34,876 nt of DNA from Candidatus Lokiarchaeota archaeon. GTDB lineage: Archaea > Asgardarchaeota > Thorarchaeia > Thorarchaeales > Thorarchaeaceae. The translations under genes and the position numbers were made by a program. Positions 1 to 34,876 of this stretch are shown piece after piece; the first letter of the stretch is position 1, and every line of letters starts with the position of its first letter. The stretch spans positions 1 to 34,876 of the forward strand of contig WJIL01000129.1 of the NCBI GenBank assembly GCA_014730275.1. Direction: 5' to 3'. The notes below the pieces were generated by a model. It searched no databases and was not told where the DNA came from. It saw only the letters and a list, made by a program, of their open reading frames with translations.

Positions 1-458
1 TATTCATAATTGAAGAAAAGACTCAAACGTCCATAGAAACCCTCCAGTGGACCGTTCTTAATGATACAATAACCAGTGTCAGGATTGAGTTCCACTGTAT
101 ATGCTCTGTCTATGTAGTATCCCGTTGGGGTGTTCGCTTCATAGTGTATCTGAAGGGTGATTCGTTCATCAATCTCAACGATGTCAATAGTGATCGATAC
201 TTCGTTATCTACTTTCGTTTCATAGAACAGGGTGCCATTATAAGTTCGAATGTGGTTTCCTTCGACTGTGTAATTCCACTCTCGAATGTACGCAGCTTCG
301 ATTCTGTATTTTATCTCACTGTTTTCGTCCAAGATTTCTGACAATTCTTTAGGTTTTGCTTGAATCCCTGTTATGGCAATGCACTGTGTGGGAATCGATA
401 ATACAACAAGACTGGCAAGAATAGCTCCTACCGCGACTCTGAGCAAAACCCTTTGCAT
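1..458 (-). CDS. Secreted hypothetical protein, 3' end cut off by window edge
   Basis: An open frame reads from ATG at 458 down to base 1 without a stop, about 152 residues. It begins MQRVLLRVAVGAILASLVVL, a positively charged start followed by a hydrophobic stretch ending near PTQCIA, so a signal peptide (possibly a lipoprotein-like Cys at residue 23) is likely. The rest is polar and rich in Thr, Tyr and Ile with alternating hydrophobic residues, as expected for an extracytoplasmic beta-rich domain, and has possible N-glycosylation sites (NYT, NGT). A purine-rich GGAGAGGAA lies 6-15 bases before the ATG and a TATA-like TCTATATG about 35 bases upstream. The family is not recognised. It is divergent from the toxin-antitoxin pair. 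The open plus-strand frames over the same bases look like shadows. Confidence 0.7.
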   Translation of the reverse strand, partial: MQRVLLRVAVGAILASLVVLSIPTQCIAITGIQAKPKELSEILDENSEIKYRIEAAYIREWNYTVEGNHIRTYNGTLFYETKVDNEVSITIDIVEIDERITLQIHYEANTPTGYYIDRAYTVELNPDTGYCIIKNGPLEGFYGRLSLFFNYE

Positions 459-617
459 TACTGTTCCTCTCCATATTGCTTTTCCAACATATAGAATGGT
501 TGGTGACGTTTATCTATTTTTTGACAATATCCGGAGGCATTGCCGCATTTTCGCTTTCCCTCCCATTATGAGACCAATTTGTAGATTCCTCTTACTTTTC
601 AAAGGGAGGACCGTTGT

Positions 618-627
618 CGTTATATAC
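618..627 (+). promoter_or_regulatory. TATA box of the toxin-antitoxin pair
   Basis: GTTATATACC lies about 30 bases before the ATG at 656. That spacing places an archaeal transcription start within a few bases of the ATG, giving a leaderless or nearly leaderless message. A near-palindromic GTATAC at 641-646 sits at the expected start of transcription and could serve antitoxin autoregulation (inference). Confidence 0.5.
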
Positions 628-655
628 CCAGTATTACATGGTATACATGATTGAT

Positions 656-961
656 ATGACTGAAGTACTCTCGGTGAGAATTGATGAAGACCTGAAAGAG
701 CGACTATCATATCTGATGGATCACCGAAAAATCGTAGACAGGTCTGCATACCTGCGTCAATTGATTGACAGAGCCCTTACCGAAGATCTCCTTGATTACC
801 TTGCAGATGAAGTGAAATCAAAACGAATCAGTGTTTGGAAAGCCGCTTCCATTGCAGAGATACCATGGCGAGCGATGGTGAATGAGTTGGCCAAGAGAGA
901 TGTTCCTACTTATGATGAACAGGCTTTTCGAGAGGATCTCCGTTTCCTAGAGGAACACTAG
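656..961 (+). CDS. UPF0175/RHH-type antitoxin
   Basis: A 101-residue protein with two parts. Residues 1-42 (MTEVLSVRIDEDLKERL..., then RSAYLRQLIDRAL) look like a ribbon-helix-helix DNA-binding fold. Residues 50-85, with KSKRISVWKAASIAEIP and NELAKRDVP, match the UPF0175 predicted-antitoxin HTH. UPF0175 proteins are known partners of DUF3368 PIN toxins, and such a toxin follows one base after this stop codon. Start choice: the frame is also open from TTG 614 and ATG 638 or 647, but ATG 656 fits the TATA box at 618-627 and the family's usual N-terminus (short lead-in then VSVRI). It probably neutralises the downstream nuclease and represses its own promoter, the usual type II arrangement. Confidence 0.85.
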   Translation: MTEVLSVRIDEDLKERLSYLMDHRKIVDRSAYLRQLIDRALTEDLLDYLADEVKSKRISVWKAASIAEIPWRAMVNELAKRDVPTYDEQAFREDLRFLEEH

Positions 962-962
962 C

Positions 963-1469
963 TTGATTGCCGTTGTCAACGCATCACCCTTGATATACCT
1001 TGGAAAAGCGGGGCTTCTGAACCTACTTCAGGTGCTTTTCGATGATGCGGTTGTATCAAGACAAGTAGAACAGGAGGTTCTTGATTCTAGCTACTCTGAG
1101 TATGTATCTCTAAAAAGCGCATTTGACGATTGGCTGAATATAACAGAAACTGAACTGACTGACGAATTTCAAAAACTCAGTAATTTTGGCCTTCACATCG
1201 GGGAGGTTCATACCCTTGCCCTGGCTCTACAGCTGAGAAAGCAGAAAAAAGAATCAGTGGTTGTAATTGATGACCTTGCAGCTAGGGATGTGGCTCGCAC
1301 ATTGGATCTGGCTGTCACGGGAACCATTGGCATCATTCTTCAAGCAAGAAAACAGGGTCGAATCTCAACGAAGAAGGCCTTATCAACGGTGGAATTTTTG
1401 GTGCAAGAAACAACCTTCCGGATGTCTACTAAACTCTATTCTCAGGTCCTATCTGAAATTGAAGGATAG
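963..1469 (+). CDS. DUF3368 PIN-domain toxin
   Basis: A 168-residue PIN-like protein. It opens MIAVVNASPLIYLGKAGLLN, the classic DUF3368 N-terminus. Likely metal-binding acidic residues follow: E36/E38 in VEQEVL, E81 in GEVHTLALA, and D103/D104 in VIDDLAARDVAR. Where most PIN domains have a first-strand Asp, this one has Asn (N6). It starts at TTG 963 one base after the antitoxin stop, so the genes are almost certainly co-transcribed and translationally coupled. Known family role: ribonuclease toxin held by the UPF0175 antitoxin. Whether the Asn weakens catalysis cannot be told from sequence. Confidence 0.85.
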   Translation: MIAVVNASPLIYLGKAGLLNLLQVLFDDAVVSRQVEQEVLDSSYSEYVSLKSAFDDWLNITETELTDEFQKLSNFGLHIGEVHTLALALQLRKQKKESVVVIDDLAARDVARTLDLAVTGTIGIILQARKQGRISTKKALSTVEFLVQETTFRMSTKLYSQVLSEIEG

Positions 1470-1783
1470 TCAACAGCTATTGCTTTGTCTACCGTGCAAT
1501 GTCTTTGAACTCTATACGCTCTTGGTAGCACTACTCAATCCTCAAGACGTCCATCAGGGAGCATTCGAAGATTGTGTATGATATATCTCTCTAAATCCCT
1601 ACTGATTATTCTCGCTTTGATAGAATCCAGTTCGTTCACTTCTCTGCTATCTGTTCTCGACTGACTGATGAGTAAATCTTGCAATACGAGCCGATCACCT
1701 TTAGGCGAGGATACTGTCATTCTACAGCCAGTAAACCAGAGTATAAATTCGAAATCGGACAGGTTCACTCACAGGCGATATTC
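1470..1783. other. Non-coding stretch between toxin and sirtuin
   Basis: 314 bases without a convincing gene. A minus-strand frame (1535-1768, GTG start, 77 codons) is open, but its start lies under the sirtuin's TATA box, it has no ribosome site, and it resembles no family I know. The plus frame of the sirtuin is also open back to TTG 1679, but this extension adds residues atypical for the family. I see no RNA gene. Confidence 0.5.
1741..1750 (+). promoter_or_regulatory. TATA box of the sirtuin gene
   Basis: GTATAAATTC about 38 bases before ATG 1784 resembles an archaeal TATA box. It would give a leader of roughly 10-15 bases. It supports the 1784 start over the longer frame. Confidence 0.45.
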
Positions 1784-2524
1784 ATGTCCACGGAAATTGT
1801 TTCCGCAAGTCAGATTATAGAAAATGCCGAGTATCTTATTGCTCTCACAGGAGCCGGGATTTCAAAAGAATCGAACATACCAACTTTCCGCGGTGAAGAT
1901 GGTCTCTGGAGGGAATATGATGCTACCGATTTGGCTACGCCTTCAGCCTTTGCAAGGGATCCCGAACTGGTCTGGGAGTGGTATTCATGGAGGCAGAACT
2001 TGATTGCTGATTGTGAACCAAATCCTGCACACCTTACTCTTGCAGAGTGGGAAGAGGAGGGGTTACTCGAGTGTGTCATTACCCAAAACGTTGACGGGCT
2101 TCATCATAGGGCAGGGTCAGAGGACATCTACGAGGTACACGGAGATATCTGGGCTGTCAAGTGCACGAACTGTGATTACCGTGGGCGGCTTGATGAGCTC
2201 GCAGATGGAGTGCCGCATTGTGAAGAGTGTGGTTCGATACTACGACCAGATGTTGTTTGGTTTGGGGAAAGTCTAGATCAAGACGTCATGAGTCAAGTCT
2301 ACTCGGAGCTTCAGCAAGCCGACACGTGCATCATAATCGGTACCTCTGGAATAGTTCAGCCTGCAGCATCATTTCCCCTTATTGTCAAACGGTCCGGTGG
2401 TTCTGCAATCGAAGTGAATATCGAAAAGACTCCTTTGACTTCAGCGGTTGATATACACATCGACGGAAAGGCAGGTGCTGTTCTCCCAAAGATTGATTCG
2501 ATGCTAAAAAGACGTGAAGTCTAA
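1784..2524 (+). CDS. sir2: Sir2-family NAD-dependent protein deacylase, class III signature
   Basis: A 246-residue sirtuin, the usual size for the archaeal/bacterial family. GAGIS at 23-27 and GTS at 186-188 belong to the NAD-binding Rossmann fold. QNVDGLH at 101-107 and catalytic H119 (EVHG) form the active site. C127/C130 and C146/C149 form the zinc ribbon. Residues WEWYSWR contain Y67-x-x-R70, the Tyr/Arg pair that in class III sirtuins (human SIRT5, bacterial CobB) binds the carboxylate of succinyl- or malonyl-lysine. It therefore probably removes acidic acyl groups as well as, or instead of, acetyl groups (inference from motif). Start 1784 gives the standard length and has a TATA box upstream. 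The next gene lies 78 bases on and may or may not share a transcript. Confidence 0.93.
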   Translation: MSTEIVSASQIIENAEYLIALTGAGISKESNIPTFRGEDGLWREYDATDLATPSAFARDPELVWEWYSWRQNLIADCEPNPAHLTLAEWEEEGLLECVITQNVDGLHHRAGSEDIYEVHGDIWAVKCTNCDYRGRLDELADGVPHCEECGSILRPDVVWFGESLDQDVMSQVYSELQQADTCIIIGTSGIVQPAASFPLIVKRSGGSAIEVNIEKTPLTSAVDIHIDGKAGAVLPKIDSMLKRREV

Positions 2525-2602
2525 TCCATTTCAACTGCGCTGTATTGCAGACAAGAGATAAATGGGGGAACCAAGGATTGGTTTATTCAGGGTGGCAATT
2601 CA

Positions 2603-3598
2603 TTGGATATATTGGTAACCGGCGGCACCGGTTTCATAGGCAAGAACTTGGTTAAACGCCTCCTTTCTTATGGGCATCACGTGAGCGTCCTTATTCGCGA
2701 AACTAGCGATACATCAGTACTACCTGATGCTGTTAATTTGGAGCTAGGTAATCTACTTGATAAAAGCTCCCTAACAGATATTGTCGAAGGCAAGGAAGTA
2801 GTCTTCCATCTTGCGGCTTACTTCGATTTCTATCCTAGCGACAAGGATCTCATGTATCGGGTAAATGTTGATGGGACAAGAATGCTGGCTGAAGCCAGTG
2901 CTGATGCTTCAGTTAGCAAGTTCATTTACTGCTCAAGTACTGAAGCAATTGGACCAGTTGATGATCCTCCTGCTGACGAGGAGACAGAACCGCAACCTGC
3001 ATTTGACTACGGTAAGAGCAAAGTCTTGGCAGAAGAAGCTGTTAGGGAAGTCTCTTCTGAGAGGGATTTGATTCATACCATAGTTCGGCCAACCGGTGTG
3101 ATGGGTGAAGGAGACCTCTATACTGCTTATGAGACCATCAAGGCTCTCAATAGAAAGGAAGTCCCCGTGCTTCCAGGCGATGGCGAGAAGCACATCATGT
3201 ATACCCATGTTGATGATGTAACACGGGGATTTGAGGCCACCATGGTTCCAGCTGCCAACGATGAGACCATTATTATCTGCCCCGATAATCCTATGAAATA
3301 CAATGACTTAGTCGAGTACATTTGTGATCTTCTTGGGGTTGAACCGCCCAAGAGACATGTTCCCACGACGCTTGCTAAACTGGGAATAGCGCTGATGAGC
3401 CCGTTCAAGAATTGGAAAGAGAACACATTTCTATGGCATCCTCAGACGATCCAAAGTATGGATGAAGAACGCTGGTACAGCAATGAAAAAGCAAAGAGGT
3501 TGCTGGATTGGGAGCCACGGATTAGCATGAAAGAGGGGCTGAAGAGGGCAATTGATTGGTACTATGAAAACGGCTATCTAGAACGGAGGCAGCAATAA
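2603..3598 (+). CDS. Extended SDR (NAD-dependent epimerase/dehydratase)
   Basis: A 331-residue extended short-chain dehydrogenase/reductase. The N-terminal GGTGFIG (residues 7-13) is the NAD(P)-binding glycine motif. The catalytic set is a Ser/Thr in YCSSTEAIG (about 109-117) and Y136-x-x-x-K140 (DYGKSK). The family includes nucleotide-sugar epimerases, dihydroflavonol reductases and 3-beta-hydroxysteroid dehydrogenases. Fragments such as RPTGVMGEGD and HVDDVTRGFE fit the general atypical-extended SDR pattern but do not fix a substrate. The TTG start sits just before the glycine motif, with a GGGTGG purine stretch upstream. Its stop codon directly abuts the start of the LctP-type permease, which suggests a shared job: the enzyme may act on a compound that permease carries (inference). 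Confidence 0.85.
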   Translation: MDILVTGGTGFIGKNLVKRLLSYGHHVSVLIRETSDTSVLPDAVNLELGNLLDKSSLTDIVEGKEVVFHLAAYFDFYPSDKDLMYRVNVDGTRMLAEASADASVSKFIYCSSTEAIGPVDDPPADEETEPQPAFDYGKSKVLAEEAVREVSSERDLIHTIVRPTGVMGEGDLYTAYETIKALNRKEVPVLPGDGEKHIMYTHVDDVTRGFEATMVPAANDETIIICPDNPMKYNDLVEYICDLLGVEPPKRHVPTTLAKLGIALMSPFKNWKENTFLWHPQTIQSMDEERWYSNEKAKRLLDWEPRISMKEGLKRAIDWYYENGYLERRQQ

Positions 3599-5203
3599 TT
3601 GGAGCCACTCATCGGCCTAATCCTTGTAGTGATGCCAATCATTCTTGCTTTTGTAATGCTGGTGGGCCTTCATCGAGCTGCTGATGTGACTGGAGTAGTT
3701 GTTTGGCTTGTGACGCTAGGCATCGCGATTGTTGCCTTTAGCACGGACATAGGAATAGCCCTTACTGCAAGCCTTGCAGGCATCATCAAATCATTCCCGA
3801 TTTCCCTAATGGTGGCTTCTTCAATTCTCATGATGACATACATGCAGGAAACGGGAGCACTTCAGCGTCTCATCGTTTTCTTCAAAACGTTAGGTGGTGG
3901 AAGCCGCCCGATGCAAATCATGCTGATCAGTCTAGGTCTCGGGCTGTTTCTTGTCGGTATCGGGGCAACCCCCGTATCGATGCTCCCACCGGTGATGCTG
4001 GCTCTTGGCTTCTCTCCACTTGTCTCTGTAGCTCTCCCTTCCATAGGGTATGACCCACTCACAACATTTGCTCTTCTAGGTGTTCCAGCAGTAGTTTTCC
4101 AAGGCGAATACGCGGCAGTATCTGGAATCAGTTTGCCTCTATGGGAGGTTGGGATTACATTTGCAATGTATATGCCAATAATCACAACCATGATTGCCAT
4201 ATCCATGCTCTGGATTGCAGGTGGTAGGGAACTCCTCGCCAGCAAAGAAGGGCTGTTTCTGGCCATACTCAGTGGCGTAACAGCAGGTGGAATTGCCATT
4301 CTCAGCAATCTTGCTTTTGTCAATCAAACCACACTCACCAACGTTTTTGCTGGAGCTGGAGTGATGGGAGTGCTTTTTGCCTATTCCAAGATACGGGGCC
4401 GTCCGATACTTGACCAATCTGTATTAGACGATGATGATCGGTTGATTCAACAGTCTATGAATTTGCGAAAGGCAAGCATCCCCTGGATTATTCTTGTTGT
4501 ACTCTGTTTGATTACGAATCTGATTCCACCTGTGAAGGACTTGCTTTTTACACAGCTGAGTTTTCCAGTGAACCTACCTGGCTATCCTTATGGGATTAAG
4601 ACAAGGTTTCTATGGCAAGCATATACTCTCATGCTCATTGCTACAATTGTATCAATCCCTCTCCTAGGGAGTGATAAGCAAACACTAGCCAACACTTCCA
4701 AGAAGTTTCTCAAGAGGGCGCCTCGGCCGGTTCTAGCCGCTGCAATTTTCTTCGCAATGGCTGAAGTTATGAATTTCAGCGGTTTCACAATCGCAGCCGA
4801 TGGGACATGGGCATTTCCTGAAGCTAATCCAACCAACAATATGATTCATCTCTTGGCAACAAGTACTTCCTCATCTTTGGGTGTCTTCTACCCGCTTACC
4901 GCTGCCTTTCTGGGTCTTCTCGCTGGATTCATATCCGGATCTGAGACTTCGGCTATTGCACTCTTCACCGGATATCACTATCAGGCCAGTACAATGATTG
5001 GCGCTGACTCGCTGGTGGTATCTGCGTCAAATGGAATTGGCGGTGGGTTGGCCAGTGTATTGAGCCCAGCAAAAGTACAGAACGCCGCAGCAGTGATAGA
5101 TGAAATCGGTATTGAAGGGGAGGTCATTCGGTATGGAGCTATCATCGCGATAGTCATCACTGGCGTTGTGGCCGGCCTAACGATGCTATGGGCATTCGCA
5201 TAG
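3599..5203 (+). CDS. LctP-family (L-lactate/glycolate permease-like) transporter
   Basis: A 534-residue polytopic membrane protein with roughly 12-14 hydrophobic helices. The N-half has GIGATPVSMLPPVMLALGF and SIGYDPLTTFALLGVP. The C-half has FISGSETSAIALFTG followed by VSASNGIGGG and LSPAKVQNAAAVIDEIG. These correspond to the conserved SGS-type loop and the 'SP.. A..A.. G..G.E' tail of the lactate permease family (TC 2.A.14), proton-coupled uptake systems for 2-hydroxy-monocarboxylates. The TTG start follows the SDR stop with no gap, so the two genes are translationally coupled. The substrate is uncertain: overall match to characterised lactate carriers is recognisable but not close. A GC-rich stem-loop follows the gene. 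Confidence 0.8.
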   Translation: MEPLIGLILVVMPIILAFVMLVGLHRAADVTGVVVWLVTLGIAIVAFSTDIGIALTASLAGIIKSFPISLMVASSILMMTYMQETGALQRLIVFFKTLGGGSRPMQIMLISLGLGLFLVGIGATPVSMLPPVMLALGFSPLVSVALPSIGYDPLTTFALLGVPAVVFQGEYAAVSGISLPLWEVGITFAMYMPIITTMIAISMLWIAGGRELLASKEGLFLAILSGVTAGGIAILSNLAFVNQTTLTNVFAGAGVMGVLFAYSKIRGRPILDQSVLDDDDRLIQQSMNLRKASIPWIILVVLCLITNLIPPVKDLLFTQLSFPVNLPGYPYGIKTRFLWQAYTLMLIATIVSIPLLGSDKQTLANTSKKFLKRAPRPVLAAAIFFAMAEVMNFSGFTIAADGTWAFPEANPTNNMIHLLATSTSSSLGVFYPLTAAFLGLLAGFISGSETSAIALFTGYHYQASTMIGADSLVVSASNGIGGGLASVLSPAKVQNAAAVIDEIGIEGEVIRYGAIIAIVITGVVAGLTMLWAFA

Positions 5204-5249
5204 CCAGCTATAGGAGTGAAACCTTCTCCTAAGAATAAAAAGAAAGGGC

Positions 5250-5268
5250 GAGGGCCCTAAGGGCCCTC
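5250..5268. terminator. GC-rich stem-loop between convergent genes
   Basis: GAGGGCCCT and AGGGCCCTC form a perfect inverted repeat separated by a single A; in practice about seven pairs would form around a CTAAG loop. It lies between the 3' ends of the LctP-type permease (+) and the OB-fold protein (-), so it can act on either transcript. No long T-tract follows on the plus side. On the minus side, TTCTTTTTATTC follows within about 10 bases. Confidence 0.6.
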
Positions 5269-5277
5269 CCAATTAAA

Positions 5278-5790
5278 TCAATCAGTTGACTCTGCTCTGT
5301 TGTTGCGTTTGTAGTTGCCTACGTAACCACCGAAGCTACGATTTGGACGGCCGTAGCCCTCTGATTTCTTCTTTTTCTTCTTTGGTCTGGATTTCTTCTT
5401 GTAGCTCCGTTTTCGCTTATCTCGGTGTTCTTCTTCTGACATATTGACGTCGTAGTTGACTTCCTCGATTTCCTCGTCAGCTTCTTCCAGTTCACTATAC
5501 TTTCCGATTTTCAGACGTAGATGATTTCGAAACGTGCCGGTATACCCGTTTTCCAATTCGTAGGTCTTACCTGTTTCCATCTCATCAATGGACTCATCCC
5601 AAAGAGGTACAACGACAGTACCAGTACTATCTCCAACGGTTGCATCTAGGACTCTGTGCTTGGAACCATCACTCCTTGATGTCACTTCTCGGGCTTCTCC
5701 CTTGTCGACCACCTTGAAGCGAATGTTTACGTTTTTCATACCAGGCTTTAGCTCAGAAACAGTTGCGTCTACAGGTTCAGGTTTAGTCAT
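5278..5790 (-). CDS. OB-fold single-stranded nucleic-acid-binding protein with basic tail
   Basis: A 170-residue protein. Residues about 10-105 form an OB fold of the RPA/SOSS-B (hSSB) type: VSELKPGMKNVNIRFKVVDK, then LDATVGDSTGTVVVPLWDE, then TYELENGYTGTFRNHLRLKI. This is the archaeal single-OB ssDNA-binding arrangement, known to act in replication and repair. After an acidic linker (101-121) comes a Lys/Arg-rich tail with PKKKKKK and a Gly/Tyr/Arg-rich end (SFGGYVGNYKRN), probably disordered and nucleic-acid-binding. The start is ATG 5790. A TATA-like TTTATATA lies about 135 bases upstream on this strand, so the leader may be long. tRNA- or RNA-binding OB proteins are an alternative, but the hSSB-like pattern fits better. 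Confidence 0.82.
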   Translation of the reverse strand: MTKPEPVDATVSELKPGMKNVNIRFKVVDKGEAREVTSRSDGSKHRVLDATVGDSTGTVVVPLWDESIDEMETGKTYELENGYTGTFRNHLRLKIGKYSELEEADEEIEEVNYDVNMSEEEHRDKRKRSYKKKSRPKKKKKKSEGYGRPNRSFGGYVGNYKRNNRAESTD

Positions 5791-5986
5791 AATGAATCAA
5801 ACTCTTCTAACATAGGCGTTTTCTAATACCCCTCAATCAATAAAGACAAATCTACTCTACCAAATGATTTTGGGTAATGCCTCTTTTTACGTCTTTTTAA
5901 GATACACACTTTCAAGCGCGTATATAAAGTTCAGCTTTTGTAGGTGCTACATCTTAGGCTGAGACCCTGTGAATCTTTGGGCACTA

Positions 5987-6859
5987 CTATGGTGGCGCCT
6001 CTTCCATTATTCTTTGATAAAGCGAGTTTAGGGAGATGATGTAAAACGGCAGTATCACCACAATGTCCACAAAGACCCCGATAACCGCCAGTGCAACGAC
6101 AGCCATTGCAAGTGGGTTACTTATCGGTTCCATAATGGTTCCAAAGAGTATGTTCCAAACGGCCAAGGGAGCGAACCAGATAGCAAAGAGAAATAGAAAC
6201 GCTATCCATGTGGTGAATGTCCATAATGGATGCTTGGTAGCAGTACGTATAGCATGCTTCAGTGCTTCTATTGCTGACTTATCTTCCATAAGGCTGGGAA
6301 CATACATGGTTTGCACACCACCAGCAAAGAAGACCCATCCAAAACCAATTGCTCCGAGTATCACATTTGCTGGGCCGCTCACAGATCCGCCAAAGACAAA
6401 AGAAAATGCGGCAGCCGTCAGGACAGCCGGTCCAAGTACAGTAAATGCGATGGTGATGCCACCTAGTGCGAATTTGACAAGGTGCTTCTTGAACCAACTG
6501 AATGGTGTATCTGCCTCTTTACCCTTACTTTCTGTCAATTGCTTAGACATTCCAAACACAGGTGCCATCACCCAAGCACCAATTGCGAAGACAGGAATGA
6601 CAACCAGAATGAACACACTAGTCAGTATGAAAATCAAATCTCCGGAGGAGATAAGGGGTAACCATGTTTCCATTAAATCCCTAAATACTGCATAAGGGTG
6701 CAGCCCCGAAAAGATGGATGACATGATTCCTGCCAAACCCGCAAGCCCGGCTGTCATGAATACCATGATAACAGCCATCTGCGAAACAGCTATGACATAC
6801 GTCATGAAATTGTCTTCCAGATGCTCGGCGGATTTTCGTAGAATCTCAGTCACTATCAA
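5987..6859 (-). CDS. Six-helix integral membrane protein of unknown function
   Basis: A 290-residue protein with about six hydrophobic helices (near 20-45, 76-100, 131-157, 164-185, 215-240, 249-275). Cytoplasmic-looking loops include PFSWFKKHLVKF and MEDKSAIEALKHAIRTATKH. The latter (acidic residue, then SA-EAL followed by a basic amphipathic segment before a helix) is a pattern seen in DUF4013/DUF975/GDPD-membrane-domain-like proteins, but no specific family can be assigned. It starts at TTG 6859, with GAGGTG five bases upstream; GTG 6853 is the alternative. It is divergent from the radical SAM gene, and the shared upstream region carries the palindromic element at 6934-6950. Confidence 0.75.
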   Translation of the reverse strand: MIVTEILRKSAEHLEDNFMTYVIAVSQMAVIMVFMTAGLAGLAGIMSSIFSGLHPYAVFRDLMETWLPLISSGDLIFILTSVFILVVIPVFAIGAWVMAPVFGMSKQLTESKGKEADTPFSWFKKHLVKFALGGITIAFTVLGPAVLTAAAFSFVFGGSVSGPANVILGAIGFGWVFFAGGVQTMYVPSLMEDKSAIEALKHAIRTATKHPLWTFTTWIAFLFLFAIWFAPLAVWNILFGTIMEPISNPLAMAVVALAVIGVFVDIVVILPFYIISLNSLYQRIMEEAPP

Positions 6860-6933
6860 GTAAACACCTCAGATATGGGCTGAATAAGCAATAGCATGAT
6901 CGTTATGCAATCCTCAATTTAGTAATTCTATTG

Positions 6934-6950
6934 GAACTAAGTTCAAGTTA
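6934..6950. promoter_or_regulatory. Palindromic operator-like element in divergent promoter region
   Basis: GAACTAAGTTC (6934-6944) is palindromic around its centre and runs into GTTCAAGTTA (6941-6950). The same 10-base word occurs on the minus strand at 29577-29586, just upstream of the fadD-like gene's ribosome site, next to another CTAAGTT half-site. It could bind a dimeric repressor controlling both loci (inference). It lies about 80 bases before the membrane-protein start and 90 bases before the radical SAM start. Confidence 0.3.
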
Positions 6951-7039
6951 AGTCTTTTTCAAACGCCGCTTATTGCGGAATATCAAGATTCTTGGTGGCT
7001 TCTGAAGTCTTATTTATTCTTTCTAGGAACCCGCCTTAG

Positions 7040-7690
7040 TTGGTCTTGTTGGATCTTACATACTGGTGCGAAAACAAGTTTTATGTGAATCCCTGCATTG
7101 AATGTACCAATGACTGTTTGTTCTGCGTAAGAAACTTCCAGGACGGTGTATATGGTTTCGAGCTTGCTGGTGAAAGAAACCCAAGTGCCCATGAAATCAG
7201 GGAAGCCATAGAGGATACTTGGGATGAGAGATTCACAGATGCTGCGATAGTTGGCTTTGGGGAACCACTACTGAATCTTGATACATCGCTCGAAGCCATA
7301 GTTACATTAGAGGAGCTTTCAGACGTGCCGATGCGTATGGATACAAATGGTCAAGCATCTTTGATCCATCCGTCACGCAATGTAGCTGTTGAGCTCAAGA
7401 ACGCAGGACTAGAGGAAATCCAGATTTCATTGAATGCCTCCTCTGCTAAGGTATATGATTTGCTCTGCCAGTCGGAATTCGGTCTCCGTGCTTATGATGC
7501 CGTACTGCAGTTTGCTCGAAGCTGCAAAGATGTGATGCGGGTTGTTTTATCGGTTGTAGATATTCCCGGAGTAGATATTGAAGCATGTAGGCAAGTAGCT
7601 GATGAACTGCAGGTGGATTTCCGAGTAAGGGGATTCAAGGGTCCTTCACACATTGCCGATAGTATTTCTGAGAAATTGAGTAAAACTTGA
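7040..7690 (+). CDS. Radical SAM protein, TatD-associated type
   Basis: A 216-residue radical SAM protein, shorter than most. The iron-sulfur cluster motif C22-x3-C26-x2-C29 lies in CTNDCLFC, preceded by NKFYVNPCIE. GFGEPLL (72-78) is the SAM-contacting 'GGE'-type motif, and MRMDTNGQA (98-106) is the strand-4 motif. Together with the short length this resembles the TatD-linked radical SAM family, whose reaction is unknown to me. No TatD gene is adjacent here. The TTG start follows a TATA-like CTTATTTATTC by about 25 bases, so the message may be leaderless; TTG 7046 or 7049 are alternatives. An extra Cys (C19) lies close to the cluster motif. MBL-fold and site-2 protease genes follow on the same strand. 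Confidence 0.8.
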   Translation: MVLLDLTYWCENKFYVNPCIECTNDCLFCVRNFQDGVYGFELAGERNPSAHEIREAIEDTWDERFTDAAIVGFGEPLLNLDTSLEAIVTLEELSDVPMRMDTNGQASLIHPSRNVAVELKNAGLEEIQISLNASSAKVYDLLCQSEFGLRAYDAVLQFARSCKDVMRVVLSVVDIPGVDIEACRQVADELQVDFRVRGFKGPSHIADSISEKLSKT

Positions 7691-7732
7691 ACACAGATTC
7701 TCCTGAGGAATTGGTTGTCGAAATATATGACC

Positions 7733-7741
7733 AAATATATC
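7733..7741 (+). promoter_or_regulatory. TATA box of the MBL-fold hydrolase gene
   Basis: AAATATATC lies about 28 bases before ATG 7766, the spacing expected for a nearly leaderless archaeal transcript. The hydrolase may thus have its own promoter despite following the radical SAM gene. Confidence 0.45.
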
Positions 7742-7765
7742 TGATACAATGCTTTCACATAGAAT

Positions 7766-8605
7766 ATGAAGCTGACTCAAGTCACAGACCGTGTATATGC
7801 CGACACAACTGGAGAAAATGCTGGCAACTATGGCATTGTGGTTTTGGACGATGAAGTGGTTGTTGTTGATAGCGGTATGTACCATACGCTTACTTCTGAT
7901 TTCAGAGAAGAAGTCGAGAACGAATTCGGGCTTCCTATTTTGAAGATGGTCTTGACTCACTACCATCCTGACCATCTGTTCGGAGCACAAGCATTGAACC
8001 CTGTAAGCGTCATAGCTTCAGCTCCTACCCTTGCTATATGTAAAGAGCTTGTGGAGAATGAATGGCGAAAAGAGAAACTCGTAGCACAGGCCAAGAAGAA
8101 CAAGGATGAACGTCCAGAAATGTGGAAGGCTGCGCAGGAACTCGAGCTCAAGCTTCCTGATATCATATTCAAGGAACGCCTCCAAATTGGTTCTGATAAT
8201 AACATGACAGTTGAACTAACGGGCGGTCATACCAAGGGGTCATCTATAGCCATCGTAGAGCCAGATCATGTGATTTTCGCAGGAGATTTGGTTTTTCAGG
8301 GCTCATTCCCATATGCCGGAGATCCAACCTGTAATCCTGATGATTGGCTAGACGCTTTGGAAGGGATCAAAGATGCAGAAGCAGAACAAATAGTTCCCGG
8401 CCACGGTGAGCTTTGCGGGAATGATGAAATTGATCGGCACGTCAAGTTCCTAAGGAGTCTGAGGAGAGAAGTACTAGGGGCAATAGACGAAAATCTTACT
8501 CCAGAAGAATTCATGGACCAAGGTCGCACACCAAGCTATTATGATGAAAAATCCGAAGGGCGTGAAAAAAGCGCAGTAGAGCATTGGTTCGAGTTCTATA
8601 AATAG
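7766..8605 (+). CDS. Metallo-beta-lactamase-fold hydrolase
   Basis: A 279-residue MBL-fold protein with an intact dinuclear metal site: HYHPDH at 65-70 (H65, H67, D69, H70), H154 in TGGHTKGSS, D174 in FAGDLVF, and H213 in VPGHGEL. The N-terminal VYADTTGENAGNYGIVVLDD, with VVVDSG at 33-38, is the usual start of the fold. The aspartate after strand 6 and the absence of a beta-CASP insert place it with glyoxalase II/quorum-lactonase/alkylsulfatase-like hydrolases rather than RNA-processing nucleases. A helical segment at about 85-130 carries many Lys/Glu residues. The substrate is unknown. It begins 76 bases after the radical SAM gene. Confidence 0.88.
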   Translation: MKLTQVTDRVYADTTGENAGNYGIVVLDDEVVVVDSGMYHTLTSDFREEVENEFGLPILKMVLTHYHPDHLFGAQALNPVSVIASAPTLAICKELVENEWRKEKLVAQAKKNKDERPEMWKAAQELELKLPDIIFKERLQIGSDNNMTVELTGGHTKGSSIAIVEPDHVIFAGDLVFQGSFPYAGDPTCNPDDWLDALEGIKDAEAEQIVPGHGELCGNDEIDRHVKFLRSLRREVLGAIDENLTPEEFMDQGRTPSYYDEKSEGREKSAVEHWFEFYK

Positions 8606-8712
8606 ATTCCATTTCCAACGCAGGTGATGGAAACACTGCCAAAGAACATAGCCTTATAGGCGGACATTTGAGTGATTACTTCAAAGGCACATAAGCAACG
8701 AGGATTTTCGAT

Positions 8713-9882
8713 TTGGCTATTGACCGAGATTACCCGAACCGCGTAATCAGTTACCCAACTTTTGGTGAGCTGAGTGAGATTCTGGCAAAGGACTTTGACT
8801 TGATAGAAAGCTCGATGCAATATGGTATGCCAACTTTCGTGGTGCGCTGGCCCGGTTATGAGATTCCATCAATTGAACACCAGCGCGATGTCTTCAACAA
8901 ACTGGAGAAAGAAGCGGACAGATATCGGCTTTGGCCGGTTGTTCGTTGGAAAGACGAAGAATCAGGTGAATACTTCATTCGTTTTGCTCCACAGCAAAAG
9001 GAAGAAGAGGGCGATATGCGCATCAATTATGCCCTCTTCGTGGCAACTCTAGCTACAATCAGTCTTGCTGGATTTCTGCAAGCTACGAGCCCTGTCTTTT
9101 TGACATTGTTCTATCCTAATGGCTGGAATCTATGGGACCTTGCGTTTGTGACTGGAACCTTCCTGCTTGCTCTTATGGGCATAGTTTTCACACATGAAAT
9201 GGGTCATTATCTTACTGCGAAAAGACGTGGCATCGATTCCTCGGCACCCTATTTCATACCTGGTTTACCTCAGATTGGTGGAACCTTTGGTGCTTTTATT
9301 CAACAGAAAAGCCCTCCACAGAACCGTAGGGACCTTTTCGACCTCGGTCTTGCTGGACCTTTAGCTGGATTCGCTGTAACACTGGTTGTTCTTGTAGCTG
9401 GTTTTCTGATGTCGGTTCCTGTAACTGCTGAGCAGCTAGAAGCAATAGACGCAGCCTTTCCCAATATGACAGGATCCCTACCGGTACCTTACCTGTTTGT
9501 TATACTGGAGATGGTTTTCTCTGATTTCATACCACCGGGTGGTACAATCTATCTTCATCCAATAGCTTTTGCAAGCTGGGTTGGTTGTCTTGTGACCGCA
9601 CTCAATCTCTTTCCAGCGGGTCAGCTTGACGGTGGTCATGCGCTACGAGCCATTGTAGGGCCCAAGAAGCACAAGTACATCGGGTATGCTGCTATTGCTG
9701 TGATGTTCTTGATGGGCATCTACCTCATGGCCATCTTGGTGCTGTTCCTATCACGTGGAGAGCATCCTGGACCACTCAATGATACGGTACCTGTCTCAAA
9801 GACTAGGATTGCCCTGTTTGTGTTAGCAATCATTGTTGTTGCACTATCTATCCCCCCATTGTGGCAGACCTTCACTTTCTAG
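8713..9882 (+). CDS. Site-2 protease (M50 family, EGY-like)
   Basis: A 389-residue intramembrane zinc metalloprotease. HEMGH at 161-165 binds zinc and supplies the catalytic Glu. NLFPAGQLDGGH at 298-309 gives the third ligand, D306. FIPGLPQIGGTFGAFIQQKS resembles the stretch after the active helix in the plant/cyanobacterial EGY branch of S2P. Residues 1-100 form a soluble domain (alpha/beta, ending FIRFAPQQKEEEG), and the remainder has about eight hydrophobic helices. S2Ps cleave membrane-anchored regulators; no obvious anti-sigma-like substrate is encoded nearby. It starts at TTG 8713 with ACGAGGA about 9 bases upstream. An imperfect stem-loop follows the stop. Confidence 0.92.
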   Translation: MAIDRDYPNRVISYPTFGELSEILAKDFDLIESSMQYGMPTFVVRWPGYEIPSIEHQRDVFNKLEKEADRYRLWPVVRWKDEESGEYFIRFAPQQKEEEGDMRINYALFVATLATISLAGFLQATSPVFLTLFYPNGWNLWDLAFVTGTFLLALMGIVFTHEMGHYLTAKRRGIDSSAPYFIPGLPQIGGTFGAFIQQKSPPQNRRDLFDLGLAGPLAGFAVTLVVLVAGFLMSVPVTAEQLEAIDAAFPNMTGSLPVPYLFVILEMVFSDFIPPGGTIYLHPIAFASWVGCLVTALNLFPAGQLDGGHALRAIVGPKKHKYIGYAAIAVMFLMGIYLMAILVLFLSRGEHPGPLNDTVPVSKTRIALFVLAIIVVALSIPPLWQTFTF

Positions 9883-9907
9883 GAAGTCTGAGCAACAATC
9901 AAAATAC

Positions 9908-9935
9908 GACCGGCTCGAGGGTGCGAGTTCTGGTC
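9908..9935. terminator. Imperfect stem-loop between convergent genes
   Basis: GACC (9908-9911) pairs with GGTC (9932-9935), and inside it CTCG (9914-9917) pairs with CGAG (9924-9927), with a small asymmetric internal loop. It lies 26 bases after the site-2 protease stop and 50 bases from the end of the converging gene. Confidence 0.35.
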
Positions 9936-9984
9936 AAAGTGCCCTCCAGTTTGGTTATTGCAGAGGAATTCTTTAGTTTAACAT

Positions 9985-10632
9985 TCAGTCATAATAGACT
10001 ACACCCATCTCAGAGTAGTCATCTTCTTCCTCGGAGTTTTCATCGTCTTCTTCATCGCAGCGCCCAAATACTATCCTTGTAGCCCATTTGAATAAATAAC
10101 CAAGAAGAACGAAAAGAGAGAATAGCATTGAATATCCAGCAAGTAACGTAATGATTGGAAATACCCAGCCGGATGTATCTGGCAAATCCCGGTAGATGAG
10201 GACCTCCCAATAGTCTCCTTTTTCGAGCTCACCCGAGATAGTCAGGTTCGTTGCTGATTTGGGTTTGATCGTTAATTCTAATCTTCCCAGTGCATATGCG
10301 GCAGAATTTTCACTCGCATGAGATTCGTCGTTCATCTCTTGAGACGCGCGTTCTGTGCTGTTTACGAATATGGCCGCGTATCCTCTGATTGAAGCTGTCC
10401 ACCAATCTCTATCAACGAAAGAAACTTCCAGCTCATACGAATGGTTCCCCTCAAGCATAATGCTCAGTCGAACCAAGCTATCTTCGGAAGTTTTGTGCAA
10501 ATAGCAGTGCTGTTCTTCGACTTGACGGTCAAGTGCTAGGTTATGTTCGATTAACCCTTCCCAAATACCCATACTTAGACCAACCCACAGCATTATCATG
10601 AGCCATCTTCTTTTTCCCCCGGGAAGATTCAT
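9985..10632 (-). CDS. Hypothetical surface protein with C-terminal membrane anchor and acidic tail
   Basis: A 215-residue protein. Residues 10-27 are hydrophobic (signal anchor or uncleaved signal), about 30-150 form a soluble beta-rich domain with NHS, NST and NLT sequons, 156-182 are a second membrane helix, and 192-206 are almost entirely Asp/Glu. The layout predicts an outside domain held by two helices with a short acidic cytoplasmic tail ending MGVVYYD. No family is recognised. A TATA-like inverted repeat lies 24-39 bases before the ATG. It converges on the site-2 protease gene. A sensor or accessory subunit is possible but unsupported. Confidence 0.7.
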   Translation of the reverse strand: MNLPGGKRRWLMIMLWVGLSMGIWEGLIEHNLALDRQVEEQHCYLHKTSEDSLVRLSIMLEGNHSYELEVSFVDRDWWTASIRGYAAIFVNSTERASQEMNDESHASENSAAYALGRLELTIKPKSATNLTISGELEKGDYWEVLIYRDLPDTSGWVFPIITLLAGYSMLFSLFVLLGYLFKWATRIVFGRCDEEDDENSEEEDDYSEMGVVYYD

Positions 10633-10655
10633 TACCTATCTCACATCTACTATCC

Positions 10656-10671
10656 CTATATCGCAATATAG
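10656..10671 (-). promoter_or_regulatory. TATA-like inverted repeat before the 10632 gene
   Basis: CTATAT-CGCA-ATATAG is an inverted repeat with 6-base arms, placed where the TATA box should be for the minus-strand gene starting at 10632. It would give a very short leader. Confidence 0.4.
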
Positions 10672-10752
10672 AGTTTACCGGTTATTCGATGAGATGTTCA
10701 AGAGAAGAAGTAGTACAAGAAGAAGTAGAGATGACCCACAAGAAAGTAAGCA

Positions 10753-10772
10753 AGGACAACGAAAGTTGTCCT
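10753..10772 (-). terminator. Hairpin downstream of tbp
   Basis: AGGACAAC and GTTGTCCT form a perfect 8-base stem around a GAAA loop (TTTC when read on the tbp strand). It lies 38 bases after the TBP stop codon, and a pyrimidine-rich stretch follows on the minus strand. It is likely a transcription terminator or a 3'-end stabilising hairpin. Read on the plus strand the loop is a GNRA tetraloop. Confidence 0.55.
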
Positions 10773-10810
10773 CACTTCGTATTTGGTATTGAACCAGTTT
10801 CAGATTTGCT

Positions 10811-11419
10811 TTAGAATTCGAGGACAATCTCTTCTTCTTCTTCGTCCTCTTCTAGCCTCATTACTCCAAGCTCAAGTAAGCGATCCATGACTTTGTGTGC
10901 CGCTTCATCAATTTGAGGTTCGAACTTGGCTCCAGTGATGACAAGTTTGCCTGACCCAAAGAGGAGAATAACCACTCTTGGGTCTCGCATCCTGTAAATA
11001 AGACCAGGGAATTGCTCGGGCTCGTACAAAGTGTTTTCCAAAGTCATCGCTGCAAGTTCAAGATTAAGCTCGTATCCAAGACTGGCACTGGCAACAATAT
11101 TTTGAACGACGATAATTGGCTTGCCGGTGATTTCGATACCTGCTTCACGGATATTCTTGACAATCTTGTGAACGGCTCTCTTAGATTCTTTCTCACTCTT
11201 CGCTCCGGTACATACCATCTTCCCGCTGTTGAAGATGAGTGTAGCAGTCTTTGGTTTCTTGAGTCTGTAAACAAGGCCTGGAAACTGCTCAGGATCAAAC
11301 TCGACGTTTGGCATTGTAGCAGCGATTTCGTCGAGATCAAGTCTCTGATTCAAGATTACTGATGCAACAACGTTCTCGATTTTCGTGGTTGGCTCTGGTT
11401 TTGGCTTATCTTCTGCCAT
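10811..11419 (-). CDS. tbp: TATA-box-binding protein
   Basis: A 202-residue TBP, close to the usual archaeal length plus tails. It has two direct repeats: IENVVASVILNQRLDLDEIA to about 96, and VQNIVASASLGYELNLELAA to about 188. Each carries FPGLVYR or FPGLIYR and an F-x-S-GK-x-V-x-TGAK motif (NSGKMVCTGAK, GSGKLVITGAK). It binds promoter TATA boxes and recruits TFB and RNA polymerase. The C-terminus is an acidic tail (EEDEEEEE), and the N-terminus is Lys/Pro/Glu-rich. Start: ATG 11419 has GGAGG nine bases upstream. The in-frame ATG at 11428 directly touches the same GGAGG, so the inner ATG is preferred. Its own promoter has two facing TATA boxes. Confidence 0.97.
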   Translation of the reverse strand: MAEDKPKPEPTTKIENVVASVILNQRLDLDEIAATMPNVEFDPEQFPGLVYRLKKPKTATLIFNSGKMVCTGAKSEKESKRAVHKIVKNIREAGIEITGKPIIVVQNIVASASLGYELNLELAAMTLENTLYEPEQFPGLIYRMRDPRVVILLFGSGKLVITGAKFEPQIDEAAHKVMDRLLELGVMRLEEDEEEEEIVLEF

Positions 11420-11436
11420 TATGGTCATCCTCCGCC

Positions 11437-11474
11437 TTTATATATGGAATGCGACTGGTCCGGTCATATATAAA
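11437..11474 (-). promoter_or_regulatory. tbp promoter with paired inverted TATA boxes
   Basis: TTTATATATG (reading 11474 to 11465 on the minus strand) is a strong TATA box, preceded by an A/G-rich BRE-like AAAAAGGGA. An exact reverse-complement copy lies at 11446-11437, 18 bases downstream, over the expected transcription start and just before GGCGGAGG and the tbp start. Both sites can in principle bind TBP. Confidence 0.65.
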
Positions 11475-11542
11475 TCCCTTTTTAAATGCCACGAAAGGAA
11501 GCGTTTAGTTTTCTCAAGAAATACTACTTACGAGTCGTTTCC

Positions 11543-12211
11543 TTATACATGCGTGCTTCGAGGTCGATTTGTGCCCGCATTCTTCTTCAAATAGGTATGA
11601 ACCACATTCCACACTCTTTTAGTGACATCTTGGACAGGCGGCGTTGCATCGATTATTTGAGCATTGCTCAGATTCTTTTCTATCCATCTGAAAATCTTTC
11701 TGACTTCGGTGAGATATTCCGGATCTTCGAAGTAGTTCGGCTTTCCGTTTTCTCTGTCGTTTATTCTGCTCAAGCCTATTTCAGGAGCAACATCGAGAAT
11801 TAGTATAAGATCTGGACGTGGTGCAAAATCATTTAATTTCATAATTTCCTCTGGGTCGATTCCTAGTGCACCTTGATATGCTACATTTGAAAGATAGTAT
11901 CGGTCCAAGATGACCACTTTACCATCAGAAAGAGCGGGTTTGATGTATTTCTCAACATCGATTTTTCTATCTTCAATGAAGTAATTCAGTTCTTCTCTAG
12001 GGTCTACAGAACGACCGTGTATGGCCAGATTCCTGATTTTTTTCCCCCACTTGCTGTTTGTTGGCTCATGCAATCTGACGGGGTCATAGCCTTCTTCTTC
12101 AAGCCGATCTTCCAGCTTCTTTGCTTGAGTAGTTTTCCCTGTTCCGTCAATCCCTTCTATAACAAAAAGGAAACCGGTGCTATGGTCTTCTCTCCCATCA
12201 TGATTACTCAT
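11543..12211 (-). CDS. tmk: Thymidylate (dTMP) kinase
   Basis: A 222-residue P-loop kinase that phosphorylates dTMP to dTDP. FVIEGIDGTGKTTQAKKL holds the Walker A motif (20-28), HEPTNSKWGKKIR is the dTMP-binding region, VVILDRYYLSNVAYQGA contains the DR-Y motif (103-105), LILILD (135-140) leads to the adenine-side strand, and INDRENGKPNYFE forms the LID with its arginine. Length is normal with a short polar N-terminal extension (about 13 residues). It lies upstream of tbp on the same strand, separated by 115 bases that contain the strong tbp promoter, so the genes are probably transcribed separately. Confidence 0.95.
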   Translation of the reverse strand: MSNHDGREDHSTGFLFVIEGIDGTGKTTQAKKLEDRLEEEGYDPVRLHEPTNSKWGKKIRNLAIHGRSVDPREELNYFIEDRKIDVEKYIKPALSDGKVVILDRYYLSNVAYQGALGIDPEEIMKLNDFAPRPDLILILDVAPEIGLSRINDRENGKPNYFEDPEYLTEVRKIFRWIEKNLSNAQIIDATPPVQDVTKRVWNVVHTYLKKNAGTNRPRSTHV

Positions 12212-12516
12212 TCAACAATCCTCTTCGGCCAGGTTACCTGAATTTCATATTAAGCGTTTGGTGGCACTGATGCAGCTTTGTTCTCATTTCTCTTCGGTTT
12301 CTATATTCGGGCACGAGCCTTCAACTATCCGAAACTTAATAGAGCGTCTTCTAACCGGATTTCTTGAGACTGTTAGAAGCAACTGTCTAAGGACCACTAC
12401 CGCTGGTGGCGTTGCTCAGTGGACACTGGGAAACCCTTTTATGGTGTATAAGGTTTCGACGCCGCCAAGCGATTCAGTAGTCTATTTCATCATCTAGCTC
12501 AGAGAGTGACACCTGA
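12212..12516. other. Intergenic region between tmk and the surface-protein gene
   Basis: 305 bases between divergent genes, with no convincing coding frame (an 79-codon plus-strand frame at 12258-12497 is low-complexity and unlike any family). CTTCTAAC (12348-12355) and GTTAGAAG (12372-12379) form an 8-base inverted repeat with a 16-base loop. AACCCTTTTATGG near 12432-12444 resembles a BRE/TATA pair for the surface-protein gene and would give a leader of about 50 bases. I see no tRNA. Confidence 0.45.
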
Positions 12517-14442
12517 ATGATTTCAAGAAGAAGAACCATCGCATTTGTTCTGGCGTTTCTAGTATTCGTGAACCTAGTAGGCACCGCTTCATTAGTCGAG
12601 CAGGGCGGAGTTGAAGTAACAACTTCACCGTCATCGGGTTTTGAAGTTTCAGCAACCGATTTGCTTGTTCTCAATGAGACTTGGACCGATTTGGATTTCG
12701 ATGATGATGATTTGGTGTTCCACGTTTACAACCACTCAACTGCATATCCGATTGCGGATGCAAATGTATCCCTTTACAACACGACTGATATGACGCTATA
12801 CCAGTCAAAAGCGACAGGTGGCCTCGGTGAAGCTCGTTTTGAAGATATTCCAGTTGGAAACTATACCTGGAATGTAACTCTTGAAAATGCTCAAGGTGAT
12901 TATGATCCGACTGCCTACCAGACGGGTGTATTCCACTCCGACGGGCCCGAAGCGATTACGAATGTAGAAATCGGGAACCTTGACTGGGATAACGATGATG
13001 ATGATCTTAATGCGACCATTCTTGCTAAGAATGGAGATCCTGCTGAAGGCTTGAACTTCACTGTCTACGATCGAGATGCATCCACGGTGTATAATGAAAC
13101 GACAGTAGATGCAGATGGTGTGGTTTACTTGGAAGATATCCCCGAAGGCAACTACACATGGTATCTAACAGTTGCATCAGGTGACTATGACGGCTATGTG
13201 CTGAATCAAGAGAATTTCACAGCAGATGGAACAACAATCATGGTTGAACAGCATGTTGGACCTGTTGCAGGTGATCCTGATTACTATGATTTAGACATAT
13301 TCATCGGCTATGAAAACACATTAGATCCCATTGCAGGTGCGCTTGTCAATGTTACCTACAAGAACGGTACGGTAATTGATACACGGGTAACAGGAACCAA
13401 TGGCACACTCGTATTCAAGGACTTGCCTGTTGCATTCATCAACTGGACAGTAACCCTCTCGGGCGAGCATTTGGGCCTAAGTCCTTATTCGTATAATCTG
13501 ACTCAGGTTTCAGCAGATATTCGAAGCCCAAATCTAGTATCACCTGGGAACCAAGAGTTTCTAGTTGGAACGCCCAATATGACATTGACGTGGCAACTCG
13601 AGGATGAGTATCCTCTGAACATCAGCCTCTACGTTGATGGGTCCTTGGAAGACAATGAAACATGGAACAGCAGCTCCTATGAATACACGTTCAACATGAC
13701 CGGCTATGAACTGGGAATGTATGATGTTACCATAGAGGCCTTGGACCAGAACCAAAACTTGGCCAGCGATAGTATTTCAGTACTTGTCTATGAGAACGTA
13801 ACTCCCGTTGTTGAAGGTCCGGATGAAACCATTGAGTTCTACTATACTCAAACAGGTTATTCGATAACTTGGAATGTTACAGATGAACATATGGACAGCT
13901 ATCGAATACTCAGAAATGGTACTGTCGTGAAATCTGGAACTCTTAACCCTGATCAACCCCGAGTCACAGTTTCCCTTGATGGTCTGGGTATTGGCCTATA
14001 CGAGTACTCTCTGATTGCGAATGATACGAGTGGCAATACAGGTATGGACAATGTCACTGTGAAAGTCAAGAGAGATGATATTGTACCACTAGTCGTGTAT
14101 GCCCCACCAGAGATTCACTACTTTAGAGGTAGACAGAATCTGGTTCGGAATTGGACTGTTACGGATGAATTCAAATCAAACTACTCCATTAAAGTGGACG
14201 GATTCATTGCTGAATCCGGAGCTTGGGACTCGGAAACAATCGAGTTTGATTTCGGCGGCTTATCTGATGGTGTTCATTGGGTTGTTCTCATAGTTGAGGA
14301 CCTTGGTGGCAATACCGTACAATCATCTGTAAAGGTAGTCGTATCTCCACCTTTGGTCGAAACCTACTTGCTTGGTGCAGGCGTAATTGGTGGTATCGTC
14401 CTTGTTGCAGCTGTGATTGTCTGGTATGTTCGATATAGGTGA
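12517..14442 (+). CDS. Membrane-anchored, glycosylation-rich surface protein with two repeat types
   Basis: A 641-residue surface protein. Residues 1-25 are a signal peptide (basic RRR then hydrophobic). Three carboxypeptidase-regulatory/Cna-B-like units follow at about 59-135, 155-235 and 256-330, each with an N-x-S/T-rich first strand and a D(I/L)P-x-G-NYTW-type turn (DIPVGNYTWNVT, DIPEGNYTWYLT, DLPVAFINWTVT). Three Ig-like units then begin TWQLEDE, TWNVTDE and NWTVTDE (about 358-426, 451-518, 545-610). Residues 617-637 are a membrane helix ending YVRYR. There are more than two dozen N-x-S/T sequons and acidic DDDD runs at the front of units 1 and 2 that could bind calcium. It probably forms part of the S-layer or cell coat (inference). 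Confidence 0.85.
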   Translation: MISRRRTIAFVLAFLVFVNLVGTASLVEQGGVEVTTSPSSGFEVSATDLLVLNETWTDLDFDDDDLVFHVYNHSTAYPIADANVSLYNTTDMTLYQSKATGGLGEARFEDIPVGNYTWNVTLENAQGDYDPTAYQTGVFHSDGPEAITNVEIGNLDWDNDDDDLNATILAKNGDPAEGLNFTVYDRDASTVYNETTVDADGVVYLEDIPEGNYTWYLTVASGDYDGYVLNQENFTADGTTIMVEQHVGPVAGDPDYYDLDIFIGYENTLDPIAGALVNVTYKNGTVIDTRVTGTNGTLVFKDLPVAFINWTVTLSGEHLGLSPYSYNLTQVSADIRSPNLVSPGNQEFLVGTPNMTLTWQLEDEYPLNISLYVDGSLEDNETWNSSSYEYTFNMTGYELGMYDVTIEALDQNQNLASDSISVLVYENVTPVVEGPDETIEFYYTQTGYSITWNVTDEHMDSYRILRNGTVVKSGTLNPDQPRVTVSLDGLGIGLYEYSLIANDTSGNTGMDNVTVKVKRDDIVPLVVYAPPEIHYFRGRQNLVRNWTVTDEFKSNYSIKVDGFIAESGAWDSETIEFDFGGLSDGVHWVVLIVEDLGGNTVQSSVKVVVSPPLVETYLLGAGVIGGIVLVAAVIVWYVRYR

Positions 14443-14550
14443 TAGTACCCTCTCGTCTGATTCAATGCCGTCATCCTTTTATTCGAACAGAGGAGCGGTT
14501 CACTAGAAGGAACCAATTCATCAGATACTCTACCTTGTTTGGTGTTGATT

Positions 14551-15846
14551 ATGAAATTCACTCCTGTCGAAGAGATTCTTGAAGGCGAGCTGATTGACAA
14601 AGAAGTCCATCTGAGAGGATGGATTCACAGAATCCGGAAACAGAAGAACATGGTCTTTGCCATTGTACGAGATCATACCGGAGTTATTCAGACGGTCATC
14701 AAGAATAACGCAGTTTCGGAAGATGAATACGAAGCTGCTCAGAAGATGCTAATAGAATCTCTTGTTAAGATTCGTGGGACTGTCAAGGAGGATGCAAGGG
14801 CTAAGGGTGGTTACGAAATCCAAGTATCGAAACTGGAGGTCCTTCACTTTGCTGACGAATTCCCCATTACAGAGGACCAGAGCATAGAGTTTCTAAACGA
14901 CAACCGCCATCTGTGGATGCGCTCGAGAGCCATGACCAATGCTCTCAAGGTCAGGGATGAAGTCTTTCGAGCATCAAGAGAATATCTGCGAAACAATGGA
15001 TTTTTTGAAACCACCTCTCCCATGTTTGTATCTACAATGGGGGAAGAGGGTGCCGAGCTGTTTGAGGTGGATTATTTCGGCGACACAATGTACCTAACTC
15101 AGACTTCTCAGATGCACTTGGAACCCCAACTGTACGCGTTAGAACGAGTGTTCACTCTAGCACCATCTTTCCGTGGTGAGAAATCACGCACTCGCAAGCA
15201 CCTTACCGAATTCTGGCATTTGGAAGCCGAGGAAGCATGGTGCGACCATGACTGTAACATTGAACGTCAGGAAGAACTCATTTCGCATATTTGCCATTCA
15301 GTTGCTGAGAATGAAGAGAAAGCACTGGATGAGATGGAAGTCTCGAGGAACCGGCTTCTCAAAATCGAACCCCCCTTTGACCGGATAACATATTCAGAAG
15401 CGATTGAGTTCTGCCAGGACGCCGGTGTCGAAATCAGCTGGGGTGAAGACATTCGAACGGAAGCAGAAGATGCTCTAACTGAAGGACGGGAGACATTTCT
15501 GTTCATCGAATACTACCCGAAGGAAATCAAAAGCTTCTACATGAAAAACAACGAGAAGGATCCTCGTACATACAAGAATAACGATTTGCTAGCTCCTGAA
15601 GGATTTGGAGAAATCATAGGCGGAAGCCAGAGAGAAGACGATCCTGACATACTTGTAGAGAACATAAAAGCAACCGGTGATGATCCTTCGAAGTATGAAT
15701 GGTTTGTAGACATCCGGAAATACGGCAGTGTTCCACATTCAGGCTTTGGTGTCGGAATAGATCGACTTATTCGATGGATGCTCGATTTAGATCATATTCG
15801 CGATGTGATTCCCTTTCCAAGAACGGTACGCAGAACATACCCGTAG
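14551..15846 (+). CDS. asnS: Asparaginyl-tRNA synthetase
   Basis: A 431-residue class IIb synthetase that charges tRNA-Asn. The N-terminal OB anticodon-binding domain (1-100) contains HLRGWIHRIRKQKNMVFAIV. Motif 2 is FRGEKSRTRKHLTEFWHLEAE in part (about 207-227), and motif 3 is GFGVGIDRLIRWML near the end. The region NRHLWMRS and the SFYMKNNEKDP / FGEIIGGSQRE segment favour AsnRS over AspRS. Start: ATG 14551 gives the conserved N-terminus; the frame is open to TTG 14539, which adds only MVLI. It has its own leader, with a TATA-like CTTTTATTC about 75 bases upstream. An archaeon encoding this may not rely on the Asp-tRNA amidotransferase for Asn. Confidence 0.93.
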   Translation: MKFTPVEEILEGELIDKEVHLRGWIHRIRKQKNMVFAIVRDHTGVIQTVIKNNAVSEDEYEAAQKMLIESLVKIRGTVKEDARAKGGYEIQVSKLEVLHFADEFPITEDQSIEFLNDNRHLWMRSRAMTNALKVRDEVFRASREYLRNNGFFETTSPMFVSTMGEEGAELFEVDYFGDTMYLTQTSQMHLEPQLYALERVFTLAPSFRGEKSRTRKHLTEFWHLEAEEAWCDHDCNIERQEELISHICHSVAENEEKALDEMEVSRNRLLKIEPPFDRITYSEAIEFCQDAGVEISWGEDIRTEAEDALTEGRETFLFIEYYPKEIKSFYMKNNEKDPRTYKNNDLLAPEGFGEIIGGSQREDDPDILVENIKATGDDPSKYEWFVDIRKYGSVPHSGFGVGIDRLIRWMLDLDHIRDVIPFPRTVRRTYP

Positions 15847-15990
15847 AACAGTTTCATTAATTGGCTCCCATGCATCGTATTTTCGATGACTTTGTTCAGA
15901 AGTAACTATAAGCCAATACTCCATAAGGGCATATGGTACATCCAGATTATACCAATTAGATAAAATGCAAAGACAAATGGTGGCAAAATC

Positions 15991-16896
15991 ATGATACAAT
16001 TGGGCTTCATTGAAGATTTTGTTGTATGGTTGCAGAATATCCCTCAGAATCTTCAAGACCCAGTTGTTGTTGGCCTTGTATTGTTTCTATTGAGTTTGGC
16101 ATATATCATAATCTCTCGAAGCCTTAGCTCCGCATTGGAAGAAATAGGATTATCCGGTCAATTTTCTACGGGTATCAGTCTAATCCTTCGTTTGATTTTC
16201 GTCGTAATCGGGATTATCCTGGTGGTGAATCTATTTGACCCAGCTATTGGAGCACTATTGTCCCTTTCTACTGTTTTCGGTACCGCCCTGGGTCTTGCTT
16301 TCTCACAGGCCGTAAGTGAGATAGTAAATGGCCTCTATATTTTGATAGCACGTCCCTTTAGAGTTGGTGATTATGTTAGAATTGCCAATGACGAAGGAAT
16401 TGTAACTGACGTGAATCTTTACTATACTCGTATTCAGCAACCTGATGAGACCCGTTTACGAATTCCGAATTCAAAAGTACTATCAAGTGATGTTGTCAAT
16501 TTCCGTGTTGACGTGAAGGATGTCATCAAGGATGTCACGAGCGAACGATTGCAGACCCTGAATACTGACCAGCGGGGAACTCTGAGCAACGTTATCTCCC
16601 GGCTGAAATCAATTACCCATACCGAGACTGCTTTTCGTTATACCTTTGATTTGACAATACACCACAGTCTTGACCATGTTGCTTTGAGAAAAAATTTCGA
16701 TGAAGTCTGTGAAGATTGGGAAGAGGTGTTTCTTGTAAAACCCAATTGGCAGGTTTGGGATACTTCTGATAATTCAATTATATATCGTGTTACCATCATC
16801 GTGGATGAGCCGAGAGAGCTCTTAGTGCACATTGCCGATTTGATGAATGAATTACTTCTACCTTACAGGAAGAAGCCAACTGAAACAGAGGAATAA
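15991..16896 (+). CDS. MscS-family mechanosensitive channel
   Basis: A 301-residue small-conductance channel, close in length to E. coli MscS. Three membrane helices lie at about 24-44, 62-82 and 85-106; the third is the pore helix (FGTALGLAFSQAVSEIVNG) rich in small residues. IARPFRVGDYVRI (119-131) opens the beta domain, LRIPNSKVLSSDVVNF follows, and an alpha/beta vestibule domain runs to about 290. It relieves osmotic pressure by opening under membrane tension. The start is ATG 15991. It ends 12 bases before the converging small membrane protein. Confidence 0.93.
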   Translation: MIQLGFIEDFVVWLQNIPQNLQDPVVVGLVLFLLSLAYIIISRSLSSALEEIGLSGQFSTGISLILRLIFVVIGIILVVNLFDPAIGALLSLSTVFGTALGLAFSQAVSEIVNGLYILIARPFRVGDYVRIANDEGIVTDVNLYYTRIQQPDETRLRIPNSKVLSSDVVNFRVDVKDVIKDVTSERLQTLNTDQRGTLSNVISRLKSITHTETAFRYTFDLTIHHSLDHVALRKNFDEVCEDWEEVFLVKPNWQVWDTSDNSIIYRVTIIVDEPRELLVHIADLMNELLLPYRKKPTETEE

Positions 16897-16908
16897 TTCT
16901 CACATCTC

Positions 16909-17139
16909 TTAGGATTCTTCTATTTGCTTAGCTTCGATGAGCTGCTTTTGGTGTTTCCGTAGCATCCAGACGGAATACAGCAGAATAGCTAACCCCCCGA
17001 AAATACCCATTAACCACAACTCACTCGCAAAGGGATGAGAAAGCCATTTGGTCAAGATGTATACATTGAGACTGAAGAAGAAAATACCAAACGAGATAAT
17101 TATCGCATAATATGACCACGGTAATCTGTCTTGCTCCAT
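16909..17139 (-). CDS. Small two-helix membrane protein
   Basis: A 76-residue protein from ATG 17139 with two hydrophobic helices (about 10-30 and 41-59) and a polar C-terminus (RKHQKQLIEAKQIEES). The frame is open to an ATG at 17187. However, CTATAAAG at 17177-17170 sits about 31 bases before ATG 17139, which would place transcription initiation inside the longer reading, so the shorter form is preferred. No family is recognised. It converges with the MscS gene and lies downstream of the ABC operon, 138 bases from its last stop, with its own promoter. Confidence 0.6.
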   Translation of the reverse strand: MEQDRLPWSYYAIIISFGIFFFSLNVYILTKWLSHPFASELWLMGIFGGLAILLYSVWMLRKHQKQLIEAKQIEES

Positions 17140-17277
17140 ATTTAGCCCGTGCTTCTCTCCAAGACAGAACTTTATAGAGATTGCCATCTCACTTGTCTTT
17201 TTTCCACGATTTCTACTGTTATCCCCCTCATTACCACTAAAGAACCTTCATTCAGGCTGGAGTGGAATTTGTGCGAT

Positions 17278-18150
17278 CTAGGATTTTTGGTTATTTTCCT
17301 CTCTCATTTCCAGCGGTGTAACGAGTAATCCTTCGGATGTCGCTTTCAATACGACGCGCTTCTCAATTCCAGCCATACGCCTAATAGCTTCAGGAATAAC
17401 CATTCGCCCTTTTGCATCCACTTCTGATATGTCACCATAGAGCACATGCTTCTGCCCCTCAATAAGACCATCTCTGATACGCAATATTCGATCTGCGTAT
17501 TCAGCAACGCGGGGATTATGTGTGACGTTCACAATGGTTGTTCCGAATTCTCGGTTAGTCTTACGCAAAGCTTCCATGACGATATCGGCTGTTTCGGTAT
17601 CCAGTTCTCCAGTAACCTCGTCCGCGAGTAGAAGCTCTGGTTGGTTTGCAAGCGCTACACAAATGGCTACCCGTTGGTTCTCTCCACCTGATAGCTGATT
17701 TGGCTTATGGTCCATTCTGTGCTCCAGATTGAATGTCTCGAGTAATTCCTTGGCTCGTTTGTCTATTTTGCCCTTTGGAGCATTGGCTAGTTTCATCGGG
17801 ACTTTCACGTTTTTCAGAGCTGACAAGCCTGGGATGAGATTGCCAACCTGCCAGACAAACCCTACCTTCTTCCGTCTGTATAGCATGGCACGCCTATCGT
17901 TGAGCAAGGTGATGTTATGGCCATCAAAGAGCACTTTCCCGGCTGTTGGCTTGTCCAGAGCCCCGATTAATTTCAGGAGCGTTGATTTTCCCGAGCCGGA
18001 AGGTCCAACTATCGAGATGAATTCTCCATGATCAACCTCAAAATCCATACCCCTCAAAGCGATAACTTCCTTTCGTCCTCGGCGATAGACTTTCATGAGA
18101 TCTCGTACCACAAGTTTGTTCTCTTCCGCGATTTGTTCTAAATCTTCCAT
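17278..18150 (-). CDS. ABC ATPase (LolD/MacB type) fused to a C-terminal AbrB-like domain
   Basis: A 290-residue protein. Residues 14-231 are an ABC ATPase with Walker A GPSGSGKST (49-57), Q101, signature LSGGENQR (153-160), Walker B LLLADE (173-178, E178 catalytic) and H211. The usual LADEPTG reads LADEVTG. Residues 238-281 match the AbrB/MazE swapped-hairpin fold: YGDISEVDAKGRMVIPEAIR then LVTPLE. AbrB domains normally dimerise and bind DNA. On an ABC ATPase the domain could act as a dimerisation or regulatory module, or as a transcription regulator responsive to transport (inference). GGAGGG six bases before ATG 18150 marks the start. It is the last gene of the four-gene operon, 14 bases after the permease stop. 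Confidence 0.9.
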   Translation of the reverse strand: MEDLEQIAEENKLVVRDLMKVYRRGRKEVIALRGMDFEVDHGEFISIVGPSGSGKSTLLKLIGALDKPTAGKVLFDGHNITLLNDRRAMLYRRKKVGFVWQVGNLIPGLSALKNVKVPMKLANAPKGKIDKRAKELLETFNLEHRMDHKPNQLSGGENQRVAICVALANQPELLLADEVTGELDTETADIVMEALRKTNREFGTTIVNVTHNPRVAEYADRILRIRDGLIEGQKHVLYGDISEVDAKGRMVIPEAIRRMAGIEKRVVLKATSEGLLVTPLEMREENNQKS

Positions 18151-18164
18151 GTTGTTCCCTCCAA

Positions 18165-20990
18165 TCAGCTGACGTACTGGATTTCCTTCGCGATATTTTT
18201 CTCCAAAGTCTCTTTGGTGATGAAGTAAGTTGTAATGACCACTGCTGCTATCGTAACCAAGAAGATGAGTCCGATAGTAGCAACCGGTACACTTGGAATC
18301 ACTCGGAGCCTCAGCCAGGGCAAGGAGATTGATGTGCCCAAGAAGCTCAAGGGGATCTGAATTGCAAATCCTGTTAGTACGAGACCAATCAATCCTCCTA
18401 TTGCTGCGGCAACCACCGTCGTAGCCAAGGAGTCTACGAGCATCGGAATCATAATGGATTGGCTTTCTGTCCCAAGGGCTCTCAGCACTGAAAGCGGCCG
18501 TCTTAGATTCTGAATCCTGACAACGGTGACTATTGCAATGCCTGCTGTCAAGTAGATTAATGAGAAAACTACATTCAGAGTATAGACGCCGTATATTGTC
18601 TGGGCACCTCTTGAATCGAGTGACTGATCAAGATTCAGGAGCCCTGAATCGATGCTTTCGAAAGAGGACTCGGATAGATCGGAAATTTCGTTCATGACCC
18701 TTGTGTAGTTGGCCCCATCATCCAGCTTGATATAGAAGCTGGAAACTTTGCTAGTATCGGTGCAGGTATGGACATAGTCCAGATTCATAATGGCAAACCG
18801 ATTCAGTTCGGGTTTTCCTGGGAAGTAGGTGGTTTCTATCCCATATTGACTCTGAAATGCTAGGATATCAACAATTTCACAATCTGACGTGTTCTGCCAG
18901 CTAGGGCCCTGCAAAGTGATTTCAATTTCGTTCGAATAAACTGGTGTTCTTCCAGAGATACTTGTCTCGTAATGATGAACTGGTTTGAACGAGGTAATCA
19001 CGTTTTGGTTGTTGAGTGACATCTGGTTCAGAGATTGGGCAGGGGTTTGGTCATTGGCAAAATAGTCTAACCAGAATGCTGTTTCAGCCCAAGCTTGGGC
19101 TTGGACACCAAAAATGTCGATTTCCTCTGTTACATATCGATAGCTACCATCCCATTGTGCTTGCCTGTATTCTACCTCACCGGACGTCTGAAATACAGCA
19201 GAGCCTTTTTTCACACCATCAATCTTAGTAATCTCATCTAGCATATCCAAGGTGACGTTGCTCATCTCTGGACGCACTCGAACAACAACATCTCCACCTG
19301 CCTCAAACATGCTTAGAGATCGAGTATGATTATAGCCTGTTTCTGCTGAAATGGAACAGAACAGACCGGCAGCAAAAACCAGACCAACAAACACAACCGC
19401 TATGGATTCACTCTTTTTGAACATCATGACGGTTCGTGACAACAAACGAGATCCGGGTGCATACTTCTCTGTTTTCAATCGAGAGACAATGTTCGCTTTT
19501 ACGTTTGGACCCCCTCTGGAGAGCAACCGTGCAAAACCCAAAACAAAGATGCCCATGAAGATGACTATAACAATGCTAAAGTACAGAGTTGCTCTACTGT
19601 ATCCAACTCCCGTATATCCGAACAAGGAAAACATTGGATACAAGAAGAAAGCCGAAATCCCGACAGCCGCAAGGTCAATGAAGGGATTGCCCAGATCACT
19701 TTCTTCCTCTAAGACTTCTTTTTCCAGCCATGCATGTGCTTCTTCCGGTGACATAAGAAGGGCTTGAACTGCTGTTGGAATGGATACAGCCACGCCGACA
19801 CCAAAGGCGAAAAGAAACACAGATGCAACAGCATCTTGTTCAAGGAGCAGAGTGAAACCAGCCATCCTTTCAAAACTGAACTCAAGTAGAGTACGAACTG
19901 AACCAGAGAGATAGGACGAAAGTAGGCCAACCAATACAGCACCGAAGCTTCCAATCAGTGCCACGGTGATGGCTTGCAACAAAACCCATTTGAAGGCCTG
20001 CCAGCCAGAAGCCCCTCTGGTTTTGAGAGTACCGACATTTTTTCTTCTTTGATCAGCGAGAAGTTCCGAATTATAGTAAACTAGCATGATTCCCATTGTG
20101 AGGGCGGGGACGGAAAAGGCCAAAGAAATCGATGTGACGGTTTGAGCCCATCTCGAATATGAAATGAGTGTGTCTTCCAGTTCGTAGTCGGATAGATAGG
20201 CATAGGGCAGGGTGTCCTGCTCTATCCGTTTCCCAACATCCTCAGCCCGATCCGCAGGAGAAATATCTGGATACGAGAGTATAGCAGATTCATCTAAATC
20301 TACCCATACAATATCAGACTGACTGACATAGCCCCTTGGTTCTAGCCGAGAGAAGATTTCATCCAACCCGTGCTTGGTCGTTAGCATTCGAAGCATTGAA
20401 GCCCCTTCTCCGGGAGAGTACCAAGACTGGCCGAAAAGACTGGTTTCGAATGTTCCAACAATGATGAAATCCTTTTCTATATCGATTCTTGTTCCATTCT
20501 CATAGATTCTCGCCTTAGCCGTAAAATTGTCCCCTAGGGATAAGCCATAATGCTCAAGGGTAGAAGTTTCAATGTAACACGAAGAATCGTTTAGATTGCC
20601 TATGCTGATCGTGATTTCGAAAGCCTTTGGAAACATTGAGAATGTGTTTTCAGAGAGTCCAAGATAGACATGTTCTTGATACATATATTCGTCGGCGTCC
20701 CAATCATAGGATCTTACCTTACTGAGGAGGTCGGCACCTTCTACGTCTTGCTGGTCCTCGATGATACCTTGGATGTCATCTGTTGTTGTTTCATTTTGTT
20801 CGTAGAATTGGTAGGACATTGCAACTTGCATATCAACTGAGATTTCTGTTGTCATCTCATTTAGCACGTCCGGCCGAATGCTGTCCATGTAGAACAAGAC
20901 ACCGCCCAAAACCCCTGCAGACAAGGAGAATACAATCAGTGTAGCAAGTACTTTTCGCTTATCTGATGATAATCTGGCTAACATGTACAT
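18165..20990 (-). CDS. FtsX/MacB-like ABC permease, 941 residues
   Basis: A large membrane protein with a duplicated FtsX core. It has an N-terminal helix (about 14-35) and a first extracytoplasmic domain (40-275) with N-glycosylation sequons. The first FtsX helix set is at about 283-412 (VGTLKTRGASGWQAFKWVLLQ is the FtsX coupling motif). Helices at 442-490 and 525-548 follow, then a second extracytoplasmic domain (550-800), and a C-terminal FtsX set at 803-926 with VLRALGTESQSI. FtsX-type permeases of the LolCDE/MacB class move or extract lipoproteins, lipids or peptides, or act as mechanotransmitters. The start is ATG 20990, directly after the upstream TAA, with GGAGGGG overlapping the upstream gene's last codons. 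It ends 14 bases before the AbrB-fused ATPase. Confidence 0.85.
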   Translation of the reverse strand: MYMLARLSSDKRKVLATLIVFSLSAGVLGGVLFYMDSIRPDVLNEMTTEISVDMQVAMSYQFYEQNETTTDDIQGIIEDQQDVEGADLLSKVRSYDWDADEYMYQEHVYLGLSENTFSMFPKAFEITISIGNLNDSSCYIETSTLEHYGLSLGDNFTAKARIYENGTRIDIEKDFIIVGTFETSLFGQSWYSPGEGASMLRMLTTKHGLDEIFSRLEPRGYVSQSDIVWVDLDESAILSYPDISPADRAEDVGKRIEQDTLPYAYLSDYELEDTLISYSRWAQTVTSISLAFSVPALTMGIMLVYYNSELLADQRRKNVGTLKTRGASGWQAFKWVLLQAITVALIGSFGAVLVGLLSSYLSGSVRTLLEFSFERMAGFTLLLEQDAVASVFLFAFGVGVAVSIPTAVQALLMSPEEAHAWLEKEVLEEESDLGNPFIDLAAVGISAFFLYPMFSLFGYTGVGYSRATLYFSIVIVIFMGIFVLGFARLLSRGGPNVKANIVSRLKTEKYAPGSRLLSRTVMMFKKSESIAVVFVGLVFAAGLFCSISAETGYNHTRSLSMFEAGGDVVVRVRPEMSNVTLDMLDEITKIDGVKKGSAVFQTSGEVEYRQAQWDGSYRYVTEEIDIFGVQAQAWAETAFWLDYFANDQTPAQSLNQMSLNNQNVITSFKPVHHYETSISGRTPVYSNEIEITLQGPSWQNTSDCEIVDILAFQSQYGIETTYFPGKPELNRFAIMNLDYVHTCTDTSKVSSFYIKLDDGANYTRVMNEISDLSESSFESIDSGLLNLDQSLDSRGAQTIYGVYTLNVVFSLIYLTAGIAIVTVVRIQNLRRPLSVLRALGTESQSIMIPMLVDSLATTVVAAAIGGLIGLVLTGFAIQIPLSFLGTSISLPWLRLRVIPSVPVATIGLIFLVTIAAVVITTYFITKETLEKNIAKEIQYVS

Positions 20991-23780
20991 TTAGACCCCT
21001 CCTCGGTAAGGGCCAGCTTCGGCCCAGTGTGCGTTCAAAGCTTCCTGAAGATTCACGCGAGAGTTTGTTACAGCCACAATGACAATCATGCCCACCATAG
21101 AAACCACAAAGAAGACGAGAATGGTAAGAAGGCTTATCCATGGGATAGAGGGGAATATGCCTACAGGGAATATGAAGTTGCTAGTGGAAATCGTTGCAAG
21201 TGTGTTTGCTATGAAGATAGGGGAGAACAGCAGAAGCAACATTAGGGCTGATAGTGTTATTATGAGCAACTCGGCAACCTGTGTTTTGATGACATCTATC
21301 GTCTCGGCTCCCATCGCTCGCAAGAGAGCTACTTCACGTTTTCGTGAGCGAACATCCTCGGCTGCGTAGACTGAGAACCCTCCAAACATAACAAGAACCA
21401 TGGCTGCTGTTGTCATTGTATCGACTGCGCGGTTCATACTGTATCTGGCTTGTTTGATATATTGGGAGAGTTCATATTCTACAGTTGTCCAGCCGTCGTT
21501 GGCGTACATGAAACCAATTCTCTCTGGATTCTCACTGACTGCGTTACCACAGCTATTCATGAGTTCCTCCGCTATCGCTGTGGAATTTGTGCCTTCATTG
21601 ACGTTTACACAAAGGACGCTACGTGCTGAACTAGTGAAATTAACCCCGCCTGCAAGATATTCTCTGTTTGCATATATGACATCTGTTCCGAAAGGCCGCT
21701 GGTAATAGGAATCGTGCTGGGTTTTCAAGAGACTTGCATCAGAAAGGCCTTTCACTATGCCGAGAACTGAAAACACATAGATTTTTTGACCTTCGTCTGT
21801 TTCGATTGATGCTCTCATGGAATTCCCCACAGCCAAATCGTATTCGTCAGCTATGTCGTTAGTTATTATGGCGCCATTCGGTGTATCCTCCAACTCCTCC
21901 ATCTTCTGGGCAAGTATGGCTGATTCATTCAACAATGTTCCTGTATAGTCATATCCTACTTGACCAAACTCGCTTGGATCGAAAGCTGCTAGACGTAAAT
22001 CTCCTCCATACTGTGTTGAGAGCATCACGTCCAAAACAGACAAGAGAGCCATTTTTTCGGTATCTGGATGAGCAGACACATTGTTGAAGAAAGCTTCCCA
22101 GTCTTCTGGGTGTTGTTCATCTAGATGAAATGTCATATCTCCCGCAAATGCGAAGCGGGCATGGTTCTTCTTGGTCATGGGCAATGATGTATCTATCACA
22201 GCCATGTTCCATGCCAAGCTTATGGCGAGTACCAGAACTAATATCGTTGGGGCTGCTGATGAGGCACTTTTTCCAACTCTTCGAACACCCACCGAAGCGG
22301 ACAGCTTTCCTACTGCTTTTTCAAACTCTCTGGATATTCGTGAAGAACCCTTTCTTAATGCCTTGATTGTCAGGCTGGCAATCGCTAGAAAGATAGCCAG
22401 AGGCACTACAGAGAGAATGAAGGAAAGCATCGGGTTAGTTTGAGCTTGGGCTCCAAGAGAGTACAAAGCTACTGTAATAAGAATCGATAACACCAGAACG
22501 ACCGAATCCCAACGGATAAGTCTCAGACCCTTAGCTAGCTTGGCAAGCTTGCCTTCACCTTCATCCACTGGCTCTTTAATTGCATAGATAACAAAGTAGC
22601 TGCCCAGCGTCATCATCGGAAGAATCATGCCAACCACAGCTGTTAGAATCAATGATTCAAGCGTAATAAGAAATGGCTCGGAAAAGAACAGGTTTGGTAT
22701 AAACTGAAAATAGCCGACAGCAGAGAGAGCTATTCTGCTAAGCAACACACCGAGTCCTAATCCCAATATGGTGCCAGAAGCTGAAAGAATCAGTATTTCT
22801 CGAATGATAATCCTGTCAGTATCTTGTTTTGAAGCTCCTCGAGCTTGGAGCATACTGGTCTCATACTCACGTTCATTCACATTGTATCGTATTGCAAGCA
22901 ACATTAAAAGAATGACAAGAAGCATGATCCCTGTCGACCGCACTAGCTGGCTCATCCTTGCACTGGCTTGCCAGTCTTTGTATTCCAAAAGTGCCCTACC
23001 TATGATATTGTTTACTCTATACTGCGAATACCCTTGCTGCTCATATTGTGGATCTAAGCTCTGCACTGCCTCCTCTATTCTTCTAACAAAGGCGATGGAA
23101 CTACTCACATCAAACGGTGTTACTGGGTCCCTGTTGATTTCGACGTGAACGGACTCCTCTATGTAGTAATTGTCATATCCTTCTGAGCCCACGACTTCGG
23201 GGAGGACAATGGCTATCGCGAAGTATGAACCATACCACCCAGGCAATTGCGAGGGGTGGTTTTCAAACAACCCGACGACGGTCATATTGATCCAATGTGG
23301 TTGTTCCACATCACTTCTGTAGTATGAGTAGTTTATTGTCTTGCCAATGGAAGCATTTAGATCGGTTGCTCTTTCAAATGCAATTGCGATTTCGGATGTG
23401 CTATTGGGATACCGGCCCGATTGTATTGAATAGACATCGGGAAACTCCTCGAGGTAGGTACTATCGATGTAAGCTATCTTGAGGTTGCTTGCATATCTTA
23501 AATCTCCTGACCTAAACCATCCTTCTCCTAAGGTTATCGCTGCAGCTTTCTGGATTCCGTCGATGGCTTCAATGTCGTCAACTTCTGCTTGGATATCTCC
23601 ACCTTCTAAAGACATAGCAACGGGCCCAATGTCCATGTAGCTTTCCCATTCATGAATCGAATAGGAGTCGACATAGACTGTTGTACCCATAGCAACTGCT
23701 GATGCTAGGCATAAACAAATCAGTGTTAGCCCTTTTCTTCTCAAGCTGTGAAATGCTTCGTAACCTGCAGGTACAGCCAA
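20991..23780 (-). CDS. FtsX/MacB-like ABC permease, 929 residues
   Basis: A paralogue-like partner of the adjacent 941-residue permease with the same plan: an N-terminal helix (about 17-36), a first extracytoplasmic domain, an FtsX helix set near 280-400 (MLQARGASKQDTDRIIIREI), helices at about 420-470 and 500-530, a second extracytoplasmic domain, and a C-terminal FtsX set near 785-910 (ALLRAMGAETIDVIKTQVAE). Sequence identity to the 941-residue protein is visibly low, so they are probably non-interchangeable halves of one transporter. The start is TTG 23780 with AAGGGGAAAG just before it, 12 bases after the ATPase stop. Its own stop abuts the next gene's ATG. Confidence 0.85.
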   Translation of the reverse strand: MAVPAGYEAFHSLRRKGLTLICLCLASAVAMGTTVYVDSYSIHEWESYMDIGPVAMSLEGGDIQAEVDDIEAIDGIQKAAAITLGEGWFRSGDLRYASNLKIAYIDSTYLEEFPDVYSIQSGRYPNSTSEIAIAFERATDLNASIGKTINYSYYRSDVEQPHWINMTVVGLFENHPSQLPGWYGSYFAIAIVLPEVVGSEGYDNYYIEESVHVEINRDPVTPFDVSSSIAFVRRIEEAVQSLDPQYEQQGYSQYRVNNIIGRALLEYKDWQASARMSQLVRSTGIMLLVILLMLLAIRYNVNEREYETSMLQARGASKQDTDRIIIREILILSASGTILGLGLGVLLSRIALSAVGYFQFIPNLFFSEPFLITLESLILTAVVGMILPMMTLGSYFVIYAIKEPVDEGEGKLAKLAKGLRLIRWDSVVLVLSILITVALYSLGAQAQTNPMLSFILSVVPLAIFLAIASLTIKALRKGSSRISREFEKAVGKLSASVGVRRVGKSASSAAPTILVLVLAISLAWNMAVIDTSLPMTKKNHARFAFAGDMTFHLDEQHPEDWEAFFNNVSAHPDTEKMALLSVLDVMLSTQYGGDLRLAAFDPSEFGQVGYDYTGTLLNESAILAQKMEELEDTPNGAIITNDIADEYDLAVGNSMRASIETDEGQKIYVFSVLGIVKGLSDASLLKTQHDSYYQRPFGTDVIYANREYLAGGVNFTSSARSVLCVNVNEGTNSTAIAEELMNSCGNAVSENPERIGFMYANDGWTTVEYELSQYIKQARYSMNRAVDTMTTAAMVLVMFGGFSVYAAEDVRSRKREVALLRAMGAETIDVIKTQVAELLIITLSALMLLLLFSPIFIANTLATISTSNFIFPVGIFPSIPWISLLTILVFFVVSMVGMIVIVAVTNSRVNLQEALNAHWAEAGPYRGGV

Positions 23781-23792
23781 TTCTTTCCCCTT

Positions 23793-24491
23793 CTATTCTA
23801 CGCCGACGATTTCTCCGTCTCTCATTCTATAGGTCTTGTCCATTTGTTTGCCTACTTCGGGATCGTGAGTTACAGATACTAAGGTTCCGCCTTCTCCTTT
23901 GGTGAGCTTGACAAGGACGTCGACGATTTCTTGTCCGGTTTGAGTGTCCAAATCACCGGTAGGTTCATCAGCTAACACAACCACTGATTTTGCTGACCCC
24001 TCTGGTTTGGCAAGAGCCCTTGCTATTGCAACCCGTTGCTGTTCGCCTCCTGACAACTCATCAGGTCTATGCTCTGCCCGTTCTGTTAAGCCTACAAGTC
24101 CTAGCAGGTGCTCTACTCGTTCCCTCCTCTGCTCTTCTTCTACTCCGGCGATGAGCAATGGCAGCTCCACATTCTCGTAAGCTGTAAGAACTGGAAGGAG
24201 ATTGAAAAATTGGAAAACGAAACTAATTTTGTCCCGCCTAATCCGTGTTAGTTCCTTTTCCGTCATTTCGGTGATATCGGTTCCATCAACGACAACGCTT
24301 CCCGTGGTTGGTTTGTCAAGTGCACCAATCATATTGAGCAGTGTTGTCTTGCCGGAACCAGAAGGCCCCATAATGGCAACAGCTTCGCCGCGCTTCACCT
24401 CAAGATTCACTCCACGCAGAGCTGGAACATCTACTTCACCCATATGATATATTTTTGAGACATCGGCTAGCTTCAGTATACTATCTTCCAA
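23793..24491 (-). CDS. ABC ATPase, LolD/MacB type
   Basis: A 232-residue ATPase with all motifs: Walker A GPSGSGKTT (42-50), Q94, LSGGEQQR (146-153), VVLADEPTGDLD (171-182, E176 catalytic) and H209. KPEGSAKS before Walker B is a short insertion compared with typical LolD. It is the first gene of a four-gene operon encoding ATPase, permease, permease and ATPase-AbrB, and probably pairs with the permeases to form an exporter or extractor. It starts at TTG 24491 (the upstream codons in frame run back to a stop without another start), with GGGAGTGGG 8-16 bases upstream. Unlike the other ATPase it has no C-terminal extension. Confidence 0.92.
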   Translation of the reverse strand: MEDSILKLADVSKIYHMGEVDVPALRGVNLEVKRGEAVAIMGPSGSGKTTLLNMIGALDKPTTGSVVVDGTDITEMTEKELTRIRRDKISFVFQFFNLLPVLTAYENVELPLLIAGVEEEQRRERVEHLLGLVGLTERAEHRPDELSGGEQQRVAIARALAKPEGSAKSVVVLADEPTGDLDTQTGQEIVDVLVKLTKGEGGTLVSVTHDPEVGKQMDKTYRMRDGEIVGVE

Positions 24492-24709
24492 GGGGGTTTC
24501 CCACTCCCGTTAATTCAAAATTGTCTACAGGTTGCCCTATTAGCTTTTCCTCTAACGCTTGAGCATTGGACTTCTCTTATTGTGTAAGGTGGGTGTTAGA
24601 AAGGAGTATTATCAGGAATTAAAAGCCAAACAATGAGTAGGAAAAAAAGAAGGTTTATGACTGAACAGCACATTTACGGACATATAACAATCACAGTGGA
24701 TGGGTCCAA

Positions 24710-25357
24710 ATGGTTCATGACATAATGGTCAATCGCTACGAGTTTTTCAGTTGGCGCGGATTCTTCACTGGTGCATCAATCATAGGCCTATCATTGATAC
24801 TACAATCCTTAATTGGTTTCCCACAGGTTTGGAATGAGCGTCCAATTCAGTTTGGCACTTCGATTCTGATTTCCTCAGTCATTGTTGGAACCGTCTGCGG
24901 TAGCGTGCTTGTTTTCTTGTTCCCGCCCAATCAGGATGTTATTGGCGTAGCCGGTTTGGGTAGTGACGATGTTTCTCAACATATCGCCCTATTCTTGGTT
25001 TTGCTCGCGTTGATGGAACCTGTTCTTTCCGGTTTCGTGTTTTTCTTTGAGTATTATGGACAAGATCCATTCGAGATGATTTGGGTCTTGGTCAGCTTTG
25101 GTGCAGTCAGTGCTGGCTTTGCATCTGCCATGTTTGACCGAACGAAAACAATAGCTCGAGATGTCCGAAATTACTTCGAAGATCATGAGGTACTTGACAT
25201 GACCAAGTTGGACTGGTTACAGGCAGTCGGACCCAGAGATGCTGCTTATCGAATGGGGATGCTTGGACGAGCCGCTGAAGAAATCGACTATGTTCGGGTT
25301 GTAGGACATCAAATGATCCAACTGAAAGACACAGAGAAAACTAGTTCCAATGAGTAG
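24710..25357 (+). CDS. Four-helix membrane protein with C-terminal cytoplasmic region
   Basis: A 215-residue protein with helices at about 17-37, 47-70, 92-113 and 121-142, then a hydrophilic C-terminus (143-215) containing KTIARDVRNYFEDHE and a segment LDWLQAVGPRDAAYRMG. The family is not recognised. It starts at ATG 24710 (ATG 24725 is an alternative). It is divergent from the ABC operon and converges on the zinc-finger gene. A conserved soluble tail after the helices could bind a partner, but nothing in the sequence names one. Confidence 0.7.
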   Translation: MVHDIMVNRYEFFSWRGFFTGASIIGLSLILQSLIGFPQVWNERPIQFGTSILISSVIVGTVCGSVLVFLFPPNQDVIGVAGLGSDDVSQHIALFLVLLALMEPVLSGFVFFFEYYGQDPFEMIWVLVSFGAVSAGFASAMFDRTKTIARDVRNYFEDHEVLDMTKLDWLQAVGPRDAAYRMGMLGRAAEEIDYVRVVGHQMIQLKDTEKTSSNE

Positions 25358-25376
25358 TATTATCAATCGTTTTCTC
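25334..25376. terminator. Inverted repeat at a convergent gene junction
   Basis: GAGAAAAC (25334-25341) and GTTTTCTC (25369-25376) are perfect 8-base arms around a 27-base loop. The loop contains the membrane-protein stop codon, and the right arm overlaps the stop of the zinc-finger gene. It ends in TTTTCTC on the plus strand. It is a weaker stem-loop candidate than the GC-rich ones. Confidence 0.35.
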
Positions 25377-25671
25377 AATGGCGATGATCTATGTGTGCTT
25401 GTAGCCCCTCTTCTGTCCACGCTACCCATGCACATTTTAGACATGTGAATTTCTTGCTTCCAAGTCCGAATCGTGGAGGAGATTTTTCTTCAAGCTCATA
25501 TATTGTACCGCCATACCCACTTCTTTTCTTTGTAACAACCTTGAACCGTTTGTCAAAACATTCCGAACAAATACAAAGACGAGATCTCTCTTCGTTTTTG
25601 AAGTTATCTTCCAAGGTCTTAGCTGGCTCAGGCGGGTCCATTTCCTTTCCACAGCTTTCACACCGAGTCAT
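25375..25671 (-). CDS. Small zinc-finger protein with C-terminal C2H2 finger
   Basis: A 98-residue protein. C4/C7 (CESC) and C35/C38 (CSEC, with C33 nearby) form a four-cysteine zinc site. C77-x2-C80, followed by x12 and H93, H96 or H98 (CLKCAWVAWTEEGLQAHIDHRH in part), forms a C2H2 finger with the expected Leu and hydrophobic spacing. It could bind nucleic acid or protein. The frame is open to TTG 25686, but ATG 25671 is preferred because CTATAAGG at 25696-25689 lies about 20 bases upstream, giving a leaderless message. C2H2 fingers are sparse in prokaryotes and more common in archaea and Asgards. Confidence 0.75.
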   Translation of the reverse strand: MTRCESCGKEMDPPEPAKTLEDNFKNEERSRLCICSECFDKRFKVVTKKRSGYGGTIYELEEKSPPRFGLGSKKFTCLKCAWVAWTEEGLQAHIDHRH

Positions 25672-25840
25672 TCTCTTCACAGCCAAGGCCTTATAGCGTG
25701 TTAAATGGCTATCTCTGATTTGACAATGGAAACCGGGGTATATGACTGTTCTTGGTTTCAGATTGACCAGTTGTGCTTTGCCTCTTGGTTCTTAGAATTC
25801 TGTCGTCCTCATGATAGCCCAATCTCTAAGTAATAATCAT

Positions 25841-27079
25841 TCAATCTTCGGAGACCGATAGCTCAGCAGCTATCTGAAAGAGCTTCTCAATGTTCTTATT
25901 TTCTACACAAGATGTTTCTAGAAAGGCAACGGGGTGGAATTCCTTTTCTTGACCAAGTTCAGTAGCCAGCTTCTCAGCGTACTCGAAGCCCTCCTCTTCG
26001 CCTACAAATTCATCAGACTTCTCTGATGCTTGCTCCACTCTTTTGTCATACTTGTTACCCGCGATAATAAGCGGGGGTAGGGTCTTTCTTGATATTGAAA
26101 GTTCTTTTATCCAGAAATTCAGGCTTTCAAAACTCCATCTATCACCTGCTGAATAGACTACTATGGCAACATCCGCGTCTCCATAGTATTCATTTCGCGG
26201 TATACGGTGACCTACAGCATCATCAAAAGACCATACATATAGATTCACTCGGTATTCATTTGTTCTGAACAGTTTCTTGTATACATAATCCTCTTCGCTT
26301 GCTTCTAATTCGCCCGTTTGGATTAGCGACTTTTTGCCTACATTCTCTTCTCCGATTAGAAGACATTTTCTGTCGACAAGTGGTTTTATCATGTGTTGGC
26401 TTGCGATGTCGGGTTCTTCTGTGCCCGTTTTTACAGCTTCGGTGGTGGGTGTTCCCTCAGCTTCGGTCACGCCTGTTTCTTCCGCCTTCATTTCTATTTC
26501 GGGCTGTGTAGATTCTATGTCATTTTCAACTGGTTTGTCCTGAATGCTTGATTGCTTTGGAAGGCTTGCAGATGACGCAGCGATTTCAGTTTGAGACTTC
26601 AGCTTGACCTGAATGCCACTACTAGTTTTCTTCTGATGAGTTCCCTTTGGTGATCGAAAGGTATCACTCATCGATTCTACAGCTGCCAATGCTTCTGATA
26701 TGTCATCTACTTCTTTACCTGCAACACGGTGCTTCTTCAGGAGTTTTTCAGAAGGGGTTACAGGTTCGGCTGTAGATTCTTTGGTTTCCTTTTTGGGTAT
26801 TAGATCCGAAGGTTCTTCTGCTGCTACTGCTGATGATTCTGTTGAAATCTCTTCTGACCGCTGCAGCTCCTCTTCCACTCCAATTTTCCGAAGCACGTCT
26901 TCGATATGCCCTGGTGGAAATCTCTTATCGAAAAAACGGAAATAGGATTTGACCTCCTTTACTATCTCTTCGAAGGACTTCGATTCAGTTGGGATTTTCT
27001 TCTTGATTCTGCCTTCGTCTCGCAGCTCGACGTAACCTGGCAGTAGAGCTAACGTAACCGTTGTTCCTGGCACCTTCAT
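25841..27079 (-). CDS. Ras/Rab-like small GTPase with long N-terminal extension
   Basis: A 412-residue protein in three parts. Residues 1-75 are a compact domain of unknown family (MKVPGTTVTLALLPGYVEL, then FEEIVKEVKSYFRFFDKRF). Residues 76-230 are a low-complexity, Ser/Thr/Glu/Lys-rich, probably disordered linker. Residues 236-410 are a Ras-superfamily G domain with P-loop GEENVGKKS (243-251), YYGDADVAIVVYS and RWSFESLNFWIKEL (the Rab/Ras helix-3 pattern), G4 NKYD (342-345) and G5 ETSC (388-391). The G3 motif, normally WDTAGQE, reads WSFDDAV, losing the DxxG residues that handle the gamma-phosphate. GTP binding is thus likely but normal hydrolysis switching is doubtful. No C-terminal prenylation motif is visible. 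Such GTPases are expanded in Asgard archaea. It is divergent from the phosphoribosyltransferase gene. Confidence 0.85.
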   Translation of the reverse strand: MKVPGTTVTLALLPGYVELRDEGRIKKKIPTESKSFEEIVKEVKSYFRFFDKRFPPGHIEDVLRKIGVEEELQRSEEISTESSAVAAEEPSDLIPKKETKESTAEPVTPSEKLLKKHRVAGKEVDDISEALAAVESMSDTFRSPKGTHQKKTSSGIQVKLKSQTEIAASSASLPKQSSIQDKPVENDIESTQPEIEMKAEETGVTEAEGTPTTEAVKTGTEEPDIASQHMIKPLVDRKCLLIGEENVGKKSLIQTGELEASEEDYVYKKLFRTNEYRVNLYVWSFDDAVGHRIPRNEYYGDADVAIVVYSAGDRWSFESLNFWIKELSISRKTLPPLIIAGNKYDKRVEQASEKSDEFVGEEEGFEYAEKLATELGQEKEFHPVAFLETSCVENKNIEKLFQIAAELSVSED

Positions 27080-27266
27080 AGTGGCAATAACCTCGTGAAC
27101 ATTCTAGTTGAGCAAGTTGGGTTAGCGCCTGACAACATCGTTCATGGCAACAAGTAGTTGTGCCCCTATATATTGTCTGCCTATACAAACCCATCTAAGC
27201 TGTTACCTTCGTCTTAACCCAAAGAAATATGACCCATGCACATCACCATGATATTGGTTGAGCTCA

Positions 27267-27833
27267 ATGACAGACGAGGAAATTGACTTCAGAGATTATG
27301 TTGAAGTAATTAAGGATTGGCCCGAAAAAGGGCAAGCTGTTGCTGACATCAGTCGACTGCTTGAACACCCTACTGTATTTCATGAAGCAGTCGTCGCTCT
27401 CGCAAAACCCCTTGTTGAGATGCAGCCAAACAAAGTTGTTGGCATTGAGCAGAGAGGTCTGGCACTGGGTAGTGCTATTGCGTATTACCTTGGTTGCGGG
27501 ATTGTTCCGGCTAGATCTATTGCATATCTTGAAGAGGACTACAGCCGTCCCGTTGAATGGCTCCCATCAGATAGATTTGCAGATAAGCGACTGGCTTTGG
27601 TGAGTGAATCAATTGACCCCGGTGATCGGGTCGCGATAGTTGACGACTGGCTAACGCAGGGTACGACAGTATTGGCTGTCGCTAAAATTCTAGAGAAGCT
27701 CGATGCGACTGTGGTCGGTGTTGCATGTGTGATTAACAACCTTTCGGAGACCAGAATGAAAATGCTGGGTCGTCCTGAGGTTCACCAGCTCATCCGCAAT
27801 CTGAAGAGTGATGTGCTCAACCCAGGGCATTAA
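27267..27833 (+). CDS. Adenine phosphoribosyltransferase-like PRTase
   Basis: A 188-residue type I phosphoribosyltransferase. EVIKDWPEKGQAVADISRLL resembles the APRT N-terminal hood (IRDVPDFPKPGI-x-F-x-DI-TPLL). VVGIEQRGLALGSAIAYYLG is the APRT-type flexible-loop/PPi strand, and VAIVDDWLTQGTT (122-134) is the PRPP-binding loop with D126/D127. The loop usually ends ATGGT; here it is LTQGT. It would join a purine base to PRPP, as in purine salvage, but archaeal APRT homologues sometimes have altered or regulatory roles. Start ATG 27267; a TTG at 27258 would add three residues. A stem-loop follows the stop. Confidence 0.8.
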   Translation: MTDEEIDFRDYVEVIKDWPEKGQAVADISRLLEHPTVFHEAVVALAKPLVEMQPNKVVGIEQRGLALGSAIAYYLGCGIVPARSIAYLEEDYSRPVEWLPSDRFADKRLALVSESIDPGDRVAIVDDWLTQGTTVLAVAKILEKLDATVVGVACVINNLSETRMKMLGRPEVHQLIRNLKSDVLNPGH

Positions 27834-27850
27834 TCAGAAAAAAAATCAGT

Positions 27851-27878
27851 GATAGGGACTCTTCTATGAGCCCCTATC
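27851..27878. terminator. Stem-loop between convergent apt-like and fadD-like genes
   Basis: GATAGGG-A-CTC pairs with GAG-C-CCCTATC around the loop TTCTAT: ten pairs with one A/C mismatch. It sits 18 bases after the PRTase stop and 10 bases before the end of the opposing gene, and an AAAAAAAA run precedes it (T-tract when read on the minus strand, after the hairpin). A bidirectional terminator is the simplest reading. Confidence 0.65.
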
Positions 27879-27887
27879 CTATATTGT

Positions 27888-29558
27888 CTATTCTTCTTCT
27901 CTCAGTTCTCGTCTCAGGATTTTGCCGACCTGTGTCTTAGGCAATGTGTCTACGAATTCTATATCTGTTGGCACTTTGTAGGCTGCCATCTTGTCTTTGC
28001 AGAACTTGCGGATCTCATCCAGAGTGGCTTGTTCACCAGGTTCTAGAATGATGAATGCTTTCACAGTCTCTCCTCTTGTCTCATGTGGGACTCCCACAAC
28101 TGCCACTTCTTTCACCTTTGGATGCTCAAAGAGTATCTCTTCCACATTTCTAGGCCATACTTTGTAACCGCTAGCGTTGATGAGATCCTTCTTCCTATCA
28201 ACGATGTATGTCCAACCCTCTTCATCCATTCGTGCTATATCCCCGGTGCGCAACCATCCATTCTCCTTTAGCACATCATCTGTTTCATCTGGTCGGTTGA
28301 GGTAGCCTTGCATAACCTGAGGCCCCTTCACCATGAGCTCGCCGACCTCACCGTACGGGAGCTCTTTCGTGTAGTCTTCGAGGTCTACGATTTTGCTGTC
28401 AGTACTTGGGAATGGTAGTCCGATAGAGCCGATTGTGCGAAGCTCCTTGTCCAATGGATTGGCGTGGGTTACTGGTGAAGCTTCGGTCAAGCCGTAACCC
28501 TCAATGATGATTGAATTGGTTGCGGCTTCGAATTTCCTCGTAACCTCTGCAGGTAATGCCATTGCACCTGCAATTGAGAGTTTGAGCGATGTTATGTCGT
28601 ACTTGTCCACTTCCTCGAATGAGTAGATGGAAATGGCCAGTGTTGCAACTATGGGGAAGAATGTTGGTCTCAGTTTGTCCATTTGCGATAGCAAATTCGA
28701 GGTGTCTCTAGGATCTGGTAGAAGCAACATGCCACATCCCCACGACATTGCCAGGTTCATAGATACGGTTTGACCGAATATATGCTGAAGTGGCAAAGCT
28801 GCAACAAACAACTCCTTACCTCTCTCCGCCATCCATTCCATCCATGCAGAACACTGGGCAACATTTGCTTTGAGATTGTCATGAGTCAGCATTGCTGCTT
28901 TCGGGATGCCTGTTGTCCCACCAGTGAATTGATACACCGCTATGTCGCTCGTAGGATCTATCTCAATCTCTGGCGATTCTGGAACTGTGTCTTCCATGAA
29001 GTCATTCCAGAGAATATCTCCGTCTCGCAGGGGTGGTACTTCCTTCACCTTGCTTCTGTAGACAATCTTGGATGCTAGGACTCTCTTAATCCATGACATC
29101 ATGTCCCAAGCTGCGGTAACGATAGCTTTTTCGAGATTGGTTTCTGCTCTGACTGTCTCCACAACATCATAGAAGTAGTTCAATGTCACTATTGTTTTAG
29201 CTCTTGTTCCTTGTAAGTAAATCCTGAGTTCCTTGGGCATTGCCATCGGATTAACAGGAGTTACAGTAGCTCCTGTTTTCAAAGTCCCATAATAGGCTAT
29301 CACAAATTGTGGGCAGTTGGGCAGCATAATTGCTACTGTGTCGCCTTTCCCAATCCCCATTTTGGATATGCCATTTGCAAAGCGATCAACCAGATCACCA
29401 AGCTCGCGGAACGTGATTTCAATACCTTCGTAATGCAATGCAACATTATCAGGAAATTCCTCTATTGCTTTATCGAGGCTTTCCCAGAGCGGCCCCTCAG
29501 GAATTTCGATTTCCTTTGGTGTGTCGCCTACGTAATTATCATACCATGGTCTTTCCAT
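27888..29558 (-). CDS. fadD: Long-chain acyl-CoA synthetase-like AMP-forming ligase
   Basis: A 556-residue ANL-superfamily ligase, the normal length. It activates carboxylic acids to acyl-AMP and then acyl-CoA. TGGTTGIPK (212-220) is the AMP P-loop, GYGLTEASP (354-362) the A5 motif, WLRTGD (435-440) the A7 motif, YIVDRKKDLINASGYKVWPR (451-470) the A8 hinge, and K546 in KTQVGKILRR the catalytic lysine. The best class match is the FadD-type fatty acid ligases (also medium-chain). A strong GGAGGAGAT lies six bases before ATG 29558. Upstream is a palindromic element shared with the 6934 region. Substrate chain length cannot be read from the sequence. It converges on the PRTase gene. Confidence 0.9.
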   Translation of the reverse strand: MERPWYDNYVGDTPKEIEIPEGPLWESLDKAIEEFPDNVALHYEGIEITFRELGDLVDRFANGISKMGIGKGDTVAIMLPNCPQFVIAYYGTLKTGATVTPVNPMAMPKELRIYLQGTRAKTIVTLNYFYDVVETVRAETNLEKAIVTAAWDMMSWIKRVLASKIVYRSKVKEVPPLRDGDILWNDFMEDTVPESPEIEIDPTSDIAVYQFTGGTTGIPKAAMLTHDNLKANVAQCSAWMEWMAERGKELFVAALPLQHIFGQTVSMNLAMSWGCGMLLLPDPRDTSNLLSQMDKLRPTFFPIVATLAISIYSFEEVDKYDITSLKLSIAGAMALPAEVTRKFEAATNSIIIEGYGLTEASPVTHANPLDKELRTIGSIGLPFPSTDSKIVDLEDYTKELPYGEVGELMVKGPQVMQGYLNRPDETDDVLKENGWLRTGDIARMDEEGWTYIVDRKKDLINASGYKVWPRNVEEILFEHPKVKEVAVVGVPHETRGETVKAFIILEPGEQATLDEIRKFCKDKMAAYKVPTDIEFVDTLPKTQVGKILRRELREEE

Positions 29559-29576
29559 TGTTGTATCTCCTCCAAC

Positions 29577-29601
29577 TAACTTGAACCTAACTTAGTAGTT
29601 C
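29577..29601. promoter_or_regulatory. Operator-like element before the fadD-like gene
   Basis: TAACTTGAAC (29577-29586) followed by CTAA and AACTTAGTAGTTC (29589-29601, AACT-nnnn-AGTT arms). TAACTTGAAC and CTTAGT also occur together, in the same order on one strand, at 6950-6934. It lies 19-43 bases before the fadD-like start, downstream of a TATA-like GGATAAATTA. This is a suitable place for a repressor sensing fatty acids or acyl-CoA (inference). Confidence 0.3.
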
Positions 29602-29754
29602 TATGTTTCCCCTAATTTATCCTTTTGGATGAAAAGTAGGCAACTCGAATGACATTGATAAGAAAAATGGTCAGAATCCATCTGGGAGCGCAAATGTGGA
29701 GCGATGAGACGAGCTGCAGTATGCAATATCTCTTGGTCAATAACCAGATACTAC

Positions 29755-30969
29755 CTAGAAGCGCAATGAATTCTTAAGAACAACGTATAGGGTTCTCGCA
29801 ACGAGTCTGGTGACATTAAGGCTAGCGACTTCGGATTCTGACATTGCATCACTAACCATGTCTTGAATCTCCCGGTCTTCCGCCCCAATCTTGAATAGTG
29901 TCTCCGTGAATACACTCGTAAACAGCTTCTGTGCAAAGAGCATTGATGACATGTCATTTCCAATTTTGTCTTCCCATATGTGCTGGTAGGCGTCTAGACT
30001 GTTTTTACCGTATTCTTCGTTGGTTATGCATCTACTGACAATGGCAGCAGCGATTCTACCGGCTTCCATTGCATAGAGAATCCCTCCTCCTGTCAGGGGG
30101 TTTACCATTCCAGCCGAATCTCCGACGAGGAGACAACGATCCTCCACGAAGGAATCTATAGTTCCCCCAGTAGGTACAAGAGCCCCCCTGCCACTAGGAA
30201 TGTCTATACTGTTGGGGAGCAAATTTTGACGAGCGAGATGTTTCAAAAATGACTTGAACGTTCCCTGCATATTGTTTGCACAATTCGCTTTGATACCCAC
30301 ACCAACGTTAATCGTGTTGGTTTTCGGAAAAATCCAACCATAACCTGGTCTTCCAGAGAGATTTGCAAAGAAATGGTATTCACCTTCACTTCCATATAGA
30401 TCGATGATATCATCCTCTTCAGCTGGTATTTCTGCCACCCTACACGCTGTTATCGCATCTTGAGGCCAGCATGTGTTAAGGCCTGTCTCTCTTGCAACTA
30501 TACTATTTACACCATCAGCGCCAATAATGATTTCTCCCGAAATTGTATCACCCTTCGAGATTTGTACTTCGACACCTTTGTCTTGAATTGATAGATTCTT
30601 TACCCTCTTACCTGTCAAACAATGTGATCCGGCATCATGAGCAGTCTCGAAAAGTGTGTTATCGAATTTTGAGCGAGGAGCGACAGCCATTCCTGCCCTG
30701 CCTTCAAGCGTGATTTCTCTGCTTGGCGAATGAAGGACTCCGACATTCAAAATACGTTCCAAGAACTCGTCTTTCCGCACGGCGAGATATGGAAATTCCT
30801 TGAAGATTGCGGGGGAGAAACCACCACCACATGGTTTGTCTCGGGGAAAGGTGGCTTTGTCAATCAAGCAAACTTCGTAACCCATTTCCGCAAGATATCT
30901 CGCTGTAGTTGCACCTCCAGGTCCTGCTCCGACAACGATAGCATCGAACATGGGTGTCATATTGTGCAT
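29755..30969 (-). CDS. Geranylgeranyl reductase-family FAD protein
   Basis: A 404-residue flavoprotein. FDAIVVGAGPGGATTARYLAE holds the N-terminal GxGxxG FAD site (14-19), CGGGFSP (47-53) is the conserved Cys-containing GGR motif, GADGVNS (150-156) and GDSAGMVNPLTGGGI (283-297) are the second FAD motif and isoalloxazine/pyrophosphate region, and GYGWIFPK (209-216) is the YGW-FPK substrate motif. The family reduces geranylgeranyl chains of archaeal lipids (digeranylgeranylglycerophospholipid reductase) or of related isoprenoids. The exact substrate is not certain, as Asgards often have several paralogues. Starts at ATG 30969, 30960 and 30951 are all in frame and precede the motif; none has a clear ribosome site. 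It has its own promoter region shared with the divergent gene at 31073. Confidence 0.88.
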   Translation of the reverse strand: MHNMTPMFDAIVVGAGPGGATTARYLAEMGYEVCLIDKATFPRDKPCGGGFSPAIFKEFPYLAVRKDEFLERILNVGVLHSPSREITLEGRAGMAVAPRSKFDNTLFETAHDAGSHCLTGKRVKNLSIQDKGVEVQISKGDTISGEIIIGADGVNSIVARETGLNTCWPQDAITACRVAEIPAEEDDIIDLYGSEGEYHFFANLSGRPGYGWIFPKTNTINVGVGIKANCANNMQGTFKSFLKHLARQNLLPNSIDIPSGRGALVPTGGTIDSFVEDRCLLVGDSAGMVNPLTGGGILYAMEAGRIAAAIVSRCITNEEYGKNSLDAYQHIWEDKIGNDMSSMLFAQKLFTSVFTETLFKIGAEDREIQDMVSDAMSESEVASLNVTRLVARTLYVVLKNSLRF

Positions 30970-31072
30970 GCTCTATGGTGGGTATTTCACGTTGATGGTG
31001 GGTGCTCATGTCCACAAATGGAATATACATAAGATGCGGCTTTGACTAGGAAAGTAATGGATTTGCAGTTCT

Positions 31073-32653
31073 ATGGCAGAACGAATAAAGAATGGGATTG
31101 CTGGTGCAACCAAGACGGTACAAGGGAAACGGGAGAATCTGCGAAATCGCATATCACAATATGATGGAGCAGAGCAAGCTATTCATCTCTTGATTTCGGT
31201 AGTTCTGGCAATCAACACGGTCTTGATGCTATTCACTTTGATTCATGTTATCGGATGGTTGCTGATTGCAGGATTGCCTCTTCTAGATTCTCTGCCCTTG
31301 GTGCTTTACGTCGTTCCCCTTCTCATCATCCTGCCTTCTCTAGTTTATTCCTATTACACTTCTCGAAGTGCAAATGTTAACCTAATCGTGACAATTATCG
31401 AATTGGTCATCTTCGCGCTATTGACGAATCTGGTTCGAGGATTTCTGATCCTGATATCGCTGAATATGGTTGCTGTTCTCTTCATGCTCGTTTATGGTCG
31501 GTTTGGATTCCAGGGGAGTCTAAAAGATTTGGGCAAGAAAGGTATTGCCTGGTTCATATTCATGAATCTTCTCGGGCTCGCAATGCCAATAGCGACCCAT
31601 GCCATGGGGCGGAATCCGATAGCATCCGTTTCAGCTTCTGACACCGTTCCATTGCGCTTTTCTGTCTCTGTAGATGAGAACGTGTCCTCCCTTCAATCAC
31701 ATTTGGATTCCATACAATCGAATGATTTTAGCTTGGATTTGAAGGTACAAACTGGTGCTATGAATTGGTACCAACGAACTATCAACTGGCTTAATCTGCT
31801 AAATACTACAGATATGAACCATAGTATAACTCTCTCAGCTAATCGTGAGTACTATTTTCAGCTTAGCAATCACGAATTCGGATCCGCTCAGCTGCTTGAT
31901 TTGGTCTTCGAAAACTACTATACCGTCTTGAATGAGACCTTCCATAGAATCGATTTCACTTCAGCTTACAGAAAGCCAAATATAATCTATCTGGACATGA
32001 AAGTGTCTTCATCTGAATGGTCTTTATTGTTCTCAAGTATACGCGCTGTGGATTTTGGAGCTTTTTCGGGCATTATTAGATCTATGCTTGAATCATCCAA
32101 TCGTAGCATAATTCAAGAGTGGACAAGCAAATTGACCAGCTTGGCTGAATCATTTGGTGTCTCACTTGGGCTGGTGGTTGAGCCCTTCGTCATGGACGAC
32201 AGCATGGACGGGGATGATAACACAATGAGAGTTTGTGGTTTAATCTCTGACACTCTGAGTTGCTGGGATTCAATCGATGTGAGCTGCAATAGAACCCTTT
32301 TTTCCAAAGCGATGACCGGCGATGTGGGTGAATATTTCCTTTATTCCTACTCCAGAACGCTACCTTCTATTACCTATTTTGATTCGATTAGAGTGAGTGA
32401 ATCTGGCAAGGACCCGTATTCTCAGATGGAGATACTTGCCAATGATATTGTCATTGCTTCTAGTGGTACACCACGATGGATTACAGTTGAATCGCTAACT
32501 TCTATTGTTTCATCTTTTGGCGAGAATGCAGTCCAAGATCTTAGCGAAGGAATCAGCAGCATCCAGGAAGTATCAGTTACATATACATTCAGGATATTCG
32601 CTTTCCGAGTTGTATTCCTTGCTATAGATGCTTTCGACCCGATATTCTTCTGA
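31073..32653 (+). CDS. Polytopic membrane protein with large extracytoplasmic domain, unknown family
   Basis: A 526-residue protein. Residues 36-178 contain about five hydrophobic helices and a short basic N-terminus (KTVQGKRENLRNR). Residues about 180-510 are a soluble, probably extracytoplasmic domain with NxS/T sequons. Alternating strand-like and helix-like segments (LSLDLKVQTGAMNW-like, IIYLDMKVSSSEWSLL, GVSLGLVVEPFVMDDSMDGD, PSITYFDSIRVSE) suggest a TIM-barrel-like or Rossmann-like fold; a glycosidase-type role is only a possibility, since no catalytic signature is visible. The last residues (FRIFAFRVVFLAIDAFDPIFF) are hydrophobic. It starts at ATG 31073, divergent from the GGR gene. 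A stem-loop follows the stop. Confidence 0.72.
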   Translation: MAERIKNGIAGATKTVQGKRENLRNRISQYDGAEQAIHLLISVVLAINTVLMLFTLIHVIGWLLIAGLPLLDSLPLVLYVVPLLIILPSLVYSYYTSRSANVNLIVTIIELVIFALLTNLVRGFLILISLNMVAVLFMLVYGRFGFQGSLKDLGKKGIAWFIFMNLLGLAMPIATHAMGRNPIASVSASDTVPLRFSVSVDENVSSLQSHLDSIQSNDFSLDLKVQTGAMNWYQRTINWLNLLNTTDMNHSITLSANREYYFQLSNHEFGSAQLLDLVFENYYTVLNETFHRIDFTSAYRKPNIIYLDMKVSSSEWSLLFSSIRAVDFGAFSGIIRSMLESSNRSIIQEWTSKLTSLAESFGVSLGLVVEPFVMDDSMDGDDNTMRVCGLISDTLSCWDSIDVSCNRTLFSKAMTGDVGEYFLYSYSRTLPSITYFDSIRVSESGKDPYSQMEILANDIVIASSGTPRWITVESLTSIVSSFGENAVQDLSEGISSIQEVSVTYTFRIFAFRVVFLAIDAFDPIFF

Positions 32654-32659
32654 GCTTCT

Positions 32660-32677
32660 GCTGAAACAGTTTTCAGC
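32660..32677. terminator. Stem-loop at a convergent gene junction
   Basis: GCTGAAA (32660-32666) and TTTCAGC (32671-32677) form a perfect 7-base stem around CAGT, just after the stop of the membrane protein and overlapping the stop of the minus-strand gene. Confidence 0.5.
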
Positions 32678-33599
32678 TTGAGCTTGGTGGTCGGACGTAT
32701 ACTTCAAAGACACCGGTCCAGATTTCGCTGCTTGTGCCCATTTTGATGAGTAGATTCTTGTCGAATATCACACCAGCGGGTTTCTCTTCACTTTTCTTCC
32801 AAGTATCTGCAAACATAAGAGCATGCACATTGTTTTGGAAATCTTCAGTCATTCGCTCAATAATACCGTCGATATACGCTTGGTCAATCCCCTTATCTGA
32901 GAGATCAACCGTTGATCGAAAGAGTCGTTCTTCTTGAATAGCTCCTTCCGCTTTGTCAAACGTGTATCCCAAACCCCCGACGAAATGAAAGACGGCATGA
33001 GCGACTCTTGGTTGGGTCAGGGTCAAGATGGTATTATCAGAAAGGATAATGCAGTCTGGATCTGCGGCATCAAAGGGTATTGATGCGGCTTCTATCGAAA
33101 CTTCATTCATCCCAAGTTGCTCTCCAAGAAATTCACGGAGTAGAAACACTCGCTTATCCATTCTGAAGCCATTGATGGCTCCGATATGAATCACGTTCTT
33201 CGCCTTTCTAACCAACACATCAATTATGCGCTGACATTTTTGAAGGAATCTCATCTTCTGATTTCTGCTTTCCAGAACATTCTCAGTGTACATAATCGCC
33301 TTTACGAACTCAATATCTCTAATATCGGACACAATTTTTCTACTGAATAGTGTCCCCTGATCTGTTTGAATCAAGCCCTCTCTAGAACCATATTCCATCG
33401 GTATGGCATTTCCAATATGAACCTGAACCGGCTGCTTAGAATTCTTGGATTTAAAAAATACACCAACATCTATCTCATCGTGCGGGATATCGATGAACTG
33501 ACGTACAAATGGACCGTCGGGTACAATCTCGCGGTCTTCTGCCTTCCTATAAATATCGCTGTATTTCGAAAATAGATCCTTCTGCGACACTACTCTCAC
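32673..33599 (-). CDS. Soluble hypothetical protein of 308 residues
   Basis: A protein with no membrane helix and no signal peptide. It starts at GTG 33599 (GTG 33590 is an alternative); a GATAAAG lies about 10 bases upstream. It is acidic to neutral with alpha/beta-looking alternation: PVQVHIGNAIPMEYGSREG, VIHIGAINGFRMDKRVFLLR, CIILSDNTILTLTQP, VAHAVFHFVGGLGYTF. DISPDRIDQAYIDG-like helices follow and the C-terminus ends YVRPPSSS. I recognise no family or catalytic motif. The gene stands alone between a convergent membrane-protein gene and the divergent zinc-module membrane protein. Confidence 0.65.
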   Translation of the reverse strand: MRVVSQKDLFSKYSDIYRKAEDREIVPDGPFVRQFIDIPHDEIDVGVFFKSKNSKQPVQVHIGNAIPMEYGSREGLIQTDQGTLFSRKIVSDIRDIEFVKAIMYTENVLESRNQKMRFLQKCQRIIDVLVRKAKNVIHIGAINGFRMDKRVFLLREFLGEQLGMNEVSIEAASIPFDAADPDCIILSDNTILTLTQPRVAHAVFHFVGGLGYTFDKAEGAIQEERLFRSTVDLSDKGIDQAYIDGIIERMTEDFQNNVHALMFADTWKKSEEKPAGVIFDKNLLIKMGTSSEIWTGVFEVYVRPPSSS

Positions 33600-33761
33600 T
33601 TCACTTTATCTTAATGATTCGTCCCTCATATCTGTTCCTTCTGTTTTCTTGTTATTGCTAAGCCGTAATCTATAAAGCCCGGTAACCGCGAGAATGCTTC
33701 GTGAAACAACTAGCGGCTCTCTTCCGGTTGTTTCCGTCAGATACTTGGAGATTGCTATTAT

Positions 33762-34058
33762 ATGGAACGGGAAAAGAAAGGGATTCTGTCTGCTGTTCTT
33801 GGTTCTGTGCTATTTGTCTTGTCTTTATTCGTAGTAATGCCTATGGAAATGTTGTATCTGCATTCTCTCACTCTGATGTTTGTAGCTGTTGTTATGATTG
33901 GTATTGGTACTGCAGTAGCCAAGGGCTTCGATCGATCTCTGGACATCCGTTCATCAAATTGCTACTACTGTGACGGAAAAGGTATGATTGAAACAGATAG
34001 CGGAACCGAGACATGTCCAAGATGTGGTGGCACCGGTAAGAGTCCTGAGGATGAGTAG
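33762..34058 (+). CDS. Two-helix membrane protein with DnaJ-type zinc module
   Basis: A 98-residue protein. Residues 8-27 and 32-53 are hydrophobic helices. Residues 67-92 contain two CxxCxGxG motifs, CYYCDGKG and CPRCGGTG, the repeat of the DnaJ central zinc domain, which binds one zinc and can act as a protein disulfide or protein-binding module. With only two motifs (DnaJ has four) it forms a single half-site, so one zinc at most. The C-terminus is acidic (KSPEDE). The start is ATG 33762 with GGAG 11 bases upstream and a TATA-like CTATAAAG at about 33670. GDPD follows 32 bases later on the same strand, perhaps in one operon. Where the zinc module faces is not decided by the sequence; the basic loop FDRSLDIR before it suggests the cytoplasm. 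Confidence 0.75.
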   Translation: MEREKKGILSAVLGSVLFVLSLFVVMPMEMLYLHSLTLMFVAVVMIGIGTAVAKGFDRSLDIRSSNCYYCDGKGMIETDSGTETCPRCGGTGKSPEDE

Positions 34059-34090
34059 ACTATTCCAAGTTACTTGGGAGGGCCGAAGTA

Positions 34091-34822
34091 TTGACAAAAG
34101 GAATTACCTTAGAATTAGATACGCGAGAGAAACTTGTAATTGGCCATAGAGGTGCTCCTAACGATGCACCTGAGAATACACTGAAGGGTTATGCTGCGGC
34201 GTGGGAGCTAGGTGCGGATATGGTTGAGCTAGATGTTCAAGAGACCAAAGATGGGGCCTTAGTCTGCATTCATGACTATGATCTTTCTCGAACCACTACC
34301 GGTGAAGGAAATGTGGCGGAAACAGAGTTGGTTGATATACGACCCTTAGATGCTGGGGAAGGAGAGAAGGTTCCATTACTTTCAGAAGTGCTAGATATGG
34401 CAAAGGGAAATTTCGCCCTTGACATTGAACTGAAGAGTGACGGAATAGAAAAAAGGGCTCTTGATTTGGTCAAGGAATACGATATGCTTGGAAGCGTTGT
34501 CTTTAGCTCTTTCTCTGAGAATTCGGTTCTATCGCTGAAAGAGATGAATAATCGAGCTACGGTAGGTTTGATAGTAAAGCGTGCTGAGGATGATGCTCTG
34601 GATCACATATTGGAGCTTGGTTTGGATTTTGTAGCTCCGCTTTTCTATCAATTATCCGAAGAATCAGTTTCTTATGCTCATGAATCAAATCTACTTGTAT
34701 ATCCTTGGACGGTAAACGATGAAGACTACATGCGTCAGATGTTAGATTATGATGTTGATGGAATTATTACAGACATGCCTGGTGTTTGTGCGCAAATAGT
34801 GGATGAGTATCTGGAACAATAG
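34091..34822 (+). CDS. Glycerophosphodiester phosphodiesterase
   Basis: A 243-residue GDPD-family TIM barrel of the UgpQ size class. GHRGAPNDAPENTLKGY opens it (H19/R20, then E28-N29), MVELDVQ (44-50) gives the metal ligands E46 and D48, CIHDYDLSRTT (59-69) gives the catalytic H61, and DIELK (111-115) gives E113. It splits glycerophosphodiesters into glycerol phosphate and an alcohol. In archaea it may process lipid head groups or breakdown products. The TTG start at 34091 has TTGGGAGGG about 8 bases upstream. It ends at the start of a 12-base inverted repeat. Confidence 0.93.
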   Translation: MTKGITLELDTREKLVIGHRGAPNDAPENTLKGYAAAWELGADMVELDVQETKDGALVCIHDYDLSRTTTGEGNVAETELVDIRPLDAGEGEKVPLLSEVLDMAKGNFALDIELKSDGIEKRALDLVKEYDMLGSVVFSSFSENSVLSLKEMNNRATVGLIVKRAEDDALDHILELGLDFVAPLFYQLSEESVSYAHESNLLVYPWTVNDEDYMRQMLDYDVDGIITDMPGVCAQIVDEYLEQ

Positions 34823-34872
34823 AAATCTTACAGAATCCTAAATAAATCGTTACATGGAAGTGTAAGATTTCT
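34821..34872. repeat. 12-base inverted repeat after the GDPD gene
   Basis: AGAAATCTTACA (34821-34832) and TGTAAGATTTCT (34861-34872) match perfectly around a 28-base spacer. Inside it, TTACA (34850-34854) and TGTAA (34861-34865) form a competing hairpin with loop TGGAAG, and TTACAG/CTGTAA (34828-34833, 34871-34876) offers a third pairing. The left arm includes the last base of the GDPD stop codon. It is likely a terminator or 3'-end element; a small mobile-element terminal repeat is an alternative, since the window ends here. Confidence 0.5.
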
Positions 34873-34876
34873 GTAA

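Follow-up and report, generated by a model that had tools for sequence, protein, structure and literature searches.

The window (the whole stretch of 34,876 nucleotides of archaeal DNA that was analysed) carries a four-gene operon in the order ATPase 1, permease 1, permease 2 and tailed ATPase; consecutive genes are separated by 12, 0 and 14 bp. The coordinates of these genes, and of the domains and motifs of the tailed ATPase, are collected in Table 1. In the hydropathy profile of permease 2, ten hydrophobic segments and two large loops can be distinguished. Convergent with the operon lies a gene for an MscS-type mechanosensitive channel (15991-16896, plus strand), and the minus strand at 25841-27079 encodes a protein of 412 aa in which a Ras/Roc-like GTPase domain (residues 238-405) follows a long N-terminal part that gave no Pfam match.

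Table 1. Genes of the operon and features of the tailed ATPase, in positions of the window.
Feature	Position	Strand	Basis
CDS, AbrB-tailed ABC ATPase, 290 aa	17278..18150	-	intact ORF; orthologues in 38/47 family genomes
AbrB/MazE/MraZ swapped-hairpin-type domain, residues 241-281 (start ~239-241)	17308..17430	-	Pfam, NCBIfam, tail model, profiles
Short conserved linker, residues 231-240 (EGQKHVLYGD)	17431..17460	-	identity among 19 orthologues
ABC nucleotide-binding domain, residues 13-230, LolD/MacB/YbbA type	17461..18114	-	Pfam, NCBIfam, Foldseek
Walker B LLLADE, residues 173-178, catalytic Glu178	17617..17634	-	translation
ABC signature LSGGEN, residues 153-158	17677..17694	-	translation
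Walker A GPSGSGKS, residues 49-56	17983..18006	-	translation
FtsX-like permease 2, 941 aa, ~10 TM, duplicated YbbP-like layout	18165..20990	-	two FtsX stretches, hydropathy
FtsX-like permease 1, 929 aa, 10-11 predicted TM, duplicated layout	20991..23780	-	two FtsX stretches, hydropathy
Partner ABC ATPase without tail, 232 aa, motifs intact; start codon TTG uncertain	23793..24491	-	

The last gene of the operon encodes an ABC ATPase of LolD/YbbA type that carries an AbrB-fold domain at its C-terminus. Its ATPase motifs had been described as complete in the original prediction, and all of them are present in the translation, including the Q-loop (FVWQ), the D-loop and the H-loop (His211), with D177 and E178 of Walker B invariant. 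Pfam ABC_tran covers residues 32-180 (E=3e-33), and the best structural matches of the ATPase model in Foldseek are MJ0796, MacB, LolD and YbbA. The top-ranked NCBIfam model is LolD (TIGR02211), with 230 bits against an equivalog cut-off of 307.75; as this model ranks first but far under its cut-off, the protein is assigned to the type VII class and not to LolD itself. The motifs, the LolD/MacB/YbbA-like fold and sequence and the operon with an FtsX-like permease all agree with this class, whereas LolD proper is set apart both by the score and by the permeases, which here are duplicated chains of approximately 930-941 aa rather than LolC/LolE partners.

Identity and conservation of the C-terminal domain

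With Pfam, MraZ (PF02381) gave 26.3 bits for the isolated tail and 22.3 bits within the whole protein (cut-off 23), and MazE_antitoxin (PF04014) gave 22.9 bits, just under its cut-off of 24.7; since the scores straddle the cut-offs, the single-sequence Pfam support is borderline. The NCBIfam model lp_hng_hel_AbrB matches the tail at E=1e-4. Because the tail came out at low confidence in the full-length AlphaFold model, it was modelled separately, and the tail-only AlphaFold2 model (single chain) reached block means of 87-90 pLDDT across the core. Its leading PDB matches in Foldseek are SpoVT, AbrB-N, an AbrB-like “histone-like” protein, MazE and MraZ (probability 0.9-1.0), and the fold so matched is that of DNA-binding regulators and antitoxins. 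A profile of the tails also retrieves free-standing proteins of AbrB size (approximately 75-110 aa) from other archaea and from Asgards, with E down to 2e-10 and with the alignment confined to the AbrB part, and the three of these that were scanned all scored above the Pfam MazE cut-off. The AbrB domain that had been read from the letters at the C-terminus was thus confirmed, both by profile and by fold.

The stretch from the H-loop through the tail is found in 38 of the 47 genomes of the same Thorarchaeota family, in a single frame and with no stops, which excludes a frame error joining two separate genes, the flaw against which the original prediction had cautioned. Over 19 orthologues the mean pairwise identity amounts to 0.76 for the AbrB part, 0.75 for the ATPase and 0.86 for the ten-residue linker, and to 0.17 for the last nine residues. 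In both domains non-synonymous changes are far fewer than synonymous ones, and as the mean pN/pS is equal in the tail and in the ATPase (0.196 and 0.203, respectively), the tail is under purifying selection as strong as that on the ATPase. An artefact, be it a frame error, an assembly chimera or a chance resemblance, could be argued from the Pfam scores on both sides of their cut-offs, but against it stand the 38 family genomes, the fold match and the profile match to free AbrB proteins; we regard this explanation as refuted, frame error and chimera being rejected by the family genomes together with the pN/pS values.

Two further pieces of similar sequence occur in the same assembly. A second, partial copy (contig C64, 2919-3308, locus L160) spans residues 159-288 only, from the end of the signature to the AbrB domain, with 90% protein and 76% DNA identity, and abuts a citrate-transporter-like gene, and at the end of contig C141 (2-142) residues 1-47 are repeated at 100%. 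These pieces probably come from a related strain's contig or from an assembly junction.

Distribution and grouping of tailed ATPases

With a profile of the H-loop and AbrB region (A2), matches at E<=3e-8 were obtained in 131 of 228 Asgard genomes, but as some of the weaker ones may be due to the ATPase part, only fusions read in the sequence were counted. Such tailed ATPases were read in the family of the window (f1) and in f9, f14, f15, f16, f17, f18, f19 and f20, and a degenerate one in f25, so that at least eight Asgard families beyond that of the window carry related AbrB-tailed ATPases, many of them with an additional zinc ribbon. Uniqueness to the window genome is rejected by these families and by the 38 orthologues. 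By the original prediction, such a fusion was not known on LolD/MacB-type ATPases; the survey of Asgard genomes, by profile and by reading of the sequences, found it to be common, and it marks a widespread ATPase subfamily instead of a peculiarity of one genome.

The tails fall into several classes. Class A, the window type, has DAKGR...RR and no zinc ribbon; class Zn-GR (loci L153-L155) has an AbrB domain with GR and a zinc ribbon; classes B1 and B2 have D..[YDN]R and nearly always a zinc ribbon; and class C has D..G[NT] with no zinc ribbon. A B1 protein (P0003, C132:18511) is present in the window's own genome, where the same contig carries a second four-gene system of the same layout (L159, 3714-11498), P0003, with its AbrB-like domain and zinc ribbon, being its last ATPase. 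B2 proteins adjoin proteins of 4-5 TM for which Pfam gave no convincing match. At L194, L195, L205 and L208-L210, ATPases with AbrB and zinc ribbon (at L205 without the ribbon) stand beside two conserved proteins of 4-5 TM and no FtsX permease was found at these loci, which are possibly a transporter or membrane complex of an unrecognised type in Asgards. At L197 and L207 such an ATPase adjoins a dipeptide-type ABC cluster, with two membrane proteins of approximately 325-380 aa and OppD/OppF-like ATPases, together with a 4-TM protein. In two Asgard families (L003, L043), LolD-like ATPases carry coiled-coil-looking tails of approximately 60 aa in place of AbrB.

Outside Asgards, the strongest matches in 165 other archaeal genomes were re-checked and proved to be AbrB domains without an ABC ATPase. 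Among bacteria, a tblastn search of plasmids and chromids returned tailed ATPases in the Actinomycetota Nonomuraea gerenzanensis, Kitasatospora and Streptomyces clavuligerus and in Paenibacillus cellulosilyticus (one further Streptomyces match, H5, proved on checking to be without a tail), and a profile search found them in 7 of 300 Bacillota genomes and in none of 299 Pseudomonadota genomes. A restriction to Asgards is overturned by these matches. The Pfam MraZ match of the bacterial tails is weak or absent; these were placed in the family by profile and alignment.

Maximum-likelihood trees were built from the ATPase domain only, cut before the tail. The tailed ATPases lie on one side of a single branch in the Asgard tree (support 94/93), in the tree with four bacterial sequences added (91/92) and in the tree with eleven, where all 37 of them are so placed (95/95). 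These groupings favour a single origin of the fusion without proving it, because the trees are unrooted and the sampling was steered by similarity to the window protein.

Asymmetry of the operon and putative role of the tail

Both ATPases of the window have intact catalytic motifs, so it is the tail, and not a dead site, that makes them asymmetric. Every Asgard or bacterial operon where both were readable combines a tailed with an untailed kind of ATPase: two-permease operons (the window, L156, L157, L159, L161, L193, L204 and L211), one-permease operons of Asgards (L198, L200, L202, L203 and L206) and operons of bacteria (L242 of Nonomuraea, L246 of Paenibacillus, and L260-L264). Variants of this layout occur: a duplicated permease pair goes with two tailed ATPases at L156, and with a tandem repeat of permease pair plus tailed ATPase beside a single untailed ATPase in genome G007, and L153 has one permease and one tailed ATPase with no untailed ATPase adjoining. 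The operons of f17-f18 Asgards and of bacteria often consist of one duplicated permease with one tailed and one untailed ATPase, and those of Bacillota additionally contain a gene for an HlyD-type adaptor or, instead of it, a lipoprotein-like gene; the adaptor points to outward transport or to mechanical work at the surface of these cells. The tail on only one of the two ATPases, as initially noticed, therefore recurs wherever both were read, and the asymmetric transporter deduced from it gains support.

Domain identity, conservation, operon pairing and the grouping of the tailed ATPases were computed, and on this basis we favour, with a probability of roughly 0.55, that the product of this gene is one of two ATPases of a type VII transporter, the one with the tail, and that this tail is a cytoplasmic dimerising or regulatory module. 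Since the tail sits on just one of the two ATPases wherever both were seen, it probably pairs or tunes the pump. The two ATPases, one of them tailed, would drive a type VII ABC transporter (FtsX/MacB/LolCDE/YbbAP-like), in which each permease of approximately 930 aa may be a fused dimer like YbbP and take two ATPase subunits; YbbAP has two YbbA per pseudosymmetric 10-TM YbbP (PMC12646458). As the permease looks like a fused dimer, two ATPase subunits are expected and the operon supplies two different ones, and the combination of one duplicated permease with two such unlike subunits speaks for an ATPase heterodimer. The tail would be kept close to the ATPase by the short, highly conserved linker. 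Two tails could then interlock as one barrel (the AbrB fold is an intertwined dimer, PMC4022651), whether they belong to a homodimer of this ATPase or to two adjacent transporters, and might so limit how the ATPases open and close, in a way similar to the unrelated tails of MetN and ModC, MetNI and ModABC being the precedent for regulatory C-terminal ATPase tails (PMC10710835). We infer dimerisation through the tail and regulation of ATP hydrolysis. A heterodimer with one tail per transporter leaves that tail no partner inside, which points to a dimer of transporters (less usual) or to an ATPase homodimer, and L153 suggests that homodimers are formed in some cases. It had also been proposed that the domain might merely dimerise the ATPase; this comes nearer to what the data favour, but an intertwined AbrB dimer on one of two different ATPases would link two transporters.

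Instead of pairing the ATPases, the tail might serve as a docking site for a cytoplasmic protein, as MazE-type domains do for toxins, with the zinc ribbon of the relatives as part of the interface. The extra ribbon of class B tails and a domain surface that varies among the classes while the core persists would fit this, but no conserved candidate for a partner gene was found beside the tailed ATPase of the window, whose neighbours vary among genomes, and we consider docking unlikely, if still conceivable. The DNA contacts of AbrB are made by R8, R15, R23 and R24 (PMC4022651), a set that is incomplete in every class of tail. R8 is missing from all of them (Ser or Thr in class A, a hydrophobic residue or Tyr elsewhere), R15 is replaced by Asn or Thr in class C and R23 by Leu, Ile or Met in classes B, and across the classes P19 and, for the most part, D11, which are structural positions, are retained. 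DNA binding is thus probably neither the common role of the tails nor their main one, although free-standing archaeal AbrB proteins also lack some contact arginines, which makes the loss weak evidence against it. If the tail did bind DNA, the state of the ATPase or the assembly of the transporter could control genes, for example its own operon, through a tethered or sequestered regulator at the membrane. The membership of the fold among DNA-binding regulators and antitoxins, the slightly positive net charge of the tail core (+1 to +2) and class A, which retains R15, R23 and, in 19 of 22, R24, with Lys247 and Arg265 invariant, would be consistent with it. The loss of arginines, the net negative charge of some cores (P0003 -4, L202 -3) and the short and conserved linker of class A speak against it; such control seems quite improbable to us, and a pump that acts as a membrane-bound regulator, its DNA-binding tail reporting the ATP or transport state to the chromosome, slightly more so. 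The coupling to gene control that was originally suggested is left unsupported by these residues. It is also very doubtful that the tail is a dispensable structural relic with no role beyond stabilising the ATPase: the AbrB sequences of several classes are degenerate, but tail and ATPase have equal pN/pS, and the tail is retained across Asgard families and bacteria.

Tailed ATPases among known systems

The pairing or tuning of the pump by its tail would be a concrete case of a DNA-binding fold reused as a transporter part. The tailed ATPases look like an overlooked, deep-branching type VII subfamily common to Asgard archaea and Gram-positive bacteria, with two different ATPases per duplicated permease and the extra AbrB domain on only one of them, and if this pairing is real, they would represent asymmetric versions of this class of machines. 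To our knowledge, the reported type VII systems use two copies of one ATPase. No description of the ATPase-AbrB fusion, of its spread or of the tailed/untailed pairing was found in open-access literature; the parts are already known.

The tail resembles AbrB, SpoVT, MazE and MraZ proteins in the fold and sequence of residues 241-281 (approximately), and differs from them in being fused to an ATPase and in its incomplete DNA-contact arginines. With MetN (C2 domain) and ModC (C-terminal regulatory domain) it shares the principle of an ATPase C-terminal domain that dimerises and restrains the ATPases (PMC10710835), although the folds differ and MetN and ModC belong to importers, not to type VII systems. 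Like the permeases of the window, those of YbbAP of E. coli and BceAB are single chains of approximately 10 TM with an internal duplication that bind two ATPases (PMC12646458); unlike them, the window has two permease genes, large ectodomains and two distinct ATPases, one of which is tailed. Finally, LolCDE, MacAB, YbbAP and FtsEX (with the ATPases LolD, MacB, YbbA and FtsE) agree with the window system in the ATPase fold, in all motifs and in FtsX-like permeases, and the window system is distinguished from them by the C-terminal AbrB domain of its ATPase and by an operon with two different ATPases.

Follow-up and report, generated by a model that had tools for sequence, protein, structure and literature searches.

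Locus organization and domain architecture

The window, i.e., the whole 34,876-nucleotide stretch of DNA that was analyzed, comes from a genome of 3.64 Mb (99.5% complete). The gene studied here lies on its reverse strand next to the following neighbors (residue numbers refer to the encoded 412-residue protein).

25841..27079 (-): complete gene with an ATG start; 412 aa, comprising an N-domain, a tether, and a degenerate Ras-like G domain
26858..27079 (-): N-terminal domain, residues 1 to 74, starting with MKVPGTT; β-β-β-α-α in the AF2 model
26384..26857 (-): tether, residues 75 to 232 (158 aa), mostly of low confidence in the AF2 model
26654..26704 (-): helix motif of the tether, residues 126 to 142, DISEALAAVESMSDTFR; family form D-I-x-x-A-L-x-x-V-E-S-x-S-D-S-F-M
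26576..26614 (-): second tether motif, residues 156 to 168, IQVKLKSQTEIAA; family form I-x-I-x-L-x-G-x-E-E-I-x-A
25844..26383 (-): degenerate Ras-like G domain, residues 233 to 412, from Pfam Ras and structural comparison
26330..26353 (-): G1/P-loop GEENVGKK; Lys16 retained, Mg2+ ligand Ser17 replaced by Lys
26255..26323 (-): switch I region, residues 253 to 275, without the G2 Thr35
26213..26233 (-): replaced G3, WSFDDAV, residues 283 to 289; W, F, D, and A in 35/35 orthologues
26102..26140 (-): R-W-S-F-x-S-x-x-F-W-x-x-E, residues 314 to 326, family specific and invariant
26045..26056 (-): G4, NKYD, residues 342 to 345, intact
25907..25918 (-): G5, ETSC, residues 388 to 391, intact
27258..27833 (+): divergent neighbor, predicted adenine-phosphoribosyltransferase (APRT)-like; its family adjoins this gene at 34 loci
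25375..25686 (-): downstream same-strand gene for a zinc-finger-like protein; its family is present in 31 of the compared loci

The protein belongs to the Ras superfamily by its Pfam Ras match (residues 238 to 405; E value, 2.8e-14, exceeding the curated cutoff) and its Ras-like fold. The nearest solved structures by sequence were Rab21 and Rab9 (about 5e-7), and the modeled G domain matched RhoA, Rab11b, REM2, and Thor-Rab with VIA Z scores of about 21, covering Rho, Rab, and Ras. The host genome contains 29 Ras matches, and this gene is among the weaker ones. An NCBIfam Csl4 match (0.013) was rejected, as it falls on the low-complexity linker and far under the cutoff. The G motifs picked out by a sequence-only reading of this DNA (GEENVGKKS, residues 243 to 251; NKYD, residues 342 to 345; ETSC, residues 388 to 391) are all present, and WSFDDAV (residues 283 to 289) does stand in place of WDTAGQE. 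The C terminus (...AAELSVSED) has no Cys and thus lacks the prenylatable residue of Rab proteins. The same reading was correct that a lipid tail is absent; that this is unusual is not supported, since Thor-Rab, a crystallized canonical relative, is also without one and a missing tail is the norm among Asgard small GTPases (PMC10933270). Pfam detected no roadblock or longin domain (as attached in Rag/Gtr-like GTPases) in the 412-residue protein, and neither fold was among the PDB rows listed for the AF2 N-domain.

AF2 modeling with 38 natural sequences gave pLDDT values of about 95 for the N-domain, about 97 for the G domain, and <50 for the tether. The linker of approximately 155 disordered residues that had been proposed corresponds to 158 residues mostly with pLDDT of <50, but residues 118 to 145 and 156 to 168 within it are conserved. 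A tether helix is modeled at residues 127 to 142 (pLDDT, about 75), A130, L131, and V134 of the helix motif are invariant in 34 orthologues, and the motif shows no amino-acid change relative to the sister species. A paralogous family (family B, described below) has the counterpart L-E-L-S-x-A-L-x-x-x-D-x-L-K-D-x-F-L-S-P. The two conserved tether motifs look like short linear binding motifs.

The neighborhood belongs to a block (positions 17278 to 34822) that is syntenic across Thorarchaeota genera and includes genes for an FtsX-type ABC transporter, a membrane protein, the zinc finger protein, the GTPase-like protein, the APRT-like protein, a CoA ligase, an FAD reductase, two unknown proteins, a DnaJ-like zinc protein, and GDPD. 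Since the neighborhood is conserved as a block, adjacency to any single gene is weak functional evidence. The ABC ATPase in this block (17278 to 18150, reverse strand) is an unusual fusion in which residues 243 to 281 at the C-terminal end are MraZ/MazE-like (AbrB-type; Pfam MraZ, 1.3e-4; MazE, 1.5e-3; both slightly below the cutoff).

The N-terminal domain and its relatives

The proposed N-terminal domain of about 75 residues is borne out by approximately 74 residues that fold confidently; modeled alone, the domain gave the same β-β-β-α-α arrangement (pLDDT, 92). It also lacks a known family, as had been claimed: Pfam returned no match for the N-domain of the window protein. At an E value of ≤0.01, the N-domain profile matches 42 of the 47 genomes of the host's Thorarchaeota family, in comparison with 0 of 180 other Asgard genomes. 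The five family genomes without a match are 52 to 87% complete. A DUF1882 match (0.0047) in 4 of 28 relatives was weak and was taken as chance. Searches of the PDB yielded no convincing relative by profile (best E value, 0.076, a kinase; not significant) or by Foldseek (best E value, 0.19), the best VIA Z score was 5.7 (under the tool's common-arrangement level), and structure comparison gave weak rows (Z, 4 to 5) to a pre-60S protein.

The domain also occurs free, as a protein of about 79 aa that matches the N-domain in a profile-profile comparison with 96.9% probability. In several Thorarchaeota its gene lies tail to tail with a glycyl-tRNA synthetase gene and adjoins a UspA-like gene; the host genome is among them (G000:C95:30971-31186, which is L144:4457-4693), and further loci are L118 to L121, L145, and L149 to L151. 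From a subthreshold lead, we traced a wider Asgard family of 130 to 150 aa (L146:936-1331, reverse strand, and L153 to L182) with an N-terminal K-[VI]-P-G-T-x-Y (KVPGTRY...) and a heptad-like C-terminal helix. It has no convincing Pfam assignment, and in one Asgard family the gene sits between those for elongation factor 2 and ribosomal protein uS10. This wider family matched the combined N-domain profile with 76.9% probability (column shuffles, ≤1.2%; reversed profile, 2.6%), but the N-domains of the tethered proteins alone or the free proteins alone gave only 12 to 16%. Homology between this coiled-coil family and the N-domain thus appears likely, short of proven.

Loss of switch residues in a conserved Thorarchaeota family

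In a translated search, full-length matches came from most of the genomes in the host's family (identity of 78% for the sister species and about 35 to 44% for others), and outside it the only matches were generic Ras ones; a scan of named genomes gave 42 loci. By our tally of profile rows, orthologues of the window protein (family A) occur in about 40 of the 47 genomes and the paralogous family B occurs in 12. The orthologous loci come from Thorarchaeota metagenome-assembled genomes, of which submitters labeled two Lokiarchaeota and two simply "archaeon"; the matching genomes (e.g., G013 and G019) nevertheless belong to the family of the host genome.

We compared residues, in Ras numbering, among 35 family A, 10 family B, and 23 canonical Thorarchaeota GTPases. 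All catalytic and Mg2+-binding residues are present in the canonical controls, apart from one with Glu at position 61. In family A, Lys16 is retained in 35/35 members, Ser17 in only 3/35 (there is no Thr; the others have R, G, E, K, H, Q, A, or L), and Thr35 is effectively gone, with the switch I alignment being uncertain. At the G3 site, the Trp56 position is W throughout (35/35), the Asp57 position is never D (S in 31, L in 3, and C in 1), position 58 is Phe and the Ala59 position is Asp in every member, Gly60 is found in none, and Gln61 is replaced by Ala in all 35. The window protein accordingly has none of the canonical switch residues (i.e., Ser/Thr17, Thr35, Asp57-x-x-Gly60, and Gln61). 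Guanine recognition is preserved (NKxD in 35/35 and the G5 Ser in 34/34), as expected of a guanine-specific G domain. W283, F285, D286, and A288 are invariant although the median pairwise identity of the G domains is 52%. Because this W/F/D/A replacement is found in all aligned orthologues, the family A G3 reads as a different invariant motif (W-x-F-D-x-A) and not as mere decay.

Family B is more degenerate: its G3 motifs are WTF[PE]xS-like, the Asp of WSFD is gone, and Lys16 is absent from 9 of the 10 members, with the architecture retained; NKxD (9/10) and G5 (10/10) persist. Family B genes (L122, L124, L125, L126, and L127) adjoin a leucine-rich-repeat (LRR) protein gene, and a gene for a large secreted-looking protein is also nearby in several of these loci. 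Short N-domain open reading frames (about 124 to 138 aa; G028:C50 [L122] and G014:C120 [L123]) lie near or apart from family B and are possibly truncated or third-type members. These paralogues, the losses of Ser17 and Thr35, and the free N-domain proteins had all escaped the sequence-only reading.

In a maximum-likelihood tree of G domains, families A and B group in a single clade (100/100), whose long stem measures 2.2 substitutions per site. The clade lies inside the Thor Rab-like GTPases (support for the larger group, 95/81), where its neighbors are a short canonical paralogue and a canonical family that carries C-terminal extensions. With so long a stem, the exact sister is unsure. Between the window protein and its sister-species orthologue, dN/dS values (simple NG86) are 0.06 for the N-domain, 0 for the tether helix, 0.15 for the G domain, and 0.27 for the rest of the tether. 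These observations read as one ancient event in which the switch was lost, with purifying selection acting on the family.

As a separate observation on family A, the aligned start codon is CTG at 13 of 37 loci (L036, L037, L043, L044, L046, L050, L052, L061, L063, L064, L067, L068, and L073), TTG at 16, and ATG at 7. Each CTG start has an upstream Shine-Dalgarno-like GGAG/GAGG, and often there is no nearby in-frame ATG/GTG/TTG. Conserved CTG start codons are thus possible in this family.

A putative nonswitching scaffold and its comparison with known systems

In Ras chemistry, a domain should not cycle once it lacks its Mg2+-coordinating residues and those linking the gamma-phosphate to the switches. 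Since these residues are gone, we consider it very likely that the G domain is nonswitching, and the chances that it still binds a guanine nucleotide appear evenly balanced. By its residues, the window protein fits the definition of a pseudoGTPase, and we do not assign it to the Rab, Rag, or RGK proteins. It is probably a nonhydrolyzing pseudoGTPase scaffold or adaptor that is ancestral to one Thorarchaeota family, and we favor a class (ii)-like form in which the nucleotide would be permanent or absent; the scaffold role, which we infer and find plausible, is the weakest step. The G domain would neither cycle nor hydrolyze GTP and would be fixed in one conformation, perhaps with Mg2+-free guanine nucleotide. 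The Asp that invariably replaces Ala59 would disfavor a gamma-phosphate and hence favor GDP rather than GTP. The G domain would serve as an unchanging surface for protein binding, with other partners bound by the N-domain and the linker motifs, making the protein a bridge. Because the guanine motifs are frozen, a nucleotide or a guanine-shaped pocket may be part of the fold, but the retained NKxD and G5 could instead serve fold stability. We tentatively suggest that a Rab-like GTPase became a constant reader of Mg2+-free guanine nucleotide, coupled by the conserved tether motifs to a small domain that Asgard archaea also employ in free form; this would be an archaeal scaffold system that does not depend on GTP cycling. 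The base-recognition half of the pocket would have been retained and the switch half swapped for the invariant WxFDxA.

Several alternatives bear on this proposal. An odd G3 motif by itself could reflect a pseudogene, a frameshift, or an assembly error that destroyed DxxG. We reject this scarcely credible explanation: no close homologue has an intact DxxG, the sister-species genome (L007, 78% identical) has the identical WSFDDAV, all 35 orthologues share W-[SLC]-F-D-x-A, and low dN/dS values in all domains (0.15 in the G domain) argue against a pseudogene. Motif loss alone is no proof of inactivity, since RGK proteins have a divergent G3 and are listed with catalysis retained (PMC5593906, PMC4081519). 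The window protein could likewise be an unusual but active, RGK-like (class iii) GTPase in which, for example, the Asp of WSFD substitutes for Asp57 in binding Mg2+ and a GAP or partner provides catalysis. Retained Lys16 and guanine motifs, the invariance of the new G3, and the ranking of REM1/REM2 with the top structural matches (Z, about 21; 26 to 28% identity) are consistent with such activity, but all three Mg2+ ligands and Gln61 were lost together, and family B lost Lys16 and the WSFD Asp as well with its architecture unchanged; we judge an active enzyme improbable.

Two further explanations are compatible with a scaffold. The G domain could be purely structural and bind no nucleotide, like those of CENP-M or p190RhoGAP pG1 (class i); this is a subcase of the nonswitching scaffold, so that its probability overlaps that of the preferred explanation. 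The loss of Mg2+ and phosphate contacts and the missing Lys16 in 9/10 family B members make it a real possibility, if short of a probable one, given that hardly any member of either family has lost NKxD or G5, whereas the G motifs of p190RhoGAP pG1/pG2 are degraded (PMC5593906). The protein could also be a noncycling subunit that pairs with a canonical Thor small GTPase (e.g., the coiled-coil-tailed L098 family) or with LRR proteins. The tree position near that canonical family and the adjacency of family B and LRR genes in the loci read point in this direction, but no colocalization of family A with a canonical gene was seen, and we find such a partnership rather doubtful. The nonswitching scaffold remains our preferred explanation, and the earlier suggestion of a novel N-domain joined by a long tether to a pseudo-switch GTPase is supported by its conservation in approximately 40 genomes, purifying selection, and the AF2 models.

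Asgard archaea, which carry many small GTPases, are central to models of the origin of eukaryotic membrane signaling. A near-universal Thorarchaeota family with one ancient switch loss would show that nonswitching scaffolds arose from Ras-like domains outside eukaryotes. It is also a warning that Pfam-based counts of "Asgard GTPases" include pseudoenzymes. The open-licence papers searched contained no account of archaeal pseudoGTPases, so that this probable conserved nonswitching scaffold is of a kind undescribed for archaea in those papers.

Among known systems, Thor-Rab (PDB 7EZB/7EZD/7EZE; Thorarchaeota SMTZ1-45) binds Mg2+-nucleotide and hydrolyzes GTP (PMC10933270). The window protein resembles it in G-domain fold (Z, 21.2; rmsd, 1.8 to 2.2; about 155 residues), lineage, and the absence of a lipid tail but lacks Ser17, Thr35, Asp57, Gly60, and Gln61 and has an added 232-residue N-terminal extension. 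The canonical coiled-coil-tailed Thor GTPases (L098, in the same genome) are its nearest canonical G-domain relatives in the tree, but these have intact G1 to G5 and a long C-terminal coiled-coil-looking extension instead of an N-terminal domain. RGK GTPases (REM1, REM2, Rad, and Gem) share with it an N-terminal extension, no lipid tail, a replaced G3, and a place among the best structural matches. The RGK G3 is DXWE, and these proteins are listed as retaining activity (PMC4081519, PMC5593906), whereas the window protein has WSFD, with Asp57 absent entirely, and thus lacks the RGK motif. Eukaryotic pseudoGTPases are a recognized kind for which scaffold-like roles have been proposed (PMC5593906). 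Like CENP-M, p190RhoGAP pG1/pG2, fungal dynein LIC, Rnd, and RGK, the window protein has a Ras-like fold minus at least one G motif; it differs in being archaeal, within a Thorarchaeota GTPase clade, with intact G4/G5, a new N-domain, and tether motifs. The Entamoeba pseudoRabs EhRabX3 and EhRabX10 are similar in having Rab-like G domains with G2 missing and altered G motifs. In EhRabX10, G4 and G5 are altered (PMC8514894), whereas the window protein retains both and belongs to a conserved, tethered multidomain family.
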